Shown piece after piece: positions 1 through 64,000 of a stretch of DNA of 64,000 bases; position 1 is the stretch's first letter, and each line of letters begins with the position of its first letter. The notes beneath the pieces are model-generated. The model was not told where the DNA came from. It saw nothing but the letters and a program-made list of their open reading frames with translations, and did not search any database. The stretch is from Serendipita indica DSM 11827 (lineage: Eukaryota; Basidiomycota; Agaricomycetes; Sebacinales; Serendipitaceae), in contig CAJVGD010000012.1 in assembly GCA_910890315.1 (NCBI GenBank), positions 1,178,001 through 1,242,000 on the forward strand, in the 5' to 3' direction. The position numbers and the translations under genes were made by a program.

Positions 1-3000
1 CGAGATTCACTGTCTACCGGATCATGAGCCGTTTGAGGGCCTCCTCAGGCAAAAGTCCCTCAATGAACGTCAGAAACGGTGGCTTGAAGCGCTATCTCAC
101 TTCGATTTCAATATCGAATACATCCCTGGAGAAGAAAATTACATTGCAGACGCATTGTTGCGAGTATACTCCAATGAACCCAAAGGGATTGTCCGTGCCG
201 ACAGCGAGTTTGTAACCAAGCCACTGCCTGAGGAAAATGAGCATGTTCTAGAGAAGATGATCCGGTGTCGCATGACACGATCGAAGCCACTCTACACTGG
301 CACCGAAGTGAAAGCGGTGCTAGAGCTCCACGCGGTCACTAGAGCCCAAAAGGCTAAAAACGCGCGCCTGGAAACAAGCGTTCAGGCCAGGGGCACTGAC
401 TCCTCCGACGAGGATACTCCGGTAAAGTCACCCCTTGCGAGAATGAAGCCATATGCTCGTGTGATCGAAGCCGAACTAAGCCCTGAATCCGAAGAAGTCA
501 CGTCTGATTCATCCTCTGAGACAGACAAGCCACAGAAGGGCTCGGATTTGCCTAACGACGAGGTTGACAAGCCCAATGCCGAGCCAGAGATCAGCGTGAC
601 TAATAATCCGAAGGCGACCATAGACAATGAACCTACCACGGCTAATGCCAAACTCAACGCACCAAGCAAAGAGCCTAGTCCCAATGGGGATTCGCTTAGT
701 CCGAGTCTAAACTATCCTGAGTATTCGCCCACTCTCACTTACATAGTGAATGAAGGCGAACCAGGTATCCAGCTGCCAGACTGTCTGAAAGGACGCGATG
801 ATGAGGATAATTTTTTCGCTCCCATAGTCAAATCTCTAGCTGGTCATAAGCATTTCATCCTTGAGAATGGCTTATTGTATCTGAAGGACGATGGACGGCG
901 AATTCTCTGTGTGCCGGATATTAAGATCGGCGAGAGGAGCGTCAGGGAAATATTCATTACCCACGCTCATTCACTACTTGCGCACCTGGGGTTGAAGAAG
1001 ACACTTGCGTACCTTCGTGATAACGTATGGTGGAAGGAAATCCAGCGAGATGTGGCCGAATATTGCCAATCCTGCTCCACATGCGCTTCGTCTAAATCAC
1101 GAACAACTCGACCATTTGACCTACTCAAATCACTTGAGGTCCCCTCGAGACCATGGTGTTAAAGGTTCACCCTTTGACTCTTAGCGCTCACTAAATAGAC
1201 TTAGCCAATAGTAATAGCTCACGTCGTAACTCAATGTATTTAAGGACGCGGGATGACACAGCCAGACCTTACTGGTCTTGCCTCTCACCTCACGCGTCCT
1301 AGTATCAACACATGGCAGGCAATTGGAATTGACTTTGTTGGGCCGCTCCCGAGTTCCTCGAACAGGAGCAGCGTATTTGACATGATCTGTGTTGTAATTG
1401 ATCACCTCACATCAATGGTGCACCTCGTGCCCATGAGACAGAACTACACAGCCAAGAATATCGCCGAAATGGTCTTTGAGAATGTCTATAAGCTACATGA
1501 TTTGCCTGAACGGATCATTTCGGACCGAGACTCGTATTTTACGAGCACATTTTGGTCAGAATTGCACCGAATAGTGGGTGTAGAGTTACGTCTGAGCACA
1601 TCATATCATCCTCAGACTGATGGGGCGACCGAGCGGGCGAATAGAACCATGATTACCATGCTGAGACAAGCGGTCGAGCCCCATCAAAAGGATTGGGTGT
1701 CGAAATTACCATCCATTGAGTTCGCAATGAATTCGGCAAGATCAGCGGCAACTGGCTATGCACCCTTCTTCCTTAATTCAGGACAGATGCCTCGTCCTAT
1801 GATCTGGACTGCCGAGTCGGACTATCCAGGTGTACAGAAGCATGCGGAAGCTATCAGAGATGCAATTATGAGCGCACATGATTCTATTCTGGCCGCTCGT
1901 GTAAAGCACACCACCGAAGCGAACAAACATCGGAAACCGGCTCCATTTGCTGAAGGAGACCTCGTGTATCTCTCTACTCAGAACCTGTCACTACCCAAAA
2001 AGCGTGCCAGGAAGCTAGTTCCGAAGTTCATTGGCCCATTCCGAATCAGTAAAGTGATCGAACCTGGCGCCACCTATAGGTTGGAACTACCTGATGAGTT
2101 ACGGCAAAGGGGCATACATAACTCTTTCCATGCATCGCTCCTGCGCTTTCATGTGCCTAACGACGACCGAAAGTTCCCAGGACGCTCGCTGCAGCATGTG
2201 ACAGGCTTTGGGAAGCCGTCGCATTGGCCTGTAGATCGCATAGTATCTCATTACGGTACTGGAAAACGAGCAATATTCGAGGTCCTGTGGAAATCTGGCG
2301 ATAAGTCCTGGGAGATGTACTCCACCGTCAAAGACTTGACAGCGCTTGAAGCATACTGCGAGGCGCAAGGCATAGGTTCGGTGTCAAACCTGAGAAAAGG
2401 AACTGGAAATGTACCGAACGACCCGCAGACTCGATATACAGCCGCGTCTATAAAAGTCGACGAACTTTTGACGACTCATGCTCAAGCAAACTTGCTCCCC
2501 AGCTCTTACACTCGCCGTTCACTTTGCTCTACTCATCTCGAGTCCACAATGTCTCTCTCTGACATGGAATATGCCACGTCTGACGTTATGGCTGAGTACC
2601 CTGAATACCCTCCTAATGGTACTGAAGCCCACTTCGTCAACCCGTCCGAATTGTCTTCAGATGATTCTGTGACCTTCTCGTCGGTTGCCAACCACCCTCC
2701 AACGCCCATGCCCACAATGGACACTTTGGCTATCAAGTCGCTTCAAGAACGTTGTGCTCAATTGAAAGCGTTCATATCGACAATGAGCGCACAACTTATC
2801 GAGCGTAGTCTCTCTGCAACAGTCTTTAATCATGTACAGGCTGATCCTATGGTACCTACGGCGTCCTTGGACCCTCCGGTCACACAAACCTCTTCCAATA
2901 AGAGCTCGGACCCATGGAAGCGCCTGAATAGGAACAACCGTCGTGACGAGGATTCCAATCGTCATGGCGATCACCCCTACGAGTCTATACCCAAGCCTAA

Positions 3001-3442
3001 ACGCGGCAATAATCGTCGCGAACGCTGTAACAGGCACAGGCACGACTCGGGTGAGCCTATTCAGGTGCTTCCGTGGGTCCGAGCTCTTAGTGGAAGAGGT
3101 TTGTGTGACCGGAGGGTCTGAGGACGCCGTAGGTACCATAGGATCAGCCTGTACATGATTACACACTGTTGCAGAGAGACTACGCTCGATAAATTGTGCG
3201 CTCATTGTCGATATGAACGCTTTCAATTGAGCACAACGTTCTTGAAGCGACTTGATAGCCAAAGTGTCCATTGTGGGCATGGGCGTTGGAGGGTGGTTGG
3301 CAACCGACGAGAAGGTCACAGAATCATCTGAAGACAATTCGGACGGGTTGACGAAGTGGGCTTCAGTACCATTAGGAGGGTATTCAGGGTACTCAGCCAT
3401 AACGTCAGACGTGGCATATTCCATGTCAGAGAGAGACATTGG
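1..3442 (+). mobile_element. Broken Ty3/Gypsy LTR retrotransposon (fossil), 3' half plus gag pieces
   Basis: The plus strand reads through the end of an RNase H domain (about 1-180), an acidic linker, an HHCC-type zinc-binding segment (about 960-1090), an integrase core with recognisable acidic motifs (about 1300-1770) and a chromodomain-like C-terminal part (about 2210-2370). A TATA-like stretch lies at about 2449. After it comes a gag start in the plus direction (from 2549) and a second gag start in the minus direction (from 3439). The element enters from the left window edge, so its 5' part is not seen, and I could not define LTR ends. It is broken, with a few interruptions in the visible part. 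Long integrase and gag stretches remain open, so it is not very old. Family assignment rests on domain order and motifs. Confidence 0.9.
2545..3442. repeat. Large inverted repeat made of two facing gag-start copies
   Basis: The sequence from about 2545 to 2940 recurs in reverse complement from about 3442 to 3050, leaving a centre of roughly 110 bp. By eye the two arms of about 390 bp differ at only around a dozen positions. Each arm begins at its outer end with the same gag start. The inner ends diverge. The arrangement looks like insertion or rearrangement of one retroelement copy against another in opposite orientation. Confidence 0.9.
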
Positions 3443-3450
3443 TGGAACAT

Positions 3451-3470
3451 TGGGTTCAAACCCGGCTCCA
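3451..3470 (-). other. Possible primer-binding site of the inverted retroelement piece
   Basis: Just upstream of the minus-strand gag start the minus strand carries a TGG followed by the complement of a tRNA T-arm and acceptor end. On the plus strand this reads as a T-loop-like stretch ending in CCA at 3470. Position between LTR and gag is where an LTR element keeps its primer-binding site. I could not identify the tRNA species or the flanking LTR edge. Confidence 0.45.
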
Positions 3471-3631
3471 GCCGACCACTTTTCGGGGAAAAGTCACGGC
3501 CATACTTCGGATTGTGAACCGGAGGGCGTGTGTAAGGATTAGCTCACCTTACAGGTCAGAGCCCAGCCGACCAGGTTTGGAATACCTGAGTAACGGGGGT
3601 CATAGGTACTGTGACGCTTTAGAGGGAAGAG

Positions 3632-3690
3632 AGGGACACTATAGTCTAGTGGTCTGACAGCTAAGTCGGTGCGAATCCGGCTTGTTCCAT
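3632..3690 (+). other. tRNA-like relic lacking the anticodon arm
   Basis: Positions 3642-3652 match the polymerase III A-box consensus at all defined positions, and 3668-3678 match the B box with one mismatch. GTC/GAC can form a D stem and GTCGG/CCGGC a five-pair T stem around a seven-base loop, followed by TTGTTCCA. The two boxes are only 15 bp apart, so there is no room for an anticodon arm. The acceptor stem pairs only partly. It could be a deleted tRNA pseudogene or the head of a SINE-like element. Confidence 0.45.
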
Positions 3691-4790
3691 TTTGCCTATT
3701 CATCACCGACGTTACCTGTCACTTGCAATGCTGTTTCCACTCCAGCTCGTGACTTCCTTGGCCATGTCGAAAGTATATCAATCGGATCTGTAGGATAAGG
3801 ATTGATAGATATGGTACCGAATCTTCCAAATCAAGACTCTCCCAAAGCCACTTAGCAATACCGGCGGAATCTGACTAGCCATTCACTGTGGCTATATGAC
3901 AGGAACTCCTCGAAGGAGAGTTTATGTCAGTCGAAAGAATAAGCGGTTATTATTGCCTATGGCCTCACAGGAAAACTAAGTAAATGTATGTCAAACCCTT
4001 GAGACAATCTACTAGTACTAAGCTTGCGCAACGTTCTCTCGTAATATCTCATAGGAGCGATTGGATACACTCACGCAGTGGGTTCGACAACGGGTCCTTA
4101 TTCATTATGGCTATCCCAGCCCTCGGGGAGCGACTCGCAGGAGCAAGTATTAGTCACTCTTCAATCTTGCCAGTATAAGGAGAGGTTGGAAGCTTTTGAA
4201 CAATTATGCGACGTGATACGTGGAATTGTCTGACTACGCAGACGTCTTATCAGTGTATGGAATGGCAGCACACCATTCAGAATGACTAATATGAACTTCT
4301 AAATCCTCAAGAAGTGCGATATCATTTCCTTCCTACTTTGTGGGATTTGCGCCAGCTTTTGTGTCCCGCGTCATGTTTGTTTCTTACCACAGTCGAAGAG
4401 TGTATAGGAACAGGAAGTTTAAGAGTTCTAATTGGGGTCTTAACCATGGTCCTGGCGTGCAAACTGGCGCGAACGGGAATTGGGCTCGGCGAGCTACTCG
4501 ACGTGATGTAGATCCTGGCGAATTATAAAAGGAGAAAAGACGTCATTCAAGAATCCTTCACACGTGAGCATGTACATGTCTATTTATAATCACTCTGATT
4601 GTTCTTCCGCTCGCACTAGCCCAAACTGAATGACATGTAGTGTGTATTTCTGGGGTCGAGAACGTCGGTAGATTACAAATCACGACGGGTGCTGAGTAAT
4701 CCACCGCCCTGTGCTAGTCGCGTGGTGGCCCAATCAAACGACTCGCCACACCTCGTCGGACGTTTTCCATTCACGCATTCGCCACATCTC
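3691..4790. other. Spacer without a supported gene
   Basis: Open frames here are short and none shows domain sequence or a consistent exon pattern. A TATA-like stretch occurs at about 4525 but no coding start follows it convincingly. Nothing further is supported. Confidence 0.5.
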
Positions 4791-4796
4791 TCCTGC

Positions 4797-4805
4797 GTAT
4801 ATAAA
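4797..4805 (+). promoter_or_regulatory. TATA-like box of the DUF3224-like gene
   Basis: A TATATAAA stretch lies about 95 bp upstream of the ATG at 4900, with a C-rich leader between them. Position and sequence fit a core promoter. Confidence 0.5.
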
Positions 4806-4899
4806 CCACGCATGCTCAAGCTACTATCATCACTACAGATCTCACCTCAAGTAAAGCAAGACTCTCCACGCAATCATCTGATTTCACTTCGACACCAAC

Positions 4900-5498
4900 A
4901 TGGTCAACCGTACGTCCCCTCTTAGCCTCAAGAACGAGTACTAAAGAAATTATAGGCATCGATGCTACGTTTGATGACACGGGTTCATGGAAAGAATCCG
5001 ACGTCGTGCCTTCTGGAACCGCACCCGCTCCTGAAGGCGAAAAGCAAAAACTCTCCTGTCTCGACCCCGTACTCCGCATCACGACCGTCAACACGGAGCG
5101 CACGTTCAAGGGTGGTATGCAAGGAAGCGCACTGGCGTTGTACACCATGGTCTACCATAACGATCCAAGCAGTTACGTTCCCTTTCTCCTTCCTCCTTTT
5201 ACACGTACTCACATGCTCATCAACAGAGAGCTCTGAGATGCCAATGGCGAGCTATACCGGCATCATGTTCTTCAAGGGAATCGTCCAGGGGAGTAAAGAG
5301 GGCGAAGCAACGTTTACGTCGAGCGGGACGTGGGGTAAAGACGGGCAGATGCGCGCTGTCGGCGAGTGGACGCTCGTTCCGGGTACGCTCACGGGCGGAC
5401 TCGTAGATGCACTGGGGACAAGGGTGTCGTCAAGGGAGGATACAGCACTGCGGGGCACACCGATTGTCAGTGCTGGTTGGAAATCGGGGCTTGAGTAA
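4900..5498 (+). CDS. DUF3224-like small protein
   Basis: Three exons (4900-4909, 4956-5171, 5227-5498) give 165 residues. The first exon codes only three residues plus one base, and GTACGT..TATAG joins it in frame to the second. The protein shows an N-terminal segment with the motif GSWKE, then TFKGGMQGSALALY, then a YTGIMFFKGIVQG strand, a GEATFTSSGTW strand and a VGEWTLVPGTLTGGL strand. This order of short glycine-rich beta strands matches DUF3224, a barrel family related to allene oxide cyclase whose function is unknown. There is no signal peptide or membrane span, so it is probably cytosolic. A TATA-like box lies about 95 bp upstream. Family assignment is from motif memory, so moderate confidence. 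Confidence 0.75.
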
Positions 5499-5589
5499 CG
5501 TGCTATGATGATTAGTTTGTGAATCAAGTTTATTCGGGTCGAGTTTGGGTGTTTAGATGAGTGAATCAGAAAGAGTATATCCACAGAGA

Positions 5590-6584
5590 TTAGTCTAAAC
5601 GCATCGCGTCTGGTCGTAGCTTGTCGTTTGGAATGGGCGCCCCAACTTTTGGAGGTTCGCTCGTTGGGAGTGGAATGAGGGTGAGGAAGTAACCTATCAC
5701 ACCGAGAACTAGTCGTCTATTAGCACCCATCCCTGTTCAACGAATTTAGACTTACCGAAACCGCTGAGCTTTTCGACGGGAGTGTGGAAATACACGCTGG
5801 TCATGATTGCCATCCACCACCATATTGCCAATAGTGCCAATGTCGAGTTGATTGCGAGCGCATGTGCTTTGCTGATGATGCGTGGCTTTGGATTGAGCGC
5901 AGATGTGAGCTGGTCCGTGAGGAAACAAATGGCGAGCGTGAGGAGGAATATGTGACCGGATACGTCGTGCCCCTTGTACAACCTCGGCCGTCCTGCAAAG
6001 TCTGCCGGTGGAGGGACAAGCGAGGACGCAAAGAGGTGAGCATGTTCTGTGGTTGTAATCGTCGTCTTAGTGTGACAATACTCAAGAGGCACAGACATGA
6101 TCGTCGGCGCTCCTCCTTGGGAAATAAACGGCGACGAAGGAACGGCAATGACGCACTCGCCGCCGCTGTACGCCATGACGCGTTCCATCAATGCCGGTCC
6201 AAAAAACCACGTCGTGAACACGATCCACACGCCCGTCGCTACTGCCCAACGCCATACGCGCGTCCATGTGCGTCGCTCAGCCGGACTCGTCGCGTACACA
6301 CCCAAAAACGCCGCCGTTGTCCACGCCCACGCCTTTTTGACGAAGATTTGGTTGAATACGTTGGATTTACGTGCAAAATATGAGTGTGCGTGGGCTGGGT
6401 GCGGAAGGTGAGCGAGGAGTGGGTCTGAAGTGTCCAAGTACGTGTTGAACACGACGCTGTAGGCGGTCCCGAGCGAGAGAGCAACGCATAGCAGCGAAAG
6501 AGACAGGTTTCGGTGGTCTGTGGGTGCTGCTGGTGTCTTTGCAGCGACGCCCTTTGGTAGGCGGTAGGTTGTGGTAGAGGCCAT
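5590..6584 (-). CDS. FIT-family lipid-droplet/ER membrane protein (Scs3/Yft2-like)
   Basis: Two exons (6584-5756 and 5708-5590) give 315 residues. The family acts in the ER membrane, where FIT proteins are acyl-CoA diphosphatases needed for lipid droplet budding and ER lipid balance. Several hydrophobic spans are visible. The two hallmark histidine regions are present: GHDVSGHIFLL (about residue 205) and TSVYFHTPVEKLSGF (about residue 265). The last intron (GTAAGT..CTAG) restores a hydrophobic end, VLGVIGYFLTLIPLP; reading through it gives an early stop. Its ATG lies only 78 bp from the stop of the neighbouring P450 on the same strand, so its promoter must overlap that gene's 3' end. Nothing looks damaged. 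Confidence 0.9.
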
Positions 6585-6662
6585 GGTTTGCTCCGGTCAT
6601 AGCCGGTCTCAACTCCACCTCGCATCAAAAGTCGTAATGGCATTCCAGTGGCGATAATACAA

Positions 6663-8616
6663 CTATTCCCAATCTAATCCTTCGCGTCGCCTGAACAAGA
6701 CTTTGGCACTCAAGTTGGGCAGACTCGACCCCATTATGGACAAGTTGGGCGGTCGCTTCCCTTTGGCAGAGTCGGGCAGTTTAATGTCGTACTGGAGAAG
6801 AATATACACGACCAGATGCTTAACCAGCATCGCCGCGTACCATCTCCCAGGGCTGATACACACCATCAGCTTTCCATAACACATAATATCGTCAAGGGGA
6901 CATACCACGCATGTTTACCCAACCCCCACGCCAAAAAGTCCTCTGCAGGCGTGACCATGGCATACTTTTTCGAATCCTTGCCCAACCCTTCGGCATTCGT
7001 CCGCTCAAGGAACCTCCACGGCTTAAACTCTTTCGCATCTTCATACACATTAGGGTCCATGTGAATTGGATTCGCCACTGCGGCGACTAGTTCGCCCTTT
7101 GGAATCTTGACACCATTTGAAAACGTGTAATCTTGGACCGCAAATCGGTTCATCGTAGCTGCATTCAATCATCGTCAAGAGAGAGCTAATCAAGGCAAGG
7201 AGACGCACCATTGGAGAACCCAGAGTACCGCTGTGTTTCGCGGAGGTAACTATCCAACTTGCGCAACTCGCCCAAGGACGCAAATGAGATCGGACCGTCG
7301 CCATGCACTTGTCGAATTTCCTCCCGCAAGACTTCTGTGTACTCTGGATATGCGACCAAGTAGTACAGCACGTGAACAAATGTCTATCGCCAGTAAGATT
7401 CTCCAGGCCGAATGATGCCAGGGATACATACCATGGACGTTGTTCCCTGTGCCACTTGCTCTAGCAACAGATATGTCCCGACAATCGTTCGTGGATCTGG
7501 TTCCTCCTCTGTCACTTGTGACATAATGAGAGTCAGAACATCGTTCTAGATCCTTGAGTAACTGAACAAGAACAAACGAAGTAAGACGTACAGGCCTCTC
7601 GTCTTCCCTCATTGCACGTCGCTGTTCAAGAACAGGGTTGAGGAGGGCGATACAGTCCTCGAGGACATGGCTGAATCGCTTGATATACTCGTTGGCATCC
7701 CTTTTCATCACATTTCAGTCGTTACGAGGCCAAGGCTCTCGAACTTGCTCACGAGCGTCGTTGTTCGGGAAACATCCGCAACAGAACTGCCCGCCAGGAC
7801 ATGTCGGCGCCACCCTTTTGGATTGCCGTCATCCATTTCTGGTCTCTACACAGTGGGAGTCCGATAAAAGCGCGTGTATTGAGCTGAGTGGTGATCTCTG
7901 AAAACGCCTTGAAGGCCTTGACGCTTATCCATCCTGTTTTATTTATCAGCACATTTCCAAATGAAGAGATGTTCTATGTCATGCACGTACCATCTTTATC
8001 TTGCTTTCCATGTTTCTCAAAATGCGTGGCGAATGCGGCCCGAGTCTCGTCCGCGATTTCAGGGTAAAAGGCCGGTAATTGACGAGTGAGTGCACGAATG
8101 ACGGGGAGGTGAATTGCGTCGTGGGAGATGCCAGTGCCGACGAGGAGTTCGAGTTGCATAAACTATTGGGTGTCAGTACGCCGAGAACGAAGAAGAGACA
8201 AGGCGCACTTCGTTGAGCATTGCTTGAAAACTGAGGTGACTTTCTGGGGCACGGGCGAGTTCTTTAATGTATTCCCCCGAGACGATAGTGGGCCACTGTC
8301 CGAAAAAGGGCATCTTGAACATTCCGTTCTTGTGCTGTAGTTTTGTGGATTATCAGAAAAATTGATCATAAAGTAATGTGTTTATGGGTAAAAGACGTAC
8401 TTGTTCGTATCCTTTCTGCATTATTGAGTCGGCCCAGATGAATCCGCGGATTTGGCTGAGGATCGACATTCCAAATGCGTCAGAGACGATGGGTTCCACG
8501 TCTATTCTGTGCGTTTGCTCCTCTTCGGCCCCTTCGGCTGCTTGCGGCGAGGCCGAGGTGTACCATTTGTAGAGCAGAGCCGGCGGGGTGAGGACGGCGA
8601 GTGCCTCGAAGAGCAT
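6663..8616 (-). CDS. Cytochrome P450, copy 1
   Basis: Nine exons (8616-8401, 8334-8209, 8162-7991, 7933-7753, 7700-7592, 7545-7432, 7383-7209, 7158-6906, 6852-6663) give 511 residues. A hydrophobic N-terminal anchor (LFEALAVLTPPALLYKWY) points to the ER membrane. The I-helix oxygen-binding motif reads AQGTTS, the K-helix ExxR is ETQR, the PERF-like segment is FKPWRFLE, and the heme loop is FLAWGLGKHACPGR. The heme cysteine codon is split by the last intron. The fungal subfamily looks like the basidiomycete group resembling ent-kaurene oxidases, but I cannot name a CYP number. Substrate unknown. It is one of three close paralogs in this block and shows no damage. A GATA-type motif lies about 100 bp upstream. 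Confidence 0.96.
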
Positions 8617-8712
8617 ACTTGATTATAAGGATTCTCCCAGAGATGATTCTCTTGTATCTGGGGGATAGAAGAGAATGTGGGCGTTGTGGCGGCGGACGAG
8701 TTGCTGCGACTA

Positions 8713-8723
8713 CTTATCTAAGC
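8713..8723 (-). promoter_or_regulatory. GATA-type motif upstream of P450 copy 1
   Basis: On the coding strand the sequence is GCTTAGATAAG, containing AGATAAG, about 97-107 bp before the ATG. The same 11 bases occur at nearly the same distance before P450 copies 2 and 3. It could be a GATA-factor site or a degenerate TATA element. Confidence 0.5.
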
Positions 8724-9335
8724 TGCCAGAGCTCCGGCATCCATACGTGTTCGACACGTATGACGCCGTCCGCATGGCAAAGCGTCGGAGATTGACACCA
8801 CTTGGCACGCGTGATCATGAATTGACGCAGACGAAATCGAAATGGCCAGTAGCTGGTACCCTCTTTAATACGATACGGTGGGCGGGGGGTATGGTACCAC
8901 TCCATTATAGTCGATAAGCAGCCTATGTTGCCTTGAATGATATGCGAAAATGTCATAGGTACAAATAATCCAGGATCACTTGCGTGATAGATATGTTATC
9001 TGGATGGTCGTACAATGGTCCTTGGTCCAGTAGAGCCTCGGTGGAGATACTCAGTTTTCTTTTCAATTGTAACAACAGATAAATCATTTCGTCCCGGTGG
9101 AATTCAAGCTGCGAACACACTGGAGGTGGCAAGGACTAAGGGAATGACGGTAAAGAAACGCATGATGGCCTTCAAAGGACCTGAATAGGATATATAATAA
9201 AGAGGAAGGGGGAAATAGTCTGAAATTTCTCAGAGTCTTTCATCTAGGGCTCTAAAAGCCCTCCATAGTTTTTAATCACTGGGGCGTGTGTTGCAGTAAG
9301 CTCAGCACGGGCTTGAGAGTTCGCACACCGATGCG
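8724..9335. other. Spacer, start of it shared with the P450 copy 2 upstream region
   Basis: Up to about 8830 the sequence resembles the region upstream of P450 copy 2 (12960-13060), marking the edge of the duplicated unit. The rest shows no supported gene. Confidence 0.5.
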
Positions 9336-9780
9336 TCATGGTTGGAGACCGAAAGTCTCTCCGTGCTGCGAAAGGCATTCAGGTGAAGGACGGATAGCCT
9401 TATATACGATAAAAAATACAACGGCTTACTGAGCTAAAGGGTCTACGTACAGGAGACGAGTAAAGAGCAGATGGCAAGCCAAACGAAACGCTCCGCCACC
9501 GCGACGACGAACGAGCATTGTGCGCTAGAGCCAGTGCGTCAAAGGAAAGACTGAGAACTTCCTCTACCTGCTCACCGCACACTAGGCAATGCTCGACAGG
9601 TGAAGGTAGGAGTATTGGGCCCGCCATCCCGCCCAAGGCCAGTCCCACGAGCCTGCCTCGCCTATCGACCCCCTAAATAAGAGTAAGCCTAGGATGAGGA
9701 CACAGACGGGCAAGAAATTATCTCGAAACGATGGAACAACGCGATAAAGATGAGACGCCAAAGCAGCTGGTAAATGGCAT
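9336..9780 (-). CDS. Candidate small gene of unknown function
   Basis: Exons 9780-9757, 9672-9451 and 9398-9336 join in frame to about 102 residues, starting MPFTSCFGG and ending at a TGA. The middle exon of 222 bp is bounded by TTTAG and GTACGT and stays open. It holds a CLVCGEQ motif and serine-rich stretches. The first intron uses the weaker donor GTCTCA. No family is recognised. It may be a real small protein or a decayed exon set in a spacer. Confidence 0.3.
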
Positions 9781-10857
9781 CTCGAAAATGGGATAGTGTG
9801 TGAAATCAGGTGAAGGGTAATATCTCCTCGAGAGAAGGAAATTAGAATGTGAGATGCTAACTAGACAACGTTGAATTTGAAGTCTGGATGAGGTTCAGAG
9901 GTCGAAAGTCACAAGCGAGACCCGCCGTGACTTGATACAGTGCGCAAACCTTCTCAAGGTAAGTAATATAGTTCAGGCCACTATGTAGATAACCACACCG
10001 GAGATTATTTTCGGCAAGAAGCGAGTGATCCGATGTGGACGAAGAGATCGAGATGAGTTACAGTCTCGACATAGTCGAATGACTATTGTCCAAGAGTGTG
10101 AATCAACTGAAATATAATCATGATATATCATCAGTTGTCGAACATTGAGAGGCGCATGACGAGAGGGGATGTGAAGTGCGATTATAGAACCTCGTCCACC
10201 CGCAATAGACGAAGAGGATGATCGACTAAGAGTGAAGATGCGTCGAATCAGCATTAAAATAGATCAATAAGCTCGCTAGAAATTAAATATTTCCCACAAG
10301 CAGCGCATGGCTTGCAAGTCGATATCGTGGTGGCAACGAATTAGATACACAGTGGAAGGTGCTGTTGAGGGCGTCGGAACAAGTGACCCGAAGGTTTTCA
10401 GAAGTATTATGATTTGGTGCGATGATATGTACAGCGTCAGTGCTACGGGTGGGGCTTGCGAAGAGTCGGGGCAGGAGCTCGATATCACGGATTGGGAGTC
10501 GTCAAGCTCTACTCCTTTCAGCGACAATCATTCTCGAGGTGCCATGTAACGGACGAGGCAGCAACTGTAGAGGCAAAGATTAGATAGGAACGAACAGAGC
10601 GACCAGACAGCGACTCCTTTAGAATGGTGCGCTCTGTTACGACGGTGCTGACGAGACCCGTTTCCTATCTGCATCCGTTTGATTGTGTATTACTTAATGT
10701 CTAGGTACATAACACTTCACGGTAAGGGGGTAACAAAAGTCTCATTCCGGTTGACGTTTGAGCTGTCAGCGGCTGGCTACCTGAGTAGAGCATAGCGAGT
10801 GGCACCAAGTTTGTGTCAACAAAGCTCTTCCTTCACTTTCGGTTCAGGTCGGGGACT
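9781..10857. other. Spacer without a supported gene
   Basis: Only short open frames on both strands, none with domain content or a consistent exon pattern. Confidence 0.5.
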
Positions 10858-10904
10858 TCACCTCGCATCAAAATCGTACTGGTATTCAAGTGGTGATAAT
10901 ACAA

Positions 10905-12858
10905 CTATTCCCAATCTAATCCCTCGCGTCGTTTGAACAAGACTTTGGCACTCAAGTTGGGCAGACTCGACCCCATTACGTGCAAGTTGGCCGGTCGCTT
11001 CCCTTTGGCAGAGTCGGGCAGTTTAATGTCGTACTGGAGAAGAATATACACCACCAGGTGCTTCACCACCATCGCCGCATACCATCTCCCGGGGCTAATA
11101 CACGCCATCAGCTTCCCATAACAAAAAGAGTCGTCAAAGGGACATACCACGCATGTTTGCCCAAACCCCACGCCAAAAAGTCCTCTGCAGGCGTGACCAG
11201 GGCATACTTTTTCGAATCCTTGCCCAACCCCTCGGCACCCGTCCGCTCAAGGAACCTCCACGGTTTAAACTCTTTTGCATCTTCGTAGATGTCAGGGTCC
11301 ATGTGAATCGGATTCGCCACCGCGGCCACCAGCTTGCCCTTTGGAATTTTGACGCCATTCGAGAATGTGTACTCTTGGACCGCAAACCGGTTCATCGTAG
11401 CTACATTCATTCCTCGTCAAGAGAAGGGGAATCACGGCAAGGAGACGCACCACTAGAGAAACCAGAGCATCGTATTGCTTCGCGGAGGTAACTATCCAAC
11501 TTGCGCAACTCGCCCAAGGACGCAAACGAGATCGGACCGTCCCCGTGTACTTGTCGAATTTCTTCACGCAAGACTTCTGTGTACTCTGGATATGCGACCA
11601 AGAAGTACAGCACGTGAACGAATGTCTATCGCGAGGAAAATTATGCAGGCCTGATAATGCGGCGGATACGTACCATGTGCGTTGTTCCCTGTGCCACTCG
11701 CTCTAGAAATAGATATGTCCCGACAATCGTTCGTGGATCTGGCTCTTCCTCTGTCACTTGTGACATGATGAGAGTCAGAACATCGTTCTAGATCCTTAAG
11801 TGACCGAACAAGAACAAGTGAGGCAAGACGTACAGGCCTCTCGTCTTCCCTCATTGCACGTCGCTGTTCAAGAACAGGATTGAGGAGCGCAATACAGTCC
11901 TCGAGGACATGACTGTAGCGCTTCATATACTCGTTGGCATCTCTTCCCATCATATTTCAGTCGTTATGAAGACAAGGGCTTCGAAGTTACTCACGAGCGT
12001 CGGTGTTCGGGAAACATGCGCAACAGAACTGCCCGCCAGGACATGTCGGCGCCGCCCTTTTGGATGGACGTCATCCATTTCTGGTCTCTACACAATGGGA
12101 GACCGATAAAAGCGCGTGCATTGAGCTGGGTGGTAATCTCTGAAAACGCCTTGAAGGCCTTGACGCTTATCCATCCTGTTTCATTTATGAGTACGTTTCC
12201 ACATGAAGAGATGTTTTTATGTAATGGATCTACCATCTTTCTCTTTTTTTCCATGTTTCTCAAACTGCGTGGCGAGAGCGGCCCGAGTCTCGTCCGCGAT
12301 TTCAGGGTGAAAGGCCGATAATCGCCGAGTGAGAGCACGAATGACGGAGAGGTAAATCGCGTCGTGGGAGATACCAGTGCCAACGAGGAGCTCGAGTTGC
12401 ATAAACTACCGAGTATCAGTAGGTTGAGAACGAGAAGAGACAAGGCGCACTTCGTTGAGCATTGCTTGAAAACTGAGGTGACTTTCTGGAGCATGTGCGA
12501 GCTCTTTAATGTATTCCCCAGAGACGATAGTGGGCCACTGTCCGAAAAAAGGTATCTTGAACATTCCGTTCTTGTGCTGTGGTTTCGTTGGTTATCAGAT
12601 GACTATCCACAAGAGAACGTGCTGATGTGCAAAGAGACGTACCTGTTCATATCCTTTCTGTATGATTGAGTGGGCCCAGATGGCTCCGCGGATTTGGCTG
12701 AGGATCGACATTCCAAATGCGTCAGAGACGATGGGTTCCACGTCGACTCTGTGCGTTTGTTCATCATGATTCCCTCCGGTTGCTTGCCGTGAGGCCGAGG
12801 TGTACCATTTGTAAAGCAGAACCGGCGGGGTGAGGACGGCAAGCGCCTCGAAGAGCAT
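10905..12858 (-). CDS. Cytochrome P450, copy 2
   Basis: Nine exons (12858-12643, 12576-12451, 12405-12234, 12175-11995, 11942-11834, 11787-11674, 11625-11451, 11400-11148, 11094-10905) give 511 residues. Every exon has exactly the same length as in copy 1, so there has been no coding indel since the duplication. The I-helix reads AQGTTH, ExxR is EAIR, and the heme loop FLAWGLGKHACPGR is intact with its cysteine codon split by the last intron. It should be an ER-anchored monooxygenase like copy 1, substrate unknown. Its upstream region faces the F-box gene at 13244 across 385 bp, and a GATA-type motif lies about 100 bp before the ATG. Confidence 0.96.
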
Positions 12859-12957
12859 ACTTGGTTATACGGATTCTCCTACGGGTAATGCTCTTGTACT
12901 TGGGGGATGGAAGAGAATGTTGGCGTTGTGGTGGCGGGCAAGTTGCTGCGACTAGTA

Positions 12958-12968
12958 CTTATCTAAGC
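12958..12968 (-). promoter_or_regulatory. GATA-type motif upstream of P450 copy 2
   Basis: The same 11-base coding-strand sequence GCTTAGATAAG as before copies 1 and 3, here 100-110 bp before the ATG, in the divergent region shared with the F-box gene. Confidence 0.5.
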
Positions 12969-13243
12969 CATCAGAGTGCGAGACGTACGACCCCGACCGG
13001 ATGGCAAAGCGTCGGAGAGTGAGACTGAATATGTCCACTTGGCACGTGTAATCACAGCTCAGATGATTATAATATAAAAAAGGGGCAAACAAATATAGAG
13101 GAAATGATTCATTAGGACTTAAATCCGAACAATAGACCTCCAAACCGAGGTGCTCATTGGACTCTGCCTTGTCCTCGTAGCGCTGAGCTTCTACCGCTGT
13201 TCGATATCTCGACTCTATACCTTGGCCCCTCATCTTTGGAAAG

Positions 13244-15324
13244 ATGGGCGAATTAAGTGGATCCGATCCAGTACAGCGCTTCCCGCTCGAAATCGCCACC
13301 AAGATTGTAATGTATGCCGCTGCGAAAGACATTCGTTCTCTCGAGATTTCTTCAGTATCAACTGAGTGCCTGCTCGAGTTAATGGGCGTCTCTTCATTGT
13401 GGAAGCAGTTGATCATGTTCACTCCAGCGCTATGGGCAGATATCGTCCTGGATCCCTATAAGGAGGACGTATTGGCCAAGTTGTCCGTTAATATTGTCCT
13501 CTCAAGATCCCATCCTCTTTCCATCATCGTTCATTTGCAGCCCACGAAGGATCGAGGGCTCTTACAGCAGGTAATTGAGCAATTGAAGCACCATGTCGAT
13601 CGCATACAAGCACTACACATGAATCAAGAGACTCTTTTACCTGTTATCGACAAATATTTAGGACCTTTTCACAATCTTGCGGTTCTACAATTCCGCTCGA
13701 CATTTGCCGTCCAGTCGCCTGACAATGCAACCATCGACTTTATTAACCGACACCAAAGTCTCAGAGTCATTCGAGGAATGACAATCACTCCAACTGTCTT
13801 ACAATCAAATTGGTTGCAATATCTTCCCTCGGTTGTCTCCGAGGTGCGATTTCGTGACCTGTTGCCGCTTATTCGCGAGTTTAATTTGCTTCAACATATC
13901 CGTTTTCGTCAGTGGCCACTTGAGAAGCGTGCACCCTATAAGCAAAAGTTGCTTCCTCGATTGACCTGGACCCATATCGAGACATGGAACCTGAACTCTG
14001 TAGAAGACAGTTTGGAACCGCGGCAAGATTTCGATTTGCTCATCACAGCAGTTTCCGATAATCTCACAACACTGGCAAGTCGTATAGAAATCCGGCTCAT
14101 GCCATTCTTCCTTCAGCACCTGGCTCGATGTCGCCGTCTGTACCGCGTCACATTGGAGATTTTCCCTATAATTGCAAAGATGGACGGCATGGCATTCATC
14201 CTTCCTTCGTCAACCAAGGAGCTTGCAATTACTATGTCCATTGGAACCAGATGGACCCACCAATGGGGCCCAGAGGTGACAAACATGCTCAAACTCGCAT
14301 TTCCCTACGTTGAGTGGCTTGGGCTGAGTGGTCGCACTACTGGCAAGTTGCTCGGTCTGCTTGCCAATGGCGCTCTCCCGCGCCTCAGGAGTGTGTCCTT
14401 GAATGGTCCAACGCGCGTAGATGACCCTTCATTTACCCTATCTCCCACAATAAAGGCCATAGAAATAACTTCAGAACAGGAATTTGTCTATCAGTACAAA
14501 TCTGCCAATGTCTCCCGCCTGGAATTTAACTTTGACTACGCCTCAAGCACTCCATCCTCAGCACCTCTAGAGCTTGTCCATTGGCCAAACATTGCAATTT
14601 TACGCATCAACGGACTCGAAGGTGCCGTTCAGTGGCAAGGGCTCCAGTTCGAGCATCTTGAGAAGATCGCGATCGACCATTCGCCGATGGGCCTTACGCA
14701 TTACGAAGGAGCAAAACTGATATACTACCTTGCGGTATATCCGGATATGTTTCCTGTCCTCCAGGAGCTGACGCTTCGACCATATATAGAGTGGGATATG
14801 TTCTTCATTATGCTGGAATTGCGAAACTCGTACAGGAAGACTGCCTCTTTCTCTTGCTTAGAGTCGATAACATTCACATCCCCAATCCCAGCTGGATTTG
14901 CGCAGCTGACTTCGAAGCTACTACGCGGAGAAGAGGTGCATTACCCGTCCAAATTCGAGCTCTCATGGATAGGGAGCATGGATATCATTCAGAATCTTGA
15001 TACGTGAGGAGAAATTAACCATGAGCGCGCATACTGACGCATATATTTAGCCCAGGGTGTATGCAATGTCACAAGTCGCTTCAGCATTGCAATTCGGACC
15101 TTGATTCGAATCCGGAAGCAGAAGGATCAACATGCCCGCCGATCTCTCCATATCCGATGGGCAATAGCACTATAATTTCGACATGGCCAAGTCGTGATTT
15201 GGAGTGGAGGAGATATGTCGCATGGCAAATAACTATGCCATTGAGCAGGTCGCAATATTGTGACGATGATAAAGCCCATCAAATTGTTCGGATTGGTCCA
15301 CTTGGCTATTATGTGGATACATAG
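13244..15324 (+). CDS. F-box protein, paralog A
   Basis: Two exons (13244-15003 and 15051-15324) give 677 residues. The N-terminus (about residues 8-60) is F-box-like, with FPLEIATKIVMYAA, a leucine-rich middle and PALWADIVL. The rest is a long leucine-rich region typical of the F-box families expanded in Agaricomycetes, where the F-box binds Skp1 in SCF ubiquitin ligases and the rest recognises a target. The GTGAGG..TTTAG intron joins to a short final exon with CMQCHKSLQHC, also present in paralog B. Without that intron the protein would stop at 587 residues. It faces P450 copy 2 across 385 bp. Target unknown. Confidence 0.88.
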
Positions 15325-17010
15325 TGAAATGTAGTTATATTACGTTCTTGACACCCCTAGATTGTCGGTTATAGGCTACCAGTCATGGTACAGCAACTAT
15401 CCCCTGACCGTAACGAAGTGGAGGGAAGGGTCTTACAGGCCCTCACCAGGCACAGTAATTGAAATGTATGCATGATTTTCGACTAGTATTTGGCTTCTTG
15501 TTATACTGCGGCGGCCACCTCAAAGCCCCGCTCGAGCCTTTGTCCTAAAGCCTTTGTTCTTCTGGCTCGAGCTCACTTGCCTTCCCTCCGACCTTGCGTT
15601 CCAATGTATATTAGTGAACTTTGTCAGCTAATTGTACAGGCTGACCGCAGCTTCTTGGCCTATCCTCCCCGGTTTCTTGACTTCAGCACCGATGCCGAAA
15701 GCCGAGTCAAGCTTGCCCACCCTTCGCTCAACAATTCGGGGTTCTATCGGCATCGCTCAATCCTTCTACATACTAAGGAAGCAGCAATGCTGCCATTAGC
15801 TTCTCTGGCATCCGACACTCTGGCTCGCCACATTCATCTGACTGGAAATATCGACAAACGTCTGGGCCACCTTACCCAATTCATTGAGTTTTGTTACACG
15901 CGACAGACTCTCACAGTACGTTCTCCCTATCACTATGGATTGTACTGACACTCCCGAGACAACACCCTCCCGCCTGAACACGTTCAGTTTGGCTTCGAAG
16001 TCTACTCACTGCTGACCTTTTTTCCTGTAGAGCTATCTAATTTGCCACCTCAAGGTGCGTCGGACCTCTTGATACCCCTGGATTTACTCTGAATGCCTGT
16101 AGGTGTTGCCGGCGCTGCCTGGATACCACGTGAGGATTCCAATGTCGTTTCACACGAGCCTCTGCGCTCCGTTTCACCCGTCAGAGACGTTTATGTCACT
16201 TGTTATCCATTGAATTTGCATGCATCTGTTGTTCCCAGGAGAGACGTTGCTCCCTTGAGTATTGTGAGTGCATTACCAGCTGAAACTTTACGTTCTTTTG
16301 TCGAACAGCTTACTCCTATGCACCTGAGCGCGAGCCCCAGCAGATCAAGGGAAAGAGGAATGAAGGCTCAGGCGCATAGTCTCAGTGCCCCTCACAATCT
16401 CCGCCTGCGTGCTCTGTCTCCTCATGGATCCAGATGGCGTGATTGCTTTTGTTTGTCATTTAGGTCTCTGATGAAATCTCCTATTTCGTTCACACCCCTC
16501 CTCCCTGTTCATTGCGAGCGTCTAAGGGGTCCCATACGAGCTGTGTGTATAACGTATATTTCGCGATAAATCGTCGAGCCCAAAAGGAGATAAAGGTCAG
16601 GGGTCCGCCCGGAGGGCCCTTCAGTAGTGGACCGAGTAGTCCTCCTGCTAGTTTCAAGGATAACTGTCTCGAGCCATGAGCCTGTCGAATGGTGTCTCCA
16701 GGAACGCCTTTTACGGCAAGATTAAAACACACCTCTACTTGTGTTTAGAAGTGGAAACAGGTCACAAATTGATGATATGAGTATCGATAAATAAGTTCAT
16801 TTCATTCCCAATAACCGAACTATACGGCTTAAGGAAACAAAGAAAGATACACCTGGACGAATACTTGGGACTAATTTGCTGAACTGTATATAAACTGCAC
16901 GAATACAATTTGGACACTTCCTCTTCTCGGTCGGCGCCTCACGTCCCCTCCCTCCACGGCTGGATCTGGCTCCCCTGATCTCATTTACGTATTTTAAATA
17001 AAGCGAAATT
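15325..17010. other. Spacer between F-box paralogs with one weak gene candidate
   Basis: No recognised gene. One plus-strand exon chain at 15604-16213 is listed separately. The remainder holds short frames only. Confidence 0.5.
15604..16213 (+). CDS. Candidate three-exon gene of unknown function
   Basis: Exons 15604-15915, 16031-16054 and 16103-16213 join in phase 0 with GTACGT..TGTAG and GTGCGT..TGTAG to about 148 residues, starting MYISELCQLIVQ and ending SLVIH. Both introns have good ends and the frame stays open through a 24-bp exon, which is more than chance usually gives. The frame is also open upstream of this ATG to about 15490, so an earlier start is possible. No family recognised. 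Confidence 0.28.
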
Positions 17011-19101
17011 ATGGAAAGTGACCCGATGCGTCGTTTTCCGCCAGAAATTGGCACCAAAGTTCTAGCGTACGCAGCCTCAAACCTCTTGTTTTCTGACAAG
17101 AATTTTAAAGTCTCAAGTAAACATCTGCTTGAGCTCATGTGCATTTCCTCGCGCTGGATGAACCTGATCATCTCCACCCCAGTCTTATGGACGGACATCG
17201 TCTTGGATTTGCATTCCGCCGAGGACGCGTTGGCCACACTTAGGGTTCATATCACCCTCTCAAGGTTCTCTCCTATCTCTATTATCATTTTCAAGCACAC
17301 TACTGAGGATCAAGCGCTCCTACGGGTCGCGTTAGATCAGCTGAAGAGCCATGGTGATCGCATACAATCACTATATGTGAATTCCGAGTTTATATTGTCC
17401 ACCTTTTACGAAGTTCTCGGACCTCTCCGGAATCTTACAGTCTTACGGTGCCGTGCAGTGCACTCTTGGGAACCAATCCACGAACCCACAGTCAACTTTA
17501 TAAATTGTCACTCGGGACTCAAAGAGATTCAGAATGTCATGCTGACTCCAACTATCCTCAAATCAAGATGGTCTTGCCGTCTCGCTACAGTCACAACGAG
17601 TGCTGATGTTCGAGTCCATGACTTGATAGCTGTTCCTAGCAAGTTTCCCGCACTAAGGACGATCTTCTTCCATCCAAAATCTCAGAGAAGCTATCCCCTT
17701 GGTCGGGGAGAGTCATCATCATTATCGTCTTGTACCCGACTACAGACATGGAACTTGAAAATGGTAGAGGATAGCTTGCAACCACAGCAGGACATGGATA
17801 TGCTTCTATCGGCGGTTTCAGACAGCCTCGAAACGCTGAGGACCCGACTAGATATCGAAGTTTTACCCTTATTCTTGCCACTCTTAGCTCAGCTTTGTTG
17901 CCTACAGCGCGTCACATTAGACATTGTGCCCACTCAGGGAAGCTTTCACCCCCCGGTGCTTATGTCTCCTTCGTCAGCTCATGATCTTGTGGTACGGATA
18001 TCTACCGGGAGCCAACAATGGAACGGTGGATGGAGTGAAACCGTGGTGGATATGTTCAAGTCCTCGTTTCCTCACGTGAAGCAACTTACATTGGAAGGTT
18101 CGCGCACGGAATATCTCCTGGATCTGCTCATCGAAGGCACCCTGTCACAGTTGAAGACCGTTTTCCTCAGCCTCCCTACTCAAAATCCAGGCCCTACCTT
18201 CTGTCTGTCATCTTCGATACAGACATTGACAATAAATGTGGGAGGGGGTGATATCAATCAGTGTAGATCAACCAATGTTACCGGTCTGTATATCAACTAC
18301 GAGGACGGCTCAACTCGGAACTCTCCTCCAATCGAATTGTCGAACTGGCCAAATCTTATGGCACTAAGTATCAATCACCTGAGCCATCCAGTTCAATGGC
18401 ATACAATTCGATTCGAGTTTCTTAGGAAAATCGATCTTGGTCATGCCCCAGCCAAGTTCGCACGATACGAGGGGTCGCGCTTGATCTACCATCTTGCTGC
18501 ACATCCAGATGCATTTCCTCTTCTCAAGAAACTCAAACTCAAACCATATATAGAGTGGGACATCTTCTTTATCATGCTAGAGTCGAGAAACTCGCTCAGA
18601 AAGACTGCAACCAGCTCTCGTCTCAAGTCGGTGGTGTTTACTTCGAGAATACCAGCAGAATTTGCCGAGTTGACGTCAAGGCTACTGCGAGGGACCAAAG
18701 ACGAGGTTGATTCTCTTTCCAAGTATGAGTTTTCGTGGATGGGGAGCATGGAGATCATTCAAGATATGAGCCTGTGAGCACGCTACTGGATGACATGCCC
18801 AAGTTCTAACGTCTTTTCCCCGTACAGTCCTGGGTGCATACAATGCCACAAATCACTCTTGCATTGCAAAACGCCTTTGGTCCTCAGTTCAGAGGCCAAG
18901 GAATCAAAGGCCCCGCCAATGTCTGCTTATCCAACTGGAAACAACGATATAGTCTCTACGTGGTCAAGTCGCGAACTGGAATGGAGTTGGTATGTGGCGT
19001 GGCAGACCACTTTGCCCCGGAGCAGGTCGCGATACTGCAAAGACAAGAAACCGTCCCAGGTTATCCATATCCGACCATCTGGACACTATATAGATATCTA
19101 A
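17011..19101 (+). CDS. F-box protein, paralog B
   Basis: Two exons (17011-18773 and 18828-19101) give 678 residues, nearly the same length as paralog A. The N-terminus has FPPEIGTKVLAYAA and PVLWTDIVLDL, matching the F-box-like start of A, followed by a leucine-rich body. The two proteins align along their whole length with roughly half the residues shared by eye, and the intron lies at the same place. The last exon carries CIQCHKSLLHC as in A. The other frame of this exon is also open here (18834-19217) but is interrupted in A, so I keep the shared one. The gene converges on P450 copy 3, 152 bp away. Likely an SCF substrate adaptor, target unknown. Confidence 0.88.
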
Positions 19102-19253
19102 TATCCTCGCCGTTTTGGCTCACTCCTCAATATACGATGGGATCGATTCAAAATGCGGCACGGCAATGGCGCGAGACTTTTCTTAGAGTCAAGTTGAGGT
19201 TTTTTTTCGAGTGGTGATATGCTACACATGTACCGAAACGGGAGGTCCTTGAA

Positions 19254-21192
19254 TTAGTCCCAATCTATCCCCTGACGCCGCTTGAACAGCACCGAGGCAC
19301 GCGTGTTTGGTAATATGGTTCCCACCATTCTAAGGTCAGCCGGTCTCTTTCCTTTTGCCGAGTCTGGTAGCTTGATATCGTACTGGAGAAGAATGTACAC
19401 TACGAGATGCTTGACCAGCATCGATGCGTACCATCGTCCTGGGCTATAGACGCCATTAGGCAGAGTTTAGCAGTGGATTGGTAAGAGACTTACCACGCAT
19501 GTTTACCCAGTCCCCACGCGAGGAAGGTCTCCGATGGTGTGACCGCTGCATACTTCTTCGAGTCCTTTCCCAGACCCTCGGCATTTGTCTGGTCATAGGA
19601 CCGCCAAGGCTTGAATTCCTTCGCATCTTGGTACACTTCCGGGTCATGGTGGACGGAATTCCCAACCGCGGTGACGAATTCGCCTTTGTGGATAGTGACT
19701 CCGTTGGAAAAGGTAAAATCTTGAAGCGCGAGGCGGTTCATCGAAACTATAAGACCACGGTCAGTATTTGCGAGGGGGAGAGACAAAGACGTACAGTCGG
19801 AGAACCCAGACAACCGTTGTGTCTCGCGTAAGAAGCTATCGAGCTTTCGCAATTCTCCCAACGAAGTGAACGAGATTGTACTATCCCCATTCACTTCCTG
19901 AATCTCTTCCCGCAGGACATCTGCGTACTCTGGATACGCAACGAGGTAGTACAGCGCATGCACAAAGGTCTACTGTCCTCAATATCTGCTATTTTGGTCA
20001 ATGAGAGGGGACATACGATCGATGTCGTCGCCTGCGCAACTTGGTCGAGTACCAAGTACGTCCCCACAATCGTCCGTGGATCTGGCTCTTCATCTGTCAC
20101 TCGCGACATTATTAGCGTCAGTAGATCATTCTACGAATCAGTTAGTACGAGCCTTGCTATGAGTAAGAATGACGAACCGGTCTCTCCTCCTCTCTCATAG
20201 CACGTCGTTGTTCAAGGACGGATGTCAACAGCTCGATACAGTCTTCTAGAACGTGGCTGAACCGCTTGACATATTCGTTGACGCCTCTGTTGGTAGATCG
20301 ATGAGCCACAATATCTTACGCGGATCGGAATACTCACGCTCGTCGGTCTTCAGGAAACATTCGGAGAAAAAGAGCGCGCCACGTTAGGTTTGCACCACCC
20401 TTGTCAATCGCCTTTTCCCATTTCTCCTCTCTACATAGCGGTAGTCCGATGAACGTGCGCGCGTTGAGCTGTTTTATAATAGCCATAAATGTGTCAAATG
20501 CTTTGACGCTGGTCCATCCTACGGCATCATCAGTCGTACTCTGAAGAAACATTGCTGGGAAGCCAATCTACGCACCATCTTTTTGGAGTTTGCCGTGTTT
20601 CTCAAAGTATGTAGTAAATGCATATTGCGTTTCGTCTACGACCTCCGGATAAAAGGTTGGTAACTGGCGTGTAAGGGCGCGTATGACGGGTAGATGTATC
20701 ATGTCCTGGGATACGCTCTTGCCGACGAGGATTTCGAGTTGCATAAACTATTCGAATTGTTCAAAGATGTAGATGAGTATTTAGAATAAAGGACGGACGT
20801 CATTGAGTGTCGCCTGGAAGTTGAGATGGTCATCCGGAGCGCGTGCAAGCTCCCTGATATATTCTCCAGAGACGACGGTGGGCCACTGTCCAAGGAATGG
20901 CATCCTGAACATTCCATTCTTGTGCTGTGGTCATAGATATCAGAATGGACATGAACAAACGGAGCTGAGAGGGCGCTCGCACTTGATCGTATCCTTTTTG
21001 CATGATCGAGTCATTCCAAATAAGCCCGCGAATCTGGTTCAGGATAGATATTCCGAACGCATCAGAGACTACTGATTCCACTTTGACCTCGTGTTCTTCA
21101 GCCTCGCCTGATGAGGCATTAGTTGACGCTGAAGTGTACCAGCTGTATAGTAGTGCGGGTGGAATGACGAGAACGAGCGCTTCGAACAGCAT
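19254..21192 (-). CDS. Cytochrome P450, copy 3
   Basis: Nine exons (21192-20983, 20924-20799, 20747-20576, 20518-20338, 20286-20178, 20130-20017, 19969-19795, 19746-19494, 19443-19254) give 509 residues. Only the first exon differs in length from copies 1 and 2 (two codons shorter). Key motifs are present: AQATTS in the I-helix, ETQR as ExxR, FKPWRSYD, and FLAWGLGKHACPGR with the cysteine codon split by the last intron. An in-frame ATG four codons upstream (21204) is possible, but alignment with the paralogs favours 21192. It is clearly more diverged than copies 1 and 2 are from each other. ER-anchored monooxygenase, substrate unknown. Confidence 0.95.
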
Positions 21193-21286
21193 GGTCGATT
21201 GCATGGACGGTGATTACCTGCAGGAAACCGGACGTCGGGCGTAGTTTGTGAGTGGCCTGGCTCGAGTTGTAAACTCGACGGGCTTC

Positions 21287-21297
21287 CTTATCTAAGC
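21287..21297 (-). promoter_or_regulatory. GATA-type motif upstream of P450 copy 3
   Basis: The coding-strand sequence GCTTAGATAAG recurs 95-105 bp before the ATG, although the surrounding upstream sequence is otherwise little like copies 1 and 2. Conservation of motif and distance suggests a functional site. Confidence 0.55.
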
Positions 21298-22860
21298 CCT
21301 CCAAGTTCTCCGGCCACTATATTACGTGTTCATCGCCGACGACGCGTCGCGGCACACGATTTCGGTCGGAGCAAGAGTACAGCTGTCGAGTCGGCACGGC
21401 TTGAACCTTTCGGTGGCTGTGTGAAAGTTTCTAGAATGAATGTTTGCATGTGTTGTAACTCGAAATACCATACAAGGCCCTTCTGGTCATGCCGACGACG
21501 GCGCGGCGGTTCCCCGCAATTCAGCAGGGGGTTCTGTCTGCGAAGCAATACGTAAAATGAATTTCCAAGAGCGCTTCGTTTGCTTTGGAACAGGCGCTAT
21601 GGATGTTGTTCGTCAAGTGCAGATGCCAACAAGCAGATAAATATTTGGACGCGACTTTCTCTTGTCGTAAACTATAGAAGGCCAAAGAAACGTGTAAATT
21701 GCATTCAATTCTACACTTATATCTCATACTGATTGAGAATAGCATGCCAGCTCCTGGAAAAGTTGATGGTCATGGTAGGACGTCCTGTCGCGATGCATGC
21801 CCTCATCGTTTCCAGATAGCCGACTTCATAGGTCACTCTAGCCGTTGGAGGAGCTTGGGATACGGACGTACCTCGGCCAAGAGCCCGTTCTTCCAATCTG
21901 CTCCCAAGATGGTGGAAAAACCTGAAGCAGGGTCTAGGTGGGAACAAATCATTTTGACGTGGAGCCAGAGCTAGGGTGCTTGGTCGCATAATCAGAATCA
22001 AGCGTGCTGGCCCACCATTGAGAAGCAAGTTTACTGGTATAAGTTGCCCGTTGACATAGTTGAGTTGTATCTTGCGCAACTTGAAGTTTCTATGACCTTT
22101 ACCAAGATGGTTCACGCGGCCGGCTTGCTCTTGAGCCTATTTAGTACCTTGATACGCGCAGACTGGATGCCCACTCTCTGGTCAGCTTTCCTGTACACTA
22201 TCTATGGTAAATACATTATACGATTGCCTGGCGTAGACAAGGTATCTACCCTGGTAATAAATGTAGAACGTGACTTTTCTAAGAGTTACAGGCCATTCTC
22301 CGAAACTATACAAAGTTCGGTTCATTTGCTTTCCACGAGCTGTGGATGAGAAGTCGAGTGATCTATGAGGAGCATCAAGGTAGACTGTGAGTTCGAGGGG
22401 CTTAGAAGAGGCGAGCTCGTAAAGTCGGAAAAGACGGGAAACGTGCGTATGGATGTTCTCGCCAAGAGTTGAACAATCTGACCATTTCAAGCGGTATCCA
22501 TTTATCGAGGCACTCTGCCGGCCAAACTAGTCGACGATGGAGGTCTTCCGGTCTTCTTTCGACCCGGCATTCTGCGTGAGGCCCTCATTGGAGCAGGGCC
22601 TGCGTCATCCTGCCGACGGCTTGTGAATAGAGAAGTGGAGAAGGGACCCTCGGGTCAAAGCCCCTAGGCTGCTAAATGCATGTGTAGAATCGGTGAAGAT
22701 CGCATATTTCTCAGCCAATTTCCGACTTTACCCGTCAATGGGACCCCACCGGACAGCAGATTCATATGGCGCTCGTGTGGTAGAAGCACCACTGACCCCC
22801 CCAATTCGCCCCATGATGCCGTGTGGTCAGCTGGCTTTCTTCCGATTCGCTGCCCAAAAG
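21298..22860. other. Spacer without a supported gene
   Basis: Two minus-strand open stretches (21717-22115 and 22182-22490) could be remains of a decayed gene, but I could not connect them by splice signals and recognise no family. Confidence 0.4.
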
Positions 22861-22864
22861 TGGC

Positions 22865-22870
22865 TATAAA
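22865..22870 (+). promoter_or_regulatory. TATA box of the GH31 gene
   Basis: TATAAA lies 56 bp upstream of the ATG at 22926, with a pyrimidine-rich leader between. The spacing fits a core promoter. Confidence 0.6.
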
Positions 22871-22925
22871 GCTTTACGCTGACCCTCGTCCTTCGTTTTA
22901 CCTCGCTGTCCTTTCTGAGACTGCC

Positions 22926-25900
22926 ATGACCCGTCTAATGACTCTAAAGAACGTCGCTCTAATCCTTTCCTCGGCTCTTCTCGCTGCTGCTCAGCAAAAC
23001 ATTGACACTCAATGTCCCGGTTATAACGCCACCAACGTCTCCAACATCCGCAACGGCTTCAAGGCTGATCTTGTCCTTGCTGGAAACGCTTGCAACGTCT
23101 ATGGCACCGACATTCCAAAGCTCTCGTTGACAGTGACGTACGAGACTGGTAAGTAAAACGGTCCACAAACATTGGAAAGGCCTGATCACAGAGTCAAACA
23201 GACAACAGAATTCACATGAAGATCATTGACCCTGCAAACTCACGGTACGAAGTCCCCGAGAGCGTCTTCCCGCGACCGTCTTCTTGGGGCGGCACCCGAA
23301 CGTCGCCGAACATCAAGTTCAACTATGTCAAAGCACCGTTTAGTTTTACCATTACCAGGTCTACCACCAACGAAACCCTCTTCAACACCACGGGCTTCCC
23401 ACTCGTCTTTGAGCCACAATACCTCCGCGTAAAGACGTCGCTCCCGGCTCGTGCAAACATCTATGGTCTCGGAGAACACACCAATTCCTTCCGACTTCCT
23501 CCGGGGAATACCACGGTGGGTGTACTTTTTCTGATCCCTAACGTATCGAAATCTCACAGTTCGGCAGAGGACAATGTGGAACCGCGACGCGTACGGTGTG
23601 GCGAATGAGACTAACCTGTACGGCGACCACCCCATCTACTTTGAACATCGTACAACGGGAACTCATGGCGTCTTTCTTCTCAATTCGAATGGAATGGACG
23701 TCAAGCTTCGAGGTGATGATAATGGTGGTTCACTCGAGTACAATGTCATTGGTGGAATTCTCGACTTTTACTTCCTCGCTGGTCCTTCTCCCATCGAACT
23801 GTCAAAGCAGTACGCCAAGCTCGTCGGTCTTCCAGCAGAGATTCCCTATTGGGGTCTCGGGCTACACCAGTGCAGATACGGATACCAGAACTATCTTGAA
23901 GTCGCACAAGTCGTCGCCAACTATTCTGCTGCGAACATTCCGTTGGAGACGATGTGGACGGACAGTAAGTATAGACTTATCGTCAAACTTGACTAACCTC
24001 TATACAGTTGACTACATGTACGAGCGCCTAGTGTTCACCAACGATCCAAACTACTTCCCAATGGCTCGCATGCGGGAGATTGTCAGCGACCTTCACGCCA
24101 GAGGACAACAGTATAGTGAGTAACCGAAACAGCCTATATCATCCTCTCATCGTCTATCAGTCGTCATGGTTGATCCCGCCGTCGGAGTCAAGCCAGGTGT
24201 ATCTACGGCATATGATCGTGGCCAAGCTCTGGGAATCTGGATGAAGAATCCCAACGGGACCAACTTCGAAGGCTGTAGGTTGACCTTGCTCAGAAAAGAT
24301 GCAAACTTAGCTGCGTACAGTGGTCTGGCCCGGTGTGACTGTCTGGCCAGATTGGTTCAATCCAAAGACCCAAGCATATTGGACAAACGAGTTTGCACTT
24401 TTCTTCAATCCCGAGACTGGACTCAACGTCGATGGCATCTGGATTGGTATGTGGCTCTTCTAACAATGGAGATCGAAAGCTGACCGCTTACTAGATATGA
24501 ACGTACGTCAACCGGCTTGGTTGAAAGATACAACTTCTTACTAGTTTCATAGGAACCCGCTTCTTTCTGCGAGTACCCTTGTGCTAATCCATCCGCCGAA
24601 GCCAGCTCTCAGAACTTGCCACCAAGCAGGACGAGCCCACCCCCAGACAAGACTGCCTCGCTCCCCATCGGTACCACCATTCCTAGTCTTACCGCTAGTC
24701 TCCTCAAGCGTGGAAGCAACTATACCGACGTTCTCAACCCACCATACGCCATTGGAAACGTCTTGCCTCACCTCAGTGATCGAACTGCCTTTACAAACGT
24801 CGTCCATGCCAATGGTTTGATTGAATACGATACGCGTAAGTACACCGAGTGCTACCGGATCAATTGACTGATCATTTGGTAGACAATTTGTACGGCACGA
24901 TGATGTCGACGGCCACTCGTGAGGCTCTCCTTACTCGAAGACCTGGAAAACGTCCGTTTGTCATCACTCGCTCGACCTTTGCTGGTGCTGGTGCCAAGGT
25001 TGGCAAGTGGCTCGGTGACAATCTTTCGTGAGTAGGTTTTTGCTTTGGTAGAGTCAGTATGCTCATTCACGGCAGCACTTGGGATCACTACCGCAACTCG
25101 ATTGCGGGTATGCTCGGCTTTGCTTCCATCTATCAAGTTCCCGAGGTTGGAAGCGACAGCTGGTCAGTCTTTGTCTTCTCTTGACGTGCACTGTCTGACA
25201 ACCTGTAGTGGATTCGGAGGCAACACGACAGAGACGCTCTGTGCACGATGGGCAACTCTTGGTGCATTCAACCCCTTTTATCGCAACCACAACGGCGACA
25301 CGTCCATCTCTCAAGAATTTTACCGCTGGCCAACGGTCGCACAAGCTGCGCGCAACGCCATTGACATGCGCTACCGCTTGCTCGATTACTTCTACACTGC
25401 CCTCCACCAAGCGCACGTCGACGGAACGCCCGTCCTCCAGCCTCTATGGTACCAATACCCGACCGACTCGAATACGTTTGGCATCGACTTGCAATTCCTC
25501 TTTGGCGAATCCGTCCTCGTCTCGCCTGTCACACAAGAAAACGTTACCGACGTATCCATTTATCTCCCCAACGACTACTTCTACGACTTCAAGTCGTACA
25601 CGTTCATCAACGGTACAGGCTCGACGACGCAGTTGACCAATGTCGCCTACACCGACATCCCCGTCTACATCCGCGGTGGCGCTGTCCTTCCTCTCCGCGT
25701 CTCGAGCGCATATACAACAAAGCAGCTCCGTCAAAAGGACTTTGAGCTCGTCGTTGCGCCGAGCAAGTCTGGCCAGGCATCGGGGACATTGTACATTGAC
25801 GATGGCGAGTCGCTCGAGCAGTCGAGTACCTATACAGCACAGTATACGTACAAGGACAGAAAGTTGACCGTCAAGTCTCAGGGAAATTACAATGTCGGAT

Positions 25901-26124
25901 CGCTCAAGTATCGCAATGTTCGCATTCTGGGGCTGTCGGGTCGCCCGAATAACATCAGCCTCAATGGACAGAATGTCGCTAGCAATATGGTGCAGTACAA
26001 TGACACGAGCAAGAGTGTCTCCGTCAACGTTACGCAACCCCTGAAAAAACACCTTTACGCTCAAGTGGTCGTAGGGATAGACAAACGGAACGAATCATTG
26101 TCATGTAAACGGGTAGATGACTGA
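22926..26124 (+). CDS. Secreted GH31 alpha-glucosidase
   Basis: Eleven exons (22926-23148, 23202-23515, 23568-23964, 24008-24115, 24161-24274, 24321-24446, 24495-24502, 24553-24835, 24883-25027, 25076-25162, 25209-26124) give 906 residues. A signal peptide ([16 protein letters not shown]) sends it out of the cell, where GH31 enzymes release glucose from maltose and starch oligomers. An N-terminal mutarotase-like domain (about 30-230) is followed by the barrel with [11 protein letters not shown], the nucleophile motif DGIWIDMNEPASF, and [19 protein letters not shown]-terminal beta domain has many possible N-glycosylation sites. The nucleophile motif is spread over three exons, one of them 8 nt long. 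A TATA box precedes the gene. No damage seen. Confidence 0.95.
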
Positions 26125-26215
26125 AATGAATGAATTTTCAAGAGCAAACGAATTTATGCACGACTAGAACAAGAACAGATAATACATCTACTTGGTAAAA
26201 ACCATTAGTTAAAAC

Positions 26216-29200
26216 CTAGAGACTCGAGAGGAGCTTCTCGTGGAGGCGCTTAATTAGCTCTGGTGCGCCAATACACCCACAGATGATGGCGTGACCATAG
26301 CTGACCGGGAGCACACCATCGCTCGGAACTCCCAATGCTTTCACGTCATTCAGCACAGCTGTGACATGTTCCTCCATCTTTGGAACCGGAAGTAGTGCAC
26401 TGAGTCCATGACGCTCCCTAGCAGGAGCGGCAGACGTAGCTTCAGAGCTTGGCGCGGTGGACCCCAGCTTGCCATTCCTCAGGTCGACACTTCCATCCAC
26501 GATCAAGATCCTACCGTTGACAAGTCGAACGTCCATCGCGTACACCTTGCTCTCCTCTGGAGGTCCAAATAATTTCCCTTGCGAGTACCGCAATCGCCAC
26601 CATCCAGCGGCTTTGACCACAATGTCAAATCGTGGATTGACGCGTTTTGTCGGCGTAGTGGAAGGCGCCGAGGTGGTTTCCCCATTTTCGAAAACGAGCG
26701 TGTCGAGCATTTCCACGATGCCAATGGTGAGCCGAAGGAATCCAACGAGCTCAAAGACCGAGCTCCCGAGTCGGTCATCCTTGAGCAAATCTTGAGCGAA
26801 ACGCGAAGAGTCCTCATGCGCGTTGCGGACAATGGGTCGTTCAGTGTCCTCTTGCGAGATGTCCATCGCGTCAATAGTGTTCGTTCGACTCAACGACTGT
26901 ATCACAGCCGAGGGAACACGGGAGAATGAGAGGCGATAGAGACCTTCGACGGAGGTGATTGACAACGAGTAATCCTGATAATAAGCGAATTCGACCGTTT
27001 GAAGGTCGAAGGATAATATGCGAACATCTTTCCATCCTTTGCGGTCCGGCATCAATGAGACTGTAGATAGGTGTCAGTCGGTTATAAATGGTCGACAATC
27101 GTACATACTCTGTCGCGCAATGATGACAACCTTTGACACCCTGGCCCACTCTTTGAGGAATTCATCCACGCAGTCACCAACGCGCTTAGAGAGGAAAGTG
27201 ATCACGCTCGTCTTTGTATCATATGAGATGTTCTCCGACGGTCGGATCAGCTTGCCATCGTTGGTGCTCGCATTCCCCTTTGCGCCCTCCAACGGCTGCA
27301 CGTACTTGAGCTGTACACTGGTATGTACCATGCACTCGTTGTCCAACGACCACCACTCTGTAGGTTCGATGCGGATATTGGGCATCGCTGCTTCTGCGGC
27401 ACTTGCCCCAGCAAGCATATCCGTCGCTCGCACGCTCAAAATCGGAAGATGAGGTTCCAGCGGTGACCTAAGCGGTGCGCGCTTTTCGACACCACCACGT
27501 TGGTTCGTAGACGACGTCGCTTGCAAAGGACGAGAATGATTGGAGCGACAAGGATGGACTTGTACACAGGGAATGTTGCGGGCTTTGAGCTGCGACTCGA
27601 TGAGCAGATGCGCGACGCGAGCACGGCAATACGCATGAAGATCGCGAATTTGTTGAATCGACATATCCAACGGGTCGTATTGAATGGGACCGGTGGGTCT
27701 GATTCCTACGTCCAGATCTTCCTTTTGTTTGTCCCCCATCAACACATCCGCGGTCCCGTCGTGAGAGGGCTGCGCTCGTAGAACAGGCTGGTTATCTGGA
27801 GTGACAAGTCCAAGGAATCGCTCCGCTTGTACCCAGGCGATGTCGGTAATGGAATACTCGCCCGTGCCCGTTCCATATTCACTCATCATTTCATGCACCT
27901 CGATGAGCGCAAACCTCAGACCAACTTCCGCAAGGAGTATGACGGCATAATGCTGAGGAAATTTGGCAAGTTGGATGAAGAGTATACCAGTGTTTTGCCC
28001 TAGTTGCGCGAGGGACGTACTGATGAGATACCGGTGTCGAAAGGTGGTGAGACCGAGAAGATTTGCGCGCGTCTCTAGCATTTCAATGACAGCCGTACCA
28101 CGTATTCGAGAGCACATCTCAAGGACGCAAGCTGGGTCGAGATTGACTCGCAGTTGGCAGATGCGCCAACGTCCTCCACGAACGACTGCGCCTAGATCTC
28201 CAGACTCATAGATGACATATCGGCCGTGTTGAATATCCATGGCGACCATCATGTGTTGATCACCAGCGAGTTGAACTCGGAGAACCATGTCCTCGCCTAC
28301 AAGAATTAATATGCAAAATGCTACAATACGAGGAGTACGCACCTCGTTGCATAAACACGACGTCTCCCGGATGCGGGAAGAGACGTAAACCCTCCGACGT
28401 AATGATGCCTTCAACCGTCTCAACATGCCTGGCCATGATGGCATTTGCATGTCGGCGAAGGATCTTCCGCAAGAGATCTTCAAAGTCGAGGCAATTGGAA
28501 TCCTAGCAACACGGTATTAGATAACGTCCTACGGCGATTTCCTAGACGTACAATCTCGAGTCCCTCGTGGTCGAGAGCGAGCAAATTGATAACGACCCCC
28601 AAAGCTCCTTGTTGAGGTTTCCATCGGACTTCAAACTTGTAATGCTCGACTTCGTCGGACGCTTTGGCACCTTTGAGCTTGAGGCGATTCTCCATCTCGG
28701 CCTTGAACTGGTCCACTGGCGTTCGAAAGTTGGATCGCTTTCGGGTGGCCTGCGCAGATGAGGATGTGGCCGAAGTCATGGCAGTCGGGTAACCGAAAGG
28801 AGGGAATGGCCCCTGAGGTTGCGGGTCGATAGGGTCCGTTGAGCTGACTATTGAGATGGTAACCTCTCCACCGCTCAGTGGGACGGGCTTCGGCATGGGA
28901 ATTTGGGGGTTTCGGCTGACCTGAGGTGGTTCTCGCCTGCATAGTGGTAAGAGGACGGAAGAAACCATATCTTTACCACGTACACCCAGTATTGGACGGT
29001 CAAACTCCGTCGGTTGGCGGATACCCTGACTTTGAGCGTTTCTTTCCAACCGCAGTCTAAAAGTTGAGTTGCTTGATATATCAAGATTTCCAGTTGATAA
29101 GTTAACGATAAGAGTTCTAGGAAGCAACTTTAGACTTGTCTTGGAACGGTCTAAACACTCACGAAGAAAGTTGTAGACTCGAACAAGGGGTGCATCCACT

Positions 29201-30400
29201 ACAGCACTTGCAAGTGGCGCATCAGGTATAGGGTAGTTAAGGACAGGAAGCGGTGGTGACATGATGATGTCGCGTATCTGGAATGAGAGATCGTCTGTGA
29301 ACACCTTTGGCGGTCGCCTTGGGAACTCTGGGCTAGTTCAGTGTCGTTTTGTGCTACATAGAGAGTGGATCACCTCTGCTCCCCTTTCGCTCACCCTCCG
29401 GGACACCGAACAAAAACTCGACATGAACAAATGCCCAAACGTCGTCCTTTTGCGCACCAGTCATAATCATCGAGGCTTCGAACTGCTGAGGTACGGTGAA
29501 GAACGTCCTTCCGTCTTCTATCCGCCAACGACGCATCTCGACGGGGATGACATCGCGACACAGTAGCCTCATTCTCATGACATCTTCTACTTGACTGAAG
29601 ACCTGCGCCACTTCCTTATTGCTTAGAGGTTTCTTCTTTACAAACGTCTCCTGGTGAATCGAGGCGAGGCGCGTGTAGGTACCAGTAGTTAGGACATCCA
29701 GAGCCGTCAACAGATCCGGATTCCGCACACGAAGTCGGTGGGCTTCATCTTGCACTGAATGTAGGGCCTTTGTGGCCCAAATGATCTGCTCTCCTTGAGT
29801 CCGCAAAAAGGCTGCAATGTTCATCGCTTTTTGGATGTCCTCGGCGTTTCGACTCCATTTGGCAAGAACGTAGACCTTGGATGCCTGTTTGTGGGCTAGC
29901 GAGAGCCATTGCTGCAGTCTTGCCTTTTTGACGGTATCCGACGCGCGTCCTAGACTACATAAAATGCCATCAGCTTATCGTTCATTCGAAAATACCCTGA
30001 CATCTGGTCCAAAACATTGTCTTGGAACGAAGAATTGGGTGACTACAGAGCACGGAAAGGACAAAGAGGCCATGAACAGACAGAAATGGGGCACATACGT
30101 TTCGGCAATGTTTGTTAGCTGAGAATACAGATCGTGTACGAGCTGGTGCATCACGTGTGCTACAGACACTTGCCCGTCGTAAATTTGAGGGAGCTCCTTT
30201 TCCAAATCCTGCAGCGACGGCCATTCCGCATCGTCTTGTAAATGCTTGACATCGTTTCCCATTTCATGTGCGATTCCATTTGGTGGTAAGCCGTCTGTCA
30301 GCCTCGGTTGGCCATTTGGAACGGTTAGAGGCGCGTCTTTGAAGCCATTGAGGGAGTGAATCGTTGGTTTTATGTCGATTGGCGCTGTTTGGACGTCCAT
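26216..30400 (-). CDS. MED14: Mediator subunit 14 (Rgr1 homolog)
   Basis: Six exons (30400-30099, 29954-29395, 29327-28552, 28502-28343, 28296-27109, 27060-26216) give 1276 residues, a usual length for fungal MED14. This subunit is the backbone that links head, middle and tail of Mediator in the nucleus and so supports RNA polymerase II transcription. Family features are the N-terminal LPQIYDGQVSVAHVMHQLV, LAKWSRNAEDIQKAMNIAAF and LLTALDVLTTGTYTRL. The donor of intron 2 (29395) is a choice between two GT sites in the same phase; I took GTGAGC because it gives VPEEFPRRPP, close to the family. The frame is open for a few codons upstream of the ATG at 30400 but without another ATG. It converges on the GH31 gene, 91 bp away. 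Confidence 0.93.
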
Positions 30401-30636
30401 AAGGCAAGACGGCAGCAGCCCTTGGACATGGACAGCGGCAAGGTTGGCCAGCACAACTTTTGGTATTCAGCTCAAAGATGGAAATTCTCGGATTATCCTC
30501 AGAAGACCCAGAATAATCAATCAGCATATTCATTATTATGTTTATTCACAGATTTACCGATATCCGGCCCGATATAAGGAAGTCCAGAGGGAATGTCATC
30601 GATATATAATTACACCCAAACAAACTGGAACATGCT

Positions 30637-33600
30637 CTACGCAGCACCCTTCTTCTGCTCTTTGAGCTGTGCAATCCTGGCCTTGCGCTCCTCTCTCCTT
30701 CTAGCCATCTCCGCCGCCTTTTCTTCTTTACTCATTCCACTCAGACTCGCCGCCGGAGAGGCCTTTCCAATATCCGAAGCCGTTGATGCTTGTACTTGAG
30801 CTGCCACGGGTACCATGTCGTCGTTACCCCAGTCGTCCTTGACTGCTGTCGGTTTTGGTGAGGTGACAGGGGACTGCCATGTAGAAGGCACCGTAGACAT
30901 AACCGCAGAAGGTGTCGACCTCCCAGAGGCTGCTGTTGGGGACGTCACCGACTTTGGCTGCAATACACTCTGCGTGGAGAGTGATGGGTATGTCGGTGGT
31001 TTGCTAAATGCAGACGTGACGTCTTCTACTGAATCCTTCCAAGGGTTCGAGGACGCTAGTCCGCTCACGCCCGACGTGGACACCGTCACAACGGGAGTCG
31101 GTGCGGATTCGAATGCGCCTATGGACATTTGATCAGTAGATAGCTCTTTCAACTCGCTGGTCTTACTCCAATCATCTTGATCGGCATGTACATCCATCAA
31201 ATCTCCATTTGGCGCGACTTGCTCGTCGTTGTCATCCCAGGCCTCTGCGATATCGGCCGCGTCCTCGTTCATCTCCTTCTCCAGTTCTGCCATGAGTGCT
31301 GCATGGCCACCTTTTGCTCCCAATTTGGAACCGAGTGCCATTCCTTTGGGCTTGGCAGTCTGTCGAACTGGAGGAGCGCGATTAGGTGTAGGTTTAACGC
31401 TGGGCGCTACGGAAGAACTCGGGGTAGCAGGGGTGGACATAGACGTAGTTGGTACAGAGCCAGTGGATGGTGGAGGAGGTGTGGCCATTTTACTGTTGAG
31501 ATCCTTCGGTACCAGCTAATTGAATATGAGCGTTTGCTTGTCTCCAAGGTTGAATACATACCCGACTACTAAGTGACTCAAAAGCCCATCCAGCCACGCC
31601 GCCTGCCATACCTGTCGCAGTGGACAAGATATCACCAGAGGATATTCCAGTGGCGGGCAGGGCACCTGGTGGAACGCCTCCCTGTGGAATAGCAGTCTCT
31701 GGCTGCAAACGACATTAGGTACAGAGTACTACGAGAGCAAGAACGTACCAGAGATGCGGCATACTTTTCGATCCGTTGTCGATACGTATCAAAGCACTTG
31801 AACGCTGGATCTCTGACCACTCTATGAAGCGTCAACACAGTGTGTTCGTGTTCTGCGAAAGCCTTACTTCTCCTTGTCAACCAAACCGGATGCAATAACA
31901 CCGATGACCTTTGTCGCGGCATCTTCCATGTCGAAACAGTCGACGCAAGAGGTAAATCCTTGGAGAGCCGCGATACGCGCGTGAACGAATGGGTCTTTAA
32001 GTGCCTTTGAGAATGCCGGGACAAGGACTTTCTAGAGGCGAATGAACACAGCTCCCATCTGACAGAGGAGAAGGTACCTTTTGCGTACTCTCTGATAGCA
32101 AAGGGGCGAGTTTGGCGATCATGATACATGTGTTTGTTCGGATAGATGGCTCCGGATCGGATTGTAGCCGGGCCAGGTGCCGGAGGAGATCATTGTTCAG
32201 TACCCTGCTCGATAGCTGAAAGATGTTGAGTATCAGAGTAGACACTGATCATGACACGGTTTACCTTGTTAGGTATCTCGTTGATAGCAATCAGGGTTGC
32301 CTCTCGAATAGCGGCAACTGTGTCTGATAAGCCAGTTTGCTGAATATGGTTCAGCCATTGAATTGCTACATGTAACCAGAGATACGTACCAGGTGCGGCC
32401 ATACGCCATCTTGCACAACCTTCGCCTCCAGCTTTGGTGCAAACTGTGGCATATTCTTTAGCAACGCCATCCGTGTAGCACGGTCAGTACTCGTGAAAAG
32501 CTTGACTAATGGCGTCAAAATGATCTGGTTATACTGATTCTGGTCGAGTTTGTAGGTGCTCCGCGACGCTGAAGCTTAGGATTTTAGGCTTTCGCTAGGC
32601 TAGATTTCTGCAACTTACTAGTCGTAGTACCGACTTCGTTTGGGTCGGCTAATTTTCCAAACTCGAGAACGAGGGAGATGACCATCTCTGCGTTGGCACC
32701 CCCGTGAGATAGGCCCGAAAACATGGCAGGAATAAGGCGGTTGATGGCAAACTCGGGAGGAAACGACCCCGCAGAGTCCCTGAGATCTCTTTTTGTGCCA
32801 CGTTAGGGAAATTTCATTCAAAGACATGGAGGGTCGTACCGAATGAATTCAGCCTTTTCGCCATCCGATGCGAGAGGATATCCTTCTAGTTGACTGCAGA
32901 CGCGTACGAGATGGTTATCCGCAAAGAATCGCCCCGGGGCTCCATCGACACCCGCCTTTTCTCCCATGCCAATTTCCAAGAAAGCCTGGCATGTAAGGCG
33001 TTGCTTGGTCCCGGGGTTGAGCAATCTTTTGTACAGAGGAAAGATACCCGGTGGTATCTGCCCACGTGATGCTCCTGTAGGGGCTGGATGTGGAGGGTGT
33101 GCCGTAGCAGGAAGCTCGTTCGTCTGATTGAAGGCACTGTTGAGGAGGAGGCCTAGTGCATACGCGTCGGATATTCCTGGATCCAACTCCTTGATGGCAT
33201 TCCACCCGTTTTTCTTCACCTCGGGAGACGAGATGTCTTGATTTCGCGGAAACTGGCTGCCGAGCGTCTGGGCACTGGGTGAGTAAGATGATCTAAATGA
33301 CCCATATCGCTTACGAATAAGACTGGGTTTTCGTCCTTGGTCGATGATAGCAGCTCCAAGCCTCCAAGTCTCCATTCGCCAGACGGTGAAAGAAATATCG
33401 AGTCGATTGAAACATTACCATGTGTCGACGCACCAGTCGAGTTGAGAAAGGCCAATGCAATGGCTATTCGGTGTAATCCCCATATTGTCCAGCCCTCTCG
33501 CTCCTTATCTTTCCCTTTCGCGCTCCCGGTCGAGCTGACCCACGAAAAAAGGACTGGCCGCAGAGGGCGTACGCGTTCTGTCATTATCCACATACTCTCC

Positions 33601-33936
33601 CCTTGTTCAACAACGTCAATGAATTTGAGAATGTCGGGATGTCGTGTAGTTCTGAGCTTCTTGAGTGCATTTCTTGCAAACGGAAGATGGGTTCTTCTGT
33701 TCCCTGATGCATCGAAATGAAATACGGATACGGGAGAGGAGTCGTCCTGGTTATATATCAGAATCGCCGCTTTGATAAGGGCAGGGTCCAACCTTCTTCG
33801 TGGCATCGTATAGGGTCCATATGGATTTACCATCATAGTCATGAACCTTTTCTCCTAGTGAGTATGGTAGCGATATTCCAGACTTTTGGAGGAGAGAAGT
33901 CGCCGCAGCGGAGCCCAAGTTTCGTAAGAGGTCCAT
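30637..33936 (-). CDS. SCY1-like pseudokinase (SCYL1/Cex1 homolog)
   Basis: Eleven exons (33936-33793, 33746-33315, 33267-32840, 32788-32619, 32574-32390, 32339-32265, 32215-32078, 32031-31868, 31821-31749, 31702-31562, 31515-30637) give 942 residues. The N-terminal kinase-like domain (about 25-330) has no catalytic loop or metal-binding motif: the loop reads THGNVSIDSIF and the DFG position LGGLELL, as in the family. HEAT repeats follow (about 335-600), with KVLVPAFSKALKDPFVHAR. The C-terminus is a proline/serine-rich stretch ending in a charged helix (EEKAAEMARRREERKARI). Homologs act in COPI-related Golgi traffic (Scyl1) and tRNA export from the nucleus (Cex1). It is divergent from the lipase gene across 337 bp and runs in the same direction as MED14. 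Confidence 0.93.
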
Positions 33937-34273
33937 AGCAAGGAAATTAAAAGGGATGTATCCGAGTTCTACAGTCTGAATAAGTGTGCAGATGTACAAA
34001 CTGCGAGATGTAGAGGAGCCCCGGTAGACGTGGTGGGAATTCAAAGTTGTCGCAGTGGCCGGCGCATAAAAGCGGAGTTGCAAATATTTCCCCGAGATTA
34101 TTTTCAATATATTTCCAAGATATGAATTATACGTGGAATTTGGTTGTATTCCATGTTTGTCGGTGCCGCTCGGCTTGGCGTCATAGTAAACTTGCTCCTT
34201 GCCGAATTGTTCAAATCGCTCAAGTTGGAAGAAAACCTGATTTAAACAAGTCGCTGAGTCCGAAGAAAGGAAA
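33937..34273. other. Divergent promoter region, SCYL1-like and lipase genes
   Basis: The 337 bp between two divergent ATGs must hold both promoters. No clear TATA box or paired motif stands out. Confidence 0.5.
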
Positions 34274-36878
34274 ATGGACGACGATGCAGCACTTCAAGAC
34301 GCACACAGGGCTGCAACGCTCCCAATAGACCCAACAAGCGCGCCGACAGAGCCTTCTCTCAATAAGGAACCGCAACTAAATGGTATATCAGCAGAAGAAG
34401 CAACGAAACAAGTGCATTATGCTATTCGAGCGTTGCTTTCAGACGAGTTTCCAGACATTGCAAAGAAGGGACCTCGGAGGAGCAGCGCTACTGGACAGTA
34501 CCTCCAGTTGACAGCTAGAACTATGAAGAATTATTTCAAGGCGACTTGGAAGACGTGGTGGGGGGTCGTCTATTCCTTTGGCAAGATGCTGGTCGGTGGG
34601 GTTTGTGAGTATCACATGCTCTAAGTGATAGAACCCGGAGGTCTGATCAGTCTTTCATCGTCGTCTGTAGCACCCATCGACTTTCTAATGTCCCTCGTAT
34701 TCTCGACATGCATCACCATCATCCTCACGGCTGGAGTCATTATCTGCATCATAGCAAAGATTCCTTTGTTGGAAAGGCATTCGATGCTTATGCAAATAGC
34801 GAACATGATGGCGTCAGCTTTATCAATATTGGTTTGTAGTCCTCGTCTTGTATTGCGAGTTCTGACGATTGTTAGTGAACAGCGGCATGTTCAAAAACTT
34901 TAGTGAGGAAGAACTAGGGTTGGCCAAGGACGCCATGTCCAGCACCAAGCCGCAGCAGGACCATGTCATGGATATTGACGTTGCCAAGATGATGTGCGTC
35001 AGCGTTTCTGCCTATTCTTTGTTATTTATTCCCATTTTAGGCTTCTGTTTACCGGACTCGTTTACGAGCGTTCCACCGAGGCGAAGCAGGAAGCCATCCG
35101 CCAGTGTAGCTCCCTTGATTGGGGCCATATCATCCCAGAAGAAGTCCGCTTAGCGCTCCGACCCAACCACGAACGTGAATTCTATCGCCGACATTTGCGA
35201 ACTCGAAGTTCCACCATGACCTCTCAGTCATCCAGAGCATCCACGCTCAGCACCGTCCCACCTCAGCGACTGGCAGGAGACGAAGAATCGGCAACGCAAA
35301 TTGTGGCTTCACCCACGCGCATAGAAGCCGCTCCGGAGGCACCCCTTCAACCCAACCAAAGTATACTAACGCAAGGACACCCACGCTACGGGACGTTCCC
35401 TCCAGCCTTTGCAGACTGGCAGCGGCAGTACATATCTCAGTCTCCGTATCGTATTTATACTCAACCAGTGCGGCCCACACAACAAAAACCCTATCAAGCA
35501 CGCTCTCTACCGCAAGCACCAACGCAAATGGATCAACAGGGGAGACAGAGGTAGCGGCTACAAAAGACGGTGGTGTGATTTACGATGCAATGCAAAAATG
35601 GGGGTTTGAATATGAGCCACTGAGCGAGCTTGATAGTGCGAGCTCGGCTTATTGCGCTGCCTTTTGGGACAAGATGAGCAATTGGGTAGTCGTGGCATTC
35701 AAGGGTAGGAGTCGGCTTTCCTAGTGATAATGATACTGATGTATCGTAGGGACTTCACCACCAGAGTTCGATGGCCAGTTATCCGTCTCTTCTCGCGATT
35801 CTGCTGACGCCTTGATAGAGTGGCTGGTAGACTTTGATTATACGCGTGTTCCTATTGGAGAATACATTCCCGGTTATGGAACTGGTAAGACTCCTATCTC
35901 TTGCCCTGCTTCGCCTGATGGTTTTAGCTCATCATGGGTTCAAAAACCGACTGTTTCCGGATGAGCCGACACTCAACCGCACTCCATATGGTATGAGTAT
36001 CAATCCTAATATGTCAAATGCCTGACATTTTAAAGAAACGATCATGGCTGGTATTAAAGTTATTACGGACGACCTGCTCCTGCGCAATGGGGCCGAGATT
36101 GCGAATGTATACTTCACCGGTAAGCACACCTTCCTTGTCGGAGAAATACTGAGTGATGCTGTGATAGGCCATTCTCTGGGCAGTGGAATCGCCAGTCTGG
36201 CATACGCCCGCGCCATGATGTATATCGACGGTCTGGACAGTCGAGTGAGGATTTGCGATGCCTATCTCTTCAGCTCACCTATCGCGTGCGATATGCCGTC
36301 TGCCAAGCGTGAGTTCCACATCTTTGACAAGGGCTCAGCACGTCTAATCGCACGCAGTCTTCAACAACAGTCTTCTCAAGGGTGCTTGTCCTCCTCGCAC
36401 GCCATGGCGCATTGTCAATGTGAAGTGTATACACGGAGAAGTGGGTATCCGCTGACCGTCTGAATAGCACCACGATGCGGTGGCGACGCTCTTCCCAGCG
36501 TTTGGTGACGATCCAAACTACGCGTACCCAGACTCGCTGTTCGCATTTGCGCATATGGGAACAGAAGTCAAGATGCGCCGAAATGGCAAGCCAAGCATTG
36601 CGGCGAACAACTATGCACCGGCTGGTACCGTCGCTACAGCCGTCACAGGAATTCCGCCGAATAGAGCCGGGAAGGTTCCTGAGGGCATGCAAGTTCCAAA
36701 GTGGATGATTTTTGTGCAATACATACCGCTTGCTGGATGGATGTTCAGTCACTTTCCAGGTATGCCACCGTCATTGTAGAGGATCTTCTGACTCCTTGAT
36801 CAAGGACTATATATGGAATCGATACAAGCAATGTCTCCGGGAACAATGACCTGGAAATGGAAGGGCGCGAATGACTAG
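34274..36878 (+). CDS. Class 3 lipase-domain protein
   Basis: Thirteen exons (34274-34604, 34670-34688, 34755-34831, 34876-34993, 35041-35427, 35469-35704, 35750-35884, 35928-35990, 36036-36119, 36168-36308, 36358-36419, 36468-36759, 36805-36878) give 672 residues. The second half is a class 3 lipase: VVVAFKGTSPPEFD, then HHGFKNRLF, the nucleophile elbow GHSLGSGIAS (serine about residue 488), and a C-terminal part ending near HFPGLYMESI. The serine/proline-rich middle (about 230-350) looks disordered. The splice model at 34605-34754 is the weakest part: a 19-bp exon is the only solution that keeps one frame from VGGV to KDSFVGKAFDAYAN. No signal peptide is seen. Likely an intracellular or membrane-associated acylglycerol or phospholipid hydrolase. 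Confidence 0.85.
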
Positions 36879-37064
36879 ACCAGATCCGCCCTTCCGAGTG
36901 CGACGCTCATTGACGATGATGATTCGGACGCTCTTACTACATTTTAATGTGTTTATATTCTCCGGCGTGAATCACGTAGGATAGCATTGCATTACCTGGT
37001 CGAACTTGGACCTAACCATCACCACAAGCGTTCTGCGTTTCCACTCTGGAACCTTGTTTTCACC

Positions 37065-38746
37065 ATGAGCACAGTAAATGACCTCCCAGTCGAACTATGG
37101 CGAGAGATTTTCGAGTTTGCGATCGGAGAATCCAACCTGTTGGATCCCCTGTATGAGCCGCAGAACCAACGCCTACGTCTCCACCAATTTCTTCATAATG
37201 AAAATGGTATGAAGCGCAATCATTCGAGTGAAATGGACGGCATGCATCACTCTGGACCCCATTCCTCGTCGTCGCCGATGGGCGCAACGCCAGATTCTGC
37301 GATGGGTCCTGCACGAAGGGGCTCAGCGTCGAGATACTCTCCATCATTCTCAGCGAACCTCAGACTTTCACCAACCTCACCTTCGTCAGGGACCAACGGC
37401 GGCGCGCCACTTTCAACGAGTCTACAGGTCAAGCTCGCCATCTCCGCAACATCCTCACAATGGCGAAAGGTTGGGCTACCGTATTTATTCAGAAACGTGA
37501 CGTTCATGTCGCTGCACCAACTCCAACTCCTCACCGGGCTCGTCCGAGCCTCACGATATCGATACGTGCCAGGACCACATAATATTCGTTTATTGTTGCA
37601 AGGCGAAGGGGTGGGATATGGCGCATTAATTAGAAGGATTGAAACCAAGATTGACTGTGAGTAGTTCGGCAACGCCGGTATGGGTTACTGAGAAGCAGCG
37701 CAGTGGGCAAAGATCCGTCGGATCATATCATCTATGCCGATATCATGTCCGACTTGCTCAAGTGCTGTCCGAACCTACTTATCTATGTCAACAAGAACCC
37801 TCAGGCTGGCATTCCAACGCCTTCACCTATCATCAATGCACTCAGCAGCATCGAAGGTCTTAGACCGAAGATAGGCGACTACTTACCACACCCGACGCAA
37901 CGCAATGTTGCAGCAGGAGAGGGAGATACGTCGCTCGAACGACTCGAATGGTCTGGCAAAGAAGGCATCATCGTAGGCGACCTCACCTTTCTTCTTCGAC
38001 ATGCACCATACTTGCGAAAACTTGTCCTAGGCCAAGCTTTCTTATGCTCCACGCGTCTCTCCGATACCCTTTCCGATCTACAGATACCCCTCTTGCATCT
38101 GACTTCCCTCCGTGTCGACCTCACGACCTTACACCGAGCATATATTCGCTATACCCGCCGTTGGTCCATCCCAGCTTTACAAACGCTCGAGGTTCTCATT
38201 GGTTCAGCACCGTGGCAATCCGATGTCTACGGACTTCTCGAATGCCTTCCTCCATTACGCGAATTGCACTTGCGGGTGCTGGAATACAGTTCAATGCCAC
38301 CGCAGACCTGGCACGACCTTCTCGGACGACAGGGATGCTCAGTGCTGCAGGCGCTCACCTTCAACGTCTCTGTCATGCCTGCCCTTCCACCAGACATCGA
38401 CCTCCCAAATCTTTCACAGGTCAGTTTGGAAGGATGTCCACCCGATTTCCGGGCGATGAACGAGTACGATCGACCCGAAAGCGATCGCAGGGAGCAACTG
38501 TCCGAACATTTGACAGCATTAGCAAGTAGGCACGCAACATTGCGCTGTATTCGGATGCTGGACGACGAATTTCTTCTTATAAGCGGCAGGAACGCAGAAG
38601 GCTATGGTACGTCAGGCTGGGAAGTACCTCGTAGAAAGAAACTCTCGCGCGAGTTCAGAACGTGGAAAGAATGGAGCTCATTGCTGCGCGCTGCGGGTAT
38701 CCGCTTGACGAACTGTGAAGGGGATCTCATTGGTCCGAGTTATTAA
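37065..38746 (+). CDS. F-box protein of the housekeeping island
   Basis: Two exons (37065-37656 and 37704-38746) give 544 residues. The start MSTVNDLPVELWREIFEFAIG is a clear F-box beginning. A serine-rich insertion follows (about 60-120), then ISATSSQWRKVGLPYLFRNVTF, and a leucine-rich C-terminal half with repeats such as LQTLEVLIGSAPW and PLRELHLRVLEYSS. The lack of tandem copies and its place among conserved genes set it apart from the expanded pair at 13-19 kb. Likely an SCF adaptor, target unknown. It converges on the gamma-tubulin complex gene, 44 bp away. Confidence 0.85.
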
Positions 38747-38790
38747 TTAAATAGATTACGATAATCAGAGAGTAAACTTTCACATAGACA

Positions 38791-41700
38791 TCAGCCAATG
38801 TCTGGGATCTGAGTAGCATCTTTTGCCCTTTTAGCACGTGTTCGGCGTTCCAATTCTCTTTTCCACCATTCGCCAGGATCCATCCGTACGAGTAGATCAC
38901 TGAGGCCGATATCCCTCTTCGTACCAGTATTGCGAGTCAGGACTTCGTAGTCCCGATCGCTTGTAGCCAAGGCAGAAAGGAGAGAGCGTAGTTCGCTCTT
39001 GTCGTCCATGGCTCGAAGTACCTTTGTCTACTCAACGTTAGCCCATATTACGGATCTATAACCTAGAGTACGGACCAGTGTCATCATCTTCCTCTCAAAC
39101 GTGGTGTGCAACTTTTGTAGCTGCGCTGTCGCATCTTCCTCGCTCAGAGCATGTCTCTTGAAATCTCTCACGAGGCTTCCCAACAAGAGAATGATGCTGA
39201 GAATGTCCTCTACCACGTCTGATATCGCCCTTTGCTGCGTCCTAAGCATACACCCGCCAAGGATCTTGTCGAGCATCTTTGAATGATCCCCCATCACTTC
39301 AAATATATCTGCCGCAGGCTTGGGAGGTTCTTGCTGGTGGCTCGAACCTGGGCGGGCAGTGTTCAATTGATTCCACTCGCGTTGTCTCATGTAATGCAAT
39401 TCTTCGATAGTGCGTAGTTTGAGATTGAACGCATCGAAATTCGTCCTGACGACGGTGTCGAAGACATAGCTGGTCAGTACAGAGACAAATGTGTGAGTAT
39501 GGAAACGGAACCGTCGCAAAAGTGCTGTCGCCGCCGCGGAATTGAAGCCTGCTCCGCCTTTTTGAATGCTCCAGAAGAGACCGCGGGAGACGGTATCAGC
39601 TGCTGGTGTAAGATACGACATAGAATAATGGTACTTGGACGCACCTCGTAAGAGTCGGAGGAGAAAGTTGAACAAGCGCTGGTACTTGCTCAAGAGTACA
39701 GGAGTGATAAGTGCGGCGACAGGCAATGGTGGTTTGTAGTCGAGGTAGAGAAAGTCAAGAGCGCTATCCAGAGTAAGAATTCGGTGGCAAAAGCTTCGAC
39801 ACATACGCAAGAGATGAAGGGTTCAGCCAGTCCTGCCTTGCTTCGTCAATCGGTAAATCACGAATAGCGAACCCCAGTCTCCACTCTGCTTCTTTGATGA
39901 CATCTACCTCTTCTTTCGGAGCTTCCTCCTCATCGCCCGAGTCCGCATCGTGGCCCGAGTGCTTCTCGGCCTTCATCTCATCGAGGGTGTCCACGATGAC
40001 CCGCCTTAGGGCGAACCCAAGTTCTGTCCCACCAGGGGGCCAGATTCCCCTCTCGCTTAATCCAACGCCCAGACCGATTCCCCACTTCGCGGGTGCATTA
40101 ATGCCATCCTGTCCACGATTGAGATCTTCCTGTTCCGCGGCAATGTCACGGTCATCCATGATTCCAAGCCTTGCCCTCGTTCTTGCACGGGTTCCACGCC
40201 CCACTGGCTGATATGCATCCGAATCGGAAAACAAGGCGCCACGCAGTCGCATGGTAAAGTTCTGTGAACCAAGGAGCATAAAGGAGTGCAAGAGGAGGAA
40301 ATGAGATGGTAGGCTGAGCGGGGGTGTGAGGAACCGCTCTAGTAATGCATTGAGAAGACGATCGCTCTGGACCTTCAAAGGCATCAGGACGACATCCGCG
40401 AGGAGCGATATGGAAGGTGTTGAAAGAGGGAGTTCATCTGGGAACGTGGCGAGGAATGACTGGAATGGCGTGGTGTCGATTGGTAAAGATGTCACGTCTT
40501 GGTCAACTCGACTCCACTGAGAACCAGGTTCCATGTCGAAGATGCGAAAGTTGGCCAGTTCAGGCTTATACTGTACGCCTTCTACGTCCCCTTCCTCATC
40601 TGGCTCCGTATGAGAGCGAGATTCAAGGTGTAAAGTCGCATTAATAAGGGCTTCGGGCTTTGAGCCAGTGCATATCTCCTCGATTCTGTCTTCATGCCAT
40701 ACCCATTCGCATCGTCTCTGCGTATAGTCCTTCAAGAGGGGATGATTAGGATCTGCCGCTGTCAGGACTTTGAGGCCTCTTGTGGCCTGAATGACCTCAG
40801 ACTTCAGTTTGGCCGAGAAAAAGGATGGATATTCCGGCGGGGCTTCGTCCATGTTGAGGACCGCGACATCGTCCTCCTCATGAAATCCGAATTCGTCCGT
40901 TTCTGCGTATGCAGACTTTCTACTAGATGCAGGGTTCACGAGTAAACCCTTGGCACTCCCAATTCCTATGCTTTCTTCCACCGTGCGGAGGAATGGGTGA
41001 GACGCGGTTGAGAGTAGATATGCAAAGCTGGCACGAATACTACGAGGTGAGAAAGAGGCGATGTGACGCTCGGTAAAGGTGTAAATATGTGTGAGAAGTG
41101 CCGCTGGCTCATCTGGAATTGGCTTAAATGGTGGACTGGCCGTGGCGTCCTAAAGACCAATAAGACAACCGCTCAGTTGGACGGTCCTACGTACCACATT
41201 GCATAGTTCCGCAAGCGCTGCCAAACTTTCTTTAATATCGGCATATTGAAGCCAAAGCCTGGAGAAGACGGAAGACTGCTAATCCTTGCTCTCGCGAGCT
41301 GCTTCCTCAGCGACTCGACAATCATCTCGAGAGAATGAAGAAACGCATGCATGGTCGGATGCAGAACTCGGTGTCGAACATCCTGGATGAGGCTATCCAA
41401 CCTTCGGAAAGATGTTCCTATAGCAAGATACAGCGAAATGATGCTACAAAGAGCTAAATATCAATAAATCATCGCAAGGGCCCGACACACCTCTTGCTCA
41501 GTTCCTCTGTGAAGCCATAGGCAAGAATAATCTTATCCGCATATTCTTTCGACTGACGGAAACTCTCCGTCGATGAGTCCCAATCATATAGCCGCGACGA
41601 ATGGCCAGTCAGGTTCGTAACAAGAATCTCCATCAACTCTGCTGGCGGGAAGTGCAACCGTGAAGAACCAGGAGCGTGAACGTGAGGAATCACACTGTAT

Positions 41701-42242
41701 CAGGAGAGTTGTTAGGCTTATTGAAACCCCTCCAAGATGGACTCACAAGTCTTGGGCCGCGACAAAAACCGATGGATCTTGTTCAGAGAGCAAGTCCCCG
41801 CGCTCAGCATCTCTCGTACGTGAATATCTGACACTATCCCACGTCTTGAGGTTATTCTGATGATTTATAAGCAGAGTGGATGGCAATTATGAGAGATACG
41901 CACCCCAAGGGCATCAGAACCAGCCGCAGCCGTCATCCAAATGTCGCTGACTGGCGTTTTATTGGACGGGATACTAATCTTCAAGGCATCCTGACCGTTT
42001 GGTACCACAACGGTACCTTGCAATGGCTGGCCCGTTTGGATACTCGCTACACCTGGACTAGGTCGTGAAGAGCGCCCGGAGTAGTCTTCGAGCTCTATTG
42101 TATCAATAATTGGATTCTGAGGTTTGCTATCCAGCCTTGGGACGAAGAATCCAAAGTGAATCGGCTCCAATGGTTCCAAGTCGGGGGGACCATGTGAGTG
42201 ACTTGAAGATAGAATAGAAGGAAGTTCGTCTAGAATGCTCAT
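38791..42242 (-). CDS. Gamma-tubulin complex component (Spc97/Spc98 family, GCP5/6-like)
   Basis: Eight exons (42242-41904, 41856-41747, 41694-41491, 41443-41195, 41135-39807, 39763-39645, 39602-39076, 39021-38791) give 1035 residues. Such proteins build the gamma-tubulin ring complex that nucleates microtubules at spindle poles. The N-terminal GRIP1-like part has ALLTHIYTFTERHI and RASFAYLLSTASHPF. The C-terminal GRIP2-like part has SALDFLYLDYKPPLP and LLSKYQRLFNFLLRLLR. The intron after LLRLLR is in frame if unspliced, but splicing gives the expected family sequence. An acidic stretch near residue 600 (DADSGDEEEAPKEE) is probably a loop. Assignment to GCP5 or GCP6 is a guess from length and the long insertion. 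Acceptor choice at 41443 and 41135 follows frame. Confidence 0.88.
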
Positions 42243-42368
42243 ATGGAGCAATCCGCTCAGTCGTTAGGCAGCCAAAGTTGTAGTTGAGATCAACGAACAG
42301 ATTTCTATATATGCGAGTAGTGATACACAAAGCTAAAGATACAGTCGGATGGCGGTCATTAAGACATG

Positions 42369-43553
42369 CTAGAAGTGATTCGCTCCTTTGTTGTTGGGTC
42401 CTTTGATGCTGGGACTGTACGTAATGGCGCGCATACGCGCATAGGCTTGGGGATCTTGAAGTGGCTGAGGCATGCTCGCTGGAGAGATCCTGGGAAGAGC
42501 AAATATTGGCCTCCCCTGTGCATCTTCAACGTCGATGCCCAGTCTGAAGAGAGCAGTAACGTCTTCCTCCGTGCACGATGGCGGGAGGGGGAACGATAAT
42601 CCCATACAAGGGATGAAATAGTTGGGACCATCGAATTCTGATTCAACTGTGCGTAGAGAGATCATGCTCTCACTCAATGGTGGGAGGCATCGATTCTTCT
42701 TCGCCTCTGGGGAACCCTCGACGTTGCCGTGTGTCCGGGCCTGTAATCCATGAGTATGCGTCCGAAATCAGGCCAAGAGATACTCACAACGTCGACGTAA
42801 TGTGACTCGAGGTCGAGAGGGGAGGAACGCTGGACGTAGTGATCGAAGCCCCCTGGATGGGCACGAATATTGAGGATGGGAGATGATTCATGTCGGTCCA
42901 GGAGCTGAAGCGTTTGAAGAGGAGTCTCTGGAAGGCTATCGTCGGTGGCTATCGTGGCATCGCTCTTGCTTCGCGCTCGATGAGACCCCTTGGTCGCATG
43001 CTTACGGAAAGGGAGAGACAGAGCCTCGAGTAGATTACCGCTGTAATTTCATGAGAGATAGACGAGGGCAACTGCGCAAAGCATACCTTCTCTTGGACTC
43101 ATCTCCAGGAATCGCTCTGGGAGTATCATCGAAGAGGCTGAGTGAGGCGAGGTCAGCATAGCTGCGCGCTCGCTCTTTGAGTGTCTTTGACGTCCCGGCA
43201 CTGAGTGAGCCCGCCTTTGGAGGTTGAGTCCCGAGAGCGGCTAAAGGAAGTGGAGAATCCATGGCTAACAAGGACCCAGGACCGTGATCCGCCTTTGATC
43301 CCCTTCTGGAGAATGGAAAATAGTTCCTCCACGTGGGGGACGCCGGCTTGTCGTTGTCCACTGGGATTGCACCATTCGCCACAGAGGCACCGTGTGCAGC
43401 GGGTGCCAGAGCTAGCGGCATCTGTGGAATAGGCTGGTTCCGGACACTGTCGTATATCATTTCTTTGGAAAGTCGCGGGAGTTTCCCAAAGCTGCGCTTC
43501 AACGAAAGCGTCTTGGGAGGTTGCTTTGGAGGCTTTTCTACCTTAGTAGACAT
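42369..43553 (-). CDS. Unknown protein, 363 residues
   Basis: Three exons (43553-43087, 43040-42788, 42740-42369) join in frame with GTATGC..TACAG and GTGAGT..TACAG. The start MSTKVEKPPKQPPKTLSLKR is basic and proline-rich, the middle is serine-rich with SPTWRNYFPFSRRGSK and LKERARSYADLASLSLF, and the end is better ordered, with GPNYFIPCMGLSFPLPPS. No signal peptide or membrane span. Phosphorylation-type motifs (RRGS, RSYADL) suggest a regulated, partly disordered protein. No family recognised. It lies 126 bp upstream of the gamma-tubulin complex gene, same strand. Confidence 0.75.
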
Positions 43554-44272
43554 CTCAAAGAGTCGGGCAGTAAGTAAAGCGGGGTCTATAGAGCACGGAT
43601 GGGCTACCGACCGCGGAAACGCTGTGACGAGTGAGTGAGCAGATGTGGAGGAGACCAAGTTGCGCGATTACAAAGGTGGCAGCGATTCCCTGTTGTTGAC
43701 GATCGCCCGCCGATGCCAGCGAGTGCTTCTTAGCAAATTACACTGTCAGGCAAACTAGGAAGCTGGCCCTCGTCCGAGATGTCCGTCGGTTCCGTATCTT
43801 TCGAAACCTTGTAAGATGAACTCGCGAAACACGTGAAGTGAAGCCCTGGTCTCTTTACGTTTCAAAGTCCAAAATGCCAGAACAGCAGAAACAGAATTGA
43901 AGTGTAATCAATCTTGTACGATGCATTCAGGGGAAATCGAATGGCCAAGGAAGATGACAGGAGGAATGTCGCGTCGTCTTCAATGTCATTATCGTATCGC
44001 TTATTTGCAGGTTTGGATAATGCACAGATACGTAATCTAATTTGCCCATACGAAGCCCAAATCGAAACAGGAAGCAACGGCCGCAAGTTGAACGAGAAGG
44101 AGAGTCGATACGAGTGCAAAGGTCGGCGTTTTCAATGGAAGCCTTATAGTCAAAAAACAAAGGACGAAGCGATTGGAATGACGTCTCTGGTCACCCCGCG
44201 GGTGTCCATAAGTTCAGAGATGCATCGCTTGATGAGGCTATCGTTAGGTATTGAACTTGCGGGATGACCTGG
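43554..44272. other. Spacer with one unsupported open frame
   Basis: A plus-strand frame at 43914-44267 encodes 117 residues but shows no family, no introns and atypical composition. I see nothing else. Confidence 0.4.
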
Positions 44273-44614
44273 TTAAGATGGCTGATGCTCGTTGAGAATG
44301 AAGCGGATTCGTGTCATGTAAATCTCAAACGCGCTCTGGACGGGAGTCATCACCAGTGAGCGAGGTGGCAAGGTGGAGCCAGTGCAGCACCAGGGCAGTC
44401 GCGCACCATCTCCGACACGCAAGCGAGATTGAATAATAATACGCATACTCTTGGTGGACTCCACGATAACCAATATAGCCTGCAAGGACTCGTTTGGGAT
44501 ACGGTCGACGAGCTCAAGGAGAGTCCATCTCCTGCCCAGTGTAAAATTCTACTGATCCAACCAATGCTACTCTCACGGTGCCCAAGTATTCTTCCAAATG
44601 CTGAATGAATCCAT
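44273..44614 (-). CDS. Small unknown protein, 98 residues
   Basis: Two exons (44614-44577 and 44531-44273) joined by a 45-bp GTGAGA..GGCAG intron give MDSFSIWKNTW, then a helix-rich LLELVDRIPNESLQAILVIV segment, then LPWCCTGSTLPPRSLV and a helical end. The size, good intron and coherent amphipathic sequence argue for a real gene. No family recognised. It lies 255 bp downstream of MCM2, same strand. Confidence 0.55.
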
Positions 44615-44869
44615 GGACGAGTAAAACGTTGACAAAACTCGGCGCAAAGGTGGTAGGAAGTAAGAGAAACGCCCGGCCGCCATCTGGCGGTCTCCGGTTG
44701 GAGGTGCCGCATTATCAACAGTTGGACAAAGAGGCAGAATTCACTCGGTTATTCTCTAGTCGAGATCATTGAAATCTGGTGCAGTTGTACAATAGACTTC
44801 ATCCTTGGCCCATCGAATGTATGGCGAAATGTTGTCTGTTCGATTATGCACATCCCACGGAGCGATTTA

Positions 44870-47800
44870 TCAGAGCCCGGCATCCGATCTAAACACCTTT
44901 TCAATCTCTCCGGCCGCATTGATTTTGTACCCATTTGTCGAAAACAACTTGGAACGATAGAATGCCGCGGCTTCGTATATCTCGTGGTCTTTTGCCTGTT
45001 ATAGATGATTAGTCTCAGTGAGTGTGGGATGAGCACAGGAGGAACGTACCCTCGCTTCGAGTGCCTCGGTTGTGACGACGACTCGATCTGGTGCTGATCC
45101 AGTGACGAGTTGGTGCTGACGAACTTTGTCTTTGATCATCTGCCCCAACAAGAATGCTAGCAACTCTTCGTGATCCCGCGCGTGCGAGAGGTATTTGCGG
45201 AATCCCTATCAGAATTACGATCAGCAAGACTCTTCAGGTGAATAGAGTAAAGTCAGGATAGAAACACGAACGTACGCGTTCGAGAGACCTCCGTACGCTC
45301 AGCTTCTGCGCACTGAGGAAGCTTTGAACAGCAACCGAGATAGCAAGATCGACGTCGTCTGCGCGCACGTACTCGCGTAGATGCATTTTAGCGCTCGCCT
45401 CTGCCATTCTAGAGGCGCATAAAGTCAGTGTAAGTACCCAATTCGTGTATTTCGAGTGTATGGCCTCACCGAATCATGCTCTCCAAATGTCTCACTGTGA
45501 TGGGGAAACTGCCAGTGGCGAGACTCTCTCGTCTCAGATCCGCAAACAAGTTGGACATCTTGGAGCGATCAATGTCGTGTAATTTGGGCTCGACACGCTC
45601 GCGCGCATAGAGGATATATTTGCGAAGCAAATCTTGTGGAATAATCTATCCAAACAGGCTCAGTGAGACCATAAATCGCATTGTGGAATGGAAATACGTA
45701 CGTCTTGATCAAGGCTGTCACCAATAGTCATCTCCTCAACTTCGCCTTCGAATTTGGGATGGCTGCGAAGGTGGCTTCCGATCACGAAGCGCGCAAGGAG
45801 CTATTCGCGTCAGCCTTTTTCTATGGACAAGCAAGTTGAGCTCACCTCGTCGACAACAGGATCCACAAGGTCTCTTACAACACAGAGCACGTCGAAACGG
45901 GACAATATTGGCTCTGTAAGTGCGACATTTTGTCCAAACCCAACCGTCCCGTCGTACCGCCCCTTGATGGGATTTGCTGCCGCGATGACAGCGCATCGAG
46001 CCTACCAAAGAGCCGAGAGTAAGTAAAGAAGTTCCAAGCGGAGATGAGAAGAAGTAAATTTACCTGAAGTGTTGTGATAATACCCGCTTTGCTGACACTA
46101 ATCGTTTGTTGTTCCATAGCCTCGTGAATACTCGTACGGTCGGATTCATTCATCTTGTCAAACTCGTCGATCAAACACACTCCCTTATCCGCCAAGACGA
46201 GCGCTCCACCTTCCAGAGTCCATTCGCGTGTCACGGGGTCTTTACGGACACTGGCTGTCAAACCGACAGCTGAGGCTCCTTGACCTGTCGTGAAGACCGC
46301 CCTCGGTGCCGTTTTCTCGACGTATTTGAGGAACTGAGACTTGGCCGTTCCAGGATCTCCGAGCATCAGGACGTTGATGTCGCCTCGGATACGATGCTTG
46401 TCCTTGATATTCTTCTTGACTCCGCCAAACAAGCTGAGCGCAATGGCAGTTTTGATGTCTTCGTGACCGTATATGGACGGCGCAATGGATTTGAATATGC
46501 GTTTGGCGATTCGAGGGTCCCTGCCGAGTTGCCTTATTTCCTTTTCGTCTGCCTCGCTTAGCGTGAGTGCGAGTGAGGGGTTCGAATTGCGCGAAATATA
46601 GTTGGCCTCGATAATCGTCGAGAAGACGGGGAAGCCGTTCTTCGTATTGAGTGATGCGTCAAAGTTGTTACGGTAAATACCCGTCACTTCGACTTCTTCT
46701 CCGGGCTTTGCACTATCGATGAGATCCCAGAGCAGGATTACCTCCCGGTGGCGAGGAAGGCGACCAGGTGGCACGCTCCCAGGCGCTTCTTGCAAAGTCA
46801 TCCGTTGATAGTTTCGATACACTGTCATTTCACTGTTGACAGTGAAAGGTCCACGTCCAGAGCACTGCGGACAGACGCCAATTTTGACCTCCTTTCCACC
46901 GCCTTTGCCTCCACCTCCCGCGACAAGCGCATCTTGATAGAAAGGCCCAAGCACAGCTCCACACTTTCGGCAGTCAAATTTGACATACTTGAGTTGGGGG
47001 AAGACGCCAGTGCGACGTGTAATGACGCCAGAGACACGAACGAGAGAGTTCAAGTCGTTGCGTCTGAGAGAACGGAGGGTGGAAAAGGTAGGCAAATGCG
47101 TGATTCGAACATGAATTTCGGAGTGAATGCGCTCGTATGAAGGGTAAAAGAGCAGAATGCAGGCCAGTGCTACGTTGTCGAATATGGCTAGCATACTAGA
47201 CGGAGAGTTGCTGAGGAAATAAGCGAGAACGGCTTTAGAGTTTGCTAAATGGTGATAGTTTACTTCCAGTGATTCCGCATTGGCTGGAGATCGTCAGCGA
47301 TCGAAGGTGAATAGAACCTCACACTGACTCTCTCCTAGGTCTTTGATGCGCTCTCCATATACGCTACTTCCTGCTTCGTCTCTATAGCTGAGTAGGAAGT
47401 GACGGAAGTGCTGTTCGATAGATCTCTGTACGCTCGGGGTGGCGATCCATTCTGCGATCGAATTGGCCTTGATGTCACTAAGATGTTCCAAAGGAATAGT
47501 CTGCACAGTTATTAGTCATCAAGATGGACAGAGGCGAAGAAAAACTCACATCCTCGATCCCCTCTGCGTCGTCGATGTCTTTCCGCTCGTCATACTGCTT
47601 GCGTACGCGCGGCTTCATACCAGCCAACAGTCCAGCTGCAGGATCCAGGTCATCATCGTCGTCTGCCTCCATTCCATCACTCAGGATGAACGGCATCCGT
47701 TCCCGAGCGGCGGCGCGTCGTCCAGGCCCGCGACCAGCAGCGCGATCACGTCTATCCATCGCTTGCTCGGCTGCCCTTCGCGCAGCGGGATCCATCTCAT

Positions 47801-48351
47801 CAAACTCCTCTTCATCGTTGATATCGCGTTTGTCATATCGATCGAGTCGAGGATCTCGAACGTAATCCCTGCATCAGATTAGATACATTCCACACAGCAA
47901 ACTAGCGTAGAATCTCACTCTTCCATGTCTTCGCCAAAGAGATCCTCGCCCTCGTCGTCTTCATCAACTGGTCGTCCTTCCACTTCATCCACGTCGGGAA
48001 CAGCCTCCACATCACTTATGCCGCTATTATCGTCTGTATCAGAAAATCTCTGGGGAGAGGATGGCGGTAAAGATGTGTTACGGCCGTCAGGAGATGAGCT
48101 TCGGGCGGCGCCGCGTATGTTTGTTGCGCGTTGCGCAGTCGATCTGCCACTTGTACCAGCTGCTTGACCTCTTCCTGTTGATGGAGATGGAGAACGCGGT
48201 CTTTTCAACCGCTGTCGCGTTTGAGCGGCTCGTTGCGACGGGCTGAGCTCTGGCGGCGAGGACTAGAGGAAATAATACATTAGATAAGGAATACCCGTGG
48301 TAGATACTATCTAAGTCACATCTCAGGACCTGGATAGAAAATACAGACCAT
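44870..48351 (-). CDS. MCM2: DNA replication licensing factor MCM2
   Basis: Exons 48262-47919, 47868-47550, 47500-47329, 47283-46064, 46001-45846, 45800-45702, 45645-45470, 45408-45276, 45205-45050 and 44995-44870, plus a proposed three-base first exon ATG at 48351-48349, give 967 residues. MCM2 is part of the MCM2-7 helicase loaded at replication origins. The N-terminus is acidic and serine-rich, a zinc finger follows (CRKC..CPQC), then Walker [14 protein letters not shown], Walker B LIDEFDKM and the arginine finger SRFD. The flank [20 protein letters not shown] is typical of MCM2. The 5' end is the uncertain part: the frame TCCTCGCCG at 48262 is preceded by a splice acceptor, and the nearest usable ATG ends exactly at a GTCTGT donor. 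Everything downstream is intact. Confidence 0.93.
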
Positions 48352-48752
48352 GTCGCCACACAAAAGTCAGGGCCAAAGTGGACTCTGGTCTCTTCCACAT
48401 TCCGATTCAGATGGTTGAACCAGTAGATTCCCTGGAATCTGAACAAGTTTTTTATCTGAGAGGTTACTTGGTTTCTAGCTGCTCACAGATCCTTTGGAAG
48501 GTAATCAAAAACGAGCTCACCCAACAGATCCAGTGCCGAAAATCGTGAGAAATGATTCGTAAATATGAAACATTAAACGAATCTTCTTCGGTAGTCCGTT
48601 GAATGGCAAAACTCGCTCAACGGCAAAATTTGCTCACTCGAGTTGGCAATCCGCGGACGGCAGGTCAAACATGTCTTAGCACCAAAAAGCCCCGAGGTAT
48701 AAAGGAGACCACTGTTGCTTCATCCTTGGTGATAAATCTGCTCCCTTCCAGC
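48352..48752. other. Divergent promoter region, MCM2 and SDR copy 1
   Basis: About 400 bp separate two divergent starts. A TATA box for the SDR gene lies at 48698; the MCM2 side shows none. Confidence 0.5.
48698..48703 (+). promoter_or_regulatory. TATA box of SDR copy 1
   Basis: TATAAA lies 55 bp before the ATG at 48753. A matching box occurs at the same spacing before SDR copy 2 (55855), and the flanking bases are similar. Confidence 0.65.
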
Positions 48753-50048
48753 ATGCCGCGTAGCATTCGATGGGACGGTGTCTGCAAGCTACTTGCAGAG
48801 TTTGCTCCTGGAACACCTCAGTGGAAAGTGGAGGATATTCCAGACCTCACAGGCAAAGTTGCTATCGTCACGGGCGGAAATGCAGGGATTGGATACGAGA
48901 TTGTCAAGGTACGTCCTCTACAAGTCGTCCCGAGGTGAAGATGACACCGCATAGGCATTATTAACCAAGCACGCCAAAGTCTATCTCACGTCTCGCTCAA
49001 CTACGAACGGAGAGGTTGCGGTCCGCAAGTTGCGCGATGAAGTGAAGGACGCAGACGTCCACGTGCTTGAGATTAACCTCGCTGACATGTCAAGCGTGAA
49101 GAGGGCGGCATCAGCTTTCCAAAGGTACTGTCTTCACGTAATCTTAGTGTCAACGTGCTGATCAGATACAGCAAAGAGACCCAGCTGCATCTCCTTATCA
49201 ACAACGCGTGCGTCTTCCTGGCCTTACTTTTTGGATCTCACTCTCTCCCAGTGGTGTAATGTCTCCACCAGTCGACCATGTGACCGCCCAAGGCTATGAC
49301 CTTCAGTTCGGAACCAACGTCTTGGGTCACTACTATTTCACTCACCTTCTCCTCCCAACTCTCAAATCCACCTCTTCTTCTATTTCCGCCACTGACCCTA
49401 TCGGTGTGCGGATCGTTGAGTTGGCTTCAGACGCACATCTCCTTAGTGCGTTCACCGGTGGAGAGGTAATCAAGCTTGAGACTCTCAAAGATGGGGACAC
49501 AAGAAGGGCCGTCGGAACTACGCAGTTGTATATGCAGAGCAAATCTGGGAATATCCTGGTTGCGGCTGCACGTGCAAGAAAGATGACGGAATTAGGTATC
49601 AACATCTTTACAGCAAGCGCCAATCCAGGTGAATCGGATACTCTGGGCTATATGGGGGATGTCTGACGGGCGATAGGGCGCATTGAGTCAAATCTTCAAC
49701 GCCATGCACCTGCGATGGGCCAGATACTCGTACGTATGCTTCATACCCTCTCAGAAGCCGGTTCTAATTATTTCATAGAGCAAGCCAATGCTGTACCCCA
49801 CAAAGATGGGCGCGTTGACTCCCTTGTATGTCGCTACGTCTCCCGAGGCGCTCAAACATAACGGAAAGGTACGGTGGTCTGACTCTCTCCTTGCATACCT
49901 GACTCTGCGCTAGTACTTTGCGCCGTGGGCAAGACGCAAGGAGCCACGTATCGATCACGAGAACAATATCGAAGTGGAGACAAACTCATTGGTTGGCTCG
50001 AGGAACAGACATCCTCGTTTGAGAGCAATAACGATATATCCTAACTAG
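48753..50048 (+). CDS. Short-chain dehydrogenase/reductase, copy 1, altered C-terminus
   Basis: Seven exons (48753-48908, 48955-49124, 49166-49207, 49252-49628, 49677-49729, 49779-49868, 49914-50048) give 340 residues. The Rossmann motif [11 protein letters not shown] (about 34-44), NNAG (codon split by an intron), a serine in VELASDAH and the catalytic YMQSKSGN are all present, as in retinol dehydrogenase/WW-oxidoreductase-like SDRs using NAD(P)H. Substrate unknown. Compared with copy 2, one base is missing near 49970, so the last two dozen residues are in a new frame; the older frame would end [11 protein letters not shown] and stop at 50044. The core enzyme is intact and may still work. 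Confidence 0.85.
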
Positions 50049-50156
50049 AGGCATCGGTGTATTTAATTCTGTTTACATTTTTCTCTACCAACTCCATACA
50101 TCAAAGATATATATGAACCTTGACGCGTCCCAGTCAGCCTGTGTAACGCCAGTACA

Positions 50157-50440
50157 CTAATCAATCGTGATCTCTTCGAGCTTTGGAGCCGGTAATCCCG
50201 ACTCAGTGCAGATGGCGCGGACGAACTCCGTCGCATTGACATGCGTGCGCCTGAAGACCACCCTTTTGATATTGGGATGCGATTGGATGAGAGAATGACA
50301 TAAATTGTCGGAGAAATATGTGACTTCATTAGCAGACGAGCGTCTCGAGACAGGTGGCTCTGTCCAGCCTTCGAGTATGAGCTCAGTACACGGAGAGAGA
50401 AGGCCTCTTAGTGCCTTAATCTTATCTACTCACCTCATTA
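50157..50440 (-). pseudogene. Orphan 3' end of an F-box/LRR-type gene
   Basis: The minus strand reads about 94 open codons, including LLSPCTELILEGW, then HPNIKRVVFRRTHVN and a terminal GLPAPKLEEITID before a stop at 50157. This is the style of the last leucine-rich repeats of Agaricomycete F-box proteins. Upstream of about 50440 the frame closes and no F-box start is found, so only the tail remains. It sits between SDR copy 1 and the first NLR-like gene and marks past rearrangement. Source paralog not in this window. Confidence 0.55.
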
Positions 50441-50878
50441 CAAATGGTAAGAACGCCGGACTTATAGGGATTCGCAAAACTATCCCTTATCGAATATATC
50501 TCTGATTTGATATCTTGTGCAACTCAAGGCAACCCCCGTCGGCCTCCGGCTGGCCTGTCAAGCACAGGTGGCGAGAGTCATATCAATTTCGCCGTCTACC
50601 TAAGATTTGGCGTCGTCTTCTTGCGCACTAGGCGTGTGGTAGTTAACGAGTCGAAGCGAATATTGGGCTGTACAAGGTCAACCTTGTGCGGCGTCACGAT
50701 CTGTCTAATACCTTACTTATGCAAAGAGGAGGTCGCACGTTGTTCCCTACCACCGGATATTGTGAATGGTGCTGGCAGACGGCTGGAGCCACCATGCCAG
50801 TCTCCATTCAACAGCCGTTTGACGCGAGGCTGCTCAGCAAAAGCCTGTTCTTGTTCCCAACCATCTTGATCACACAGG

Positions 50879-53800
50879 ATGTCTGGTCCTGGCTGGAGAT
50901 TGTGGGATCTTTTCCGCATTTCCAAACCTTCGTCACAAACGACCGACAAAGGGACAACCATCCTTGGCCCAGATATCAGCAATCTTTCAACGTCAAAAGC
51001 CAAGTCGAAGACGGATGAATTTGGCTTTCTCGAACTCGCGTCGGGGACGGATCCTATCGTTGAGTGAGTAACGGTTTGCTTACGCGCGAAATCTTGAGCC
51101 GACCACGTCAGCATTGTCGCCATCCATGGCTTGGATGGCCACAGAGAGAAGACATGGACGGCGGAGAGTGGCGTCTTGTGGCTTCGAGACCTCTTACCAG
51201 CTGACATACCCAACGCCCGAATCCTTGTGTATGGCTACGACGCTGATACTCGCAGTCGGGAGTGTGTCTCAACACAGACGATATATCAACATGCGGACAA
51301 GTTTGTCAAGTCCCTCTTACGGCAGCGTAGTGATATTCCACGTGTGAGTAGCGCGCTGGTCCGTCTCGAAATGTATCTCAAACTCCCGCAGAGACCAATC
51401 ATTTTCGTTGCGCACAGTTTGGGAGGCATAGTCCTTAAACAGGTATCCCCGTCCCAAGACCCAATTGCTTGATCTGATAGTCGCCTAGGCACTCGTCCTT
51501 TGTCACAACCAGAGCAGGGGTTCGACAAATCCACTGCGGAATATATTGGTGTCTACTCATGCCGTTCTTTTCTTCGGAACACCTCATTCAGGGGTGAAAG
51601 GCGTCGAGCTTTTGCGCACCATAAACCGGCTTTTGTCAATATACCTGAGGACAACAGATTCTATCCTCCAGCATCTCATGGAACACTCGGCAGCGCTGGA
51701 GAACATACAGAATCTATACGTTTCGGCGAGCGAGGAGATTGAAACTGTTCTATTTTACGAAGTGTATGAGACGCCAATCATTGGCGGTAAAAGGCAAATG
51801 GTGAGTAGAATGCCTACTGGTCCATTCGTGTCTGAAGTGTGTAGATTGTACCACGTCATTCGGCAACAGCTGGCGGAGATCGACATGCGACTGAAGAGGC
51901 ACTGGACGCTGACCACTGTGAAATGGTCAAGTTCACCAGCAGAAAGCAGACAAATTATTCGACCATTCTTTCATACATCAAGATGCATGTCGAAGGGGCT
52001 ATGACTGCAGTGACAAAAAAATGGGCAACAGAGGACGCTCATCGAGGTTTGTGGAGTCATAATGACATGCTCGCTTACTAATTATGATCAGCCGTAGATG
52101 ATCAGTCGTCGCATGAGGCCGTATTACTAAAACCTCGACTCGTCGTGTCGCGGAACTACGTCGATAGACCGGAAATTCAATCCCTCATCACGCAGAATCT
52201 GCTCCCAGATAGTCATACGCGTCATCAGCCGCGGTGCATATTGCACGGGATCGGTGGGGCGGGCAAAACTCAGCTGGCCATGAATTGGATTCGGGATCAC
52301 GAAAGCCGGTACGAATTGCTCAAGCTTTGAGGGCAAATTTCTAATCGTTGGCTAGGTTCACTCGGGTTATTATCATAGATGCTTCCAGTCAAACCCAGTT
52401 GGAAAAAGACTTGGAGACCTCGATCCGCGTATTAGGCCCAGCGTACAGCGAGATGACCTGGAATGATGCGGTTGCATACCTGGATGGAAAAGCAAAAGGC
52501 TGGTTGCTGTTCTTCGACAACGCCGACTCTCCAGATCTCGACCTTCGCCCATACCTCCCTGTTTCCACTCATGGAGCAGTTTTGATCACCACTCGAAATG
52601 GTGAATGCGCCAACTACGCTCCAGATGGCGCAGTTCTTGTCGGTGATCTGGAGGAGAACGAGGCGATCGAGCTCCTTCATAGAATGGCTAACGTCACACC
52701 TCAAGATGACGCCCAGTCGCTCAAGATTGTCAGAGAGTTGGGGATGCTAGCGCTCGCCGTCACTCAGGCAGGGGCATATATTCGCAAGACACGGCGCCTC
52801 GATGCGTACCTCGACACGTTTCGTAAACATCGAGATCGCCTTATGCGCCAGAAGCCAGACATCGGCAGCGAGTACACATACTCGACCTATACCGCGTTCG
52901 ACCTCTCCTTCAACTACCTCCCCGAAAAGACACAAGAATTCCTGAAGCTCTGTGCATTTCTTCATCCCTCACTCATTCCCATTACTCTCTTTGAAGAGTC
53001 AACAATGAACAGTTTCACGACATATACTGTCTTGGAAAGCTGTCCTCCCCCGGAGAGTGACAAGGAGTTCGCGTCCAAGCTCGAGGAGACTTTAGGCTCG
53101 ATGTGGGACGAAATCGAGTTCCAGGAACTTATTGATTCTGCCTCTCGCGCCTCGTTTATCGAGGTTTCGATCGATGGGTTATTCTATAGCATTCATTCCC
53201 TCTTCCAAGTGTATATCAGGGACCGCATGGGAGAAGGAAATGCCCAGCAGCATACAAACATAACCGCGCAACTCGTACTCGGTTCGATCCGGCCCCACGA
53301 GGGCAGTAATGCACGGCTTTGGCATCTGCTCCCCCATGCCAACGCCATACCTCGATCCGTGCAACTTGGAAATGCGGCGCACGCGTTGGCCTTTCACGAG
53401 CTGTACAAGGCTTTGGGTGACTGGGAGTCGTGTCGAGAGCTGCTAGAGTTTGCCCTCGGGCAGCTTCGACAGGATAAAGGTGAAAAGCACGAAGACACGA
53501 TATGGATCATGAGCTCGCTTTCTATCGCGTTAGATGGGTGCGGTGAATTCGACGAGATGGAAAAGTTGGAGCTCGCAGTGCTGAAACTCCGCCTGGAGAC
53601 GCTAGGAGAAGCGCATCCGGACACCATCATGGCAATGGCCAATTTAGCCACGACTTTGCGGCACAGAGGTCGGTTGAAGGAAGCGGAAGACATAGAACGA
53701 ATTGTACTAGCTCGACGCCTGGAGATTGGTGGAGAACGGCATCCAGAAACAATATTGGCCAGAAATAACCTCGCAACCACCTTGAGTGAGCTCGGCCAAT

Positions 53801-54646
53801 TGGACGACGCGGAAGAAATGTATAAAGATATACTCACTTGGCAGATCGAGACGTTAGGTCGACAGCATGCAGACACTATTATAACAATGAACAACCTTGC
53901 TGTTACATTGCAACGCCTCGGTCAGCTGGAGGAGGCGGAGGCAATGCAACGACAAGTGCTTGCCCTGCAGATCGATGCCCTTGGCGAAAGGCATCCCGAA
54001 ACTATCAATGCAAAGAGCAACCTCGCCTTGACAATCTGGGATCGTGATCGATTTGACGAGGCGGAAGAAATGCAACGGGAGATACTCGCCCTGCAGCTCG
54101 AGCTACGTGGAGAGGAACATCCAGATACGTTGGTAGCAGAAAGCAACCTTGCCATCACATTGTACAGCAGTGGTCAGATGGCCGAGGCAGAAAAGTTGCA
54201 ACGAAAGGTCCTCGCTCTGCGACTTGAGCTCCTGGGTCGAGAGCATCCAGACACGCTTGACGCCTCACAAAACTTATCCCTTACATTGTGTCACTCTGGT
54301 CAGCAGGAAGAAGGCATCAAGCTCCTACAAGAGACCACAGAACTGCGCATCGAGGTCCTGGGTGACGACCATCCTCGTACTATGGAAGCGAAAGAAGTTC
54401 TCCAACTCATGCAGCCTAAGCGACTTGGTGGCTCTCGTCGTCGCCTTCAATCTCAATCCGCCATTAGCTTACCTAATACAACAAGAAGCGTTGGAGCAAA
54501 CAAGGTATTCTTAAATTGTCGTATTGAAACCATCTGATCATTTGTAGCGCAAGCACGAGGATACGGAGACCATGCCAGACGTTCGGGAGCCTCGCACGAA
54601 GCGCACCAGCAAGCGAGTTGCTAACAATAGGAGGAAGGCAAAATAA
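50879..54646 (+). CDS. NLR-like protein 1: serine hydrolase, NB-ARC, TPR
   Basis: Eight exons (50879-51063, 51112-51343, 51392-51442, 51489-51800, 51845-52046, 52092-52308, 52356-54504, 54548-54646) give 1148 residues. An alpha/beta-hydrolase domain (about 62-300) has AIHGLDGHREKTW, the nucleophile elbow VAHSLGG (serine about 148) and VLFFGTPHSG. NB-ARC follows with P-loop GIGGAGKTQLA (about 380) and Walker B WLLFFDNAD (about 450). From about 760 come eight or so TPR units of 42 residues, with LGERHPETI-type spacers, fairly diverged from one another. A last exon adds a basic tail (RTKRTSKRVANNRRKAK). Fungal proteins of this plan are treated as NLR-type sensors; role here inferred. No interruption seen. 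Confidence 0.9.
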
Positions 54647-54962
54647 TTGGTCTACGCCTACGATACATACTCTTTTCTTTGACGTCCGTGTTTGCTGCTT
54701 CCGTCCATTTCAGTTCACCCTTTCACGATTTCTTCCTGTTATTTGTTCGTGTTCTTTCTTCCATTTGAAATTGATAGAATATTTTGACCGTGAAAATGTA
54801 TAAACAAGAACTGTTCCGATGCAGGATATCTCGACTGGCCGCGGTTGTATCCAGCGGCCTGGTTTTGCATCGTCGAGACGCGGGACCAGTCAGATCCATC
54901 GGTGGATGGCGCCAAGCTATTCGGCGACGGCTGCTCTAGATTTCGGTATACTGATGCTCGAT
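54647..54962. other. Spacer downstream of NLR-like gene 1
   Basis: About 316 bp with no supported feature. Confidence 0.5.
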
Positions 54963-55570
54963 CTATGAGTGTTTGAGGAGAGCGACTGTGGGTTTGGAGG
55001 CCTCGAACCCGAGGCGACCGATGCCTTGATAGCTGATATTGGTAGAGTCGGCAACGAGGAAAGCGGCGAGTTTGTTAAAGTAAGTGTAGTCGTGCCTTCT
55101 CGAGTTGGGGTCGCGTTCGAGGGTCATGTCCGTCGCCTTTTCCGTGGCAAGTAGACTTGAAAGGGATGCAGATGCAGCGTTTGGTCGTTCGGACGGTGGA
55201 GGGGAATGCCAGGTACCGCCATGGCCTCGCGCTTTGAGTGCTTTCGCTACGCCGACGATGCGGTAGGGAGTTTTGGGAGAGGCGGATGCGAGGCCCGTTT
55301 TCGCGACACAGTATGTACCGCTGCTGTTGTGGTCGTGGTAGACTTGGGTAGACGAGCAAGGGCTCTTGTGTCCAAGACGGATTCGACGAGCTCTGAGGCG
55401 GAGTGTCAGTCCAATTCCAGAAGAGAAGGAGTACACGTACTTGCGATACCCCACAACTTCAAGTCCCATTGGTCTGCCCTTCACATCAGGCGAGCTATAA
55501 TACCAAAGTCAGGGCCAGTCATCCAGTTCAAACACGGCTTACATTTCCAGTCCAAAAAGATCTTGGAGCG
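54963..55570 (-). CDS. Possible small gene of unknown function
   Basis: The minus strand stays open from about 55395 to a stop at 54963 with GC-rich third positions and a coherent end (YTYFNKLAAFLVADSTNISY). An upstream exon of about 55 bp ending at 55441 has good splice ends, but its phase does not lead cleanly into that frame, so the exact model is unsettled. A degenerate copy of part of it lies at 57376-57640, next to SDR copy 2. No family recognised. Confidence 0.35.
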
Positions 55571-55854
55571 TTGCTATTTTCGGGGCAACAAGAGATTTTA
55601 CGTGACGTAGGCGGGTAATTAGCTTGTTGTTTTGTCTACGCGATGTTTGGCAGCAGCAGGATCCCGCCTCTGCGTTGGACGGCTCTTGTTATAGGGTATA
55701 ATTGGTTCTCTGTTACTTATTCAAGTTGAGACAGAAGTACATCAATTGGTGGCCAGGTTTGATGATTCGAATTGAGAAGTGCCTGGCCGTGTGATGCCGC
55801 TAGCTCGGGTTGACAGGACTTCAAGTATGCTTTAGCGCCAATAAACTCTCAGGG

Positions 55855-55861
55855 TATAAAA
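55855..55861 (+). promoter_or_regulatory. TATA box of SDR copy 2
   Basis: TATAAAA lies 53 bp before the ATG at 55908, matching the box before SDR copy 1 in sequence and spacing. Confidence 0.65.
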
Positions 55862-55907
55862 GGAGCTACTGTGCGTCCATCCCTGGTGGTCACTCCTCTT
55901 TTCCGAC

Positions 55908-57204
55908 ATGCCGCGTAGTGTTCGATGGGACGGTGTGTGCAAGTACCTCGCAGATTTTGCACCGGGAATTCCCAAGTGGACGCTTGAAGATATGCCAGAC
56001 CTTACAGGCAAAATTTCCATCGTCACGGGCGGAAATGCTGGGATTGGATACGAGATTGTCAAGGTACGTATTCTACAAATAGCACCGAAATGAAGATGAC
56101 ATTGTATAGGCTCTGGTAGCTAAACACGCCAAAGTCTACCTAACATCTCGCTCAATTAACTGCAAACGGTGAAGCTGCGGTCCGCAAGTTGCGCGATGAA
56201 GTGAAGGACGCAGACGTCCACGTGCTTGAGATTAACCTCGCTGACATGTCAAGCGTGCAAAGGGCGGCATCAGCTTTCCAAAGGTACTGTCTTCACGTAC
56301 TCTTAGTGCCAACGTGCTGATTAGATACAGCAACGAGGGCCAGCTGCATATCCTCATCAACAACGCGTGCGTTCACACCATTCCTTCAACGTGTCTGACT
56401 ATTTCTCAGTGGAGTAATGTCTCCACCAGTCGACCAGGTAACCGCGCAAGGCTACGACCTTCAATTCGGAACCAACGTCTTGGGTCACTACTATTTCACG
56501 CATCTTCTCCTCCCAACCCTCAAATCCACCTCCTCTTCTCTTTCTGCCGCTGACCCCATCGGCGTGCGGGTCGTTGAATTGGCTTCGGACGCTCATTTCC
56601 TCAGTGCGTTCACCGGTGGAGAGGTAATAAAGCTTGAGACTCTCAAAGACGGGGACGCCAGGAGAGCCGTCGGAACCACGCAATTGTATATGCAGAGCAA
56701 GTCTGGAAATATCCTAGTCGCAGCTGCACGTGCTAGGAGGATGACGGAGTTAGGTATCAACATCTTTACAGCAAGCGTCAATCCAGGTGACTCGGATAAC
56801 CTGGAGTATATATGGATGTCTGATGGGTGATAGGACGCATCGAGTCAAATCTTCAACGCCATGCACCTGCCATTGCCCAAATGCTAGTACGCACGCTTTA
56901 AACTCCTTTTAAACTGTTTCACATTGTCTCCATAGACCAAGCCAATGCTCCACCCCACAAAGATGGGCGCTTTGACTCCTTTATACGCAGCCACGTCCAC
57001 CGAGGCGCTCGAGTACAATGGAAAGGTACGATTTTCTGACGTGTCTCTTGCAAACCTGACTCGTAGCTAGTACTTTGGTCCGTGGGCAAGACCTAAGGGC
57101 CACGAATCGATCACGAGGGCAATGTCGAAGCGGAGGACAGTATCATTGCTTGGCTTGAAGAGCAGATATTGGAATTTGAGACTAGCAACGGCATATCTAC
57201 CTAG
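55908..57204 (+). pseudogene. Short-chain dehydrogenase/reductase, copy 2, disrupted
   Basis: Exon positions match copy 1 one for one (55908-56063, 56110-56283, 56325-56366, 56410-56786, 56834-56886, 56936-57025, 57071-57204). The second exon is 4 bp longer than in copy 1 (near 56155-56175), which shifts the frame and brings a stop soon after. In the last exon one base is missing relative to copy 1 (near 57099). [11 protein letters not shown] and YMQSKSGN are still readable, so the loss is recent. The end of the older frame reads WLEEQILEFETS. Unless the assembly is wrong at these points, no full-length enzyme is made. Confidence 0.8.
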
Positions 57205-58371
57205 CTATGCGAACAGCGTGAATGGCCAAGGCGATCATCTAGAATCTCTCGCTGTGCATATCCTCGAGATGTAATAGTATTTTCTCCGCTTCCTTCGCAA
57301 ACTCTCGAGTCTACGGGAGTTTCCTGGGCCTGCACTGCCAAAGGCGTACTGTCGTCGAACGGTCGGGGTCGAGATTCAAGGGTTTTGATCAGAAAAGACT
57401 ATTGGCATTCTAGATACCAAATCCAACTCAAAGACGCATCTGAACCGCTGCTGTTGTGGCCGTGGCAGGCTCAGACTCGGGTGGACGAGCAAGGGGTTCT
57501 TATGTCCAAGACGGGCTCGAGCTCTGAGGCGGAGTGTCAGATCAGTTCCAGAGTAAGAGTGCACTTACTTGCGACATACTGCATTTTCAAAACTCACTGT
57601 TGTGCCTTTTCGACTGCATCAGGCGAGCTACACGAGGGTTAGATCTAGCTATTGAGCGTAACAGGACGGCGTGCACCTTCAGCTCAAACAGACTTCGAGT
57701 AATTGATGTTCTTGGGACAACAAGAGATCTCTACATGTCGGCGGGTTCAAGCTTGTTGTTTTGTTTACGCGATGTTTGGCCAGCATTTAATTTTGTTAGC
57801 TGTTATTTCCTACTCTCAGTCTACACGCTGACCATTCTACTTATATGTGGCTAAGTAAGGCCTCACCCACGTTCAGTGAAGAACTTATCCAGCTTTCCTC
57901 TGACTGAATTCGGCTTGATGACACTCGTCGGCTGGCGCACAGGCCACTCTTCTCGAACGTCTTGTAGTTCGGGGCATAGGTCCACGAGATTTCCATGTAA
58001 TATCAGGAGAGATTGGCTGAATGTGGCCTGGACGATTGTGGATCTGATCGAAGACTAACCAGTATATGGACCCGTAGGTATCTCCACGTTTACATAAACA
58101 TTCAATAGATCTGTTTCGACCTGCATATATATGATCTAAGCACAGCTCCGACCGCTCTCATCTGCGTCTGTCGGTAGATAGGCGAAAGTAAAGACATCAA
58201 AGGCCTCGATAAAACAATTAAAATCTAGGTCTGGCCTTTCTATCGTCACTTTGTTGCAATGGTACCTGGAGAGACGTTAGTTTACCATGCATGCCAGTCT
58301 CGTGGGCCGTTTGACGCCAGGCCGTTCAGCAAATAATCTGTTCTTGTTCCCCACTGTCTCGACCAAGAAAA
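57205..58371. other. Spacer with a degenerate gene copy and the NLR2 upstream repeat
   Basis: 57376-57640 (minus) resembles part of the small gene at 54963-55570 but is shorter and degenerate. From about 57850 to the NLR2 start the sequence resembles 62821-63375 upstream of NLR3, so the tandem unit includes its 5' flank. No other gene is supported. Confidence 0.6.
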
Positions 58372-61300
58372 ATGTCAAGTCTTCGCTCACGGTTGAAAGG
58401 CATTATACGCAGCTCTAACCCGTCCTCGCAAACGATGAACGAGGAAGCGCGTATTACCCCTTCGAATCTGAACAAACCAACGACATCCAAGTTCAAATAC
58501 AAGGCGGATGATCTTGGTTTCCTCGAACTCGCGTCAGGAACTAATCCTATCGTCGAGTGAGTGAACGGATTGCTTGCGCGCTGAACCTCGAGCTCACCAT
58601 GTCAGCATTATCGCCATCCATGGCTTGGATGGCCATAGAGAGAGGACATGGACGGCGGGAAATGGCGTCTTATGGCTTCGAGATCTCCTCAGCATCGACA
58701 TACCCAACGCACGAATACTCGTGTATGGCTACGACGCCGACACTCGAAGCCGAGAGTGTGTCTCGACGCAGACAATATACCAACACGCCGACAAGTTTCT
58801 CAAATCCCTCTCGAGACAACGCATTGATCATCCACGAGTGAGTAAATGTCCACCCCTACTTCTCGTCGTCTCAACAACCGCAGAGACCAATCATTTTCAT
58901 TGCGCATAGCTTGGGAGGCATTGTGCTCAAACAGGTAATACGTCTCACTGCGCACGTACTTGCTCTGATAGTCAACCAAGGCACTCGGCCTTTGTCATAG
59001 CGAGAGTGTGGGCTCAAAAAATGACTTTCGGGACATCCTGGTGTCAACTCACGCTGTTCTCTTCTTCGGAACACCACACTACGGCGTCAACGGCGTTGAG
59101 CTTTTGCACACCATGAACAGGCTACTGTCGGTGTACTTGAAGACGACAAAGGTTATCGTCCAGAATCTCAAGAAGAACTCGCCAGCATTAGAAAACATCC
59201 AGAGGTCGTACACGTCGGCTAGCAAAGAGATTGAAAACGTTCTATTTTACGAAGTGTATCCAACCCCGATCATTGGTGGTAAAAGAAAAATGGTATGTGC
59301 GATGGATCTTGCTTCTTGGAGGCTGAAGTGCGTAGATTGTGCCGTATAACTCTGCCACCGTCGCTGGGGATTGTCAGGCAACTGAAGAAGGACTGGACGC
59401 TGACCATTGTGAAATGGTCAAGTTTCGCGACTCAGGCCACGTGAATTATGCAACTGTTCTTTCCTACCTCAAGCAGCACGTTGAAGGAGCCACCGCTGGG
59501 GTGACAAAGAAGTGGTGTACCGAGGACGCATATCGAGGTTCGTGGACCGCTGGTATTGCTTCAAACCAATAAATATCTCCAGATCTGGCGAATAGAGAAG
59601 ATCTATCGCCGAATGAGGTTGTCCTACCAAAGCCTCGTTTGACTGTGTCAAGACACTACATCGATAGGCCACGGATTCATTTCCTTATCACACGACATCT
59701 CCTCCCAAGTAGTCCTGTGCGACGACAACCCCGGTGTATCTTACACGGGATTGGAGGTGCCGGTAAAACTCAGCTCGCTACAAAGTGGATTCGTGACAAC
59801 GAAAACAGGTACGCAGTCTCCGATTATTTGGAGATCTCTCATTAGTAGCTAGATTCACTCGTGTGATTTTCGTCGACGCATCCAACCAGACTCGATTGGA
59901 GAAAGATTTGGAACTTTCGGTTCGAGTTTTAGGCCCAGAATACAGCGAGATGACCTGGAATGATGCGGTTGCATACCTGGATAAGACGGCAAAAGGCTGG
60001 TTGCTGTTCTTCGACAATGCCGATTCTCCAGATCTCGACCTTCGCCCATACCTCCCTGTTTCCACTCATGGAGCAGTTTTGATCACCACTCGAAATGGTG
60101 AATGCGTTGACTACGCTCCAGATGGCGCAGTTCTTGTCGGTGATCTGGAGGAGAACGAGGCGATCGAGCTCCTTCATAGAGTGGCTAACGTCACACCTCA
60201 AAATGACGCCGAGTCCGTCAAGATTGTCAGAGAGTTGGGGATGCTAGCGCTCGCCATCACTCAGGCAGGGGCATATATTCGCAAGACACGGCGCCTCGAT
60301 ACGTACCTCGACACGTTTCGTAAACATCGAGATCGCCTTATGCGCAAGAAGCCGGGTCTCGGCAGCGAATATACCTCGTCGACATACACTGCATTCGACC
60401 TGTCCTTCGACTGCCTTCCCACACAGGCACAAGAGCTCCTAAAACTCTGCGCGTTTCTTCATCACTCTGCCATTCCAATCTTTCTATTTGAAGAATCAAC
60501 AAAGAATGGTTTCACTACATACCCCGTTCTGAATGGCTGCCCCCCTCCGGAGAGTGACAAGGCCTTGATGTCAAACCTTGAAGAAATCCTGGGCTCTGCG
60601 TGGGACGCGCTTGAATTCCAGGAGATCGTTGAATCGGCGTATCGTGCGTCGTTCATCGACGTTTCGAATGACGGTTTAGTCTACGGCGTACACCCCCTCC
60701 TTCAGGTGTATATCAAGGACCGTCTCAACGCAGATGAGAACCGGTTCTACTCACAAATGACAGCAAAACTGCTCCTTGGAGCCATTCGGCCAGCCAAAGG
60801 TAGCAATGCGCATCTTTGGCCGTTGCTTCCCCATGCTGCCATTATACATTTGTCCATGAAATTGGAGCATGTGGCTTACGCGTTGGCATTTTACACACTT
60901 TACGAGTCCTTAGGTGATTGGAACGCGTGTCGAGAACTGCTGGCGGCTATTCTTTCCCAGCTTCGGCAGGACAATGGAGAAAGACATGGAAATTCCCTCT
61001 GGGTTATGTCCGCGCTTGCCATTGCATTAAACAGGTGCGGTCGGTTGGACGAGGCGGAGAAGATTAAACGAGAGGTGCTCGCCCTGGAGTTGGAGATCCT
61101 TGGCAGGCGCCATCCAGACACAATTTCGGCAATGGGTAACCTTGCGAGTACACTGTCTGACCGTGGTCAGTGGGTCGAGGCGGAAAGGATTCAACGAGAG
61201 GTGCTCGCCCTACGGTTGGAGATCCTTGGAGGACGCCATCCACACACAATTTGGGCAATGGGTAACCTTGCAAGCACACTGTCCGACCGCGGTCAGTACG

Positions 61301-62587
61301 TCGAGGCGGAAAAGATTAAGCGAGAGGTGCTCGCCCTACGGTTGGAGATCCTTGGGGGACGCCATCCACACACAATTTCCGCAATGAATAACCTTGCGAG
61401 TACACTGTCTGGCCGTGGTCAGTGGGTCGAGGCGGAAAGGATTCAACGAGAGGTGCTCGCCCTACGGTTGGAGATCCTTGGAGGACGCCATCCACACACA
61501 ATTTCGGCAATGAATAACCTTGCGAGTACACTGTCTGACCGTGGTCAGTGGGTCGAGGCGGAAAGGATTCAACGAGAGGTGCTCGCCCTACGGTTGGAGA
61601 TCCTTGGAGGACGCCATCCACACACAATTTGGGCAATGGGTAACCTTGCACACACGCTGGCTGACCGCGGTCAGTGGGTCGAGGCGGAAAAGATTAAGCG
61701 AGAGGTGCTCGCCCTACGGTTGGAGATCCTTGGGGGACGCCATCCACACACAATTTCCGCAATGAATAACCTTGCGAGTACACTGTATGACCGTGGTCAG
61801 TGGGTCGAGGCGGAAAGATTAACGAGAGGTGCTCGCCCTACGGTTGGAGATCCTTGGAGGACGCCATCCACACACAATTTCCGCAATGAATAACCTTGCG
61901 AGTACACTGTCTGACCGTGGTCAGTGGGTCGAGGCGGAAAGGATTCAACGAGAGGTGCTCGCCTTATGGTTGGAGATCCTTGGAGGACGCCATCCACACA
62001 CAATTTGGGCAATGGGTAACCTTGCAAGCACACTGTCCGACCGCGGTCAGTACGTCGAGGCGGAAAAGATGGGACGAGAGGTGCTCGCCCTACGGTTGGA
62101 GATCCTTGGACAACGCCATCCACATACCATCCGGGCAATGAAGGACGTCGCAAATATCTTACATGATTGTTGTCAATTTGAAGCAGCGGAAAATCTCCAA
62201 CGTGAGGCGCTCAATCTGCGGCTTGAGATCCTTGGAGGGCGGCATCCTGACACTATATCAGCTATGAGCAACCTCGCCGCTACTTCATACCGTCGTGGTC
62301 TACTGGAGGATGCCGAGAAACTGCAACGAAAGGCAGTTGCCCTCCGGCTCGAGATATTGGGCCGAGAGCATCCTCGCTCCCTTGATGCCTGCTATAACCT
62401 AGCTCTCATGTTATACGAGGGCAATCAGCTCGACGAGGCGACCAAGCTTCTACAGGAGACCATGGCACTACGCGTCGTGATGTTTGGTGCTGACCACACT
62501 CACACTCGCCGTCCACAACAACTTCTCAATGACCTCGTGTCTGGACAGCCTCCTGGTCTTCAAACTCATACATTTTTGCTTTCGTAA
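58372..62587 (+). CDS. NLR-like protein 2: serine hydrolase, NB-ARC, homogenised TPR array, one frame shift
   Basis: Exons 58372-58556, 58606-58837, 58884-58934, 58981-59292, 59336-59537, 59583-59808 and 59853-62587 mirror NLR1. The hydrolase elbow is IAHSLGG, followed by VLFFGTPHYG; the P-loop is GIGGAGKTQLA and Walker B WLLFFDNAD, then VHPLLQVYIKDR before the TPRs. From 61069 nine TPR units of 126 bp are almost identical, then three are diverged. Between the sixth and seventh units (about 61815-61823) two bases are missing relative to the other units, so the frame shifts and a stop follows at 61893; the array then resumes in the original frame to 62587. Either the gene is truncated after six near-identical TPRs or the assembly erred in the array. 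Confidence 0.82.
61069..62200 (+). repeat. Nine tandem 126-bp TPR-coding units
   Basis: The landmark GAGGTGCTC recurs at 61072, 61198, 61324, 61450, 61576, 61702, 61826, 61952 and 62078. The spacing is 126 bp throughout except for the 2-bp shortfall before 61826. Units differ mainly at a few codons. Each codes one 42-residue TPR. Confidence 0.95.
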
Positions 62588-63375
62588 ATACATTATTTGT
62601 ACTTCGACCGTCTGTACTATGAGATCATGATTCCGAGGACCAGCCGCGGTGGTGACACAACCTTGGCCTCCGCCGCGTGTGTCGCCACAGACAACTTGCG
62701 TTTATTCGTCGTGCATCTCTTGTATTTTCATTTCAAGCTATCAACGACGCGCTATACCGCCAAATCTTCATCAATTAGCCGTCATTTTTCACTTCTCAGT
62801 ACCCACGCTAAGCGCTCTATTTGAATAGGGAGGGATACATCTACGTAAGGCTTCAGCCACATTCAATGAAGAACTTGTCCGGCTTTGCCGCTTTGAATGA
62901 CGTCGGGTTGGTGACGGTTGGTGTAGGCTACTCTTTTTGAACATTTTATAGTTCGGAGCACGAGTTCACGGGACTCCCATTTGATGTTAGGAAACGTTGT
63001 TCGACCATGACCTCCGCTGCTATGGGTCTGACTGACGACCCATTACATGGTTCTGTATATCTCCATGTTTATATATTCAATAGACTTGCTTTGGTGTATA
63101 CGTACTGTCTAAACACATGTCCGGCCACTCTCATCTGGCCTGTCGGTACAGAAAGAGACAGCATCAAGGACATCGACAAAGCGACGAAAAGTTGGGGGAC
63201 GATATTCTGGGAGAACTCAAGTCCTTATATGCAACATATAACTGCAATTACATCGTGTTTTGTCGTATAATAACGTGAATGGTGCTGGCAGACGCCGGCT
63301 CGCTTGGCCAGTCTCCGGTATTGTCCTTGTTGAACCGCCGCTTACGCTTGTTCTCCACCAGTTTGGCCAGAGAGG
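62588..63375. other. Spacer between NLR-like genes 2 and 3, repeat of the NLR2 upstream region
   Basis: From about 62821 the sequence follows the NLR2 upstream region (from about 57850) with many substitutions and small indels. No gene is supported. Confidence 0.55.
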
Positions 63376-64000
63376 ATGTCAAGTCCTCATTCGTGGTTTA
63401 AATGCATTCTTCGTATTTCCAGCGACCGAACAATAGTCACGTCGCGTTTAATCTCAAGATACGGCCACAGACGCTGGCCGGCACTGGGCCATCCAACCGG
63501 TCTTCCTCAGATTCAACGACGATCATTCGACGTCCGACTATTCAGTAAGAGACACATCATCTGTTCCGCACAGTTTTGAACAGAATAACGCCAGGTGCCT
63601 GCTCGCCTACCAAAGGCTTTCTACGCTTTTCCAAACCATCAACAGAAATAACCGATAAGGCAACCGATAAGGCAATTGCTACTCCCGACTTGGATGCTAG
63701 TAAACCGTCAAGCCTAGGAGACCAACCAAAGGGGGTTCAACTTGGTTTTCTGGAGCTTGCGTCAGGCAAGGATCCCATCGTCGAGTGAGTGATTCCAACG
63801 TCCTACGCATCAGTTCCAGAGCTCAATTTGTCAGCATTATCGCCATTCACGGGTTGGATGGCCACAGAGAGAAAACGTGGACGGCAGACAATGGCGTCTT
63901 GTGGCTTCGAGACCTCCTCTCCGTCGACATTCCCAACGCTCGGATCCTCGTGTATGGCTACGACGCCGACACTCGCAGTCGAGAGTGTGTCTCGACGCAG
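63376..64000 (+). CDS. NLR-like protein 3, partial at window end
   Basis: An ATG at 63376 aligns with the NLR2 start and its first 50 bp or so match. A second stretch (63576-63786) matches the rest of exon 1 of NLR1/NLR2 and ends LGFLELASGKDPIVE at the same GTGAGT donor; it has no ATG of its own. The next exon starts at 63836 with AIHGLDGHREKTW and runs off the window in the hydrolase domain. The two halves of exon 1 are not in one open frame, so either an extra intron is spliced or the start is damaged. The visible hydrolase part is intact. Confidence 0.65.

Follow-up and report, generated by a model that had tools for sequence, protein, structure and literature searches.

Near-identical TPR units in three-unit order in an NLR-type gene of Serendipita indica

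The closest described relative of the locus considered here is Pa_2_10340 of Podospora, a SesB-like/NB-ARC/TPR gene with near-identical TPR units (Dyrka et al., 2014; PMC4986451). The accessible part of that study reports that the unit number ranges from 2 to more than 15 between strains, that three positions evolve under positive selection and that the variable sites lie on the concave face of the repeats, and it gives 21.2% as the share of annotated TPR repeats in fungal NLRs that are highly conserved internally (PMC4986451). A homogenised TPR array that varies at contact positions in this class of NLR is already published for fungi. The available text of two further reports describes the binding of cargo peptides to the concave face of kinesin light chain TPRs (PMC6214655) and the clustering of NLR genes (PMC12258605). 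Here we consider NLR2, a gene of Serendipita indica located in a stretch of DNA of 64,000 nucleotides that was analysed as a whole (hereafter the window). In our main reading, to which we assign a probability of roughly 0.8, the repeat array of NLR2 serves as the sensor end, built of TPRs, in a SesB-like/NB-ARC/TPR NLR, homogenised by unequal exchange, variable at contacts, and forming a groove that depends on the order of its units.

The NLR2 gene and its paralogs

All features described below lie on the forward strand, and their positions are those of the window. In a hand-built model, the upstream reading of NLR2 (58372-61893) begins with an ATG at 58372 and ends with a stop at 61891-61893, giving a protein of 1082 aa. 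Its six putative introns (58557-58605, 58838-58883, 58935-58980, 59293-59335, 59538-59582 and 59809-59852) are of the GT-AG type and 43-49 nt long, and were placed by visual inspection, guided by where the reading stays open and by similarity to the paralog. A Pfam search with the first 808 residues matched DUF676 (PF05057; 24.4 bits, cut-off 20.3) at residues 135-203 of the spliced protein and NB-ARC (PF00931; 24.2 bits, cut-off 23.5) at residues 380-524. The first match corresponds to a putative SesB-like serine esterase core with an AHSLGG motif, at approximately 58884-59180; the second lies at approximately 59592-60214 and includes the P-loop GIGGAGKT at about 59752-59775. Both regions span an intron. 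Repeat units 1-6 matched TPR_12 (E = 1.7e-73) and TPR_10 (E = 4.9e-68) in Pfam. These predicted domains place NLR2 in the SesB-like esterase/NB-ARC/TPR class of fungal NLRs, the SesB-like part of this assignment being made through PF05057 and the AHSLGG motif.

NLR1 (50814-54254) and NLR2 (58306-61751) are tandem paralogs that are 72% identical. The stretches upstream of the two genes, at 48665-50048 and 55821-57204, are 82.5% identical, and the duplicated block was therefore larger than the gene. A third NLR paralog begins at about 63376 and is cut at the end of the window (64000); its compared part, 63729-64000, is 80.6% identical to 58501-58771 of NLR2. Both synonymous divergence and the DNA identity profile single out one near-identical stretch in the NB-ARC region, at 59965-60324 of NLR2 and 52468-52827 of NLR1. 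Synonymous divergence in the four 90-bp blocks of this stretch is 0.18, 0.04, 0.05 and 0.00, against 0.49-0.80 in the other nine of 13 consecutive blocks. Gene conversion or a double exchange leaves such a tract, which here measures about 270-360 bp. It shows that the genes of the cluster exchange sequence, and says nothing of a TPR array converted from another gene.

Elsewhere in the window, a near-perfect inverted palindrome of about 0.9 kb (2543-3446; 90.8% self-complementary) adjoins ORFs that match integrase and SH3 of the Tf2-1 type. The window also contains three stretches of about 2 kb that are related to one another (6612-8817, 10855-13054 and 19252-21192), with 87%, 68% and 67% identity in pairs.

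Repeat units, their order and the break in unit 6

Tandem Repeats Finder detected a 126-bp tandem repeat at 61039-62142 (8.8 copies, 89% matches), and a period of 378 bp outscored that of 126 bp (2.9 copies, 94% matches). With REVLALRLEILGGRHPHTI.AM.NLASTLSDRGQWVEAERIQ as the phase, unit starts fall at 61069, 61195, 61321, 61447, 61573, 61699, 61823 and 61949. Units 1-8 (61069-62074), of 42 aa each, have a mean aa identity of 88.7% (range 81-100) when unit 6 is entered over 40 aa, against a mean of 46.8% (range 38.1-61.9) among the six TPR units of NLR1. By our own pairwise count, and not by T-reks, this mean over eight units and more than 300 aa lies above the threshold of >85% identity over at least 100 aa used by Dyrka et al. 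(2014). The interior of the array is homogenised and its border units are diverged. Unit 0 (60943-61068), at the N-terminal border, differs from units 1-8 by 57-62 nt. At the C-terminal border (62075-62587), which holds units 9-11, a tail and the stop, the differences amount to 33-41 nt for unit 9 (62075-62200), 43-49 nt for unit 10 and 53-59 nt for unit 11.

The sequence-only reading from which this work started had described nine near-identical units of 126 bp in an NLR-type gene, beside well-diverged TPRs in NLR1. The homogenised array in an NLR-type gene, with its NB-ARC and TPR_10/TPR_12 matches, and the divergence of the NLR1 repeats are both confirmed. The near-identical units number eight, unit 9 belonging with the diverged ones, and the tandem array is real but includes one unit, the sixth, of 124 bp, with a frame break that had been overlooked.

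Relatives of the array were sought among contigs. A search of genome contigs with the array protein confirmed none, and an eight-row alignment of two-unit pieces gave 2 loci out of 208 pattern stretches in genome contigs (34-36% identical); viral contigs gave 1 locus out of 24 pattern stretches (33% identical). These matches are prokaryotic or viral TPR genes, and were discarded as too distant to serve as relatives of the array.

Units 1-5 (61069-61698) are of types A, B, C, A and B, unit 6 (61699-61822) is of type C, and units 7-8 (61823-62074) are of types A and B, which gives units 1-8 the three-unit order A B C A B C A B. The mean nucleotide differences at lags 1-7 are 11.4, 12.0, 6.4, 12.0, 14.0, 8.0 and 19.0, and an equally low mean at lag 3 occurs in 544 of the 40320 unit orders (P = 0.013). 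The order is the pattern that duplications of 378 bp would leave. The W units are units 2, 5 and 8, each of which carries G plus a terminal K, and this linkage of W, G and KIK is due largely to shared descent of the B units through three-unit duplications. The co-occurrence of W and G with a K end after them, as first noticed from the letters, holds for these three units but in one direction only, as unit 1 pairs S with G. Unit 1 is recombinant in this respect, and so is unit 5, a B type whose position 17 is W, against Y in units 2 and 8. A literature search, thin on subscription journals, found no paper that describes such an ordering by threes for a TPR NLR of fungi.

The reading of the array is interrupted in unit 6 by a net loss of two bases near 61809-61822. 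Relative to the usual unit end, this loss consists of two single-base losses a few bases apart and not of one contiguous deletion. No single intact reading frame runs across the NLR2 repeats: the upstream ORF (59863-61893) stops at 61893, and TPR coding resumes in another frame, in an ORF at 61829-62587 that encodes units 7-8 and the C-terminal units with their tail. As written, NLR2 is therefore unable to make the full receptor.

The break arose either as an error of the consensus or assembly or through a recent lesion. We see about even chances that the break, and perhaps the unit count too, reflects such an error in a near-identical repeat. The coding sense past the break is undamaged, as 61829-62584 matches TPR_10 (PF13374) with E = 6.9e-55, and the lost bases can be assigned precisely to columns in which the unit types differ, where reads merged from different units could produce losses. 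Since 28 of the 126 columns vary, the chance value of this coincidence is about 0.05, which is weak, and the ambiguous gap placement is therefore only a hint of read merging. The accessible part of one study offers precedents for both readings. It describes repeats that were lost, newly created or made chimeric when short reads were assembled, and a deletion of a single base, probably false, in an assembly from R9 nanopore data, but also a genuine disrupted allele with two stop codons backed by reads (PMC12222747).

Disrupted alleles of highly repeated NLRs do occur in Podospora according to the same text (PMC12222747), and a real, recent loss-of-function allele of NLR2 is a serious candidate at slightly less than even odds. 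Such an allele, with its stop at 61893 after 1082 aa, would encode a truncated receptor with about six TPR units, in which the full groove is no longer possible. Against this account, the reading remains open for 252 codons past the break, with no second stop or shift; the lesion, if real, would therefore be very young.

An unrecognised intron over units 6-7 might also restore the frame in the transcript, which we consider very improbable. The reading would stay open if any of eight GT-AG stretches, 40-109 nt long, were removed, and two of them, 61778-61826 (49 nt) and 61804-61849 (46 nt), are sized like the introns of this gene. However, the candidate donors GTACAC and GTCGAG appear weaker than those of four of the six assigned introns, the candidate stretches are closely copied in other units where splicing is unneeded, and their removal would delete most of one TPR. 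None of the eight was retained as convincing. Separately, two splice-like motifs, noted at 61778-61797, are present in unit 6 only: a GTATGA donor-like site, derived from an S-to-Y change at position 12 and used by none of the frame-restoring candidates, and a TTAAC branch-like motif, derived from the base losses.

If the break is real, the array could conceivably act as a repairable switch, in which the broken unit keeps the receptor silent in part of the nuclei or strains, and the break is removed or restored by unequal exchange in steps of 378 bp. We regard this as a long shot; if true, the specificity of the receptor and its on/off state would both be set by the unit blocks present. A real break would in any event make the locus a test case for repeat exchange switching fungal receptors off and on. 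The locus also warns against any functional reading of arrays of this kind before long reads have been used to check how many units they contain and even what their frame is.

Variable residues in the predicted solenoid

The best sequence match of the repeats is to kinesin light chain TPRs (7ai4_A, E = 5.8e-23), and the 42-residue repeats of Podospora, 4y6w and 4y6c, are matched with E = 2.9e-20 and 6.5e-20. Marold and others, 2015, is reportedly the paper behind the structure of these Podospora repeats. In an AlphaFold2 single-sequence model of units 1-6 (pLDDT 76.6, pTM 0.43), helices alternate in a TPR-like manner, the global shape being uncertain. Foldseek with this model ranked kinesin light chain TPRs first (KLC1/KLC2; 6swu, 7ai4; E = 4.8e-11) and 4y6c eighteenth, with about 26% identity in the fold alignment. 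Sequence search and model fold search alike show the units as a predicted alpha-solenoid of the kinesin light chain kind.

Among units 1-8, 12 of the 42 residues vary in amino acid (-11, -5, -1, 2, 5, 9, 12, 13, 17, 22, 23 and 24 in canonical TPR numbering, which was aligned by hand and not from coordinates, the kinesin light chain match being gapless over these repeats). According to the part of the TPR literature at hand, the most variable positions of TPRs are 2, 5, 9, 12, 13, 33 and 34, and the ligand contacts are 2, 5, 6, 9, 12 and 13 (PMC1261162). The sequence-only reading had proposed to map the variable positions on a TPR model; set on this hand-aligned numbering, they speak for it, as five of the six ligand contacts vary (P = 0.0047 for units 1-8 and 0.0016 for units 2-8; P = 0.018 within the 23 codons of the variable half). 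The changes that it had listed, S/W, N/G, W/Y and RIQ/KIK/KMG, were all found. Changes beyond its list are S/H, S/A/Y and D/G at TPR positions 9, 12 and 13, and E/R/W, G/R, H/D and I/M at residues 7, 13, 17 and 41 of the unit. A hand count in units 2-8 gave seven private amino-acid changes, beside two private synonymous changes. Four of the seven are at contacts, with P = 0.010 when all 42 codons form the background and P = 0.081 when the background is the variable half with its 23 codons.

Pairwise dN/dS, from Nei-Gojobori counts pooled over unit pairs of one allele with few linked unit types, is 0.48 overall, 0.44 at contacts and 0.39 for the rest in units 1-8, and 0.49, 0.43 and 0.36, respectively, in units 2-8. 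Contacts and other positions have a pN of 0.211 and 0.044, and a pS of 0.397 and 0.109. Synonymous changes are dense in the same half of the unit (positions 8, 9, 10, 12 and 14), and the clustering of variation therefore stems partly from the linked haplotype of the B units. Given the ratios overall and at contacts, selection on a recognition surface, with contacts preferentially variable in amino acid, is suggested and not more. Positive selection as a proven property was rejected, dN/dS being below 1 with no excess of amino-acid change; with a single allele and few linked unit types, the counts fit relaxed constraint and diversifying selection alike. As for the joint action of exchange and recognition selection that had been claimed, the exchange is visible and the variation falls at contacts; the selection part is what the ratios fail to carry.

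A neutral recent expansion would leave a similar picture. A few founder units would have been amplified, and the contacts would vary because the TPR fold constrains them least, with no selection on recognition. The ratios at contacts and elsewhere, the synonymous changes in the same stretch and the general variability of the contact positions in TPRs at large (PMC1261162) agree with this account. It sits less well with the share of private changes found at contacts, an argument that softens under the stricter test, with two independent private changes at contact position 12, and with the diversifying selection reported from strain data in the same receptor class, as far as the accessible text goes (PMC4986451). 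We hold neutral expansion to be quite possible, somewhat short of probable.

Proposed mechanism and comparison with known systems

In our main reading, that of an exchange-homogenised sensor, unequal exchange would have multiplied units 1-8 and kept them alike, in part by acting on three units (378 bp) at a time, and border units 0 and 9-11 would have escaped homogenisation and diverged. A change in the number or order of units could then change the binding groove, because the differences between units lie mostly where TPRs touch their ligands. By analogy with the family, a bound ligand would free the NB-ARC switch and turn on the N-terminal esterase, whose activity would lead to cell death or to a non-self response. 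The locus adds to the NLRs in which the near identity of TPR units can be seen side by side with duplication in blocks and with exchange between neighbouring genes.

Known systems resemble NLR2 to different extents. The TPR domain of kinesin light chain is the best match to the NLR2 units in both sequence and fold; unlike NLR2, kinesin light chain is a motor adaptor with diverged repeats, without NB-ARC or esterase. The Podospora repeats 4y6c and 4y6w share with NLR2 TPR-like units of 42 residues in near-identical tandem copies, whereas NLR2 is a different protein, about 26% identical to 4y6c in the fold alignment. As described in the accessible parts of two studies (PMC4986451; PMC12222747), HET-D/HET-E (HNWD) of Podospora resemble NLR2 in the concerted evolution of near-identical 42-residue NLR repeats. 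The HET-D/E-type comparison drawn from the letters is nevertheless displaced, since those genes carry WD repeats on a NACHT NLR and NLR2 combines TPRs with NB-ARC. Membership of NLR2 in the HET-D/E group was rejected: when three pieces of NLR2 were scanned against Pfam at E 0.001, neither HET nor WD40 was matched, and NACHT gave no match in NLR2, where PF00931 was matched instead.

Pa_2_10340, a SesB-like/NB-ARC/TPR gene, is the closer relative. On the available account of that gene (PMC4986451), the two share the three-part architecture, the near-identical TPR units, the exchange between repeats and the location of variable positions on the concave helical face, which for NLR2 follows from the hand-aligned TPR numbering. 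Pa_2_10340 is documented with strain data; NLR2 differs in being represented by one allele, in which dN/dS stays below 1, the units are ordered by threes and the frame is broken. The last two of these features, together with the conversion tract that links it to its neighbour, are particular to the NLR2 locus.
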